Source: Arenicola marina (taxonomy: Eukaryota > Annelida > Polychaeta > Arenicolidae). From it: 64,000 nt of DNA. This document shows, piece by piece, positions 1 to 64,000 of this stretch. Made by a program: the position numbers and the translations under genes. Positions within the stretch are counted from its first letter, which is position 1. Each line of letters opens with the position of its first letter. The DNA lies in NCBI GenBank assembly GCA_964019135.1, contig CAXHSH010000416.1, forward strand, positions 1,153,201-1,217,200. Reading direction: 5' to 3'. The notes under the pieces are model-generated. The model ran no database searches. It was not told where the DNA came from and saw only the letters and a list, made by a program, of their open reading frames with translations.

Positions 1-446
1 GCCCAGACCAATTAGAAACAACCATGCACTGTTTCACGAAATGCAAACACTTTCTTCAACAAGAAATTTACTTTACTCCTTTTTTTAAAGATATCACACA
101 GGACAATAAGCCTTTCAGCCTACATAACATCCTATTCAATTACAACCCGAAACCAGAAGAGAACAAGAGTAAAATCCCACTTAACACCATCCATTATTTA
201 TATAATCTGTTCAAATATTCCCTATGGCTTTCTCGCCAATTTAAAAAAGATGGTCGTGTAGTTCCCACCCATCATATTTTTAACAACAAACTAACCTCCC
301 GTATAAAACAAGATTTCTATTATGCATGCATGTATCCTGATTACCTAATAAAATTTAACAAGAACTGGCTTCAGACTAACTCACTATGCACAATAAGTAA
401 CACATTCCAATTAACAGCAATCATTGCAATCCAACCCCCCGATTAA
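1..446 (+). pseudogene. 3' end of a non-LTR retrotransposon ORF (LINE reverse transcriptase C-terminus)
   Basis: An open frame enters from the left edge region and stops at 446. The visible 140 residues contain a block with PFSLHNILFNY followed about 25 residues later by YNLFKYSLWLSRQFKK and a basic, aromatic tail. That order (DNKPFSL..ILF, then a hydrophobic helix ending in WxxRxxKK) is the usual C-terminal end of L1/Tx1-like LINE polyproteins, after the reverse transcriptase domain. No catalytic motif lies inside the window, so this is assigned only from the tail. The DNA after the stop is not poly(A) but goes into the hairpin cluster. It could instead be an unrelated AT-rich ORF. Confidence 0.45.
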
Positions 447-449
447 CCG

Positions 450-1110
450 AGGCGCCGGTGTTGGGCAGAAACCCCTGGTCGATGGCCAACACCGGCCACA
501 CTAACTCAGTGCACCAACTAGAAACCCATTCTGCTTCCCGAAGGCTGCACCCTCTCATCGGGGCAACCCGATCATGGTGCAGTCTAGTCAACCACCCACA
601 TGGCGTCTCTCGTGCAAGGTAGGGATTTACCCTACCAGCCGAGAGACGTAGCACAGTGGGTCGGTTGGCAAGGCGCTTTGCTGCCATCAGCCCCGCCGAA
701 GCGTGGAAGCAGACCAATAATTAAGGAAGCACGTCCCTACATAAGATACGCACCTTTAGCCCTATCTCCCCCAGGAAGTCGTTACCTGACGTCCTAGTCA
801 GCCGCCCACGAGGCGCCCCCCGTGCATGGTAGGACTTGACCCTGCCAGCCGAGGGGTGTAGTGCAGTGGGTGCGCTGGCAAGGCGCCCTGCTGCTATCAG
901 CCCCGCCGAGGTGTGGAGATAGGTGCACCACCATCCACCCCCTTTATGCCCTCCTCAGGTCAGGGGGCTCCCCCCCCGGATTGGACAGGGTCACCTGTCC
1001 AAGAAAGGGGGGATTCCGCAGTCGGCATACCGCGTGGCACCGCCCTGGCATGACAGGGATTTACCCTGTCAGCCCGGCGGTGCATTGAGCCTGTATGCCG
1101 GCCAGGCACC
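450..1110. repeat. Cluster of nested two-stem hairpins with diverged stems
   Basis: At least six inverted repeats follow each other. Stems: 454-464 with 486-496; 542-551 with 576-585, enclosing 557-562 with 567-572 and a GCAA loop; 604-612 with 640-648, enclosing 618-624 with 630-636; 814-822 with 850-858, enclosing 828-833 with 841-846; a C-run/G-run stem (about 971-977 with 1007-1012) enclosing 981-989 with 994-1002; and 1023-1030 with 1093-1100 enclosing 1037-1044 with 1076-1083 and 1052-1058 with 1064-1070. The units near 590-780, 800-960 and 1020-1130 are related in their loops and flanks (GGATTTACCCT, AGCC), but the stems differ and stay paired. A tRNA A-box-like string (TAGCACAGTGGGTCGG) follows the third hairpin. 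Function is unknown. Confidence 0.7.
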
Positions 1111-1134
1111 CTGCTACTATTAGCGGGTGTCTAC

Positions 1135-2601
1135 TGATAGGGGAGGGCCCACAGACTAATACTAGAACAGCACCGTCACCACAGGCTTCATTCATATCAT
1201 AGCGTCGTCATCCTATCATCAATCAATAAAGAAAACCTGACGTGTTTATTTTTACGTAATCGAAACCAATGCAAACATCGACAATATATATATCAAAGAT
1301 ATATAACAGATTACATAGCAATTATATAATCATATAATAGATTATTATAATAGAATACAACCATTTCATTATATAACAGTCAAATCGATAAAGCGAATAT
1401 ATTACTTTTAACACACAAGTGTTACGGACTGTGGCACATAGTGCCACACCACTTTTATTTATACCTGTCATGGTATATTGTTGCTTTTTATACTCACCTT
1501 TTTATGTGCTTTATGGTGAATAAACAAATACAGAAAACTTGTGGTAAATTGATATCACAGGCAAGGTTAAGAGATACTATTTGGCAGTCTGGTATGGGTG
1601 AGTATAGATAAAAGAAGTTATGAATGATTCAAGGACTGATTCTTATATGTATTTTGACCTCATTAGTTTTGGCGGGAAAGAGCTCGATATGCAACTTCAA
1701 GTTGAAGATCCTAACAGAATTCCATTTGCCGGATGTGACAAATGCCGCCTGGCAGTGATCATGCTAAGTTTGTTTACTTCCAGCGAATGGCGAAGCATTG
1801 ACAACAAGGCAAGAGGTGATAAAAATTGCCCAGATTACAAGAAAATACACTAGATCTACCGACCAAAGAAATGACTGTCCGACAAAAGTCATAAAGGCTG
1901 AAAGGTTTCAGGAACTGAGTGGAGTACATTGACAGGTAGGCACTGCATATTTATTCTGTTAGGACATTCAACTTGAGCCATCAGTGCGCGACTTCTAAGA
2001 GCAGGGACTAGATCTATGTAATAAATGTTGACATAGAGCGTAGAAAAAAACCCCAAAAACAATCAATCAGGTGTCGATTGCAGAATGCATACAAATAAAT
2101 GCACCTTAGAAATCTATTCAAGTTGTTCTTCATACCTTTATAGTTCCAAAGGCGATGAAACTGCCTGTATATAAATTTGATCACTTTTTATTTTTATAGA
2201 ACTTTACAATAAGTTAATAATTGTTTTTATTTCTCGCCATTATATCACTGTTACAGAAGTTTAGCAATTTAACACTGAAATGTGAGACAAGAACGGTGCT
2301 GTAACAGTAACATGGCAGCAAGGAAAAGTTGTAAATACTTGTTATTAGAGAAGTTCCATTATTACAGAGTTACTTGTATACCTTGTTTTACAGGCATTTT
2401 TGCCGCCTTTTCACCCATAAAGGTATGCCCACTTGACAGCTTTAAAAGGTCTTTTTTTTTGTACGTTCTGCAGTCAATGCCCAAAAGTGTGCTAATTTTA
2501 AATCAAGGCAAGCAACCGACATTCTCATGGCTCTCTCTTATTTCTGTGGGTCTGACTAGTGTCAGGTAGGATGCTAATTCATGTTCAATCTATCTTTGCA
2601 G
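1135..2601. other. AT-rich stretch without a recognised gene
   Basis: This segment is AT-rich, with TATATA runs near 1285-1345 and frequent stops in all frames. A short open frame at 1620-1853 (77 codons, with one CxxC) resembles nothing I know and has no clear splice sites. I see no RNA gene or mobile-element end. Confidence 0.4.
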
Positions 2602-3323
2602 AAGCAAGATGTCAAATTGCAAGCAGCTCGATAGGTGTTGTTTCAATGAGATCCTCGCAGAGATGATGCGCTTTGCCCCACACATCAAGAAAATGGAGGT
2701 AACTGAGGCTACTTACAAATTGTAACAATCGTTGTTTACATGCTGCCTGTGACAGACATTAACTTTGGATGTCGCCTGTCCTGTCGAGCATGTGGTGTGG
2801 AGATTGACCTGCCCCCTTTGAATATCTACCTGTCCTATCAAATTTAAAAACGACAACTAAGAAACTATTTATTTACTGTGGTATATACACCCAAGTTCGA
2901 CAATTCTGCAACTTCATGTTCCGCAAAGCAAGTGTCTAGTCCTGAGCCTAGTTTTCCAATGTTTTATGGTTGGGGCCAACAAACGAAGGCGACTGTGCAC
3001 TTATTGTTCGCATTGATCAGTGCCTGCAGGGTTGTTTGCTAAGTGTAACTGCTGAACATGGCTCAATACAGAGAGATCACAGTCTAAATCTTAACCTGCC
3101 CCGTCAGGCATACAACCATCATTCTAACCTGTCTGACCATGTAATTAAACTGTCCCAGGCAGTCAGTTATGTCTCTCCCTGGCTGCAGAAATGATACCCT
3201 TAAATGTTTGCTTGTGAATAAAGGAGTTACTGATAGCTCACATGTATGCCACTAACTGTAACTGACCGCTGCTTGCCTTTTTTTTAATAGGTGCCGGCGA
3301 TGGAGGATCTTGAAGCTGACTGA
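2602..3323 (+). CDS. Possible two-exon 3' end of a small unknown gene
   Basis: Exon 2602-2698 follows a good acceptor (tatctttgcag) and ends at a GTAACT donor. Exon 3291-3323 follows a pyrimidine tract and AATAG and reaches a stop. Joined in frame they end in an acidic tail, KKMEVPAMEDLEAD. The longer exon reads from MSNCKQLDRCCFNEILAEMM and looks like a short amphipathic helix with three cysteines. I recognise no family. The upstream exons, if any, were not found; the acceptor phase is compatible with continuing coding sequence. This rests only on splice consensus and phase agreement, so it may be chance. Confidence 0.25.
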
Positions 3324-3389
3324 GAGAAGTTGACAAAGCAGCATGTAATACAGAAGTATGTTGAAAAAAAAGTAATTCTGCCCTCTTTA

Positions 3390-4800
3390 TTTCTCCCCTC
3401 CCCAAATTTAGGTATCTGCCCTCCCCTCATTTGGGGTGTCTCCCCTCCCTTAACTTAGGTGTCCCCCCCCTCCCCTAACTTAAGTTATTTCCCCTCCTCA
3501 AACTTTAAGTGTATCCTCTCCTCAAACTTTGGGTGTCTCTCCTCCCCTAACTTGGGTGTCTCCCCTCCATGCCCTAACTTTGATGTCTTCCCTCCCTAAC
3601 TTAGGGTCTCTCCCTAACCTAGGGCCTCGCCCCTCCCAAACTTAGGGCCTCTTCCATCCCTTAACTTGGGGTGTCTCCCCTCCCCCAGCTTACGGTGTTT
3701 CCCCTCCCTTAACTTAGGTGTCCCCCCTCCCCTAACTTAGGTGTTTCCCCCTACCACAACTTTAAGTGTATCCCCTTCTAAAACTTTGGGTGTCTCTCCT
3801 CCCCTAACTTGGGGTGTCTCTCCTTCCCTGACTTGGGTGTCTCCCCTCCCTGCCCTAACTTTGATGTCTTCCCTCCCTAACTTAGGGCCTCGCCCCTCCC
3901 AAACTTAGGGTCTCTTCCATCCCTTAACTTGGGGTGTGTCCTCTCCCCAAGCTTATGGTGTCTCCCCTCCCTTAACTTAGGTGTCCCCCCTCCCCTAACT
4001 TAGGTGTTTCTCCTCCCCCAACTGTAAGTGTATCCCCTTCTCAAACTTTAGGCGTCTCTCCTCCCCTAACTTGGGGTCTCTCTCCTTCCCTGACTTGGGT
4101 GTCTCCCCTCCCTGCCCTAACTTTGATGTCTTCCCTCCCTAACTTAGGGTCTATTCCCTCCCAAACTCAGGGTCTTTTCCTTCCATTAACTTGGGGTACT
4201 ACCCCAACTTCGGGTGTCTCTCCTCCCCCAGCTTGAGTGTCTCTGCTTGCCTAACTTGGGGTGTCTCCCCTCCCCTAACTTTGGGTGTCTCCCCTCCCCT
4301 CACTTAGAGTGTCTCTCCTCCCTTAACGTAGGTGTCCCCCCCCTCCCCTAACTTAAGTATTTCCCCTCCCCTAACTTTAAGTGTATCCCCTGCTCAAACT
4401 TCGGGTGTCGCTCCTCCTCTAACTTGGGGTGTCTCTCCTTCCCTGACTTGGGTGTCTCCCCTGCCCTAACTTTGATGTCTTCCCTCCCTAAGTTAGGGTC
4501 TCTCCCCTCCCAAACTTAGGGTCTCTTCACCCCCTTAACTTGGGGTGTCTCCCCTCTCGAAACTTGGGGGTGTCTCCGCTTGCCTAACTTGGGGTGTCTC
4601 CCCTCCCCTAACTTATGGTGTCTCCCCTCCCCTAACTTATGGCCTAACTTATGGTGTCTCCCCTCCCCTAACTTATGGTGTCTCCCCTCCCCTAACTTAT
4701 GGTGTCTCCCCTCCCCTAACTTATGGTGTCTCCCCTCCCCTAACTTTGAGTTTCTGCTCTCCCATAACTTAGGGGGTCTCCCCTACCCCAAAACTCTTCT
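3390..4800. repeat. Pyrimidine-rich minisatellite (about 24-36 bp units)
   Basis: A long array of variants of CTCCCCTCCCCTAACTTAGG with GGTGTCT. At 4600-4745 the unit is a clean 24 bp and gives spurious open frames with an 8-residue period (GVSPPLTY). Blocks containing CCTGCCCTAACTTTGATGTC recur near 3560, 3850, 4110 and 4460, showing a higher-order period of about 260-350 bp. The strand is strongly C/T-rich. Confidence 0.9.
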
Positions 4801-4837
4801 TCTTCCTTCAAATTGAAAGGGTTCTTCGCTGTAGTAG

Positions 4838-5270
4838 CGCAATGGTCTGTCAACCACGCGGTAATGTTATTATAAAGAATGCGTTAAACTTGTTATACAG
4901 TTTGTATTGACGCAATGGCCTGTCAACCACGCGGTAATGCAATTATAAAGAATGCGTTAAACTTGTTATACAGTTTGTATTGACGCAATGGCGTGTCATC
5001 CACGCGGTAATGTAATTATAATGACTGCGTTAAACTTGTTATACAGTTTGTATTGGCGCAATGGCCTGTCAACCACGCGGTAATGCAATTATAAAGACTG
5101 CGTTAAACTTGTTATACAGTTTGTATTGACGCAATGACGTGTCATCCACGCGGTAATGTAATTATAATGACTGCGTTAAACTTATTATGCAGTTTATATT
5201 GGCGCATTGACTTGTCAACCACGCGGTAATATACTAATAAAGATGTTAAAAATGTTTTTAAACAGTTTTC
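4838..5270. repeat. 73-bp tandem repeat, about six units
   Basis: Units begin at CGCAATGG/CGCATTG at 4838, 4911, 4984, 5057, 5130 and 5203, an exact 73-bp spacing. Two unit types are seen: one with CCTGTCAACCACGCGG (4838, 4911, 5057) and one with CGTGTCATCCACGCGG (4984, 5130). The last unit is more diverged. Confidence 0.9.
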
Positions 5271-5334
5271 TGCTTCATTTCTGTGAGTGCACCATCATAT
5301 TTGGTTTAATGTTCTGGGAAAGTTTGCTCGTAAT

Positions 5335-5500
5335 ATTAAAAAAACTCTCCAAATATTTTCCGAATATTCCGCGAATATTCCCCAAAAATATTCCCCGAAT
5401 ATTAAGAAAACTTTCCTGAAAAACATTCCCGGAATATTTTTTAGTAATATTCCCGTAACATTGGCGGACTATTCGGAGAATATTATTTTGTTACCTGGAC
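5335..5500. repeat. Short AATATTCC-rich repeats
   Basis: Repeated GAATATTCC, AATATTCCCC and their complements occur about every 14-20 bp. They create a spurious open frame with NIPRIFP repeats. Several copies are palindromic and could fold. No gene is supported. Confidence 0.6.
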
Positions 5501-5563
5501 GTGTAGTCCGCTTAACTGTACTGTAAAATTGGATACTGCCGTGACTGATTTTAAGAGAAGCGT

Positions 5564-5632
5564 CCCAGTCAACATGTACATGATGGTCCCACGTGGGGCC
5601 CACATGGGACCATCATGTACATGTTGACTGGG
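5564..5632. repeat. Perfect 28-bp inverted repeat
   Basis: Arms 5564-5591 and 5605-5632 are exact reverse complements around the 13-bp spacer cgtggggcccaca. The right arm runs directly into the gag-like fragment, so this may mark a rearrangement or insertion border. Confidence 0.9.
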
Positions 5633-5775
5633 TTACTGGAGTCGTCGATCCCATTGGCTTCAAAATACTGTTCCATACGCTCAATGTATTGCGTCCAGTC
5701 TTCCGAGTCTTCATATGCTTCTACTCTGCCGAAGGAACTCATTGCTGCCCGTGGATTCAAAATCCTCGTCGCCAA
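5627..5775 (-). pseudogene. Gag N-terminal fragment of a Ty3/gypsy-type retroelement
   Basis: On the minus strand about 50 residues read through AMSSFGRVEAYEDSEDW and then TQYIERMEQYFEANGIDD. The EDWxxYxERxxxYFxAN core is typical of the start of gypsy Gag in invertebrates. The frame then enters the 28-bp inverted repeat and the similarity ends. No nucleocapsid or pol is attached. It is a fragment, not a gene. Confidence 0.6.
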
Positions 5776-5939
5776 ATGTAGTATTTACTACTATAAGGTT
5801 GAGAAAGGCGGACAATCGTGACAGTTCAGTTTACCATTTTTTGAAAACTGGCCAAGACCGGTTCATCCCCAGACGCAAGCACAAACAGACTGAGCAGTTT
5901 ACAAGCACCTACCTTAGACAATTTCCCTTTTATTACAAA

Positions 5940-7582
5940 TGTAATAAATTATATTCGGCAAACTACAATATTGTGGGGATTTCACCCCAACTAATTCCTA
6001 CTGATCAATAATTTCAGATTAGCCATGTTTTAATTCGGAATATCCAGATAATCCGCACAGATGCCTCATATTTCAGTGTAAAGGTTACACACCAATAGAA
6101 ACCATCCCCAGTTTAAGTAATGCATAAACCCCATGCTAGAAAAAAAATCGGTAACCATGTTTGACTATATGGGCCGTAGGAAAGTATAGAGAAACTATCC
6201 AACTTTATTTTAACAACAAACAGAACAAAGGTTCACGTGCGATATTTTTAGCTACAGCCCATAGTATGACACCCCCTCTAGCGCGACCCGCCGAAAATTA
6301 AGCACCCACCGAATCAGCATGTGATGAGGTCGACCGAACCACGCACCCGTAACGTCCGCAAACATGATTAAATACGCCACAGACTAATGCAACAGGTAGT
6401 AATCTGGCCAAACATTAGTAAAAGAAACTACATATCCAAAGAAAGAAATAACCAGTAACCATATAACCCTGATATACGATCATATTTTAGGCACTGCTTG
6501 ACGGTATATACTTTTCTACGCACGACCTATTGGTGTGTAACCTAAACCGCGGTCTCATGGGCGCAGCCATGCTTCTTTTGTGAACCGCGTTGTAATTGGC
6601 TGAGCAATCACTCTATGTTGTTAAACACGCTCTCATTGGCTTATCTACCGCCACATATTGTAACGCGTCATTATTTGGGTCGCTATGGAAAGACAATCGT
6701 CGTTGTTAACCAATTTATATAGTAACTAAAGAGAATTGATAGATGCATGGAAACAATATAGAGTATTTAGGGTTTCTGGGGTTATCAGGCTTTTAGAAAG
6801 TATAAAAGGGAAAGCAGACGACAAATTAGGGTTCTTCTGTTTATTCCTTGGGGATACAGCCACTTGAGCGCTGGAAACTCATTTACCGGGGAAATTAACA
6901 GAGAGATCCATAGACGGCACTATGACCGTGAGTAAGCTTAGTCTCTATCTGGCCTACCTGATGGCTTAGGGGAAAAGTGTTATGTGAATGTTAAGGGGTT
7001 ATTTATCTGTAAATAATATTGTAAATAAGATTGTACTGATGGGACCTTATCAGTGTTCCCTATAGCCTGTTTCTAAAGATAGAGATGGTCAAACGACCGG
7101 TGCCTGTGCACCCATATTTATAAGTTATATATCCTAGATCTAGCCTGTTGATATAGATAGAGATGGTCCAACGACCGGTGCCTGTGCACCCATATTTAAT
7201 AATTTATAGATCATAGATGTAGCCTGTATACCTGTAACCTGTAATGAGTACCCGGCACGTCTAATACAATTATCAGTACCTAGCAGAACCTATCGACTTG
7301 GTGTCTTTACTTCGAGCCTCTGTACGTCGGACTGACCCTCGACGGGACACAGATATTTAATCTATCATTATTGTCTGTGGTTCGTTAATGGTCATCTCGG
7401 CCTACATGCTAACTTTAGACTAAACAGAGAAGGGATTAGCTAAACACAAACCCGCCCAATTCTTCACCGGAGATAACGAACCTGGGTTGACTACAAATAA
7501 AAGCTAAATTGCGCCACAGTCCAAAGGGATTTAAGCGCCCCCTAACGGCGGCAGCAACCCGCGGACAGCGAAATCTGCTACA
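5940..7582. mobile_element. LTR-like non-coding region with promoter
   Basis: No ORF is seen. A TATA box (TATAAAAGGGAAA, about 6800) is followed by GCAGACGAC, the same arrangement as at 31133 (TATAAAAGGGCGG, then GCAGACGAC). A roughly 75-bp segment with ACGACCGGTGCCTGTGCACC is present twice, near 7090 and 7160. The region lies next to a gag fragment. I infer an old LTR or solo LTR but could not fix its ends or a target duplication. Confidence 0.35.
6798..6830 (+). promoter_or_regulatory. Putative LTR TATA box and start region
   Basis: TATAAAAGGG followed closely by the AGCAGACGAC block that is shared with the putative LTR at 31130-31170. The shared order suggests the same core promoter in two related LTRs. 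Confidence 0.4.
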
Positions 7583-7923
7583 ATATAATAAACACATGTT
7601 TGTAACAATTAAATATTGCTGAACGTACGCTCGCGTATGTCGCTAAATTTCTACCAACGAGCCCGTTCCGCATTTTGCCAAGCTGAAGGTTAGTCGTCTG
7701 CTGCCAATGGAGCGTTAGCATGAAGACATTTTGTTTGTGTCATAAAAAAGGATAACATCGCAGTACAAATGTAAGTTTTGCATCATTAAAATTCCACGGT
7801 GTTGCTTTGTCCTGTCAGTGATTTTTAGAGCGATCGCGGTTTTACGGAAAATATGGGCCAAAACGTGAGTCTACGGCATTTATGACTTTGACATTTTTTT
7901 TAGTCCCGTTACGTGCCAGTTTT
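7583..7923. other. Flank of the 15-kb transposon; no firm gene
   Basis: Unique-looking sequence. ATGGGCCAAAAC followed by GTGAGT at about 7853-7870 would make a four-codon first exon starting Met-Gly (a myristoylation-type start), but this is only a splice-like string. The last bases (AGTTTT) form the left target duplication of the adjoining element. Confidence 0.3.
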
Positions 7924-8345
7924 TATCGCAAGCCGTTTTAATAAAAAATCACCAATTCAAGATATCTTGAATTCAATTTCAGATATCTTGAATTCAATTT
8001 TAGATATCTTCAAATCATTTTAAGATATCTTTAATTCAATTCCAGATATCTGAAATTACTTACTACTTATCCCAATTTCAATTGTATTCCAGATATCTTA
8101 AATTGAATTGAAGATATCCTAAAATGATTTGAAGATATCTTGAAATCACACCTATTTTTTATGAGGAAAAATAGATGTCACATATCCATAATTGAATTGA
8201 ATATATCTTGAAATCACACCTATTTTTATGAGAAAAAATAGATGTGTCACATATCCATAATTGAATTGAATATATCTTGAAATCACACCTATTTTTATGA
8301 GAAAAAATAGATGTGTCACATATCCATAATTGGATTTAGGATATC
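7924..8345 (+). repeat. Left terminal inverted repeat built from AGATATCTTGAATT units
   Basis: After the terminal TTATCGCAAGCC there are about ten 21-23 bp units around AGATATCTTGAATTCAATT. They are followed by three copies of a longer unit (near 8140-8335) with AAATCACACCTATTTTTATG and AGATGTGTCACATATCC. The same blocks occur inverted at 22558-23048. The GATATC-centred units are themselves near-palindromic and are candidate transposase binding sites. Confidence 0.85.
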
Positions 8346-8395
8346 TAGAAAGAGGGCGCTGTTTTGAACACGGAGACCCATCTCACGTGATAACA

Positions 8396-11300
8396 ATGGC
8401 GGCGCCTAGCACGGGTTCGGTGAAGGCTCGAATGTTGCGATCGCTCCGTGAGGCTGAGCTCGTTTTGATCCATGGCGATAACCAAAGGGCTTATAATATG
8501 TTGTCCGCAGTACGAAATAATGTGGATCGTATTTCGTCCTATTTCGACGAAGCCGCCTGCGCCGAAGCGACCGGAGCCATCGATGGGCTCCTCGCCCTTT
8601 GTCAAACTCCTGACAATTCGAATACGGAAGGGGATGGACAACAACAGGAGGACGGTATAGCCTTCCATGCTGTAGCTAGGCAAACCGGTAAGGATTCAAC
8701 AATATAACGTAGCTAACACTCTGTGTCGCCGTTCGACCGAAGATTCTAAATCTTCTAACTGCACCTCGCTCCAGTGTATTATCAAAAGCAACACTTGCGC
8801 TGAAGCCATGTGACATCAACGACCTGGCTATGATAGATCTTTTGTGACATACATACCTCAACTGACTTATATGAATATTTTGGAAAGCCTTACAAAGTAG
8901 TGTACAAAATAGCATGTATACACTAAAAATATATGTCTGATTGTATGTATCAATTCATATACATGAACAGGCGAGAGAGGGAGACCCCGTCTGGAGATTT
9001 CGAAGCAGCAGCTAGAAGTATTTCTAGAAAATGGGTATACTGCCTCTCGCATGACCCGGCATTTCGGCTGCTCTACAGCACTGGTATATCGCCGCCTGTA
9101 TGAGAACGGGCTGAGATGCCGTGCCAAATACAGTGACATTTCTGAGGATGAACTACAAGGAAAGGTTGCTGACATACACAAACAATTCCCAAACAGTGGC
9201 TCTGAGGTATATATGGTATTTCATTAAAACATGTAGATCTATATATTTTATTGTCTGTAACATCGTGTGAGTATATTGCATTACCTAAATTCCACCAGTG
9301 TAAGGTATGGTTGTACAGTCATATCATATCAATGGAACGAAGGAGAGAGCAGAGTCCCCCCCCCCCCTCCCCCATCATTGTTACGGAACATCTACTACAA
9401 TATGACTAATATATATATTCATTATAAATCTTCATTACCCAATGAATCTGTCATACTAAATAGCAGTATATGTACTCCATATATTCATGTTATGCAAGTG
9501 GTTATTATACAAACAGGAAATCATTTGATTTGATTTGATTAATATGTAACAGGTAACACATAAAAGGCGAGCGTATAGCCTCTGTAGCAATTTTGTTGGA
9601 CCAAAGCCCGTAACAAAAAGACAGATTTGTTTGTGATAGCTGACCAACCTATTTTGTACAAGAACTATTTAGTAAGGTGGAGACGTTAAATTGTAACATG
9701 AACGAAACTTAAACTCTCGGTCAACTATTTCCAGGATCCCTTATTTTTCACATAACCGTGTATGTTAACATCCTTTTTAGATGATGAATGGCTATCTTAG
9801 GGCAGAGGGCCTCATGGTTCAGAGGGCTAGAGTTCGTTCTGTCTTGAATGCGCTCGATCCAGCACCCGCAGCCAGCAGATGGGGACAGACTGTGTCGCGG
9901 AGGTCCTACAGTGTGCCATCGCCAAACAGTTTATGGCACATTGATGCACATATGAAACTGAACAGGTAAGGGTACATGTGTTCCTTTATTGAAGCCGTAC
10001 ACTTGTAAACCATGATGTTCGAATAATGTATGTCTAATAGCGCCCCTGAGATTTCGGGCTGGGTACTTCGAGGGAAAGAGTCCACTACACTGCTGTGTCG
10101 CTAAGGACGACACCATAATACCATGTTGAACTGTATAGTTATTACTGACAGAAGTTGAAAACTTCTCTCAGTATACTGCTATGTTCGGTTTGTAAATTTA
10201 TTTGTTTGTTATGGCGAAAATCGCCATCATGTCAGTCAGTTCTGTTTGTGTGTGTGTGCGTTGGTGTGTGTCTATCTGTCTGTCTGTCGTCACGATAACG
10301 GTCGAACACTTGCAGCTATCGTTGTCAAACTTCGCCAACAGATGCCTGAAGTCTAATCTCAGGTCAAGTTCGTTGCCGGATGAAATCAGTCAAACGTCAA
10401 CGTCACGTTTTCAATTTTTTAGCTATCGCCCTAGGATATTTACCACAGACTTGGGCATTAATTAGGACCAAAGGCTGCGATATATATTTTTGAGGACCAT
10501 CTTTAATATTTCACTAAAACCGGACTAGCGGTTATGACGTAACTGCTCATTTCATTTTGAAATTAAAGAAATTCACGGTGCCCTCAATATTGGCCGTACA
10601 AACTTGAAAATGGTATGGGACACAGAGAAATTGTATTGCCCGTCAGGGAAAAATATGGTTAAAATTCGCCGTGGTGACACTGTTTGGCAAATCGACTAAA
10701 ATACCATTGCAATGGTAAACTATACGGCCTTTCCGTTCGCCTAACGCGAATCTCAGGTCAAGTTCGTTGCCGGATGTAATCGGCCAAACGTCAACGTCAC
10801 GTTTTCAATTTCTTGGCTATCGCCCTAGGATATTTACCACAGACTTGGGCATTAATTAGGACCAAAGGCTGCGATATATATTTTTGAGGACCATCTTTAA
10901 TATTTCACTAAAACCGGACTAGCGGTTATGACGTAACTGCTCATTTCATTTTGAAATTAAAGAAATTCACGGTGCCCTCAATATTGGCCGTACAAACTTG
11001 AAAATGGTATGGGACACAGAGAAATTGTATTGCCCGTCAGGGAAAAATATGGTTAAAATTCGCCGTGGTGACACTGTTTGGCAAATCGACTAAAATACCA
11101 TTGCAATGGTAAACTATACGGCCTTTCCGTTCGCCTAACGCGAATCTCAGGTCAAGTTCGTTGCCGGATGTAATCGGCCAAACGTCAACGTCACGTTTTC
11201 AATTTCTTGGCTATCGCCCTAGGATATTTACCACAGACTTGGGCATTAATTAGGACCTTATCTTTAATATTTCACTAAAACCGGACTAGCGGTTATGACG

Positions 11301-13310
11301 TAACTGCTCATTTCATTTTAAAATTACCGAAATTCACGGTGCCCTCAATATTGGCCGTACGAACTTGAAAATGGTATGGGACACAGAGAAATTGTATTGC
11401 CCGTCAGGGAAAAATGTGGTTAAAATTCGCCGTGGTGACACATTTTGGCAAATCGACTAAAATACCATTGCAATGGTAAACTATACGGCCTTTCCGTTCG
11501 CCTAAAGCGACCCCCCCCCCCCCTCCCCCTAACGCCACCCCCACTCCCGGCCTTGCCTGCCAATACACACACAGGGTTGGCACTCCTGCGTAAATCCGCT
11601 AAGCCCGCCAATACACACTCGCCTGCAAGTCCTGAACCTCTTCGCTGGCGCACCCCCCTCACCTACACCCACACCCACCCGCTTCCCCTCCCCTCACCCA
11701 CACCCACCCCCTTCCCCGCACTCCTACCCTCTGTACTGCTGGCCACTCCGCTACCGGTCAGCTAATTTCTGCATGGTACTGTTATCGTGAACCGAGCGCC
11801 GACCCACCCCCCACCCCACCGCCCTTACCAGAGGTCGAGGTGACAGCCCTGATTTACCCAATAAAAACTCTATTCTGCCCAAATTGTCAACTGAAGGCAC
11901 TAATTGACCCTCAGATCCAGATTTGACCCCTCAGCTCCATCACATCGGGATGTCAAATATGGATCTATGGGGCGGAATCTGGATCTGAGGGGGTCAAGGT
12001 CACGAAACAGGTTTTCCCTCGTAACTCCATTAATATTGGGTCTAGAGATTGGCTGTTTGTTTGAGAGTATTCCAGGGGCAGAGGCAAACGGGTATTACCT
12101 GCTCAGATTTTTCCGTATACTGACAGATTTTCGAGTAATCGGCCAATTAATGGTAAATCGCCACAGAATTGCTCTAGGACGCTTAGTTTGGCCGCTAGAG
12201 CGCTCGCAAGAGGTGCACCCCCCTTTGCTGAAGCTCCCATCATGACGTGATGACGTCACAGTTTCACAAAGGTCATTACTCCGGTATTATACGTCATCGA
12301 CTTCCGGTTCATCTGACGTTATACCTTATATCAAGGGAAAACTGCTACCGTGCGTAACTTGTTTTGCTTTACCAAAACGGTGCCACAGACGTGTGCGTCA
12401 CAGATGACGTCACTTCTGTCAGTACCTCAGCCTACGGCTGTCTTGTTTTATTTCAATATTCATTTCTTTGTTGTCCCTGGTCTTGCTTGATTTATGTTAT
12501 TTTCTTAACCTGGTGTTTTTCACTCATCACTCCGTCTTTATTTGCAGATGGGGGTTTGTAACGAACGGTTGCATCGACGGTTACTCCAGACTCATTACAT
12601 ATTTGCACTGTGGTACTAGTAACAAAGCAGATGTTACCTTGGATTTGTTTCTGGAGGCCTGTAAACGCTACGGACTTCCATCGCGAGTGCGTACAGACCA
12701 TGGAGGAGAAAATATATTAGTCGCAGTCTTCATGAACATGATGCATGGACTTAACCGGGGAAGTCACATAGCAGGCCAATCCGTTCATAACATAAGGATC
12801 GAAAGACTGTGGTATGATGTTTTCAAAAAAGTCATACAGACAATCTACAATGAATTGTATCAAATGGAAAATGCAGGGACCCTGTCTCCAGACAATAACT
12901 ATCACTTATATGCACTACACTTTGCGTACCTGCCACACATCAACAAGCAGCTGGAAACATTCGCCAAAGCATGGAACAAACATCGGGTGAGAACAGAATG
13001 CAACAGAACACCGGAACAAATATGGATGGATAGTGCCCTTCAAAGCCAGAATGCCGATAACCGGGCGATGGACGGCGTGTTCAGTTCCACGTTTGAAGCG
13101 CGAATCAGGGAAAGATTTCAGCGATACAGATTGGAAGAGTCTGCGTCAAGTGAGCAACAGGAAGCAAATGCAGGAAGAAGTCGCCGTAGCGTTTCGCTAA
13201 CGCCTGAACAAATTGAACAACTAACATTGTGTGCGCAGAACTCAACTAGTCCAAAGGATGTTTACATATCCTGTGTTGCCAAGCTCGACGAATGGAGTCT
13301 TAGGCTCTGA
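8396..13310 (+). CDS. rve-type DDE transposase (IS3/integrase-like), four exons
   Basis: Exons 8396-8687, 8971-9206, 9781-9965 and 12548-13310 join in phase (1, 0, 2) with GT/AG borders and give about 491 residues without a stop. Exon 1 codes for a helical N-terminus. Exon 2 has a helix-turn-helix-like stretch ([20 protein letters not shown], then [13 protein letters not shown]). Exon 3 ends in [13 protein letters not shown] with the first catalytic Asp. Exon 4 has [17 protein letters not shown] (second Asp) and HNIRIERLW (Glu), spaced D-56-D-34-E. It then has an HxLRTE-type C-terminal helix region ([20 protein letters not shown]). The enzyme should cut and join DNA in the nucleus. The start is chosen at ATGGCGGCG, 50 bp inside the left inverted repeat. 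Intron 3 is swollen by tandem repeats. Confidence 0.88.
10355..11505. repeat. Three tandem copies of a 394-bp unit
   Basis: AATCTCAGGTCAAGTTCGTT starts units at 10355, 10749 and 11143 (exact 394-bp steps). The second is nearly identical to the first. The third lacks about 30 bp (the AAAGGCTGCGATATATATTT part) and ends before a poly-C run at 11510. Each unit ends with TATACGGCCTTTCCGTTCGC. Confidence 0.92.
11508..11840. repeat. C-rich low-complexity block
   Basis: Runs of C (up to 13) and CACCCACACCC motifs. Spurious proline-rich open frames appear on the plus strand. No gene is supported. Confidence 0.7.
12150..12420. repeat. Dispersed repeat with TGACGTCA palindromes
   Basis: AAGGTCATTACTC..TTATACGTCAT..GACTTCCGGTT here is matched in reverse complement near 31840-31930 (GAGTAATGACCTTTACC, ATGACGTATAACAGC). 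Both copies carry several TGACGTCA or TGACGTCAC strings (cAMP-response-element-like). No terminal repeats were identified. Confidence 0.55.
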
Positions 13311-13693
13311 ATTGTAATATAGTAACAACTGCGGAAGTGTTGATTAGGAGTCGGAATATTCTGCAGCTCGACATCGTCTCATCTGGGAAACCCACAGTCG
13401 CGCTTATTTTGTGATATTTCTACCATAACATAAAATGAACATGGAATTAGCCTGAATGTATTCTCTTTATTTTTCTAATGTACATGACCTGACGGACCAA
13501 GATCAATGGCGTACACATGCATAACAAAACCCCTGAGGAATTGATTTAGTTTAGCTGCGGTTTAATGTTAGGGACGATATCGTAGCCCAAACTTGTCTAA
13601 TGTTGGTTGAGTGTTTCCTCTCAATATGTCAGTTTGCCGACCTAATTAGTTGTTCCCAGACCAAAATAACATTGAACTCCTATGACAAAAGTC
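13311..13693. other. Convergent intergenic gap of the transposon
   Basis: This 383-bp gap lies between the stop codons of the transposase and the HECT gene. It is AT-rich with no ORF. Both 3' untranslated regions and poly(A) sites should lie here or overlap each other. Confidence 0.5.
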
Positions 13694-16600
13694 TTATTCT
13701 TGTCCGAAAGTCTGACTGTTCAGGATCAGTTCGGTGAATACTTGCACGGCTTCATCTGGGAGGCACGATTGTCTCTTTAGTGTCATCGTGAGTGCGCAAG
13801 TGTTCACAAATGTTTTGTCGCCAAAGTAGACGTCCACGTCCTTGTGAAAACCGACGGCCGGCACCTTGGTGGCTCCCGTCAGCCACATTAGCACATGCTC
13901 TGTAGCCACGTGGACTCCGTTGTAAGTAGTTTCGTCACCTGGCAAAGGTAAAGATATTCGCATGAACCGTGTGTCAAGATTGCAACGGAGCTGATGCACA
14001 AACTACAGTCGTTTAATTGACATCATTGTGGAATTGCAAAATGCCTAACCATATAGGATTTATTATGAGAGAAATCTCCGATTTTCCAGGTAACAATATG
14101 CAATATGTTATCTAATATACTGCAATGTTATTTTTTTAATTAAATTTTTCTGAAAGCTTACTTTTGGTCGCTTGAATGAATGATAAGAACTCTTGAGCTG
14201 TTGACATGTCTTGTCTCCTCACATTGTCGTTTTCCGCGTAGTGAAAGCGAAGGATGCGCCGCAGAGCAACAGGGGTGATGGGTTGTAATGCCCCGCTGAA
14301 GAGGCGACGAGCGGCAGGCACGTGTTCTCTATCTTGAAGTAGAGACAAGACCTGGCACACCTTTAGACCTGAGGATAGACAAAAGGAATATGTAACGTCT
14401 CCGTTGTTATATAATTACGATGCAGTAACGTGCCAAGCAACATTTTGGCATGTTGTCGCAAGTTAATATATTTCATATATCTGCTTATCAAAGTTTTATA
14501 ATTATTTTAAAAGGTTAAGCGCATCACGGAGCCCCATCTCATTTTACCGGCATTTTCATTACCTTCCTTAAACTGTTGGCGTTCTTCCGCGCATGATGTT
14601 ACTAAGTCTTCTACGAGCGCAACTTTTAACGTTGCTATGTGCTCTTTGGTGAACTGGTTGGCAGGAACGATGAAGCCTGCTTCCGCGGCGATGTCAAACA
14701 TTTCAGAATAAATACCGCCGAGTTCTCCTTCGCCGGCATTTTCCATCTGCAGAAAACAACCCCAACAGTCGAAACCAAACCAACATCAAATTTAAACGTC
14801 AGAACATCTAACTACCTTCTTGCTTACTCATTTACTTTTATGTTTATGCCCAAACATACATCTCTAACTATGGCAGAGTCTCTGGCCCACATATCACTTT
14901 CTTTGGTTGTTTACTGGGTTCTCTGGTATGCCGTGACGTAATATTGTTGGTTGGCATCCGTCCGTCTGCGAAGAACGATGGATTTGCAGCTTTGATTTGC
15001 GTTAAGCAGTAAAAATTGTTTTACGACATTTGCGCTTGTGACTAAATAAGCCTATCTATGGCCGACAGAGCTTACCACAGTCTTTACATGGATAACCTGT
15101 TGTTTGATCTTGGTGATTACTCACTAGACGTCTAGATTGTTGATTTACGCAATGTTGCAACAGACCATTGAAATTACCCTTTTTAGTGTATCCTGAATGC
15201 CACTTGGCAAGTCCAAAGTGCTGTGCGACTTGATGCTGTCCTGTAGTAAGAACTGCACGACTGCGTCAGCGAAGACTGGAAGTCCTGGACCATCCTGCAG
15301 GATGCCTAGTGCCACCAACTTTCCGATGTAGAGGAATGTCTTTTTCTTCAGTTGAAAGAAATTGCGTCGAAACGTCAGTTTCCCCGGTTCTCCTAAGAAG
15401 AAGAGGTCTCAGTTTTTTTTACATCTGCGACACAATAGTATCATTTTCACAGAGGACAAGATAATGCAGCAGTAAAACGTACATGTAACAAGTTATGCTA
15501 TTTATGCGAGCCCCAAATTCGGATAAGCGAAAGAAACCTGAAACCTGAAATCAAAGCAACCTGAAACCAAAGCAACCTGAAATCAAAGCAACTTTTATAC
15601 AAAAGCTGTTATCAACTTCGATTAATCGCAGGCCAGTTTATTGGAAGTTACGGTTAAGAACGTATATACCCCAAATAAGGATATTCCTGGAAATTGGAAG
15701 TCGAACTCTGATAACAAAAAATTGTCACCAATACAAGGTGCATTCCTTACCTTTTACGTAAATGGAGTGCACCAATTGGTGCAAGAAGATGGACCAAAAT
15801 TCTCTTCGTGGGCCCCCCAAGTCCACCCCTTCCTCCCAGACGAATAAGACCTGAAGAGCGTCGTGCAAGTTTGGCAAGTATCTCATCATGACTATCGCGT
15901 CATGAAGTACAGCCTCCCTTCGGACCTCCATCAACAGCACATCGTCGCCGACATTCGATATCTCTTCTCGTCTCCGTGTCAGTAAAGCTGCCTGAAGGCC
16001 ATCCATCGCAATTCGTGCAACTGACCGCCTTTCTCCTGGCACTGCCTCGTCTATAAGCTCGTCCACCAGTGGAGCTGCCCAGTCAGTATCTGGCACTTCA
16101 GCCATCATATCGCTGGTTATGCTCTGTTCAGATTAAGAACAATAATTTATCACATGTAATATCCACTTTTGGGCTGCTTCAAAGTTCGTTTAAAGCAAGG
16201 TATCAGGCGCAGTAAAACACTACCACTCGGTAGCAAGCTATGATAACACCGTATATCATCGTATGTATCCCTAAACCTGTGCAATAAAAAGCGGACTACA
16301 CACACCTCAGTGACATGGTACACTAAGCTTCCAACCAACAACCGGCTGTCAAATAAAATATTAATACTAAAGGAAATAACTTGATAAATAATTTGCAACG
16401 GACAACATTGAATAAACATACTTATCTATTATTCAGAACTAAGGGATCCGTTAAAAAAACGTCGTAAATTGTTATTATTATTCATAATATGATGTCAAGT
16501 TATGAAATATTGAGTACCGTCCTATAATCATTAATAACACTAAACTGGCAAGCAACAAATACAGGGCAAGCCAATATGATTCCAAAGGGTCAATAGCAGA

Positions 16601-19600
16601 TTGTGTGATACCACACTGCATATGTTAACAATATGGGATTATTAACTGTATTTGCATACATTGGAGATGTTACATTATCGTCATTAACTTCAAAGGAAGA
16701 AAAAAGTCAAATGTCTGCATGAGGATCTCTTATGTTAATCTGACAACCTTCACATGGTAGAAGTAACCCTATGACCCCACTTTGCACTTGATCCGTGCCA
16801 TTGACATCTATTATATAACATATAAAAAATGTAGCCATTACGATATAGTATGACAAATTGTTCTGTGTGAAAAAAATATTAAATTATTGGTAAATAAACA
16901 ATTTGAAGAGTATGAAAAAAATGCAATTCCCAAACTATGCTTGAGATGGACTTGATTTTACAACATATGCATGCATGTTACCTTAAGAGCTCGATTGCGT
17001 TCGCTAATAAATAAATAAAACTACGCAACTAACAATTTTAACAAAAATTAACCAGTTGATCTCTTCACGTAATGTCATAACGAGTAGAAAGAAAGCAACC
17101 CAAAACTAAAACTAAAGTGCACGTATACCATGAAATCGAAAGACTGCACATTTCCTGGATAATGTGAAAATACCATATATATTATTCCATCGTCACTCTT
17201 CTAGAATCCGATAACAATAACAAGAATTCAGTGGGACACTGTGAGTAAATGAGTAAATTCTGTGTTTGCAAGAAAAGCTATTACTTCTGGCGGCGAAGGA
17301 TTGCTGACTGCTAAGCGGATTTATAGAGAAAATGGCGATTCTTGACGTCCATATAAATTTGAGGAGTCCGCTATGCAGCGTCAATGCAGTACACCATCAC
17401 AAACAGCGTTGTTTAAGGCATAAATATTGAAATTATTGTAATTAGTGTAACGAGACCTACAGGGTGAAACATTGCTGACTGCTTAGCGGCTTTCTGGAAC
17501 TTACCCGAGATATCTAGCTCCAATATTAACCGCGTTCTTATTTTTGTTTTTCCAAAAATCGCTGTGACCTTAACCTCTCACCTACATATGCCATTAACGA
17601 ACTTGACCTAGCGATTTTACTTACCGTGCTCGATTTCGCCTGCGTGCATCGGGGTCTCGTGTGACGAAGTTACCTTTGAAAATGGAAAAAGTAGATCAAA
17701 TGTAACTCTCTGAACAGTAAGTAGGCCAGGGTACAGTTTGGGGAGTTGCCAATAGTGCAGAACTGATTCATGGTTATCTGTCAGAACATAAGCATGCCAT
17801 GTAGTTGTCTTGAATTTGGGCTACTGTACAGGCCCGTTGGAAGATGGGGGTTGGGGGGGGGGATATATACTCATATACGGCCTCTGCCCCACTCCAATCC
17901 TATAATTTTACAGTGTGCTTCCAACGAGCCTGCTGTACTGTATATAACCGTTTTTATAAATTACAGTACTCACAACAAGCAAGTCCCGCGACTCCTCACT
18001 TGGGCGCCCCTCATTCGCTCCAGCTAGAAAACATAAAAAGTGTCAGTCAGGACCGTCCTAATTTAACTTAAGAACTGGCCTGACACAAATATTGAAATCA
18101 AAACACTGCTGCGCTGTATACCAGGTCGAGAATGATAGTAAAATCGAAGTAAAATACTTCAATTTTGAGAACAAAGAGCCCATGTTGCTGTATTATGGGT
18201 AATGTCGGAAAGTCATCTTTACCTTGTTCGATTCTTGCATCGATGGCTACTTCACTTGGCCGCTCCACCTGCGAGGAAAAAACGCTAAAAATGAAGGAAG
18301 GCGTGCTTTAGAAGCTTACTTGAGTGGGTTTGTTTATGTGTTTGAAGTTGTGTAGGCTAAACTCTAGTCATAACAAGGTATAACATAGCCCCCAAAAATG
18401 TATAGGTTACACTGTCCGTAAGCAAACGTATGTTATTTAAAGACTATACAACTTACCGAACTGTTCGAATGCCCTGCTAGAGGCGGTGTCAATACATTTC
18501 TTCATCATCACCGGCATTATTCGTAGGTGCTACTGAAAATTGTCATGGTATGCTCGGTTACGAAATATATATATATAGGAAGCAGGTGAAATGTTACTAC
18601 TGCATATACGGCCTCAGAAAATTAAGGCAAGGCGACCGCAGAATGTATAGAAGTATAGAATATTTCACTCTCACCATACCAAGTCATTGCCAGTAACAAG
18701 CGATACTGCGTCTACTAGGTGTATACTGTACTTGTCATGGTGGTAGCTAAATTCATTTGCAATATTCATAATTACCATTGTTGTTATCACGTCTCTGTCT
18801 GAACTGCACCTCCGGGGTGCCGGCATCGAGAAATCTGTCAGCCTGAAGTGACGAATCCTGTAATTGACGAATGACAGTACAGAATAGGTTAGCTATAAAT
18901 ACATGTTTAGACTAGGTGAGTGTGAAGGGGAGGCAGCCTACTGTCTAAGGCAGTCTACTGACAAGGCATACCTTTCACCCAATTTCATCTCTATTTTCTC
19001 CTACTTTTTTACATCAATACGAATCACACCTAAAAGTGCCTGCCGTGGCAAACAGGTGGTACGTGTCATATTCTGAAACATTGACGACAAATGTCACAAA
19101 AGCCGCACATCACAATTGTTGAATACCCAAAAACAAGACAGGGCAAGTAACGTCCAGCTTTCTTACCTGAGGGATTTCAGCGTCGCGTTCTAACAGGAGA
19201 TCCCTCCTGGCGGGTAAAAGAATAACTTTTCCTTTACCCACCAGCTGTTCCAGCTGAGCCACAGTCTGGAAGGGTTCGAGTTCCCGGAGTTGGCGGCCCT
19301 TGTCGCATTTAGCGAACTTTATCCCTGTACTTCCAAGGGGCTGATTCGGATACATTTTTATTATCTCCTCCTCGATGCGATCACGACTCCAATCCCTACG
19401 TAACATGACAGGGGCGGGTCCGGGTTTACCTATATCAAAGGTGTAACATAAGGATAATGATAATGTTCAATCTGTTCTTGTAATAGGAAGTTTGTCCCAG
19501 AAATCCTTCCACTGACATTTATTTATGAATTTTTTTTAACCGAAATGGATCTTCTTTGAGCCTCTTAAATGTTCAATGCAGCGCGGTTCTGGTCTAATCA

Positions 19601-20635
19601 GGCCAGCTTCGGTCGAACGAAGTACCTGTCAAGGGTCAATAGCCGATGTCTATCTTTTCTTGGCGTGTAATTAAACAAAACATTTTACGAAACTAGCTTA
19701 CATACTCATAAGAACGCTGCAAAATAAGGAACTACCTATAGTATGTTGTGTTGTATTCTTAGTCAAATAAAAGGATAGTCTCTATAGAGCTTCTGGTTTT
19801 ACTGAACACCTACCAAAACCATGGGTTTGCAAAAACCGACATTCAGGGGCACTTGGAAGGAAGTCAGCACATTTTCTGCGCAGCAAGAACACTGACGCCT
19901 GCCATGTTGGCTGCTTCCTTCTGCCACGACGTCCACCTGCCAGTGAATTGTAATATTAACACAAAACGAGAAAATACATTAGATCTAAAAAATATTAGCC
20001 AGGGCTCATGCCAGTCCACAAGACAATGTTTTAGACATTATCAGGTACATGTTAGAAAGGCAACTGCCTACTTCTCCGAGCACAGTATGAATGTTCTTTA
20101 AGGAGTGTCTGCACATTCGACAAAACGAGTATGCAGTATTGCCAATTTGTCGAAGATGGAAAACTGTAATGTAACATGTGTATATAAGTTGTGTCCCGGA
20201 GGGCATTGCCTTGTAAATTGTATGGTTAGTTGGAAATTCAAAGGTAATACAGGCAGGCCATCGAACTTGCATACCCTGTTAGCGAAGTTGGGCACCATAT
20301 ATCTAAAGATTTGAGGATGTATCTTCTTCTGTTATATGATAGCTCAAGCTCATAAGCATAAAATATTTAAACATTGACATGATTAGTAAAACTTTTTTGT
20401 TTACTTTTTTGTGGCAAGGTCGAAACTTACCATTTATGCCCCCAACACTGGCTGGTCGTCTTCTGAAGCTCTGCCGGGTGATATTGACGATACTTTGAAA
20501 ATCCTCAGCATTGTCTTCTCGCGCTCTTATCTCAGTTATTGCATTAGTAGCAGCCGAGATAAGGCTTCGCACAGTTTCTACTCTACCAGTAGCAGTAACA
20601 TCATTCTGTGTGTCTATGGTAGCTGGGGCAGACAT
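13694..20635 (-). CDS. HECT-domain E3 ubiquitin ligase-like protein encoded by the transposon (G2E3-like)
   Basis: Minus-strand exons joined by phase: 20635-20431, 19936-19814, 19429-19167, 18857-18810 (end uncertain), 18268-18223, then an unresolved part, 16123-15751, 15392-15178, 14746-14563, 14368-14162 and 13938-13694. The first exons give a helical, then basic stretch (GRRGRRKQPTWQ) and KPGPAPVMLRRDW. The last five form a HECT domain: VLFVWEEGVDLGGPRREFW opens the N-lobe, then FYLxxGKLVALGI-type helices. The C-lobe has WLTGATKVPAVGF and TFVNTCALTMTL, whose Cys codon at 13798-13796 is the expected ubiquitin-accepting residue, ending NSQTFGQE. HECT ligases pass ubiquitin from E2 to a target through this cysteine. 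No frame break is seen in the HECT exons. The exact internal exons between 18223 and 16123 are unknown. Confidence 0.85.
16124..18222 (-). other. Large intron region of the HECT gene, possibly hiding small exons
   Basis: The exon at 18268-18223 ends in phase 1, but the exon at 16123 must be entered in phase 0, so at least one small exon is missing. A candidate is about 17683-17635, between tttcaaag and GTAAGT, reading VTSSHETPMHAGEIEH in one frame, but its phase does not chain simply. The rest is AT-rich, with a G run near 17855. No other gene was seen. Confidence 0.4.
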
Positions 20636-22557
20636 ATCTGATGATTCCTTATTTAACGAATCATATATATGTAACCGGTATACAATAAGAATCATTATTA
20701 TTAATAATATTAATTATGAACCCAGTATTCATCCAAAGACAGTCTTTATAAAAAAAAATGTCTAAGAGAAAATCTTGTAAAATTTTATCCCAGGAAGGAA
20801 CCAAATTGTTCAAGTGCTGATGACAGGTAAAAGATTTTTGAAAACAGTGGTTCAATTAACACAGCCCAGGCCTAAACTTGGTGATGTGTATAACCCTAGA
20901 TATATGATGACATGTCAATGGCAGTAACATTCTTCTAAGTTATGAGCCTCAGTCAACTTCTGGGGGCTTGAAATTTAGCAGTCTATACATATATAGAGAA
21001 AATCTCTGTGACACAATCAACATTATGAAATGGTTTAAAAACCTTGGCTTTATCCATTCTAACATATAGCAAAAGTAATAGATTTTTGTGAACATGAAGG
21101 ATGAAGTTCAGTTGCAAACTGGGCTACCAGCTTTGCCGATACTGGTCATCTAGCATAAAATGTGGTTGCCACAGGGGTGAGTGGGAGTAATATCTATCTG
21201 TGCCGGAAGTAAAAACAAAATTTGTTAAGTGTAAAAATGTAAAGAATTTAAGCAGTATGTAAATCTAGTTCAAATATTTTACACTGGGAGCTGTCGAAAT
21301 GGACTGAACATCCACATCAAAATTTGCTATTCAAAACCTTCTTGTTGACATCCTTGTCCTATTAGGCAAGTGGTTTTGATGTCAGAGCAACTGTCAAGAC
21401 CCTCCTTAACACATTCTCATTATAATTTTAAGAACTATTTTATTTAACTATGAGCTTATACTTTTATAGAATCTACCCTTGTAAGGTAACTAAACATGCG
21501 TAAGAATATTTGTGTATGAAGCTGACAGGCCTCTGTACAAGTTACCATGCCTGTCTAACTCCTCACCAGGTGCCATTACAGCCAGGCAGCATTATCCGTT
21601 TTTGTGGTGTACGTTGTAGCTTATACAGTGGCAAATGGCGCAGTTGTCAAACCAATCCGTGCAGAAAGAGCCCTGACGTTGCAAGTTAAGACAATAAAAT
21701 GAGGTACTTTCTTTCCGCCAGATCTGTAAATTGCATAAGGACTCTGGAAACATATATATTTTGTCGGCTAGTGAAGGACTGTGCGCCCAATACATGAAAT
21801 ATGCGTGGCACACCACAAAACTCACAGGGGCCGCAGATCGACTGACACAGGCCGGGGGGTGGGGGGCGCACCACTTACATAGAACAAGCAGTGCGCAACC
21901 CCCATCCCCCCTCCACCTGTATTTGTCAATCTGCAGCGCCTGTGGTGACACTGCAGTAGCGCAAAGACAACAAATTCTCCCTGGCTCTAACGGCACCCCG
22001 TGATTAGCCGCAAGCGACCCCATTAACAGTTTCTCAGTCTTAGATGGGTACCAATCGGGGTCCCTCGGGGCTACCTCGTGATAAGAGTAGACTTAGAAGT
22101 TAGAGGCAGGCTTGATACAACCGCAATTCTGGCCTATTATCGCTCAGGACACAATATAATAATTAGCTTGGGTTACAAATAGGACTGAGTTGCAACCTCC
22201 TAGGCCTATCACTGATAGTGTTGGTGTAACGTTATCACTAGTATTTACCACCCCTGTGTTAAGAAAAGTTACAAAATATTCAAATAGATCACAATGTGCG
22301 TGGAGAACGTCGCCTCGAATGCTTGTGCCACATTTGAGTCACATACTCTCACACTCTCAAAGTATGCGAAGAACATATATTCTACGTTAGAAACGACGGC
22401 AAAATATTTAAATCGCTATATATAAAAATACGAATTGTATAAATATATATATATACTTTAAAAAGTAATGATTGACTGCCTTTTATAAGTAGATCTATGT
22501 GATATTCAATCTTATGACACTCGATCGATGGAGAGTATACTTCCGGTCTTTTGACGG
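20636..22557. other. 5' flank of the HECT gene to the right inverted repeat
   Basis: Mostly AT-rich with stops in all frames. It should hold the promoter of the HECT gene. The only notable coding-like segment is the cysteine-containing frame at 21592-22023. TATATATATA runs occur at about 22420-22455. Confidence 0.4.
21592..22023 (-). CDS. Cysteine-rich ORF inside the transposon, possible third gene or upstream exon
   Basis: A 143-codon frame from MGSLAANHGVPLEPGRICCL. It holds a CxxC near residue 19, further cysteines in GGCALLVLCKWC, and a second cysteine cluster (FCTDWFDNCAICHC) near the end. A perfect GTAAGT donor lies inside, after LLVL, so the real exon may be shorter (about 22023-21880), and a good acceptor (atttacag) lies at about 21725. 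The two halves do not join in the same phase. The paired cysteines suggest a small zinc-binding module, but I recognise no family. It may be chance. Confidence 0.3.
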   Translation of the reverse strand: MGSLAANHGVPLEPGRICCLCATAVSPQALQIDKYRWRGDGGCALLVLCKWCAPHPPACVSRSAAPVSFVVCHAYFMYWAHSPSLADKIYMFPESLCNLQIWRKESTSFYCLNLQRQGSFCTDWFDNCAICHCISYNVHHKNG

Positions 22558-23048
22558 GTATTAAAGATATCTTGAATTGAATTCAAGATATCTCAAATTC
22601 AATTATGGACATGTGACACATCTATTTTTTCTCATAAAAATTAGGTGTGATTTCAAGATATCTTGAAATGATTTCAAGATATCTGAAATTGAATTCGAGA
22701 TATCTTAAATTCAATTATGGATATGTGACACATCTATTTTTTCTCATAAAAATTAGGTGTGATTTCAAGATATCTTGAATTGAATTCAAGATATCTTAAA
22801 ATTATTTCAAGATATCTGAAATTAAATTCGAGATATCTTAAATTGCATTCAAGATATCTGCAATTGATTTCAAGATATCTGAAATTGAATTCAAGATATC
22901 TTGAAATCACACCTATTTTTGATGAGAAAAAATAGATGTGTCACATATCTTTAATTTAATTTAAGATATCTTGAATTAAATTCAAGATATCTTTAAATAA
23001 TTCAAGATATCTTGAATTGGTGATTTTTTATTAAAACGGCTTGCGATA
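22558..23048 (-). repeat. Right terminal inverted repeat of the 15-kb transposon
   Basis: Mirror image of the left end: AAGATATCTTGAATT units, three blocks with CTCATAAAAATTAGGTGTG or its complement, and the terminal GGCTTGCGATAA. The number and order of units differ from the left end, so the arms are matched by repeat type rather than base for base. The unique-looking terminal block of about 45 bp is nearly identical at both ends. Confidence 0.85.
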
Positions 23049-24990
23049 AGTTTTAACAGTTTAACAGGTGTCCAGTCGTACCTCCCTCCTTGCCTGACAA
23101 CAACAACGCCACAAGGTTGGGGCTAGGTCGGCACCTAGACTCCGTGGCCACACGAGTCTAGTGTAGTTGGACTAATGTAACCATGACTAACATAGACAGT
23201 GAGTGGCTCAAATGCCAAACAATCGTCCTTTAATGGCTTTATGACCGTAAAAATGGATGACAGTAATATTCTGCTTACCGATGATATTCTTGGCCCATAA
23301 ATTAAGATATATAATTCCAGTAACTGAGTAGCCTACCTTCGCCCCAGGGACTGGGAGACAATTGAAACGAGATATCGGTAACTGATTGAAATAAGCTAAT
23401 TAGCTTACTTTTGTTTAGGGAGGTTTAGGGAGACAAATAAAACGAGATATCTTGAATCTCTAAAGCCAATAGAGGCTATTGATGTTGATTTATGAACCGC
23501 ACCATAATTTCTCACTCCCAGCTCACGAAAAATTAGTTTGCTCATTCCCAATTCACGGTGAAATGGAAAGCTTGTTCCCGACTAACGGCAATACCCACTT
23601 CCTCCCGACTAACGGCGATACCAACTTGCTGCCCCCACCCCCCAGCAACCCCCCTTGGAAGGGTCCCATCAGAAAAAAAGTAGGCCATATGTTTTCAACT
23701 ACAAGAAAGAGTTATTACACACATCTGGTGGAGGGGATCCGCGGTGCATTGATGCCTGAGAGAGCGCGCATATGTGGGATGCAAAAGATACTCCTATAGA
23801 GCAGATATTTATAAACTTGCGACCCGAGGGGGGGGGGGGGGGGGGTGTGTGCTCTGAAAGTGTGCGTTTATTCATTTCGTGGGCGGATTTGGTATTTATA
23901 AACTTGCGACCCGAGGGGCGGGGGGCGGGGGGGGGGGGGGTTGCTCTGAAAGTGTGCGTTCATTCATTTCGTGGGCGGATTTGGGCGATCAAAAAAACGG
24001 GCAGGGGGGCTTACTGCGGAACCCCCACCCCAAACCCAGCCCAACAATGTATTAAGTACCCCCCCCCCAACCCCCCCAACCCCCGGATGCAGATATGAAA
24101 ATGGAGCTACAAGGTTTTTATTTCCGGAATGAAACAGCTACTGGGTAAACGGTAAACTTGAAAGGTAAACTGGTGTCCATAGTCTTCAATACCAGTTTTC
24201 TCCGATGCTCAAAGCATCTGTATCTGAATGGCATGAGAACAAAGCTCCACACATTCTTATGTAAACCCGCCAAGACTACAACATACATGTCGACCTTGAC
24301 GCTCGTACCAGTTTTAGTATCGTTCGATTCGTACCGCATATTCGAGAAGCAACCCCTCTGCGCAGCCTGCAATTCTGGTTCTAGAATCGAACGCACTCTT
24401 CCTGACCCGGTTCTTCGTATGCGCCGTTGTGTACTTTAAAGCGGGTGTCCAACCTAATTTAATCGCGATCTGCACCAAAAGTTTACATCTTGATATTAAA
24501 TTGGCGAGTGTTAACGCTTCGTTTCGGCCGACTGGTAAGGAGAAAAAAATTAAGGCAACCCGCTCCCAGCAGTGACGCATATTGTGACTATTCATATGGC
24601 GCGGCCTTACGTTATAACTCGCGGAGAGAGAGATCAGGGCCGCGATTTACAGATGAACAGCAGCAGTTCCAAGCCGCGCAGTAGCGCCAGATCTTAGCGT
24701 TTCATGGAAGAGTCCAGTCCAAACAAATTGATATACGTCTTGCGACGATTGACTCTGCAACAATGCCATGATTGGAGTTAGCATCGCAGCTATTTATGTT
24801 AGCGATTATCACGCGCTCTTGTTTTGCTCACACAATAGGCGTAATTTCCGGTTTGAATAAATTAGAGTATCGCCTCCTGATTGGTCAATCCCGGACACGC
24901 CTCCAAAAAGGGCTGCCGCCTGGGTAGGCGGCGAAATCGTGCCTGGCGGTCACTTCTAAATTTTATTGTGAGCTACAGATAGAACGATAA
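23049..24990. other. Region right of the transposon: G-runs, short duplication, no recognised gene
   Basis: 23500-23660 has short repeats (ACTAACGGCGATACCAACTT type) giving a spurious frame. A segment of about 85-95 bp with TTATAAACTTGCGACCCGAG and CTCTGAAAGTGTGCG is duplicated at 23808-23890 and 23897-23990, each copy with a long G run. C runs follow near 24060. Overlapping open frames on both strands at 24118-24600 match nothing I know. Confidence 0.4.
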
Positions 24991-25019
24991 ATTCTATAAT
25001 TTGGAGGATATTATAGGAA

Positions 25020-27675
25020 TTGGTAAAGCAGCGTTAGAGGCCAGGGTGGCGGTTCCCTTTAAGACGGAGTTAAGTAGAGGTACTGAGTTTGTTAAAAACT
25101 ATGACGATGATTTGGTTTGGCTTAAACTAAACGGTTAATTTTTCGGTTGGCAGAGGGATATTATTTTGGGTTTATGCTATGTTGTGCCCGATGATTCATC
25201 CAGGAAGAAAGTGTCTGATTTTAATGCTCTCAGCCAGGTAACTGACGATATTGCCCTCTTTGAGTCCACACGTGGGGAAATGGATTATATGTTGGTTGGT
25301 CGTCACTAAATGATAAATTGGCCACCATTGAAGAAATTGTATCAGACATTGGCTCCTGTAGCAGCGCAGAAACGATTGAGGATAAGATACGCAATCTCAC
25401 CGACGTTATTAACGATGTTGCTAAACCTCTTTTCCTGACGGGAACCAAAAGCACGACAAGCAACACGCGAAAACTTAGACCAGCATGCTACAGCGCGTCT
25501 GTTGAACAAAATCGAAACAGCTTCATAAGGTGTCTGAATTTTTATAGAAAGCGCGGATCTGATCAGGATAGATGTGATATGATAGCAGCTGGAAAGGCCT
25601 TTAAGGAAGCAGTCAGATCACATAAGTGGGAACGAGAGAAGAAAGATACGCAGGCCCTACTTCAAGCACGGTATAGGAACGCCAAACTATATTGGAAGTT
25701 ATTAAAAGGAGTAAAATCTCGGCGTAAGAATACCATTTCTTCGTCTTTTATGAATATATCAAGGGTTTAAATACTCCGGACTATGATGTGGATGACGTTG
25801 ACGCGTCAGTTGCAAGCGTTGTAGATGGCGATGTTGACAAAATTTATTTAGAGCTTAGCACTGAGTTTGTGTATGAAGATATCTGTAACGCGGTCTCACA
25901 ATTAAAACTCAACACGACTCCAGCATGTGACCTCATTATCAACGAGTTTATTATACACGGAATTGATATACTTGTCATTCCCATAACGACACTTTTTAAC
26001 CATCTCTTGATGAAAGGTTGCTTCCCTAGTGTTTGGTCGGACTAACTGGGATGATGAATACGGTATCCTGTTGGAAGCGCAGGCAGGTTTCCATTAGACA
26101 TATAATTATTTCTATCATATATTTGTACTTCAATGTGTCATGCTTTAGAACCGGGGCGTCGTCTATATTGCGCTTTTATCGACTTCAGAAGAGTAAATAG
26201 GAAGTGTCTGTGGTTTAAGTTAATCAAAATGGATTAAGGGGACAGCCTTTGAAGGTTATACAGAATATGTACAAACAGGTCAAGTGCAAAGTTTTACATT
26301 GTGATGGCACGAGCTTCGACTCTGCTATTGGAGTTCGGCAAGGCGAGACAATATCTCCCTTTTTGTTTTCTATGTATATAAATGACATGGAGGAATATAA
26401 TAGGAGACACGGGGTAGAAGGAATCTCCATAGGACAAACGAAGTTATTTTTATTGCTGTACGCTGATGTTGCTGTCTTAGTCTGCGAAACTGAGGAAGAG
26501 TTACAGAAGTCATTAGATGCCTTAAAACGATATTGTGACGAGTGGAATATAGTAGTTAACAGTGGCAAAAGCAAAGTGATGATTTTTCACAAAGGAGGAA
26601 GTCTACTTAAAAGCGTTTTATCACAATTTAGGCGTTGTATTGTCCTCTCCTGGCAAATTTTAACAAACGCAGAAAACTCCAGCTGATCAAGCTACGAAGA
26701 CTTTATTCCAGATGGAGAAATATATCTGTAAATTTCACCCTCTCCGTCCTACCCATCGTATGGAGTTATTTGACAAATTGATAAGCCCAATATTGAATTA
26801 CGGTGCAGAAGTTTGGGATTTCCATACTGGCCAGGCAATCGAACGAACTCATACTGAATACTTGAACAAATCTTTGAAGGTTAAAACCAGTACCCCAAAC
26901 CATATAGCTAGGAGTGAACTCGGCAGATTAGACATGAAAACTCAGAGGTTGATACAAACAATCGGTTACTGGGTAAAGGTTATACATTTGAATGATTCAC
27001 GGTATGTTAAGCGATTGTATAAGGTGCTGTTGGAAGATTTAGAGTTAGGACGACGTAACTGAGTGTTGCTGGTACGTGATTCGCTAATGTCGCCCGGGAT
27101 GGGGGATGTCTGGCTATGGCAGTCCGTTGGAGATATCCAGGCGTTCATGTACCTCTTTAAGCAGCGGGCGAAGAATTGTTATTTTCAAACGTTACAAGCC
27201 GAGCTATCGGAAACCTCTCGTGGTACGCAATATTTACAATATAGTGTTTTCCCATGCTTCCCTCATACTTTGCTACTGTGGAAAAGAACAGATTTATGCA
27301 TTCTATAATTAAGCTCCAAACCTTTAGCCACCGCCTCCGCATTGAAACTGGGAGATGGCACAAGCCAAAGCCACTGCCCGTGGAAGAGAGGCTGTGTAGC
27401 GAGTGCGGTTTGTTAGATGACGAAGTCCACTTTTTTCTTGTATGTCGCTTGCACGATAATCTCAGGGAGAGCTTAATCCCACCGTATTTGTGGAGACTAC
27501 CAAATAAATTTTTAGCACTAGTTATGTCACAGAGCACAAAATTACGGAACAGATTGTCTGAATGTGTTTATCTGGCCAGCAAGATGAGAGAACCACGTTC
27601 CAGTGTAGAAATTCATTATGCGTATTGCATTTTTCAACACGAGGGCCTCGGGCTCATTGTTGCTTTGAAATAACT
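25020..27675 (+). pseudogene. Degenerate APE-type LINE (endonuclease remnant, reverse transcriptase, C-terminal zinc finger)
   Basis: Pieces in order. An endonuclease remnant with LGLCYVVPDDSSRKK (about 25167-25215) and a break. A linker (25318-25767) rich in basic helices. A fragment with EDICNAVSQLKLNTTPACD (fingers). The reverse transcriptase core has AFIDFRR, GVRQGETISPFLFSMYIND and LLLYADVAVLV, then NSGKSKVMIF; the catalytic YADD is YADV here. Thumb and tail include ISPILNYGAEVWDF and a CxxCG..DDEVHFFLVC zinc-finger-like end (27395-27450). Stops and frameshifts lie near 25768, 26045, 26235, 26684 and 27060, so it is dead. LINE proteins nick the target and copy their RNA there. The clade (CR1/Jockey/I group) is not fixed. 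Confidence 0.85.
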
Positions 27676-27931
27676 TTGACTTCTATGTTGTCAATGATGA
27701 GTGCCGGCTGTCGGGGACGTTCCTTCCGCTAATATGACCTGTTGTCACACGCATATTTTAGCAGAACTTGATAGCTGAGTCTTCAATTCATCGTCGACCT
27801 TAGGGGTGCTCTTGGGTTTCTTCTTTACCGCTGCCACCATGTCATGTTCTCTTGCTCTCGTTTGTTAGACAGCCGGTACAAAAAGAAATCAGATGCAGTG
27901 TAGAACTAATTCCTGTTTAGTTACCATGTAT

Positions 27932-27964
27932 GGGTGCAAGAAATAGTTCCACAATATTATCACA
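27932..27964 (-). repeat. Inverted LTR-start fragment
   Basis: These 33 bp are the exact reverse complement of 29660-29692, the TGTGATAATATTGTGG... start of the LTR-like flank of the adjoining gypsy element. The copy is in the wrong orientation for a normal 5' LTR. It therefore suggests a nested or inverted second element, or a rearrangement. Confidence 0.8.
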
Positions 27965-27980
27965 CTACTAAACCTACTGA

Positions 27981-29496
27981 TTGGTAAATAGTCTAGCGTA
28001 TAGCCGCAGGAGCAATGTACAACTTCGCATCTGCATAGATACTAAAGACTTGAACAAAACCATAAAGAGATGCCATCATCGCACCCCTACGCTGGAAGAA
28101 ATGAAACACGAGTTGGCCGGATCCAAGTATTTCACTAAACTTGACGCAAGAAATGGATATTGGTCAGTTGAGCTTGACCCGGAAAGCCAACTCTTCACTA
28201 CTTTCAATTCCCCTTTTGGCCGTTTTTGTTTTAACAGAATGCCATTTGGATTAGTGATGAACCAAGATGTCTTCCAGCAGAGGATGGACCAAATATTGGA
28301 GAAACTCCCCGGGACATCAGGTATCGCCGATGACGTGGCAGTCCACGGTAAGACCGAAGAGGAACACGACTCCAATCTGCACAATATGATGAAAGTGGCT
28401 GCAGAGAACGGTCTTGTTTTCAACAGCAACAAGTGTCATGTCAAGGAGAAGAACATTACCTTTTATGGACTTGTTTTTGATGCAGAGGGTGTACATCCTA
28501 ACCCTGAGAAAGTTGAAGCGATCAAGTATCTCTAACCCCCAAGTAGAAAAACTGAACTAGAAGAATGTTTGGGCATTGTGACTTATATGTCCTCATTTAT
28601 ACCCAATTGATCACAGCTCACAGCACCCCTACGATACCTGTTGAAGAAGGATGCAGAGTTCCAATGGTCGGGAGTCAACAGAAGTCTTTCGAATCCGTGA
28701 AGCAGCTGCTGTGTAAAGAGACAACCTTGGTGTATTCGATCAACGTAAGGGTACAGTCATTCAAGTTGACTCATCCTCCAGGGGTATCTGAGCTGTTCTA
28801 CTGCAGGACGACTGTCCTGTGGCATTCGCTTTGAAATCACTCACACCAACAGAGCAGCGCTGTGCAAACATTGAACACTTGTTGTGGTTTTTGGCTGTGG
28901 ATTTCGAAGCAGTAGGAAGATACAAGGGAATCTGCCTGTCAAGTCCAGAAACAATTGTTATAACAGGGATCTGATCCATGAGAGGCTGCACCAAAGACAG
29001 GAACAGCAGAAATACTATCCTGACCAGAGGGCATGCGATCTACACCCATCTACACCCACTACAACCGTTGGTCAGCCAGTAGGGATACAAACACCTAAAT
29101 CTGGCCAATGGGAACCAGCTACTGTACAACAACGAAGCCCAGAACCACGGTCATATTTTGTCGCTGGACTCGTTCTTCGGCGCAACCGACAGCAGATCAT
29201 GGACACACACCCAAAAGCGAAGCGGGTACGTTTTGCTGTTGAGCCGCCAAGTGTGTCTCCATATTCTGAACATTCACCTGCGGGTCGACAGAGTGTTGAC
29301 ACTCATCCGCTGTTGCCATGCAGTCCTCGGAATCCAACAAAAGACGACCGATCTAGCAACACACGAGGCTCTGCAAGCAATGATCCAAACATCCAGGAAT
29401 GCGACAGCACAATCTCCAACACTGAATATCAGACGAACTACCGACCCTGACATGGACGTAAAATACGGAAACACGTACGTCCGTTATGAACAATAA
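27981..29496 (+). pseudogene. Ty3/gypsy pol remnant: RT, partial RNase H, integrase C-terminus
   Basis: A 184-codon frame (27981-28532) is a gypsy reverse transcriptase. It has LRICIDTKDLNK, then YFTKLDARNGYWSVELD, then RFCFNRMPFGL and GIADDVAVHG, which fills the YxDD place as IADD. After a stop near 28533 the frame is broken. An RNase H piece (TVIQVDSSSRGI, then PVAFALKSLTPTEQRCANIE) is seen around 28750-28890. The sequence then jumps to the integrase C-terminal region (QKYYPDQRACDL, PVGIQTPKSGQWEPATV, PEPRSYFV, LRRNRQQI; about 28980-29200). The rest of RNase H and the integrase core with its DDE are missing. This is an internally deleted, non-autonomous copy. Confidence 0.85.
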
Positions 29497-30199
29497 ATTC
29501 AAGCTCCAGTGATTAACTTAACTCAGTGAATAAGTTGATCCGATAATGTAATTATTGCTATATAACCGTTATATGCACGCTGATGACAGTCTGATCAAGT
29601 GACTGAACTAAACTGGAACATGATTATGTCGATAGATATTATTTTCTTCAAGAGAGGGATGTGATAATATTGTGGAACTATTTCTTGCACCCAAATATGG
29701 TAGCTTAACCGGAAGTAGTTCGGATATCCCTACACTGCACTATCTGATTTATATGTACCGGCAGTCTAATTCGACGTTTCCCTCTATATCACCGTCACCC
29801 AAACAGCTACCAAACAGAGAGCAAGGAATCTGGTCAGTAGAAGTATCAGTATGAGACCTTTACAGGCCAGGACACTCCCACACCATCCCAGATATTAGAC
29901 CCTCAGGCTCAGCATAGACTAGAGTACCAGACAGTACTGGACTAAATGCAAATAGATGCAAATAATATGTTTTACTGTTATAGGATATGGATGAGTACGT
30001 GACATGTAGATGTTATATTAAATATACTGTCATAGAATACGGATTGATAATCTCATATGAAACTGCTCTATGAAAATGGTAAATACTTTAAGCAAGGTGG
30101 TATGTTTTTAAGTAGTATACCTATTTATAAGTAATTTGGTAATGTCCGGAGGACCTGGACATTTAAGGGGGGGTAATGTAACGAAGTATTACACAGCCT

Positions 30200-30352
30200 A
30201 TAACTTTATGAATTAAGTAACTGAACTAGTCTAATATTTTATAAGACTTGCAGAGTGTGAAAGGTTAAAGCCTATAACTTTATGAATTGAAGTAACTGAA
30301 CTAGTGTAGTATTTTATAGGACTTGCAAAACGTGAAAGGTTAAAGCCTATAT
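30200..30352. repeat. Tandem duplication of about 85 bp in the LTR
   Basis: Two copies of AGCCTATAACTTTATGAATT..AAGTAACTGAACTAGT..GTATTTTATA..GACTTGCA..GTGAAAGGTTAA follow each other, with small differences. Confidence 0.8.
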
Positions 30353-31009
30353 ATAATAAACTGTTTAACTCTGAGGATTAACCAAATAATTAAGGAGTTC
30401 CCTGAAGTGTATTTAGTGTTTTAAACAGCGGTAACTCCTTGTTATAGGACATGATGTACCATGCTTGGAGTAAATGTCATGATTTTATACAAAGGAATAT
30501 AAATTGGTTTACTCTGGGATGGAATATTTCTTTGTATAAGGTTAGGATATGAGAGCAAGTATAACTAAGAAGGTAAAGCCATGTACAGATGCACAGTAAA
30601 ATTGTTGGATACTACTACAATTCTAGACCGATTAAGAATTAAACTGGAGTATTAGAAATGGAATTCTGTGTTGTTATTTAAAATCTATTACAATGTACGG
30701 GCGAGATATATCTACGATTTAATATTAAGATATATTTAACGATGTAACTGGGGGTTATCCTGCCAAATAACGCCATTCTAATGGGTTTGACAGCTGTCAG
30801 TTTGAAGGTGTCATGAGCGATATTGGGGGGGGGGATCCGTTTCGAGTAGAATTCACACAGAAAAGTAGACTGACTCACCTTTATCTGGTAGAGATATCAC
30901 AGCTATATGTTATACGTTATTATATTACATGCACTAGGTCATTTACTTGGTGAATTAAAGCAACATTCGCGTATTATATTGACGTTCACGCGAAACTCTG
31001 TGAAAGCTC

Positions 31010-31076
31010 TAGCTCTGACATCAATCCACCACCACCACCAAGGTGAACCTTGGTGATGGTTTTGATGTCAGAGCTA
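31010..31076. repeat. Short hairpin (15-bp arms)
   Basis: TAGCTCTGACATCAA at 31010-31024 is complementary to TTGATGTCAGAGCTA at 31062-31076. Inside, ACCAAGGT/ACCTTGGT pair as a second stem. GGTTTTGATGTCAGAGC also occurs near 21372, so the arm is a dispersed sequence. Confidence 0.7.
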
Positions 31077-31127
31077 TGAAAGCTCACGAGTTTCTGTGGA
31101 ATTATGTATGGGTCACGTGATCAGCTT

Positions 31128-31170
31128 TGGCCTATAAAAGGGCGGCCAGTTTAGCAGACGACACAGTTGG
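31128..31170 (+). promoter_or_regulatory. TATA box in LTR-like region
   Basis: CCTATAAAAGGGCGGCC followed by TTTAGCAGACGACACAG. The GCAGACGAC block is shared with 6810-6820, at a similar place downstream of a TATAAAAGGG box. Confidence 0.5.
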
Positions 31171-31260
31171 CTCCAGAGCGCTGTCCGTGCTGGTTGAGGT
31201 TAACCTCTCCATTAGAAATATTATTTAGCATATATGGAATTTGTATAAGCACGTAAATCT

Positions 31261-32163
31261 TTAAGAGTGGGTTATTGCGGGGAAATAGAATCCTTTACTT
31301 GTAACGGTTTTGAGACTTACCAACCCATTTATAATCCGCACACGTAGCCGTTCGCGGACCATGTAGACGCAGGTGGCGACCAAGCGAGGGGGGTCCCCTT
31401 TGTGCGGCGCCATGGTTCCCAGGGTAAGGGTTATTACGTCAATTGTAAACACAGGTATGTTCATATATAGTTTAGCCCTACTAAGTACCGTACCAATCGC
31501 AGCTTTAACTTGCTTTCTTGATTTTTGACGAATTTTCCAATTTGCCTAGAATCTCAATACTTTATCATTCATGCTTAGATCCGTTGCCATGAAACGTCAT
31601 CGTGACGTCACATGACGTCACTGACGCTTACCAAAATAAACAATTTGACTTCTTATTTTGTCACTTTACCTGCGTATCTAACTCTAGTGATCATAGCTAG
31701 TGCCTAAGTAGTTGAGAATTAATAGCTTCCGCAATTATGTCGGGTAACGTAAATTGGACGTCATTTTGGACGCACACGGTGCAGTAGCGCCAACAAAATT
31801 ACGCAAGGCACCAGTTGTGCATTGGTAGAAGGTGTAATCACAAACAAACTGGAAGTCGCTATGACGTATAACAGCCGAGTAATGACCTTTACCAAATTAT
31901 AACGTCATGACGTCATGCTGACGTCACACCATAACGCACGACAACGTCCAAATATCAAAACACAAATGTTTGTGCCCTCAATCCAAAACGTTGACTAGTA
32001 TGGCGGTAGGACTGTCAGCTCTTTAGATATGGCTTAACGTAATTACCGGAAATTACTATTCTTCATCATTACAAATAAATGAAAAACGAGCAGACGAAGA
32101 AAGGACTCTGTAGATCTACCCAAGATGAAAATGATAATAATGTATCACTGCCAATAGTGATCT
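31261..32163. other. Non-coding stretch with TGACGTCA-rich repeat
   Basis: Several ACGTCA or TGACGTCA motifs between 31590 and 31930; part of this stretch (31840-31930) is the inverted counterpart of 12150-12420. No ORF of note; the minus-strand 67-codon frame at 31261-31464 is unsupported. Confidence 0.45.
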
Positions 32164-33869
32164 GGGCCCGGTTCCACGAACGTACTTAAGTCCGTTTTCT
32201 GACTTAAATCCTAAGTTTTGACTTAAGTTAAGTCCCTGCCCCTTAAAATGCGTTCCACAAAATAACTTAAGTCTGATGCTGCAGACGGCTGACTTAACTT
32301 TCTAAGTCTGATTGGTAGGTGACTTAAGCACTGTTAAGTTGGAAAAGGGCCCGCTCAGCCGTTGTAACGCACTAAGCCGTTCGCTTTGTCACTTTGTCTC
32401 AAAATGGCCGATGTGGCGAGACGCCGCAGGGTCCGACGCCGGCAGATGGAGGGTTTGGAGGCGGAGAGGGTGTTCCGCGACCGGGCTAAGCCCCTCGAAG
32501 AGTCCGACGAACACCTTTACGACAGATACAGGTTCCGTCGGCCCACCTTGATGTGGCTGACGGAAATGTTGACCCCTTACTTGGGGCGGGCTACAGCCCG
32601 GTCCGGTTCCCTCCCCGTCGTCTTCCAACTCTGCCTGGCCCTGCGGTTTCTCGCCACAGGCACTTTCTATTTGGTTGTGGGCGATCTCGTAGGGGTGGCG
32701 AAGTCCACCGTGTGCAGAATTGTATTTGACACACTTAGGGTGATAGCTGGTCTGAGGGGGGGATTTATTTTCTTTCATTCTGGCGATGCAGTCCAAACCG
32801 TGCGTGAAGGTATTTATAATGTGGCAGGTCAGTGACTTTTACGTGATGGCGCAATGCCAATGGGCCAGAATGATTTGCTGGTAGCCTAGTTATAGAAATC
32901 AAATAATAAGTTTCATCATCTTGTGTTATACTTAGGCCTATAATAAATTTACCATATCTATAGCGGATCATTTTAAGGCTATTCCAGAGGTAAAATGACC
33001 TCTTGTTACCATTCTGCTTCAAGTAGATCTATACAAATATGAATAAAACAAATTAGGTACTAGACTTATTAAAGGGCCTTATACTTATAGATAATAAGGA
33101 GAGACTGGACCTATCCGGTAGCCCCAGATCAGGGAAAGCTGGGAAAATGATGAAAACAATATTTCTGCAGGGCAAAATCTGGAAATTTTGAATGCAAGAT
33201 CACATTTCGGCAGGTTATTTGCCAGATTTTTTTTGTTGCCAGCCAAAATGTCATCTGGGAAGCAAAGTGTTCATATAAAATTCTGAGAGCTATGATTTTC
33301 TTCTAAACGTTCCAACCAAAAGGCTCTCTTTGGGCGGGTAAACAGCATGTGACTGCCCACTAAACTGAAAATCTGCCCGCCAAATTTCAGACGCCAAAAT
33401 TCAGAATTCAGGCGGGTCTCTGGCTAATACCCTGCATTTCGGTAACTGTTATTAAGCACTAATATCTGGAAGGCTAATAAATTCCCTGTCTTGTATGGTT
33501 AATAATGTATACCAAGATGATTAATTTGTTATGATTCAGGATAAATGATCTTACTATGTTAAAACCTTCCTGCACATAATCTAAAAGTTCATGTCCTTCA
33601 ATGTACCGGTAGTTGGATATAGTCTTGAGATAAGATCACTGCATGTTTACCAGTATATTTAGAATTTGTATATTAAACAAGTTAAACTGTTTTAGCATAA
33701 TATTGAAATACATAATATAGAAATACCACAATATTTTGTTCTTCATAGGGTAGCAGCTTTAGTTTGGGTACCATACAGGTGGTTTGCCTCTGGATAGTTT
33801 CAATCGCATCTAAATTTTTCTGGATATATGGTGCAGCCACTCCATACTCTATGATTGGTTGTACTAATT

Positions 33870-33970
33870 ATGTTGGATAGATTTGTATTATGTTGGATAG
33901 ATTTGTATTATGTTGGATAGATTTGTATGATGTTGGATAGATTTGTATTATGTTGGATAGATTTGTATCA
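33870..33970. repeat. 20-bp tandem repeat, five copies
   Basis: TATGTTGGATAGATTTGTAT repeated about five times with one substitution, in intron 1 of the Harbinger transposase. Confidence 0.9.
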
Positions 33971-34284
33971 TTTTAGATAAGTTATAATTCTAACAATTGT
34001 ACAATTTGGATAAATTTTAGTTTTGATGTTATTAATTTATTTATTACTATATTTGATGCTGTTATTACTTTAACATGTTTAATGAAGGATGGCTAGCTCA
34101 GGTAAGTTACTCGAGTTGAAGATATACCAACGGGTTCTGACTATTAGACTCTACATCATTTCATTCATATTGTTCTGTCTTGAAAAGTCTCTTGGCACTT
34201 CATGCATGCATATTTAAGCTAAACATGCTAAACACTGTTTCATATGTTTTTTTATATAATTTTAAGTAACAAACAATATGTTGA

Positions 34285-34360
34285 ACGAGATAGTGTAATG
34301 GTAGCACAACACTGCCTATGGCATTGCAAGTATGGGTTCGAAACCCATTCTGGTGTCTTG
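34285..34360 (+). tRNA. tRNA-like sequence, probably a pseudogene or SINE head
   Basis: TAGTGTAATGGTAGCAC looks like a tRNA D-arm with A box. ATGGGTTCGAAACCCAT is a perfect T-arm stem-loop with B box. The acceptor stem pairs poorly and the anticodon arm is not clean (TGCCTATGGCA folds as its own hairpin), so it is unlikely to be a working tRNA. It lies in intron 1 of the Harbinger transposase. Confidence 0.4.
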
Positions 34361-35371
34361 AATGGTAATCAGTCTAATACCTACTGTCAAATTAATGTAC
34401 CAATGTATAACCATTAATATAGTTAATATCATCACTGGGTTTAAATTGCATGAACTGTTCATAAATATTGGTAAAATGTGTATTACAGTACTTAGTATAT
34501 ATGCATGCTTGCGATATACTTCAAAATATATCCTTTTTGTATTGAGTCAATTCTAAGTTATATATATACATGTAGCTTACTGATATTTAATATATCACTT
34601 AATATTGTTGGTGTAAGTTAAGCTGGAAGAAGCTTCACTAAGTTTGAACCAATGAAGATGCTTTATATGAAATCATGTATTTGTCCCAAATAGTGAACAT
34701 ATAATATTAATAAGGGATATCAGATTATTATGGTATACTACTAACAGAGCTATTGGTTGTAAGTACTGGCCAGATGTATGATTGACTATAAACAAATAGT
34801 TATTGAATCATATATGTATATAAAGGGTTTCCGATTTTTCAGGTTTCCCTTCGGTACTAGGACTTATTGATGGAACTCAAATAAAGATTCAGGCCCCCTG
34901 TGAAAGGGAAAAAGACTACATTTGTAGGAAAGGATACCACAGTATCAACGTGCAGGTAATGATACTTATTCTATTAATGAACAAAATGTTAGCAAGTGAT
35001 CCTTGCAAGTGAGCGAGGGGTAGCCAATGTTTGTATACACTGTTAAACAACGCGCTCAGAAATGTTAAATGAAATTAGAATGAAGTTGCATAATAAGTTA
35101 TGATTTTGCTGTTGTGCGCACCTTGTTAAACGTTTACGTGATAATTTTTTGTATTATGGGCCTGAAGGCCTCGAATTTTGAAATAAATGCAATCCAATAC
35201 AACCGCTATATATCTCCCGTATTTTTATGATAGGCGGTCATCGACCACAGAATGAGCTTTACGGACGTTGTCGTCAAGTGGCCAGGCAGCGTCCACAACT
35301 CTCGCATCTTTTGCGAGAGTCCCCTTTGCCACCAATTTGAAGACGGTAAGCTATTCCCCTATCACCTCCTG

Positions 35372-35577
35372 TAGGATAAAGCTATAGCTTGGTGGGTTAG
35401 AACGCCCGCCTTGAGTGCTTTGGCCACCTGAGAGTCTAACGCCACGTGGATCGGTGGTTCGCGCCCCGCTGTACATGTGGCCGTGTCTGTGTGGTCGCAG
35501 GATAAAGATCCCATGTCTTTCGCATTATTATGACCAAAATTGGATAAAGTGTCCTGAATATACAACCAACCAACCGG
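35372..35577 (+). mobile_element. tRNA-derived SINE
   Basis: It starts with AGCTATAGCTTGGTGGGTTA (A-box region) and GAACGCCCGCCTTGAGTGC, then GATCGGTGGTTCGCGCCCC (B box, GGTTCGNNNCC). A roughly 100-bp non-tRNA body follows and it ends in AACCAACCAACC. This is the standard Pol III SINE layout with a short-repeat tail. It sits in the third intron of the Harbinger transposase, so it inserted after that element. Confidence 0.75.
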
Positions 35578-36149
35578 TCAGAAAGGAATTATACATGTTT
35601 AGCAAATAGCAACAATGGAAGTCATTTATTTATATAAATAATAATGTTTAATAATAAGGCATCACGACTAGATCTATGAATATACAACAAACAGTATGAA
35701 AAATTATCCTCGGAAAACAAAACGTATAAACGCAAAACGTCATTGATATGCATGTATGAACTGAATGTTTATCCTTTCTTTGCAGGACAACATGACGGTG
35801 TTTTGTTGGGCGACTCGGGTTATCGGTGTCGCCCTTTTTTTTAACCCCATTTTTAAACCCGGAAATAGACCCCCAACTTAATTATAATTTGTCCCACAAA
35901 CGTACGCGTGTGATGGTGGAGCAGGCCTTTGGTCAGTTGAAGAGGCGGTTCTCGTGCCTCCACACCGAACTTAGGTTAGCCCCCGAACGATGTTGCTTTG
36001 TAATTATGTCCGCCTTTGTTTTGCATAATATTTCGGTGTTAACCCGGAAGAACTGCCGCTTCCTCACCAAAGACCTGCAGTCGAACTACACCCCCCCAAA
36101 ACTTGGAAGACGGTTTGCACCACAGAGATTTAGTTGTCCGTAATCATTT

Positions 36150-36556
36150 CATCCATTGATAATTTAATTCATTATATCACACATTGATCATTTATTACAC
36201 AGTATATTGTTGTCATTTTTCTATGTGGAAATTACACATTGATCATTTAATTCATCATTTATTATCTCTTGTATATTTATCATCACTATTTCATTGTAAA
36301 TAGTTATATCACACATTGATCATTTAATTCTTTATATATTATCTCTTGTACATTTATCATCGCGATTTCATTGTAAATATTTATATCACATTGATGATCA
36401 CTTAATTCTTTATATATTATCTCTTGTACATTTATCATCGCGATTTCATTGTAAATATTTATATCACATTGATCACTTAACTCATTATATATTATCTCTT
36501 GTATATTTATTATCGCGATTTCCTTGTAAATAACTATATCACACATTGATTGAGTA
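36150..36556. repeat. AT-rich tandem repeat of about 78-81 bp
   Basis: TATATTATCTCTTGTACATTTATCATCGCGATTTCATTGTAAATA-type units with CACATTGATCA recur four to five times. The minus-strand 80-codon frame here has a 26-27 residue period and is a by-product. Confidence 0.85.
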
Positions 36557-36959
36557 GTTGTATTGAGCTATAAATGACCTTGCGTATGCCGCATTATGTT
36601 TGTGTTGTTTTTCTCGCAAATCGAGCTAGGTGATACGTTTACTAGCTTCTCGCAATCCGGCAGGCATTAAAGATTTCATGTCATAATGCACGCTTGCCTT
36701 CAATTACAATTAGTTAGAAAAAGAAACATCGACAAATCTTTGCAAACGTGTAAAATTAATCGAATTGAGGACTACAGGTCCATGCACCGACTAAGAATCA
36801 AATTCACATTGATACCATTAAATACCACTTTTTCGCCTCGCACGCACAATTTAACAACAACACGCGTATATCCAGGTTGTGTTATTTATTTTACTGTATA
36901 AACACTTGCTGCTTCCCATGCATATAAAACCAACCGTTACAACAAACCCTTTTTTCCCC

Positions 36960-37225
36960 ACTTTCAAATACATAAATCCCAAACTTCTCGCTACCCCTAC
37001 CTAGCCTAACTCCCCCCTCCCCCACCCGCCCAAACCTAGATCAATCCCAAACTTCTCGCCACCCCTACCTAGCTTAACTCCCCCCCCCCCCCCGCCACAA
37101 ACATCGCACATCCTACCTAGCTTAACCCCCCTCCCAAACCTCGCACAACATACCTAGCTTCACTCCACTAAACCGCTCGTCACCCTACCTTGCTTAACCA
37201 CCCCAAATCTCGCATCACCCCTGTT
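36960..37225. repeat. C-rich imperfect tandem repeat
   Basis: CCCAAACTTCTCGC..ACCCCTACCTAGC.TAACTCCCCCC units, three to four imperfect copies with C runs. No gene. Confidence 0.65.
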
Positions 37226-37674
37226 AAAAAAAATGTCTTGACGCTAAAGATTAACGTAAATTTGGTTAATAAAATATAAATTGCACAGAAATGAATTATT
37301 ACATCGACGTTTTCAAAGTATAATGACAAGAGTAAATATAATAAAAGTAACACATCATCAGGACCGCATTGTATATACCAAGCATATGACCTAATGCTGA
37401 ATAATGTAAAATAAGGGTGGGCAATGAGCTAGTACAAAATGTAATCAATATAAATCATCATGTCCTGAATGTATAGAAGCTGAAAAGTAACGTAAATTTG
37501 GTTAAATAAATAAAAATTACATAGAAATGAATTACTTATTACATCTAAATAAGTGTGGCCGAATGAGCAAATAAAATCAGCCACAGGCTGGGGGTTGACG
37601 AAAATTCAGCTAAATTTAATGCATTAGGGGACGAGGGGAGGGGGGGGGGGGTGGGGGCTGAAAATAAGCATTAT

Positions 37675-39940
37675 CTAGTCCGGCACAAGACCCAGGGTTG
37701 CCAGCTTGGTACAGAGCATTTGGTTATTTAACCTTAAGTTCTTGCATTCCAGTTTCGTTTTTTTTAATAGATATTTGTTCAGACGGACATCGCTTTCCAG
37801 CGCCGCAGCTGTCAACTGTTTGACGTCAGGGCGTTTTCGCGCTTTAAGCGAGCTGGGCCCTGGCTGCGACACTGGAACCCCTTGATCTTGGTTAGGGGGC
37901 CGGGCGTAGGTGTGCACCTCCGTTGTTTGTTGGTAGGGTTCGTTTGCTAAAAACGGAAACAACAATATTAAGAAATAGGTCACATAATTGTACACAGAAT
38001 TTAAAAGCATTGGGCAGGTGTTTTTTTTTGTATCAATTATGTGTAACCATGGACTTGACTTCAAGTGTCCCCCACCAATACTTTGAAAACTATCATACTA
38101 ATAACACATAATTTACGTGAAAATGCGTGAATTATTTCATAACGCACATACCACCGTATACAAAGGGGAGGTACCACAATGATAACGATTGTCACAGCAG
38201 ACTAGTACGTACTTTCCAGCCCGCCGTCAATGCCATGGAAGCTCGGGCCCCCTCGAACATGTGGAGGAATATTTCCTCCGCAGGGGTTGGAGGGGGGACT
38301 GGTGGGCCACCACCGGTCGGGGGACGCTTTAGGCTGTCGGCTTTCTCGCGCGCTGCATCAAATGGGCAAGTTGTAATGTTGACTAAGTGCAACATGTAAT
38401 TAATAAATGAACGCACAACGGGAAAGCCCATGCATTACTCTTACTGAAATAATAGGTACAGTGCAAATTAGTGAACTAGATACATATTTATTATTACAGA
38501 GAATTTAGCTAATAGATTGCATCTCCTATATATTACATAATTCTGCCAATTACTTGCTCTTGAAAGACATTTTAATTTGTACAAAAGGTAATCACATATA
38601 ATATTTTACATAAACTAAATCTTGTATATTGTGCAGTTAAATACTCACTTGTATATTGTCCCGTTAAATACTCACTTGTATATTGTCACTGTAAATACTC
38701 ACTGATAAGCTTGTCACTGTCCGAAGGTCTTAATTATATATGGGTGGGGGAACGTCAATTTCCAGCAGCTAATTCTAGCAAATGTAGCTTAGACATTCAT
38801 TTATGCAAATACTGATGTAGCTGCAACTGATATAATGCATTCTGAATAACCAATGCATATAAGACTTAATTAAATCTTATATTGAATGCAGTAAAGATTT
38901 CCTGCAATAAATAATATTGTAACACAAATTTGATTGATAGTATTTATAAGTTTTTCATAATCTGATGACAAAGTAACAATGTATCATGTAGAACTCAATG
39001 ATTTTAAGAGTACATACATGATATAATTAATATACACTATTCACTTACTTACTGCATTAAAGGTAGAAATCAATAAATAGAAAAAGAAGTGAATGTCAAT
39101 TGCTTATTCATAAGATGATATCCAACATTCCTTGTTGTTTATAATTTTTATACTTTTTTTGGCAGTCTACCACCGTCCTGTGTGCCACACTACAGCTTTA
39201 CATTGAAGAACAAGAAAACAAGTATATGGATATGCTATACATGGATATACTCACATTAACCATAACAAATATAAATATTACCCCCTATTTATATCAATTG
39301 TTTATATTGTCATATGTATTGTTTACAAATTATCATTAATATTACAAAACTAAAAATAGAGTATAGCTTAGCCACTATTATGAAAAACCACATGTATACA
39401 GTTAAAGTTCTGCATATGTAACCATAATTAGAAGTCAAACCATTTGAGATAAATTTATTAGCTGATCTAGATCCTCTATATATTATTTATATGTTTATTA
39501 TTTTATATATATATATCTTATATATTTACCTATTGACCGCAGCAGCCACCTCCTCCCAAGCAGCATCTTTGGCCTGCTTACAGACCCCACCAACAGCTCC
39601 TTCAGAAGAAAGTGTTGTTTTTTTTTAATTTCTAAATTTATTTAGTCACTGAAAATGGATAAGTTAGATCTATCTGTATTATGAGAGGCCACTTCATAAG
39701 CCAGCTCTGGTGAATATCTTTACTGTAAATTAAACTATATAATTATAGTTAGCCTAAAGGCTTCTTTTAAAATAGTCTGTAGTTGTAGTCTATATAAGAC
39801 TATATATGTATGCCTGAATTAAAAGCTTATAACTGAATATCAATCTAAAGCTTACATGTAAACTTGCCATCAATTATTGCCAGCCGCTTCTCTACATTAA
39901 GCAACAAAATCTCCACCTCGCGTGGTGACCAATTGGCCAT
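37675..39940 (-). CDS. Myb/SANT-like DNA-binding protein of the Harbinger element
   Basis: Minus-strand exons: 39940-39856 (MANWSPREVEILLLNVEKRL), 39596-39530 (VGGVCKQAKDAAWEEVAAAV) and 39189-39154 (SVAHRTVVDCQKK). Together they give the Myb/SANT-like order: W, helix, K..aWeeva..vN, RTv..CkkK. Later exons are about 38375-38222 (proline-rich, then FLHMFEGARASMALTAG) and about 37946-37675, with a basic KARKRPD block, a long helix of Leu/Lys (YLLKKTKLECKNLRLNN) and the stop. One or more exons between 39154 and 38375 and the last junction are not resolved. In Harbinger such proteins bind the transposon ends and help bring the nuclease to the nucleus. It ends tail to tail with the transposase. Confidence 0.7.
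38400..39150. other. AT-rich intron region of the Myb-like gene with short tandem repeat
   Basis: Three copies of a 27-28 bp unit (CACTTGTATATTGTCCCGTT-like) lie at 38620-38705. A conserved-looking Myb-gene exon may hide here but was not found. Confidence 0.5.
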
Positions 39941-40139
39941 ACATACTTTTTTCTGCAAATACAATTAAGTCAAATTAATGTGTCATTTCAAGGCCAGCTT
40001 CTGTGTAACTTAACAATAATAAAACTTATGAATGAAGAGCAATAAGCTTATATCAATGTTCCTATTTGAGGCCTAGATAAAGTATATCTAACGGTCTAAC
40101 ACTTAGCTGCCCATGGACTAGCCCTGAAACATTTACGAG

Positions 40140-40450
40140 CGTGCCCAGAGAGGCACCCAGGCCATGCCCATGGACATGGCCATGGACATGGCCTGAGGCG
40201 AAGCCAGGCTTAGGCTTAGAAGTAAGCTTAACAAAACAGTTTTCTAGGCTTTCAAAACGACTAAACAATTTTCATTAGACTTTTAACTTGAACAATTCAC
40301 GCAGGTCTAGGCCACGCTTACTTGTGATACTGACACACAGTGAGTGTCAGTGACTGACCTAGGCCTAGATCTACACAAGTCAAATTAAGTCAAGTGACAC
40401 TGACAGTGTCAGTGACAACTGACATTAAGCTTAGGCCTAGCAGATTAGTG
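40140..40450. repeat. Palindrome-rich right subterminal segment of Harbinger
   Basis: GGCCATGGACATGGCC (about 40180-40195) and GACACTGACAGTGTCAGTG (about 40398-40416) are strong palindromes, next to AGGCCTAG strings. Similar GACACTGTCACAGTGTC and AGGCCTAGGCCTGA strings occur at 55410-55465. Confidence 0.6.
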
Positions 40451-40501
40451 ATTAGACCTACTGACAAGTCATGATTGGCTGATGCATTATACAGGCCCCA
40501 C

Positions 40502-40801
40502 CTACACTACAGGCATGCCATATATTTCTGGATCCAGCTTATTTAATTCTAGCCTCAAAACGGGCCCCTCAAAACTGAAAAAACCTACCGCTTCCATCAC
40601 TTGATTTGTGTTGAATGCGTGAAAATGCCGCCAAATGTTCAATGGAATGTTTACCATAGTAACGGAAGTGAGCAGACGTTCCGTGTTGTTTATTAACATT
40701 AATTGCCGCATTTCTTCCTCTTTTGACCCGCACATTTTGAAGAGCGTTTCCGGCGCAACACTTCTAAAATGCAAACTCAGAACCCTCTTGGTGAAACACA
40801 C
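40502..40801 (-). other. Minus-strand frame near the Harbinger right end, unrecognised
   Basis: A 99-codon open frame (MCFTKRVLSLHFRSVAPETL start) lies just inside the right inverted repeat, upstream of the Myb-like gene. It could be a 5' untranslated or first exon of that gene, but no donor with matching phase was confirmed. I recognise no domain. Confidence 0.2.
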
Positions 40802-40941
40802 TTTTTAAGTTGGACTTACTTAAGTCCGGACTTAAGTCACTTCGTGGAACGCGACTTAACAAACGTCTTAGTTAAGTCAGACACCTCAAAACTTAAGTCG
40901 GAAAACAGACTTAAGTTAAGCCCGTTCGTGGAACCGGGCCC

Positions 40942-41200
40942 TGGGCCCGGTTCCACGAACGAACTTAAGTCCGTTTTATGACTTAAATCCTAAGTTTTGA
41001 CTTAAGTTAAGTCCATGCCCCTTAAAATGCGTTCCACGAAAGAACTTAAGTCTGATGCCGCAGACGGCTGACTTAACTTTCTAAGTCTGCTTGGTAGGTG
41101 ACTTAAGTTGGCAAAGGGCCCGCTCAGCCGTTGTAACGCACCAAGCCGACCGCAGCGCCACCCGACAGTCAATGTGTGGCTTTTGAGTTTCGCGCTTCGG
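40942..41200. mobile_element. Left end of a second Harbinger copy
   Basis: It starts with GGGCCCGGTTCCACGAACG directly after the right end of the first element. It stays nearly identical to 32165-32375 for about 210 bp, including GACGGCTGACTTAACTTTCT and AAAGGGCCCGCTCAGCCG. It diverges just before the place of the transposase start codon and enters the minisatellite. No right end was found. Confidence 0.85.
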
Positions 41201-41204
41201 TTGG

Positions 41205-42750
41205 GTTTCGAACTGTCGTGTCCTGTCATTTTGTGGCCAGGGTCGGCTATAGAACAGTTGGGTCCTGTCATTTCCTTGCCTGGGTTGGCTTCCCACCTGT
41301 CACGTCATGTCGTTTCTTTGCCGGGGTTGGGTTTCGAACTGTCGTGTCCTGTCATTTTGTTGCCTGGGTTGGGTTTCGAACTGTCGTGTCCTGTCGTTTC
41401 CTTACCACAGTTGGGTATTCGAACTGTCGTGTCCTGTCATTTCCTTGGCAGGGTTGGGTTTCGAAGTGTCCTGTCCTGTCATCTTCTTGCCAGGGTTAGC
41501 TTCCCACCTGTCATGTCGTTTCCTTGCCAGGGTTGGCTTTCGAACTGTTGTGTCCTGTCGTTTCCTTGCCAGGGTTTGCTTCCCACCTGTCACGTCATGT
41601 CGTTTCCTTGCCAGGGTTGGGTTTCGAACTGTCGTGTCCTGCCATTTCCTTGCCAGGGTTAGCTTCCCACCTGTCACGTCATGTCGTGTTCTTGCCAGGG
41701 TTGGGTTTTGAACTGTCATGTCGTGTCGCTTCAGATGCAGGGAAAGGTTGGGTTATGAACTGTCACGTCATGTCGCTTCCTTGCCAAAGTTGGCTTCCAA
41801 CCTGTCACGTCATGTCGCTTCCTTGCCAGGGTTGGCTTATGACCTGTCACGTCATGTCACTTCCTTACCAGGGTTGGGTTTCGAACTGTCGTGTCCTGTC
41901 GTGTCCTTGCCAGGGTTGGGTTTCGAACTGTCGTGTCCTGTCGTGTCCTTGCCATGGTTGGTTTTCGAAGTGTCATGTCATGTCGCTTCAGATGCAGGGA
42001 AAGTTTGGGTTCTGAACTGTCATGTCATGTCGCTTCCTTACCAAGGTGGGCTTCCAACCTGTCACGTCATTCGCTTCCTTGCCAGGGTTGGCTTTCGAAC
42101 TGTCGTGTCCTGTCGTGTCCTTGCCAGCGTTGGCTTTCAAACTGTCATGTCGTGTCGCTTCAGATGCAGGAAAACTTTGGGTTCTGAACTGTCATGTCAT
42201 GTCGCTTCCTTACCAAGGTGGGGTATCCAATCTGTCATGTCATGTCGCTTCCTTGCCAGGGTTGGGTTTCGAACTGTCGTGTCCTGTCGTGTCCTGTCGT
42301 GTCCTTGCCAGGGTTGGGTTTTCGAACTGTCGTGTCCTGTCGTGTCCTTGCCAGGGTTGGCTTTCGAACTGTCATGTCGCTTCAGATGCAGGGAAAGGTT
42401 GGCTTCCAACCTGTCACGTCATGTCGCTTCCTTACCAAGGTTGGCTTCCAACCTGTCACGTCATGTCGCTTCCTTGCCAGGGTTGGCTTCTGACCTGTCA
42501 CGTCATGTCGCTTCCTTGCCAGGGTTGGCTTCTGACCTGTCACGTCATGTCGCTTCCTTGCCAGGGTTGGCTTTCGAGCTGTCGTGTCCTTGCCAGGGTT
42601 GGCTTTCGAACTGTTATGTCGTGTCGCTTCAGATGCAGGGAAAGGTTGGCCGCCAACCTGTCATGTCATGTCGCTTCCTTGCCAGGGTTGCCTTCTGACC
42701 TGTCACGTCATGTCGCTTCCTTGCCAGGGTTGGCTTTCCAACTGTCCCTC
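41205..42750. repeat. 42-bp minisatellite, about 36 units
   Basis: Variants of GGGTTGGGTTTCGAACTGTC + GTGTCCTGTCGTGTCCTTGCCA. Because 42 is divisible by three, several frames stay open on the plus strand and give long artificial 'proteins' with a 14-residue period (up to 326 codons at 41718-42698). A variant with CGCTTCAGATGCAGGGAAAG recurs about every four to six units. I do not regard the ORFs as genes. Confidence 0.92.
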
Positions 42751-44266
42751 ATACCCCTCTCCAACCATCCACCCCTCACACCAAACCTCATTGGCCTGCT
42801 GTCATTCTTGTACTGTTCATCTGTGACTGCACAATCTGTACACTAAGGTGCTGTCCATACACATGTCAGTGCTGTATGCCGCTGTACAGATTGTGAGTAC
42901 ATGTTTGTAGACTTTGTATACCTGTTCACTGGTAGGAGTCACTGGCAGGAGTGCCCTCGATTTTCGTGACGGCTTACATGGAAGATGGACCCCTTGGATC
43001 CGCCTCAGGTGTTGCATCGACAAAATGTCACTTACCGATGTATTTCGTCAGATAGACCGACATTTACAGTATATGATCAAGTTCGCAACGCTCCCTACCC
43101 CCCCCCCCCCCCCCACAAAATTATGATATCAATAACTAGGAGTCGTAGCTTTGGGATCAAAATGGAGACTTTTGGACTGCTCCCTCATAACCTTGAGAGG
43201 CAGAATCGCTGTTTATTACAGAAATAGACAACTCGTTTTGATGTGTCGCAAAAGTTTACTTTATGTATTTGCACATTATATATGCCGATGATAATGTACG
43301 TATCACAGATAAAGGTAAGCAAATGTGCATTAATATAACGTGGTTGCGATATATATACAATAATAAATAATGGTTTTATGTTACATCGTGGTATACGTAT
43401 AATGTTGATATACAAATGAGATGAATAAAAATGCGAGAGTCACAGGAGAAAAACTCGGTACAAGGATATCAAGGAATAATAAACATCCAAGACATGGTCT
43501 CTACAAGGAGTTTCCTTGTGATCCACTTTCTGTCCAATACAAGAAAGGATATTACATATGTTAGTCATGTATAAATGATGTTACTATTGGGTTGTAACTG
43601 TTTGAACACTGTCAAAGCGTTAAAAAAAATATATGCCATACATCTGTTTTTCCACTGATAGCCATTTTAATGAAGTCTTTAATGAGGCTAATTAACAAAG
43701 TGCACCAGATGAAACTAGCAACTTGTGGAAAGAAGGCAGAACCTTGATCAAGAGATAGGGCCCATATGAATGACTAACTAAGGGAGCTACGAAAGTGATT
43801 GTAGATATAGAGGGCTGTGAAGGTGAATAACAGCAGAACTTAATCTGGGAAAGGATTGCTGGTAGCAAAAATCTTTAACAATTGGCTCTCATAAACCCAG
43901 AGGGCAATAAAACTGTTAAATGGTAGTGGTGGAAGTGGAGAGGGCTAATTAGAAAACAATTACCAGGAAATAAAAGTTGAGCATTATAAATTATGACAGT
44001 ATTCAGAATAAACCACAGAATTATGGTAGGGATACAAGATAAATCAGGGGGGTAGCTAGACAGCTGAGGGGGTTATAGAACCGGATGAAATGAAGGATAT
44101 ATATATAGAACCAGAATATTTCTTAACAGTTGGTGTAAAAGAATATCATCATCAAACATGATCATGTAACACACCTGTGGTAGATCTATAGTAGGGTGGG
44201 AGATGGCAGTATACATGTATGGAACCCTCCCATCCTCTGAGTATAAAGGACTCTTTATATAGGATC
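42751..44266. other. AT-rich intergenic DNA, nothing recognised
   Basis: Short open frames at 42817-43227 overlap in both directions and match nothing I know. There is a C17-type run near 43098-43115. No splice-supported exon and no element ends were seen. Confidence 0.35.
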
Positions 44267-44271
44267 ACACT

Positions 44272-44489
44272 CTGGGCTCGCGTTAGCATTCGCCAATAGC
44301 CATTTGGCGAGAAAATTCGGGATTTGGCGATAGGAACTTCCTGGACACTCGCCAAAATGGCGAATATAAAATTTCAACTACAAACACATAACCAATTCAT
44401 AACCAATGTATTTAGCTAAGTTTGGCTAATGTTTTTCCACGGAATTAGCCAAATTGGCTAATGAAAAAAATATCCTAGCGCGAGCCCAG
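44272..44489. mobile_element. 218-bp MITE with 5-bp target duplication
   Basis: Terminal inverted repeats CTGGGCTCGCG / CGCGAGCCCAG, flanked on both sides by ACACT (44267-44271 and 44490-44494). Inside are more inverted pieces (TTCGCCAATAGCCATTTGGCG / CGCCAAAATGGCGAA and TAGCCAAATTGGCTA). No coding capacity. The 5-bp duplication does not by itself decide the superfamily. Confidence 0.8.
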
Positions 44490-44569
44490 ACACTCCAGTC
44501 TTTATTTATCCCAATTTTACCACTTAATAATAAACCCCTACCCCACCCCAGCAGAGGCAGCAAAATGAA

Positions 44570-44760
44570 AATTGGCGAGGTAGATGCAGGGGGGGGGGGG
44601 GGAGGGGGCAGAAAACAGAGTTATAAAAAGGGGGGCACATATATACATTAGGGTCTGAAAAAGGGGGTGGGGGCATGCCCAGGGGGGTTGGGGGGTCTCG
44701 ATCAATCTCTCACAGTGTGTGGGCCTGGGAGGGGGGGGGGGGGTGCGCCAATGCTAACCA
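44570..44760. repeat. G-run low-complexity block
   Basis: Several G runs of 10-14 in purine-rich sequence. No gene. Confidence 0.6.
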
Positions 44761-44859
44761 TCTAGGAGCAGGAGCGCAGCGGATGAGGGGTTGGGAGGAG
44801 GCAAAGGGGTGTGAATTTCGTGCTGGTTTAATTGTCACGTAAATTTACATTGTATTTAC

Positions 44860-45138
44860 CTTGTTTTCCTTCGCAATGGGGGTAGCGGCCTGACGTTTAC
44901 GAGGCAGTCTAAACTTTGTCTGTGACCCTGCTCTTCTGTCCTTCTTTACTCCATTAAATTTCTTTAAACGCTTGACACATTGGCCACAGACAAATCCCGT
45001 CACGCGCCGAAGATGGGGAAAGACTGTTCTTGCTGTGTGAGGGGTGGTGACTTTCAGTAGCGTGAATCGCCCGTACGTTTTTTTGTGTACCTTACTTGAC
45101 AAATTGGAATCACACGCGATGCAAAAACAGTCCTCCAT
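44860..45138 (-). CDS. Cysteine-rich zinc-finger-like first exon of an unknown gene
   Basis: On the minus strand, 93 codons from MEDCFCIACDSNLSSKVH to PIAKENK end at a GTAAAT donor in phase 0. The frame is open a further 104 codons upstream, but the start is chosen at MEDCFC because that begins the CxxC motif. The exon has CIAC, then about 44 residues later CGQCVKRLKKF, and a basic tail. Two CxxC pairs around a fold of this size resemble treble-clef (ZAD-like) fingers found at the N-terminus of many invertebrate orphan and transposon genes. The 5' flank is GC-rich, promoter-like. Later exons were not found. The family is unknown. Confidence 0.4.
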
Positions 45139-45649
45139 TGCTGAGATGGCGATCCACGTGTGAGTGTTGACAAACATTTGATCTGACTCTGCGCGCGCCG
45201 CGAGCATTTCACAACTTCCGGAAAGACAAGTGGCGAGCGGCGGGCGATTCGAAATTTGTTGTGTGAAGAAAGATTGACATGTCATGGAACATCGGGTCTG
45301 TTGAAAGATATCATCGGTGCTATCCAGTAACATAACATCTATGGAGTTAAAAAATACTGGATTTGGCGGTGAGTGTTGCTTAGTTTGCTTCACAGAGATG
45401 AGGAGAGACGGCAACCCAAGGCGTTCCGCGGTCAAAGACTTGCTTCGCACTGTGGCTGTAGACGGGCCCTGTCAGATTTTTGCCCGTCCTACAGCCACAG
45501 AAATGGGGCTAGTCTTTATCTATCGTCCAATTAGTTCCCGACTTTTCTCAAACATGACCGGCATAGCCTGGCACTAAGTCCCATACAGGAGATGTAGCAC
45601 AGAGAACATGGTCAGGTTTCGTACATTCGGCGTTCTTTTATGAATTTTT

Positions 45650-46975
45650 CTTGCGTCCAATTAGTTCCCGACTTTTGCCAACCAAGGCCGGCCTCAGAAA
45701 GCTGATTAGAATCTCTAACTACCATGTACATTTTAGCCTGGCACAAAGTCTGTTACACGAGATGTAGCTCAGAGAACTTGACCCCTTTTGTCGCTTCTGC
45801 GACGCATTTAATAACGGTTTTTTCAAGACCGATATCAGAAGAAAGCTTATTAGAACCTCTAACTACCATGTACATTTTAACCTGGCACAAGGTCTCGTAT
45901 ACGAGATGTAACTCAGAGAACTTGACCCCTTTTGTCGCTTCTGCGATGCATTTAATAACGGTTATTCTCCGGCGTCCAATTAGTTCCCGACTTTTGCCAA
46001 TCAAGACCGATATCAGAAGAAAGCTTATTAGAACCCTAACTACCATGTACATTTTCGCCTGGCACAATGTCTCGTATACGAGATGTAGCTCAGAGAACTT
46101 GGCCCCTTATGTCGCTTCTGCGACGCATTTAATAACGGGTTTCTCTATTGCGTCCAATTAGTTTCCGACTTTTGCCAATCAAGACCGATATCAGAAGAAA
46201 GCTTATTAGAACCTCTAACTACCATGTACATTTTAGCCTGGCACAAAGTCTCGTATACGAGATGTAGCTCAGAGAACTTGACCCTTTTTGTCGCTTCTGC
46301 GACACATTTTATAACGGTTTTTTCTCTTGCGTCTAATTAGTTCCCGACTTTTGCGAATCAAGGCAGGCCTCAGAAGAAAGCTGATTAGAACCTCTAACTA
46401 CCATGTACATTTTAGCCTGGCACAAAGTCTCGTATACGAGATGTAGCTCAGAGAACTTGACCCTTTTTGTCGCTTCTGCGACACATTTAATAACGGGTTT
46501 CTCTATTGCGTCCAATTAGTTTCCGACTTTTGCCAATCAAGGCCGGCATCAGAAGAAAGCTGATTAGAACCTCTAACTACCATGTACATTTTAGCCTGGC
46601 ACAAAGTATCGTATACGAGATGTAGCTCAGAGAAATTGACCCCTTTTGTCGCTTCTGCCATGCATTTAATAACGGTTTTTCTCCGGCGTCCAATTAGTTC
46701 CCGACTTTTGCCAATCAAGGCCGACCTCAGAAGAAAGCTGATTAGAACCTCTAACTACCATGTACATTTTAGCCTGGCACAAAGTCTCGTATACGAGATC
46801 TAGCTCAGAGAACTTGACCCCTTTTGTCGCTTCTGCGACGCATTTAAAAACGGGTTTCTCTATTGCGTCCAATTAGTTCCCGACTTTTGCCAATCAAGGC
46901 CCGCCTCTGAAGAAAGCTGATTAGAACCTCTAACTACCATGTACATTTTAGCCTGGCACAAAGTCTCGTATACGA
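45650..46975. repeat. 178-bp satellite, eight units
   Basis: ACCATGTACATTTTAGCCTG recurs at spacings of 144, 177, 179, 179, 179, 178 and 179 bp, starting at 45721. Each unit has GCGTCCAATTAGTTCCCGAC, TCTCGTATACGAGATGTAG (palindromic) and GTCGCTTCTGCGACGC (palindromic). The first full step is shorter, lacking the CCAATTAGTTCCC part. Open frames on both strands are by-products. Confidence 0.92.
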
Positions 46976-47230
46976 GGTTCTAATCAGCTTTCTTCTGACA
47001 TAGGTCTTGATTGGCAAAAGTCGGGAACTAATTGGACGCAAGAGAAAAAAACCGTTATTAAATGCGTCGCAGAAGCGACAAAAGGGTCAAGTTCTCTGAG
47101 CTACATCTCGTATACGACAGGCTAAAATGTACATGGTAGTTAGAGGTTCTAATAAGCTTCCTTCTGATACCGGTTTTGGTTGGCAACAGTCGGGAACTAA
47201 TCAGACACAAGAGGAAAAGCCGTTACTATA
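46976..47230 (-). repeat. Inverted terminal unit of the 178-bp satellite
   Basis: At the string GTATACGAGG the array flips. The next 200 bp (GGTTCTAATCAGCTTTCTTC, GTCGGGAACTAATTGGACGC, GTCGCAGAAGCGAC) are the reverse complement of the unit. The unit then decays by about 47230. Confidence 0.88.
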
Positions 47231-47335
47231 TACATTGCAAAACCGATAAAAAATATCCAGTTCTATCAGCTAGACCTCTTATATGGGACTTTGTGCCACT
47301 TGTGTACTTAAAACGAGAAGTACAAGGCGATCCCT

Positions 47336-47437
47336 GGGCCCGTAAGTTCGAAACTCCAGGGGCAAAATATTTCGCCCTAGAATAGGACATTAGCGTGGAG
47401 CAATATTTGGCCCCCGCGGTTTCGAACTTACGGGCCC
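47336..47437. repeat. 102-bp hairpin, possible MITE
   Basis: GGGCCCGTAAGTTCGAAAC (47336-47354) is exactly complementary to 47419-47437. Pairing continues inward with AGGGGC/GCCCCC and AAATATT/AATATTT. No clear target duplication. Confidence 0.75.
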
Positions 47438-49010
47438 TGGTCACCAAGCCAACGGGTTTGTAGCCGGGGGATACCACAGGGGCACGTGCCACCTGTATCT
47501 CCCCCTCTGGATCCGCCACTGAATATTATATCTTTCATCATGTCTTTCATGATATTCATTTCATTCAGGACCTCTGCCCACAGCCCCCCCACCCCCCCCC
47601 CCCCGCTCGCTGATTTACGGCACCTGGGTTCTTGACATATTTAAGCTAATATACACTTGCAAACTAAGAACATTTACCTTTATTGTTTCCATCATTTGAC
47701 GATACTAATGGCGTGTTCGATTTACATGAAACCAAAACCGGTTTGCCGAACTGACCTTTCGACAGGAGAAGAACCGGGACCGGTTTGCTCGAAACCGTGA
47801 AACTATCGAGTGAGCTGGTTTGACGGTTTCGGTTCCGCGAAACTGTCAGTTCAATCAACACACATCATAGTTAATCATAACTGTAATGAATAGAATTCTG
47901 GACAATAGTATGATACTAATTTCTTAACGGACAGTTCAATCGCAGGTAGAAAATGAAACAGACGGCATATTTATGCTGGCATGACTTCATTAGCACATGA
48001 CCATTCGTCCATTTCCAATATACATGAAGCTGTAAACAAATGGAACTATATGTTCGACTTGAGGTGGTCAAACCGTTAAAGCCGATGTGGCTACCGCCAA
48101 CAGCGTCTTGCTTCCAAGCACACCCCGCTCATTAGCAGAGCAAAGCGACGACAACACCCGGGACGACTGACTGAAATTATGTTGGGCCGCTGTGTTGGCC
48201 CCCCCCCCCCCCATCCGCTCGGTCGAGGTTTTACCATCGAAATTCGCTCGGTCGGGGCGTTTTAATTTTTCGCGGCAACCCGTCTATGAACCCACATTTT
48301 CAGAGCCCCCCCCCCCCCTCCCCCTCCCACCCCGGTCAGAAGTTTTTAAACATCCACTCCATAGGGACATATTTTTCATCACAAATATCCACTCTCTCAG
48401 GCATCAAGGCACCGCACGGAACCCTCCCACCAACTTTGTATACAAGGCCTCCCCCCCCCCCCCCGCCCCCGGGGTTACTGACGGTTTAAAACATTCTGAG
48501 ATCCCCACCCCTCCCGCTGTCATTTGCCCGGTGAGATGGTCTTGAATGCAAATTAAACATCAATGGAACGCTGAAAGAAATTACACTTAAGTTGTGCTTT
48601 CAAAGATTTTAATGCAACGATGTCACTGATCTGGTAAAGTCAGACCATTTGAAACAAACGACCGTTAAACTACCATGACATGCTGTTTGATGTGATGTTA
48701 AATCCGTACTATACATTTCCCAAGCAAAAATGTGCGCGCGCCCAACGATTATTTCTTCCGGTGCGTCCAATCAAAACATGGCGCCCGCGGCAGCCCAAAA
48801 AGCTAGGAAATCACACTGCAGAGAGAAAAGTTATCAAAACACAAACATCAAGCAACGTCATATCCCAAATTGGTAACAAATCATCAGATAATAGGTTACC
48901 TTATGTAAATATGTAGTTCATTGCTAAATATCGAGGTGAAAAGTAGTTTTATGACCGTGTAAAGGCCGACCAGATTTGGGGCGCGATTCTGCTAATGGAA
49001 AGAGATTGCT
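47438..49010. other. Intergenic DNA with C runs, no gene
   Basis: C runs at 47587-47605, 48200-48213, 48308-48320 and 48451-48465. CpG-containing, short proline-rich frames between them are not supported. No element ends were found. Confidence 0.35.
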
Positions 49011-49013
49011 AGG

Positions 49014-49068
49014 AGATGTAACGTAGTTCCGCGACTGGACCCATATCGAAGCGGACTACGTTACATCT
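49014..49068. repeat. 14-bp inverted repeat
   Basis: AGATGTAACGTAGT (49014-49027) pairs with ACTACGTTACATCT (49055-49068), extended by TCCGC/GCGG, around a 27-bp centre. It may be a tiny MITE remnant. Confidence 0.6.
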
Positions 49069-49085
49069 ATGGAACTAGGGTGTTC

Positions 49086-49240
49086 CTTGGCGCAAGTGCC
49101 CCAGGTAAGCCCGCTTTCTAGGGGCACAACGGTGTCCATGCAAAGGTATTTAGACGCCAGTCGGGAATCGACTGTCTGTAGCCTTTATCATAATGTGTGC
49201 GCGTACAATCATAATCCTTACCACAGGCGCTCAGATCTGC
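49086..49240 (+). mobile_element. Single-ended copy of the foldback element seen at 53911-54639
   Basis: CTTGGCGCAAGTGCCCCAGG, CTAGGGGCACAACGGT, CGGGAATCGACTGT and GCGCGTACAAT follow in the same order as in the arm at 53911-54040, with about 20% differences. No second arm lies within the next kilobase. Confidence 0.7.
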
Positions 49241-49854
49241 TGACAGAACCCCCGAAGTAAATAAACAACGCCCCCCTCTCAGGCACCGCCTATAATAGAA
49301 AGAAAGGTACCGCTCTTGTTTTGCAGCGCCACAGACAGGCCCTCGCTTCCACTGGCCCTAGCGACCCACACACAACATTCACAACGCATCTATCACCTCA
49401 AATCAACTCCATAGAAGTTTAACTCTTACCACATCTAATGTCTGATGCCTGACATGTCCACAACTTAGCACAAATCGGACATTTTCCCAACAACTTGCAA
49501 AACAACAACACACTCGGACAGATCCCTCGACCACTTTCGCCAGAAACGTGCCAGTGCGCAACTCAGAGTGAGCATTCCGGTGACGTCTTTACTTCCGGCC
49601 TGTGCAGAAGGCGTGTGATTAACTTATTTCCGGCGGGGGCATTCACAGGCACAGTAAATCAGTGGAGGGGGGAGACCGGGGGGGGGGGGGGTAGGGGGCC
49701 CCACAACGCATACTAAACACACAAGGTGTCCAACTCCCGCTCGAACTGAGCGACAGGCACCCGCTTCAACCCCCAATATCGCACCTTAATCGCGCTTGAC
49801 GGGCCCCGTAAATGCCTAAGTCGGATTTCTAAGTAATTTATTTATTTACTAAGG
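49241..49854. other. Intergenic, nothing recognised
   Basis: Short stretch with a G run near 49678-49692 and no supported ORF. Confidence 0.3.
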
Positions 49855-52800
49855 GACTAAGGGCTCCGGTGGAGTCGGAGTAGTCGTAAAAGATACTCTT
49901 TGCAGAATTTAAATGTCAGGTAATTGATAAAGCGGAAGGTATTCTGGGAATTGAGTTAACGCATAGATGTAACGGTTTCCGTTTGGTGTTGTTCGCTTGC
50001 TATCTCCCGCCTGAGAACTCTACTTGGGGTAAAGATGCTTCAGCCTTCTTTTCACATCTAATGGCTGAGATATATTTATACAATGAGGCCGATATGATCA
50101 TGATTTGTGGTGATCTAAATGCTCGAGTTGGTAAGGAGCAAGATGTCATTGAAGGTGTTGATGATGTGCCGACAAGGGAGGTTCTCGACAGTACAAAGAA
50201 TGGTCATGGTGAATCTCTGCTTGGTTTTCTGCATGACAGTAAATTATGTATGTTAAATGGGAGGTTACAAACCGTAGATAACAATTATACCTTTGTGTCG
50301 ACTAGAGGTAAATCCGTGGTTGATTACATCATTGTGCCACATGACTGCCTAGCGGCGTGTAAAGCCTTTAAGGTACAGTTGGTGTCAGACCTTGTCACAA
50401 ATAATGGTCTCAGTACTTTAGTTACAGATCAGTGTAAACTTCCAGATCACTCCGTTCTTACCACGGAATTTTGGTTTAGAAGCCCAATAGAACCGTCCGA
50501 AGAAAGGACCGATCCTCTGTTGTTTGCCAATGTTAAATTATCGGGAGAAAAGAGATATAAGTTAAGAACCATTCCCCCGGCTTTCATGTCTACCGAGAGA
50601 TGGGGTAGAATAATGATAGAACTGATTGAGAGTATTGAAAAGGTTAATCGAGAACAAGCTGCGATCGACCAGGAGTATGAAAAATTATGCAAAGCAATAC
50701 TGAGTGAAATGGACGAATATCTGTCATTTTCACAAAATATATAAGGTGCTAAGCCCAAATTAAAACACAGTAAACCTTACTGGAGTGATCACTTAACTAG
50801 TTTATGGCGCGAGAGGAGTGAGAAAGAAAAATTTTATGTAAAGTGTCAAGACAAAACAAAGACGACAAGGCTGAGAGAAAATTTTAAACTTGCTATGAAT
50901 CGATTTGATAAGGCCCTCCGAAAGGCGAAGAGACAACCCAATACAGCTATGATAAAGATATCAATACAGAGAACCCGCGAGAATTCTGGAATACCTTAAA
51001 AACGCTCGGCCCTAGAAAAATGAATGCCGTCCCACTAAAAGTTAAAATGGAAGATGGCCACTATGTGGTGTTAGATAAATGGCGTGACGAGTTCACAACC
51101 CTCTACAATAATAATAATCAGGGTGAAGATGGTAACGACCATTACCTAGAGGCAATGGCTTATAAGGACTTTTTAGAGAGAGAAACCCTATCTGGTCAGT
51201 GGCCAACGAATACCGATATAAACCGCGACATTGAACTTAGTGAGGTACAGCTGGTAACGTCCAGACTGAAGACTCGAAAAGCGGTGGGTGTAGACGGTAT
51301 CCCTAACGAGGTGCTCAAACACAGTAGTATTTTAAAATGTCTGCAAGTGCTGTTTCAGCGATGTTTCGACTTTGGTATGGCTCCGACGTTGTGGGCGCGT
51401 GCTATAATCAAGCCTATCCCAAAGAGTGCACTGGTGGATCCATGTGTGCCGCTAAATTATAGAGCCATAAGCCTTATTTCATGTATAGAAAAGGTGTACT
51501 CAGCGGTTCTCAGCAGGAGGATCACGCATTACTGTGATGAAGCTGATATTCTTGTAGAAGAGCAAAACGGATTCAGGAGTCCTAGGAACTGTCTTGAACA
51601 TATATACAGCCTGAATAGCATCGTTAATGGTCGAAAAACCAGCGGGCTCTCAACATTCGCAGCTTTCATTGACATGGAGAAAGCCTTCGACCGTATAGAC
51701 CGGAATCTATTATGGCTCAGACTGTTACAATATATCATAGATGGCAAGGCTTATTTGGCTGTACGCTCTTTGTATCGTGATACACAAGCATCGATAAGGG
51801 TAAATGAATTATGTACACAGTGGTTTAATGTCAATTACGGTGTCCGCAAAGGTGACACCCTTTCACCCACGCTTTTTAATCTGTATATCAATGATTTAGC
51901 TGTTCAACTGAAAGCACTAGATGGTGGAATTAAGGTTGGCAATGAAACAGTATCTATCCTACTATATGCTGATGACATTGTACTCCTGGCGGAAAGTGAA
52001 GATAAGTTACAGCAGATGTTAAGTTTTACATGTGAATGGTGCAAAAAGTGGAAACTAAGCCTTAATATAAATAAGTCCGGTATCGTTCACTTCCGGCCTC
52101 GTAGGCGTAGACGAAGCATGTTTGAATTCCATTTCGGGAATCAGAGAATATCGCTTGTCAGTAACTATAAATATCTAGGAGTTATATTTGACGAGCACTT
52201 GTTGTTCCTTGAGTGCTCTACGGTGCTAGCTGAATCTAGCGGGAGAGCCCTTGGAGGTATTATCGGTGGCTTTAAATCCCTTACAAACGTAGGTTACGAA
52301 ACGTTTACTCATCTTTACCACGCAGGAGTTGTACCCATCTCTGACTATGGAGCCGGAGTATGGGGAATGGGTAGACACGCTAAATGTAACTCCATTCATT
52401 ACAGGGCCATGAGGTATTTTATGGGTGTTCATAAGTTCGCACCCATAGAGGCTATTACTGGCGACATGGGGTGGATGATACCAAAGTACAGACGATATCT
52501 ATGTATGCTACGGCTATGGAGTGTTTTAGTGAAATTACCAGAGTATCGCTTACCGAAAATAATGTTTAATTGGGAATACGGACGAAAAGAAGGAACCTGG
52601 TGTGGTGAAATAGAGTCTATACTAGACAAACTGGGGATGATTAATCTATTTGAAGCTAAGGAAGTTTGTAATCTTGATGTATGTGCTACCCGTCTAACAG
52701 ACCTGCAGAATATTGAATGGAAAGAAAGCGTGCAATCAAAACCTAAGCTTAGAACTTACATAAGGTTTAAAAGTCACATCGAACCAGAGCCAGATCTCCG

Positions 52801-53284
52801 GCAATACCTGAGCAGAGGTCAGCGAGCCCTCCTCGCACAATTCAGGTGTGGTATTTTACCGTTGGAACTCGAAGCGGGGAGATTTAGAACGAAGAAAGAT
52901 CAACACTCTAACCGGTACAGGAGGAGGGAAGCGCATGAACACTTACGTCAGATATGCTCATCCGGGGAGGTGGAAGATGAGGTACACTTTCTTTGCTGCT
53001 GTCGGGAGTATAGTAGTCAACGTGAAAACCTGTATCGGAAAGTATCTCATCCTGATTTTATGGCCCTGTCTAACTATGATCAATTGACTCATCTAATACA
53101 AAACTACTGGAAAGAGGTAGCGCAATTTTTAAGCAATGCATGGATGTCCCGGCGTAGTTTGTTATATAACTAAGACATAAAAACAAACAAACTTCAACTT
53201 CAATTTAGTCAAATACTATTATTGTATCGTATTGATTTATTTAATTGAATTGAATTTCTTTTTCTTTCATTTTATTTTTCTTCG

Positions 53285-53315
53285 TGTGTTTTTTTTTTTT
53301 TTTTTTTTTTTTCTT
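53285..53315. repeat. T homopolymer (about 26)
   Basis: Long T run within the 3' untranslated part of the LINE. Confidence 0.9.
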
Positions 53316-53459
53316 CTTTTTTGGCCGATATGCGGCAGTCCTAACACCATCAATTTCAGAGTCACTTGTAAGCCCGGTAGGGCTGGGTGAGGGGTTATAT
53401 TTTGTGTTTAACTGGTTGTAATATTATCAGTTGTATACCTCATATGTGACTTAAATAAA

Positions 53460-53482
53460 CAATTACTTACTTACTTAAAGCC
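53460..53482 (+). repeat. (TTAC)n tail of the LINE
   Basis: AATAAACAATTACTTACTTACTTA: a polyadenylation-like AATAAA followed by a short microsatellite, the expected 3' end of a CR1/L2-type LINE. Confidence 0.65.
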
Positions 53483-53889
53483 ACGAAATAAGTTTACGTA
53501 ATGTTAATGGTTACTAATGGACTGGCGGTATGACGTCTGCCGGGTCCCATGTAACGAAATGTAAAATTTACTAAATAAGACCAAAAAAATAAGATTCACA
53601 TAACTAAAAAAACGTGTCGCTTCTGGTTAATTGTGGGGGTGCACTACACATTGAAGTACAAGTTGAAACGCATAGTCATGCCTATGACCATAAACGGTAT
53701 TATATATTATGAAAGATATATGTCTCGCGTTTATTAGTGAATGCGTGTCAAAATATCAAGCACCATTTAAATCCCGGCCTGGCACGCTCAAAATTGTTGA
53801 CAGTAATACTACATACCTTAATGAGAAAAGATAGCTTTAGACCATGGGATGCATCTTCATTTTCACTCTAATTGTTTATTTCGTTGCAG

Positions 53890-55090
53890 AATACAAGTCA
53901 TGGACCGAGGTTGGCGCAAGTGCCCCCAGGCAAGCCCGCTTCTCTAGGGGCACAACGGTAACAATGTTAAAATCCTTCGACGTTAGTAGGGAATCGACTG
54001 TAGCTTTTATTATAATGCGGGCGCGTACAATAATAGTGCTTACGTATTCTATATACCTTGTTCTATCTTCTGACATCAAGAAAGTGTGTCAACACTAGAT
54101 TGTTCCAGTCATATTTTCGCGAACAAATGTTGGAACATGCGACTTTTCCCTACCAACCGCCATGTATATGCAGCGCCACCTGGCGAATCCCGCCACCATT
54201 TGAACCATATGTAGTCTGGGTCCCAAACTTTGTAACAGTCAATGACCTGTGAAAGAGGGCGCTGCTGTTGTCGTTAAGTTCAAAGTGAGCGACTGACAAG
54301 GCCCTCTAGCGGAGAGTCATATGCTAACGGAGAGGAGGAACCAACTCGCATTCACAGGTACCGACATCCGCCAAAAACAAATGTGGCGGATGGCTGGTCG
54401 GGAACAGTTGTGTGCTCCAACATTTCTTCGCGAAAATATAATCGAAACAACCTAGTGTCGACACACTTTTTTGATCTCAGATGATAGAACAAGGTATATA
54501 TAATACGTTAGCACTATTATTGTACGCGCCCGCATTATAATAAAAGCTACAGTCGATTCCCTACTAACGTCGAAGGATTTTAACATTGTTACCGTTGTGC
54601 CCCTAGAGAAGCGGGCTTGCCTGGGGGCACTTGCGCCAAGGACCGAGGCAGACTGCAAACTGTTATTTCAGTTGCGCACGGACAGGGAGAAACAATTCTG
54701 CAGCCATCGCGTCCATGGAAAGTTTGGAATGCAATAGCACACGATATGTGCATTGAAGGCGTTATTGTAGATGGTCGAAGGTGCCAAACGAAATGGAAAG
54801 CGATAAAACGGGAGTACCGAAAGACTGTGGACAACAGACGAAGTGATGCGGGTCGAAAAACCTGCACATTTTACGATGAGTTTAACGAATTGTATGGACA
54901 CAAAGCGGGTACGAAACCCAAAGTGGTCATGTCAAACCTGACAGGTAACACAGAGACCAAAAAGGAAGCCAACTAGAACGCCGAGAACACTGACGTCGGA
55001 CAGCCTCCCAGACGCAAGCTGCGATCACCGATCAAATCCCCCACCTTTGAGTGGCTGGATAGGTACGAGCGCCAAACTGTGTCCTATGGT
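53890..55090 (+). pseudogene. Myb/SANT-like domain exon, split by an insertion and otherwise decayed
   Basis: After the acceptor tttcgttgcag the frame reads EYKSWTE, is interrupted at 53911 by a 729-bp foldback element, and resumes at 54649 with ADCKLLFQLRTDREKQF. A frameshift near 54700 follows. Then SRPWKVWNAIAHDMCIEGV, RRCQTKWKAIKREYRKTVD and GRKTCTFYDEFNELYG complete the Myb/SANT-like pattern (W; KvWnaIA; QC..KWK.l..eYr; C.fyDEf..l.g). A TAG at about 54974 interrupts the tail, which then reads PRRKLRSPIKSPTFEWLDRY to a stop at about 55080. Such single Myb/SANT domains bind DNA; the source may be a transposon or host gene. Confidence 0.65.
53911..54639. mobile_element. 729-bp foldback (MULE-like) element with 9-bp target duplication
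   Basis: The ends TTGGCGCAAGTGCC / GGCACTTGCGCCAA continue as arms of about 200-230 bp (53911-54140 and 54410-54639). Both sides are flanked by GGACCGAGG (53902-53910 and 54640-54648). No coding capacity. Long inverted arms and a 9-bp duplication are the hallmarks of Mutator-like (MULE) non-autonomous elements. It lies inside a Myb/SANT-like coding exon. Confidence 0.88.
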
Positions 55091-57334
55091 CAGGGCTAGT
55101 TTAGCCAAGTGAAACGCACACTTAAATATTCATGAGCAACGTCACTCGCAGTCCCGTCGACCCCAAAAACGCTATTTTTAGCATTTAAGGGTATTTCCCG
55201 ACAGGCACTTAGGTTTACTGTCGCTGCAAACCATTTAAACATTTCCAACAGAGTTCATTCATAATATGAATGTCTAGGTAGACTCTATGCCAAAATTCAC
55301 ATTGAACGCGTGCACAACCAGCCCGAAGCGCTCGTCAATTTATTTGTTGCCAGTCGGCCAAACAGCGCTGAGTCAGTGAGTGTCACTGAATACGTGTGTC
55401 GGTGTGACGGACACTGTCACAGTGTCAGCCACCGTAGTGTCTTAATTAGGCCTAGGCCTGACGCATGGCCCTCACGACCTCAACCCTAATGTTAAGTAGA
55501 AAGCACACTAACTGACTATAGACGCGTGTCCGTTGTTGTCAAGGAATTTATTGCAGCGGGGGGGGGAGTTAAGGGCCATTCAAGCAAGGCAATGTCAATG
55601 ACTGTGAAGACTTTTTTTTTTTAATAATTTGTTAGGGATAATATGCGAACCTTTTGCGGTGTGGAGCCCCATTTTAGCAGTGGAATCCCCAGAGCCCTTC
55701 CCCCAGGTCTCTATAGTAAACGTTGCTGGTAGAACTAAATAACTCCCACTAACCCTTGACACAGGGAGGCGGGTAGTGGGTAGCATCGACATGTGTTATC
55801 GACAGGTGTGAATGGCTTATTCAGTTTTTTTCAGAGAATTCATTAACATGGTTGGGCATCATTTACGTTGACAGTTTGTTATCGAATGACCCCGTATACG
55901 CACTGGTCGTAAGTTTTTAGTAACATACATCATGTAGGTCAGTTCTGTGGGGTAATTTTTTTTCATGAAAAATGTTATCTCCTAATTATACATCACTGGA
56001 TGTCTAGGGTCCCTTCAAACCATATTTGTAGAATAGTGTCTCTCCCCCCCCCCCCCCTGCCCACCCCTGGTTCTTGCCTGAAGGTAGGTACACTCTTAAT
56101 AATACAATTTGATTTGATTTCCCTTATGCGACAGCGTGAATGCCAAAAATGAAAAGAGATTGAAGGAGCCTGATGGTGGGAGGGGGGGTGTTATATGTTA
56201 GCTATAAACATTACCTTGTCCTTTACTTACAATGAACAATAGTTTTCCCCTAGATTATCACGAGGGACACAGCCCCATGAGCAGGCACCAGTACTAGATA
56301 GACAGTACTCATGATTAACCGTACGATGTATACTTGTGAGAAATGAAGGTCCAGTGATTAATTAGTGGGGATTGCCAACGACATACACATGTGTTATCCC
56401 CCAAAATGGAAAAGAATAGTTTGTAGATTATATTTATGACAGGCATATAAGGACAGGTAACTTTAGTGTGCAATTCTCTTTCAAGGTCTGTATATTTGGT
56501 GGAGGGCAGTTCGTGTATTCTTACACACAGATTTCCACACACATATATATTTCAAACGCAATTTACTTAAAATTGGTTGACACATATATATAGAGTAAGT
56601 GACTGCACTACAAGATCAACAGCCATTACTGAGCAAGGCGTGCGTGGATGAATCGACGGTACAGTTCCGTCCGTCGCGGTGACACGACCGTCAGTGGCAA
56701 CTCGTTCGCCAGGGCTTCAGCATTCGGAAAAAGCAAATTACTATATAGGTCTCTACCTGGGGTACACAATCGGTTATAAATAATGTACCAGTGGATCCAT
56801 CCGACTGTTTTTGTGCTGAGTGTCGCATGGACATCTCTACGTAAATAAACATATGCAACATGTACTTGGAGGAGAACCTGTTTTTTAAAAGGCTTACGTT
56901 TTGTTTATGGACTTTTTGGTGATATCGATTCATCTCGCTTAAATTCACTTGCTTTTACAGATGCATTTCCCAAATTTGAAGCGAAAGTTACATAGTTAAG
57001 AGGCATTTCAGTTATATCAGCGCACCATCAAAAGAAACACCCCGCAACTGTGTCCGTCCAGTTGGATTGCTGACGCCAACGCGTTGCATGGCGTCTAGTG
57101 CGTCTTCTAGAGTCCGAGGGCGGCTTCACGCTTCTACATGTACATTCTGGCAGATACAGAGATGGAGGCGAATGTGATTCGACTGTCGAGGCACCTTGTC
57201 CACGAACTAACTTTATATTTCCATCATCAGTTTATATGTAAGCCCTGAATAGAACACATTTGCGTAATCATGCTACTTGGGCAGCATGGACTGTATATGT
57301 TCACATTTTAAATTAACAAGTGCAGCTCGCTCAC
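55091..57334. other. Intergenic DNA with palindromes and short repeats
   Basis: Palindrome-rich GACACTGTCACAGTGTC and AGGCCTAGGCCTGA (55410-55465) recall 40310-40450. G and C runs at 55557-55567 and 56045-56058. On the minus strand VPRQSN can be read near 57195, next to the protease exons, but its continuation is not coding-like. Nothing else recognised. Confidence 0.4.
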
Positions 57335-57841
57335 CCCCACAGCTCCATGTAGCGCAACTGCCGCGCCGGTTTCGCCACTGACACTGGCAGCGAGTCCAGT
57401 ATCGCAACACACTTCTTCTGGTTGTCGGCCGCCAGCAAGATCCAGTGTCCGGACGAGCATATTGGCAGCAAAAGCCACTTGTGGCGGTCCACACGCAGCT
57501 ACAACACAGAAAGACCATTAATGACGTAGATTGAGATTCAAAACGAACATCAAATAGAAACAGGTTGGCTAAAAATCAAAAAAATTAAGAGGTCTTTTGT
57601 TGTATAATATTAAACATGGTAAAGAAGTATTACAAGGCCCGTTATGGAAGCGAATATAAGCTTATATATATATGTGCCAGCTCTAGTTGGTTACCTGTGG
57701 AAAGAGCCATCCGCCTAAGTCCCTGCCCCCAGTCAGGACATCGGCGAGAAAGCAGGGAAAGACAAATAGACTTCCAAGCTTCTCCGTGGCCAACTTGTTA
57801 AGATACGCATGTATCACATGGAACAAACAGATGTGTATTAC
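57335..57841 (-). pseudogene. Ulp1/SENP-type (C48) cysteine protease, two exons, partial
   Basis: Exon 57841-57695 (acceptor ttcttcaag, donor GTAACC) reads VIHAYLNKLATEKLGSLFVF and GGWLFPQ. Exon 57498-57335 (acceptor gtgttgtag, donor GTGAGC) reads RHKWLLLPICSSGHWILLAA and CVAILDSLPVSVAKPARQL. The order INxYL..., then W...P, then HW(I/L)L with the catalytic His, and DS with the catalytic Asp is that of Ulp1-family proteases, which cut SUMO-like tags in cells. The exon with the nucleophilic Cys was not found; only VPRQSN near 57195 recalls the start of that box. Upstream exons are replaced by a tandem array. Many invertebrate transposons (KDZ, Ginger, MULE groups) carry such domains, so it is probably a mobile-element remnant. 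Confidence 0.6.
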
Positions 57842-57939
57842 CTTGAAGAAGCATTGTAGAGATGTAACCCATGGGTATAGCTGTATGCGCTGTTGTAAAT
57901 TCCAGACCTTTATCAATATCTTAGTAACACACCATATTT

Positions 57940-60900
57940 CACTATTACACTTCTTAAAACACTCGGCACGAGCGATATAATACTCAAAACAGTCGGCTCT
58001 TGCGATATACCATATAAACACTCGGTGCTAGCAATATACAACACAAACAAACATGATTATTTTATTAACAAAAACACCCGGTTCTACTGACAAAGTACGT
58101 AAACACACCTGATTGTAGTATTACACTAACAAAAACATTCGGTTCTGGTGATATGCTACTGAAAACAACCTGTTTTAGCGATATACTATACAAAACCCCC
58201 GGGTGTAGCGACAAACTAAACAACACTCGGTTTTAGCGATATACCAGGGTAACACACAAAATTCCAGTATTACACTTATCAAAACGCTCGTTACGAGCGA
58301 TACACTACTAAAAAAATCGGCTCTTGCGATATACTATATAAAACACTCGGTTCCAACGATATACGACACAAATAAACATGATTTGATCATTTTATTAACC
58401 AAAACACTCAGTTCTAGCGACATAGTACGTAAACACACCCGATTCCAGCATTACACAACCAAAACACTCGGTTCCAGCGACATACTACTCAAATCACTCG
58501 GGTTTAGTTATATCCCACACAAAACACTCGGTTTTACTTATATCCCACACAAAATACTCGGTTTGACGGATATAATACACAACACGCTCGGTTGTATCAA
58601 GATGCTGTGCGAAACACTCGCTTTTAGCAATGTACTACCGTAACACACCATATTTCACTATTACACTTCTCAAAACACTCGGCACGAGCGATATAATACT
58701 CAAAACAGTCGGCTCTTGCGATATACCATATAAACACTCGGTCCTAGCAAAATAAAACACAAACAAACATGATTTGATCATTTTATTCACAAAAACACCC
58801 GGTTCTACTGACAAAGTACGTAAACACACCTGATTGTTGTATTACACTACCAAAAACATTCGGTTCTGGTGATATGCTACTGAAAACAGCCTGTTTTAGC
58901 GACATACTATACAAAACCCCCGGGTGTAGCGACAAACTACAGAACACTCGGCTTTAGCGATATACCAGGGTAACACACAAACTTCCAGTATTACACTTAT
59001 CAAAACGCTCGTTACGAGCGATACACTACTGAAAAAAGTCGGCTCTTGCGATATACTATATAAAACACTCGGTTTCAACGATATACAACACAAGCAAACA
59101 TGATTTGATCATTTTATTAACCAAAACACTCAGTTCTAGCGACATAGTACGTAAACACACCCGATTTCAGCATTATACAAACAAAACACTCGGTTCTAGC
59201 GATATACTACTCATAACACTTGGGTTTAGTTATATCCCACACACAACACTCGGTTTTAGTTATATCCCACACAAAACACTCAGTTTTACGGATATACTAC
59301 ACAACACGCTCGGTTGTATCGACATGCTGTACAAAAAGCTTGCTTTTAGCAATATACAACACTAACAGACCATCTTCCAGCATTACTCTTCCCGAAACAC
59401 TCGGTACGGCCGATATGCTACTCCAACCAGTCGACTCTTTGGATATGTTACCACCCACTTACCGCCCAAAGCACTCCGATCTAACGATATGCTACACGAA
59501 ACACCCGAGTTTAGTTATATCCCACACAAAACACTCGGTTTTAAGGACATAATGCACAACACGCTCGGTTCTATCAACATGCTGTACGAAACATTCGCTT
59601 TTAGCAATGTACTACAGAAACACACCATATTTCACTATTACACTTCTCAAAACACTCGGCACGAGCGATATAATACTCAAAACAGTCGGCTCTTGCGATA
59701 TGCCATATAAACACTCGGTACTAGCAATATACAACACAAACAAACATGATTTGATTATTTTATTAACAAAAACACCCGGTTCTACTGACAAAGTACGTAA
59801 ACACACCTGATTGTAGTATTACACTACCAAAAACATTCGGTTCTGGTGATATGCTACTGAAAACAACCTGTTTTAGCGATATACTATACAAAACCGCCGG
59901 GTGTAGCGACAAAGAACAGAACACTCGGTTTTAGCGATATACCAGGGTAACACGCAAAATTCCAGTATTGCACTTATCAAAACGCTCGTTACGAGCGATA
60001 CACTACTAAAAACTGTCGGCTCTTGCGATATACTATATAAAACACTCGGTTCCAACGATATACAACACAAACAAACATGATTTGATCATTTTATTAACCA
60101 AAACACTCAGTTCTACCGACATAGTACGTAAACACACCCGATTTCAGCATTATACAAACAAAACACTCGGTTCTAGCGATATACTAACCAAAACACTGGG
60201 GTTTAGTTATATCCCACACAAAACACTCGGTTCCAGCGACATACTACTCAAATCACTCGGGTTTAGTTATATCTCACACAAAACACTCGGTTTTACTTAT
60301 ATCCCACACAAAACACTCGGTTTTACAGATATAATACACAACACGCTCGGTTGTATCAACATGCTGTACGAAACACTCGCTTTTAGCAATGTACTACCGT
60401 AACACACCATATTTCACTATTACACTTCTCAAAACACTCGGCCCGAGCGATATAATACTCAAAACAGTCGGCTCTTGCGATATGCCATATAAACACTCGG
60501 TTCTAGCAAAATAAAACACAAACAAACATGATTTGATCATTTTATTAACAAAAACACCCGGTTGTACTGACAAAGTACGTAAACACACCTGATTGTAGTA
60601 TTACACTACCAAAAACATTTGGTTCTGGTGATATGCTACTGAAAACAACCTGTTTTAGCGACATACTATACAAAACCCCCGGGTGTAGCGACAAACTACA
60701 GAACACTCGGTTTTAGCGATATACCAGGGTAACACACAAAATTCCAGTATTACACTTATCAAAACGCTCGTAACGAGCGATGCACTACTAAAAACAGTCG
60801 GCTCTTGCGATATACTATATAGAACACTCGGTTCCAACGATATACAACACAAACAAACATGATTTGATCATTTTATTAACCAAAACACTCAGTTCTACCG

Positions 60901-61790
60901 ACATAGTACGTAAACACAACTGATTCCAGCATTACATAACCAAAACGCTCGGTTCTAGCGATATACTACTCAAGACACTCGGGTCTAGTTATATCCCACA
61001 CAAAACACTCTGTTTTAGTTATATCCCACACAAAACACTCGGTTTTACAGATATACTACACAACACGCCCGGTTGTATCCACATGCTGTACTAAACACTC
61101 GCTTTTAGCAATGTACTACCGTAACACACCATATGTCACTATTACACTTCTCAAAACACTCGGCACGAGCGATATAATACTCAAAACAGTCGACTCTTGC
61201 GATTAACCATATAAACACTCGGTTCTAGCAAAATAAAATACAAACAAACATGATTTGATCATTTTATTAACAAAAACACCCGGTTCTACTGACAAAGTAC
61301 GTAAACACACCTGATTGTAGTATTACACTACCAAAAATATTCGGTTCTGGTGACATGCTACTGAAAACAATCTGTTTTAGCGATATACTATACAAAACCC
61401 CCGGGTGTAGCGACAAACTACAGAACACCCGGTATTAGCGATATACCAGGGTAACACACAAAATTCCAGTATTACACTTATCAAAACGCTCGTTACGAGC
61501 GATACACTACTAAAAACAGTCGGCCCTTGCAATATACTATATAAAACACTCGGTTCCAACGATTTACAACACAAACAAACATGATTTGATCATTTTATTA
61601 ACCAAAGCACTCAGTTCTACCGACATAGTACGTAAACACATCCGATTCCAGCATTACACAACCAAAACACTCGGTTCTAGCGATATACTACTCAAAACAC
61701 TCGGGTTTAGTTATATCCCACACAAAACACTCGGTTTTAGTTATATCCCACACAAAACGCTCGGTTTTACGGATATACTACACAACACAA
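57940..61790. repeat. Higher-order tandem array of about 33-36 bp units
   Basis: Basic unit: AAAACACTCGGTTCTAGCGA + TATACTACTCA. Marker block CATGATTTGATCATTTTATT recurs at 58378, 58769, 59100, 59746, 60078, 60529, 60861, 61249 and 61580, showing higher-order blocks of about 720-980 bp whose length changes by whole basic units. Repeated open frames of about 65 codons on both strands arise from this periodicity and are not genes. CGTTACGAGCGA and GATATATC-like strings give local palindromes. Confidence 0.92.
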
Positions 61791-61799
61791 AAAATTATA

Positions 61800-63107
61800 T
61801 TTTACGTATATTGTATGTATGAAGTATTCGTTTGCCATCACGTGTTTATATATATATTTTTTTAAACTATCAAGTGTTACAGTAACACAATAAATTATGC
61901 ATGTATCATATATTATCAACTTTATGAAACATCCATTTATCTTATTGCAATACGTCTCGGTTTACTGTGTAAACCGTTATACACTTAAAACTATGCAACT
62001 AGTCTTGTAGAATGTCATGTTTCATAAAGTTAACAAGTTGTTGAATCAACAGATTGACGCGTGTTACGCGTGCGTGTATCGCGAATGTGAACTGAATTGA
62101 AAGACGTCATCAGGTTAACGAATTAGGAAGTGAGTATAAACACTGCCATGTATTTTTTAGTGAGTTGCATTTGCGGTAAAAGAACTTCGCTATTGAAATA
62201 GCGTTAGCAACAGGCAAGTACTAATTCCACACAATCATGACAAGTTCTTAAATTTTATTTAGTTAATAATACATTTCCTCTGTCTATGTGGTGACAAAAT
62301 ATCTGCAATGAAGTAGAAGAGAAGTAATTAGACATAAAAAATAGCGAAGCCAACGTGATGTATGTGCGGATTTAATGAATTGAATTCACCGGTATAATCA
62401 GATACATTCAAAACTACGGTGCTTAGAGAAGTATTGAATAGACTCATGACTACCAAGAGTTTATCAAATGAATAACATTTGGAACATAACACAATATATG
62501 GATAATATAAACCTAATACTTTTGATTACAAGAAAACTCACACGAGTAATCTGCGAAATCATTATGGATAATATCAACCTAATACTTTTGATTACAATAA
62601 AACTCACGCGAGTATTCTGAGAGAACATGTTGTAAACGGAATAAATCATCAGTTTGTAACCATACAAAGAGATGAATGAAACATATCATTTACTTTATCT
62701 CGTAACATGCATTCTAAACTTAGAAAGAGGATCGTATTAAGTAGTTGTCATATCAAACACTAACATAAACATAACGAATGAGTTATCTGTCTTTTTTCGT
62801 ATATCTTGGTGCAATGTATGACGTATCTAACTCGTGTTTTCTCTCTGCGTAGAAGGTATGTCAAAACTCGGAGTATGTATCCTCTTTTTTTTATACATCA
62901 AGAAGTTAAACAGACAGAATAGAATTCTCTTGAGTTGTGATGTCAAGGAAAATGGATCAGTATTCAGTTTGGTTTTATTACACATATCCCAAAACAGTTT
63001 TCTTACTCTTACTCAATCAGATTATGTAGGAATGTATGGTAATGTAATTTTTAGAACCCTTAACTTTCTACATGAATTGATACTTCTAGTATCTAATTAA
63101 TCTTACC
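61800..63107. other. AT-rich 3' region next to the membrane-protein gene
   Basis: No gene. Two copies of a roughly 70-bp segment (TGGATAATATNAACCTAATACTTTTGATTACAA, AAACTCAC.CGAGTA) lie at 62495-62560 and 62562-62625. Part of this stretch is likely the 3' untranslated region of the minus-strand gene. Confidence 0.45.
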
Positions 63108-64000
63108 TTAAGCTATCCTGAGAGAAACTTCAGGGTCCACTCGTCTCCTGCGAGAATGTAACAATATATTTAGATGATTTATAACATTTAGGTTTCATCT
63201 ACATGAAACGTATGCCTACTTTATTTTATTTTTAAACTAATAACATTTATACTGAGTTTACCTCATTTTACTTACCACTCTCTTCCCTCTGGCGCCATGG
63301 TAGTCATCTCAATCTCTCTGTAATAAAGAAATAAATGTATTATTCAGTCTATCAATAACCAGTGGATCTTGCTAATATTATGTAATATATATTTATATAT
63401 TGAAAGATTTGATTATGAAACATCACACTTACTCCACAAGCCTTCGCTGTTGCCGACATCTCACGGCAAGGCCAACCGACATCCCCACGACCGCAATCAC
63501 TCCCACAACAACCAACCAGACCCACCAGTTGTGAGTCCAGTCGAAGGCTGGGGTGGGCACTGCTGGATTAATCGTCCAGGTGGGCACTGCTGGATTATCA
63601 CTGCAATATATATATATATATAGTCTCTCATAAAAAGAAACTTTAAATGTACATCTACGAGATATGTATAAAACATTATTATTTTCCCTCTATGAATCTG
63701 CGATAAGAAATACCCACTACATTCAATAAATAACTATTAAACAAGTTAATGTTTATATTTTCGCTCTATTCTATCTAGAGTCTTCTTATGTCATTCGGTA
63801 AGCCATTCCACAATAAAAAATAATTGTAACGTCTAAAGGTATCAGTTAACCCTATATCATTATCTTCCGTCGTGTTTGTCTTTCTTTTCCCCTAAATAAT
63901 TTATACTAAGTTTTTACCAGACAAGAGATGTGAACATCTCTGGGGGGTTCTCCACACACACCCACAATGTCCTACCCTCACCCAAGAGGTTTGCATCTTC
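63108..64000 (-). CDS. C-terminal exons of a single-pass membrane protein (partial, runs off the right edge)
   Basis: Minus-strand exons: 64000-63918 (open at the edge), 63600-63433, 63317-63276 and 63108-63147 with the stop. All junctions have GT/AG borders and the same phase (2), with perfect or near-perfect donors. The extracellular part ends PPEMFTSLVCDNPAVPTW, with a short AVPT duplication. Then NWWVWLVVVGVIAVVGMSVG is a transmembrane helix, followed by a basic stop-transfer sequence (RCRQQRR) and a 32-residue acidic/basic tail ending PEVSLRIA. This is the tail of a type I receptor or adhesion protein. The ectodomain lies outside the window; the last visible exon (LWVCVENPPEMF) could belong to an Ig-like fold, but that is a guess. 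Confidence 0.75.

Follow-up and report, generated by a model that had tools for sequence, protein, structure and literature searches.

Accessory genes occur in several eukaryotic groups of DNA transposons. According to the main text of PMC10045372, complete IS3EU elements have TA..TA termini and usually 6-bp target site duplications (TSDs) and are inseparable from GingerRoot in the tree, and the TSD of Ginger1 is 4 bp. In the fungal TET+ IS3EU elements, as described in the main text of PMC12730594, a TET/JBP gene lies between transposase and alpha-kinase genes of opposite orientation, and TET/JBP genes have passed between transposon lineages. Our literature searches, which covered few subscription papers, found no paper combining IS3EU with HECT, or IS3EU with ubiquitin and transposase, and no ubiquitin ligase among the accessory genes of DNA transposons.

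The locus described here lies in the genome of the polychaete Arenicola marina, in a stretch of 64,000 nucleotides (contig CAXHSH010000416.1, hereafter the window). Positions 7924-23048 of the window are a 15125-bp DNA transposon, autonomous in type and of the IS3EU/GingerRoot kind, with a HECT ligase as its second gene. We put at about 0.78 the probability that the element is real, that the pairing of its two genes is recurrent and that the HECT gene is useful to the element; the figure does not include the identity of the ligase's target. An earlier note on this DNA had proposed a single element with matching ends and a short TSD, both resembling IS3EU. Both parts of this proposal stand: the terminal inverted repeats (TIRs) match perfectly over 50 bp (TATCGC...GCGATA), with the 6-bp AGTTTT on both sides, and the TA..TA termini and TSD length agree with IS3EU/GingerRoot. 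Membership in Ginger1 was rejected because the TSD is 6 bp and not 4 bp. The features of the element, in window coordinates, are the following.

7918..7923, no strand: left TSD, AGTTTT, flank of the element
7924..7973, plus strand: left TIR, perfect over 50 bp, opening TATCGCAAGCCG...
7953..8351, plus strand: left subterminal tandem arrays, a 21-bp unit whose palindromic core is AAGATATCTT, followed by a 69-bp unit
8396..8687, plus strand: transposase exon 1, reading frame and GT donor
8971..9206, plus strand: transposase exon 2
9781..9965, plus strand: transposase exon 3, with the first catalytic D (HID)
12548..13310, plus strand: transposase exon 4, with the second D and the E
13694..13938, minus strand: last HECT exon, with NTCAL Cys666 and Phe at -4
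14162..14368, minus strand: HECT exon, homologue-supported
14563..14746, minus strand: HECT exon, homologue-supported
15178..15392, minus strand: HECT exon, homologue-supported
15751..16121, minus strand: HECT N-lobe exon (EEGVDLGGPRRE), homologue-supported
16982..18532, minus strand: six short putative HECT exons (18512-18532, 18457-18473, 18223-18268, 17974-18023, 17625-17673, 16982-17003), modelled from frames and splice signals only
18776..18857, minus strand: putative HECT exon, model
19167..19429, minus strand: putative HECT exon 3, model, 99.2% like the C3 copy
19814..19936, minus strand: putative HECT exon 2, model, identical in the C3 copy
20431..20635, minus strand: putative HECT exon 1 with ATG, model
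22560..23019, minus strand: right subterminal tandem arrays, 21-bp and 112-bp units
22999..23048, minus strand: right TIR, perfect over 50 bp, mirror of the left end
23049..23054, no strand: right TSD, AGTTTT, flank of the element

The transposase and HECT genes are convergent, tail to tail, with 383 bp between them. The four transposase exons encode 491 amino acids with the catalytic residues D231, D288 and E323, at spacings of 56 and 34, in agreement with the rve-type D-56-D-34-E core that had been read from the sequence. Pfam assigns the protein to rva_4 (E 5e-87); the rve profile also aligns (E 6e-7), with 30.1 bits, under its cut-off of 32.6. No Pfam match at E up to 1 was found for an HHCC zinc domain before the core. 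Within transposase intron 3, at 10355-11510, a 394-bp unit is repeated three times in tandem.

On the opposite strand, 15 modelled exons encode a protein of 699 amino acids with a C-terminal HECT domain. The last five exons are backed by homologues; the earlier ones are a model, in which the six short middle exons are weakly supported. The NTCAL cysteine, already noticed in the first reading, is Cys666, in a column invariant across an alignment of six rows, and a Phe stands at -4 from the end (QTFGQE), a position important in HECT ligases. Against the Pfam HECT profile the window protein scores 15.9 bits, below the cut-off of 23.9, which is a curated threshold and not a biological feature; it has the two-lobed HECT fold, and its relatives P0004, P0005 and P0129 carry a precomputed Pfam HECT domain. 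Apart from HECT, no Pfam domain was found in the window protein. The predicted structure of P0003 is poor (mean pLDDT 48, residues 1-339 below 50), yet matches to HECT structures were obtained with its HECT part. A homology of the N-terminal exons to P0003 and P0005, seen by eye, was discarded as unsupported (best E 0.65 over residues 1-200). Scans of viral contigs with the transposase exon and with P0003 returned no relatives of either. The right part of the element also contains a minus-strand ORF of 166 amino acids (21592-22092) without a Pfam match. Elsewhere in the window, reverse transcriptase frames occupy 26219-28535 and 49890-53173, the latter preceded by an endonuclease frame, as in non-LTR-like retroelements.

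A search of the 867-Mb genome with the first 30 bases of the element end, allowing up to 3 mismatches, gave 144 matches, and the reversed control gave none. Manual pairing of the matches listed gave 34 short elements, between 367 and 2674 bp in length with a median of 1344 bp, together with two long copies, that of the window and one of 15852 bp at C3 (C-numbers designate loci or contigs of the same genome). An exact 6-bp TSD flanks 8 of the 11 elements read, including the window element; the exceptions are the C3 copy, with none, L037/38, where 5 of 6 bases are alike, and L043/44. None of the 34 short elements had a genome-search match to the transposase or HECT at its position, and they look like ordinary non-autonomous copies. 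The earlier note had named copies of the same ends lacking the HECT gene as evidence against the pairing: both long copies hold both genes, and the short elements lack matches to either.

The C3 copy is collinear with the window element, with long interior blocks 96.7-98.5% identical, and departs from it by one deletion, one insertion and an end duplication. Its four transposase exons are all retained, as are HECT exons 1-12; HECT exons 13-15 are lost, and both genes are broken, each by a one-base indel. The interior of the element is rich in repeats, as might be expected of two elements, adjacent or nested, one contributing the transposase and the other the HECT gene. We regard this origin as very improbable, given the single TIR pair with its TSD and the repetition of the arrangement in the C3 copy and at other loci. 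A chance joining of two insertions, to which the two ends would belong, was likewise judged unlikely from the recurrence of the pairing and from the C3 copy, which spans the same interior and itself has no TSD.

We next consider how often the two genes occur together. A Pfam rva_4 search of the genome, in which 150 of 236 candidates were scored, gave at least 83 matches at at least 60 loci, and searches with the HECT family, the window protein and the fish protein P0005 gave 43 HECT loci (44 as tabulated, with pairing counts unaffected). A HECT match lay within 12 kb of 15 of the 60 rva_4 loci, 13 of them convergent, against a chance expectation of 0.07 paired loci that assumes independent loci and ignores kinship among copies. 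For six transposases without a HECT match in the family and window-protein searches, we also examined the 4 kb following the 3' end, using HECT profiles built partly from this genome's copies, and found convergent HECT exons at five: C9:31.74M (E 6e-32), C1:24.28M (E 1e-25), C6:44.12M (E 8e-10), C8:24.96M (E 1e-7) and C2:28.79M (E 2e-4 to 6e-6), the last being the weakest. No HECT was found in the 4 kb read at C8:6.64M. The C1 and C9 HECTs were recovered independently by the P0005 search. As controls, 40.9 kb of the remaining window and reversed sequence gave no matches; of two matches in other flanks, one belonged to the HECT of the C17 element itself, in its upstream portion, and the other lay at a locus chosen for its HECT match.

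With these reads, 18 of the 60 rva_4 loci are paired within 12 kb, 16 of them convergently; the two others are a remnant at C9:1.54M and the transposase at C3:54.24M, for which the HECT of the adjacent C3 copy was taken as partner. The 18 are not independent, as the window and C3 copies form one family and C17, C182 and C20 look like another. No HECT was detected at the other 42 loci, of which only C8:6.64M was read (4 kb). Among the 44 tabulated HECT loci, 30 lie more than 12 kb from any transposase match, and these include host genes. The 14 near such a match could in principle be host genes lying in transposon-rich regions, a reading that the small share favours; it becomes highly improbable in view of the 15 pairings, 13 of them convergent, where 0.07 were expected. 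The cross-tabulation also makes a one-off capture of a HECT gene unlikely. HECTs of the window type occur at nine places, and the earlier note's concern that such genes might sit outside elements applies to two of them, both on contig C373; the other seven stand beside an rva_4 transposase.

Several side observations concern these loci. The C373 matches (7795-8199 and 69175-69579) have equal scores and opposite orientation, with no transposase match near. At C8:24576970-25003677, eleven rva_4 matches follow one another on one strand at intervals of about 39-48 kb, like a tandem array of large units. Adjoining a transposase of this array, L064:607-2043 holds an unbroken HECT-like frame of 479 codons, towards the end of which a Cys lies in RTCT. 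In the joined stretches L060, L055 and L061, a 53-bp tandem array of 29 copies (9649-11185) has frames resembling a C17 HECT N-lobe exon piece.

Among the paired loci, both ends and the TSD were mapped for the window element only. No exact TSD was found at C613 or C2, and at C10 a stretch of 19 kb yielded no convincing inverted ends. Subterminal arrays of 21-bp units, differing in sequence, are present at both ends of the window, C613 and C2 elements and, at C17, on the transposase side only, and a 22-bp array at both ends of C13; arrays of this type were not found in the stretches read at C10 and C18a. A palindrome of 10-12 bp is present in three of the five array units, and one of only 4 bp in the remaining two. 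The arrays may provide putative sites on one helix face for the transposase or a partner.

The divergence of the two genes suggests separate histories. HECTs 60-63% identical to the window's accompany transposases just 36-40% identical to the window's. For HECT, dN is 0.30 between window and C17, 0.26 between window and C18b and 0.33 between C17 and C18b; the corresponding transposase values are 0.80, 0.59 and 0.17. Had the genes travelled together, the HECTs of C17 and C18b should be the closest, and they are the farthest, so the genes have probably been exchanged between lineages, either of them being the mover. This rests mainly on the dN values. Trees built from partial rows, with long branches present, are in broad agreement. 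In the HECT tree the window joins C17 and C18b in one clade (100/98), inside which window and C18b group at 94/89, below the star; among the transposases, C17 and C18b form a clade (100/100) with the window's outside, and the forks placing the latter among sea urchin, abalone, fish and insect proteins lack resolution.

In each of the three pairs the dS of HECT has reached saturation, and dN well below it points to long-term purifying selection. That the protein is conserved from one element family to another favours a use for HECT. Between copies, for which the earlier note had proposed comparing HECT dN/dS, no selection is seen within the family: for window and C3, dN and dS are all about 0.01, which indicates neutral decay. 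This lack of constraint is what a captured host HECT gene, carried without use, would show, and DNA transposons are known to capture host genes. Such a passenger is nonetheless improbable, since the same convergent placement recurs beside divergent transposases and the HECT is constrained between families. Recurrence of the pair beside distantly related transposases suggests that the ligase helps the elements rather than riding along by chance.

As to how it might help, the predicted HECT protein would be produced together with the transposase, its Cys666 would accept ubiquitin from a host E2, and the ligase would pass it to a protein limiting the element; both genes may in this way serve transposition. 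The apparent reshuffling of the pair between transposase lineages leads us to expect a host protein as the target rather than one particular transposase. Our first guess, at about even odds for the two taken jointly, is either a nuclear protein of the host by which the element is silenced or restricted, or a repair factor acting where the element is excised; the element's own transposase is a distinctly less probable second. In the latter case the ligase might ubiquitinate the transposase and keep its level low, as the tail-to-tail genes within one element could suggest. We consider such self-limitation unlikely, given that close HECTs accompany distant transposases, which is hard to reconcile with a ligase recognising its own transposase.

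Returning to a ligase that aids its element, we tentatively suggest, at somewhat less than even odds, that animal IS3EU-type transposons as a rule carry HECT as a second gene, which has been reshuffled between transposase lineages and is needed to overcome a ubiquitin-sensitive barrier of the host against transposition. If so, a superfamily of DNA transposons would work via the host ubiquitin system. With its catalytic residues kept and its recurrence beside divergent transposases, the ligase would reveal, through its substrate, a host factor or step limiting transposition in animals. Some multi-copy animal HECT genes could also be transposon genes and not expansions of host families.

Compared with known proteins, the window HECT shares its fold with NEDD4/RSP5, HUWE1 and UBR5, at about 15% identity in structural alignments. 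Closer are HECT-like proteins of the bivalves Mytilus, Saccostrea and Dreissena (45-49% identical by BLASTP, with the NTCAL Cys), which are predicted proteins only. Among transposons, the IS3EU/GingerRoot elements of PMC10045372 share with the window element the TA..TA termini, the 6-bp TSD and an integrase-like DDE transposase; the main text of that paper contains neither 'HECT' nor 'ubiquitin', whereas the window element has a HECT gene. The fungal TET+ IS3EU elements resemble it in carrying a second gene opposite to the transposase and an accessory gene that moves between lineages. They differ in that their accessory genes encode a kinase and a dioxygenase, in fungi, and neither 'HECT' nor 'ubiquitin' appears in the main text describing them (PMC12730594).
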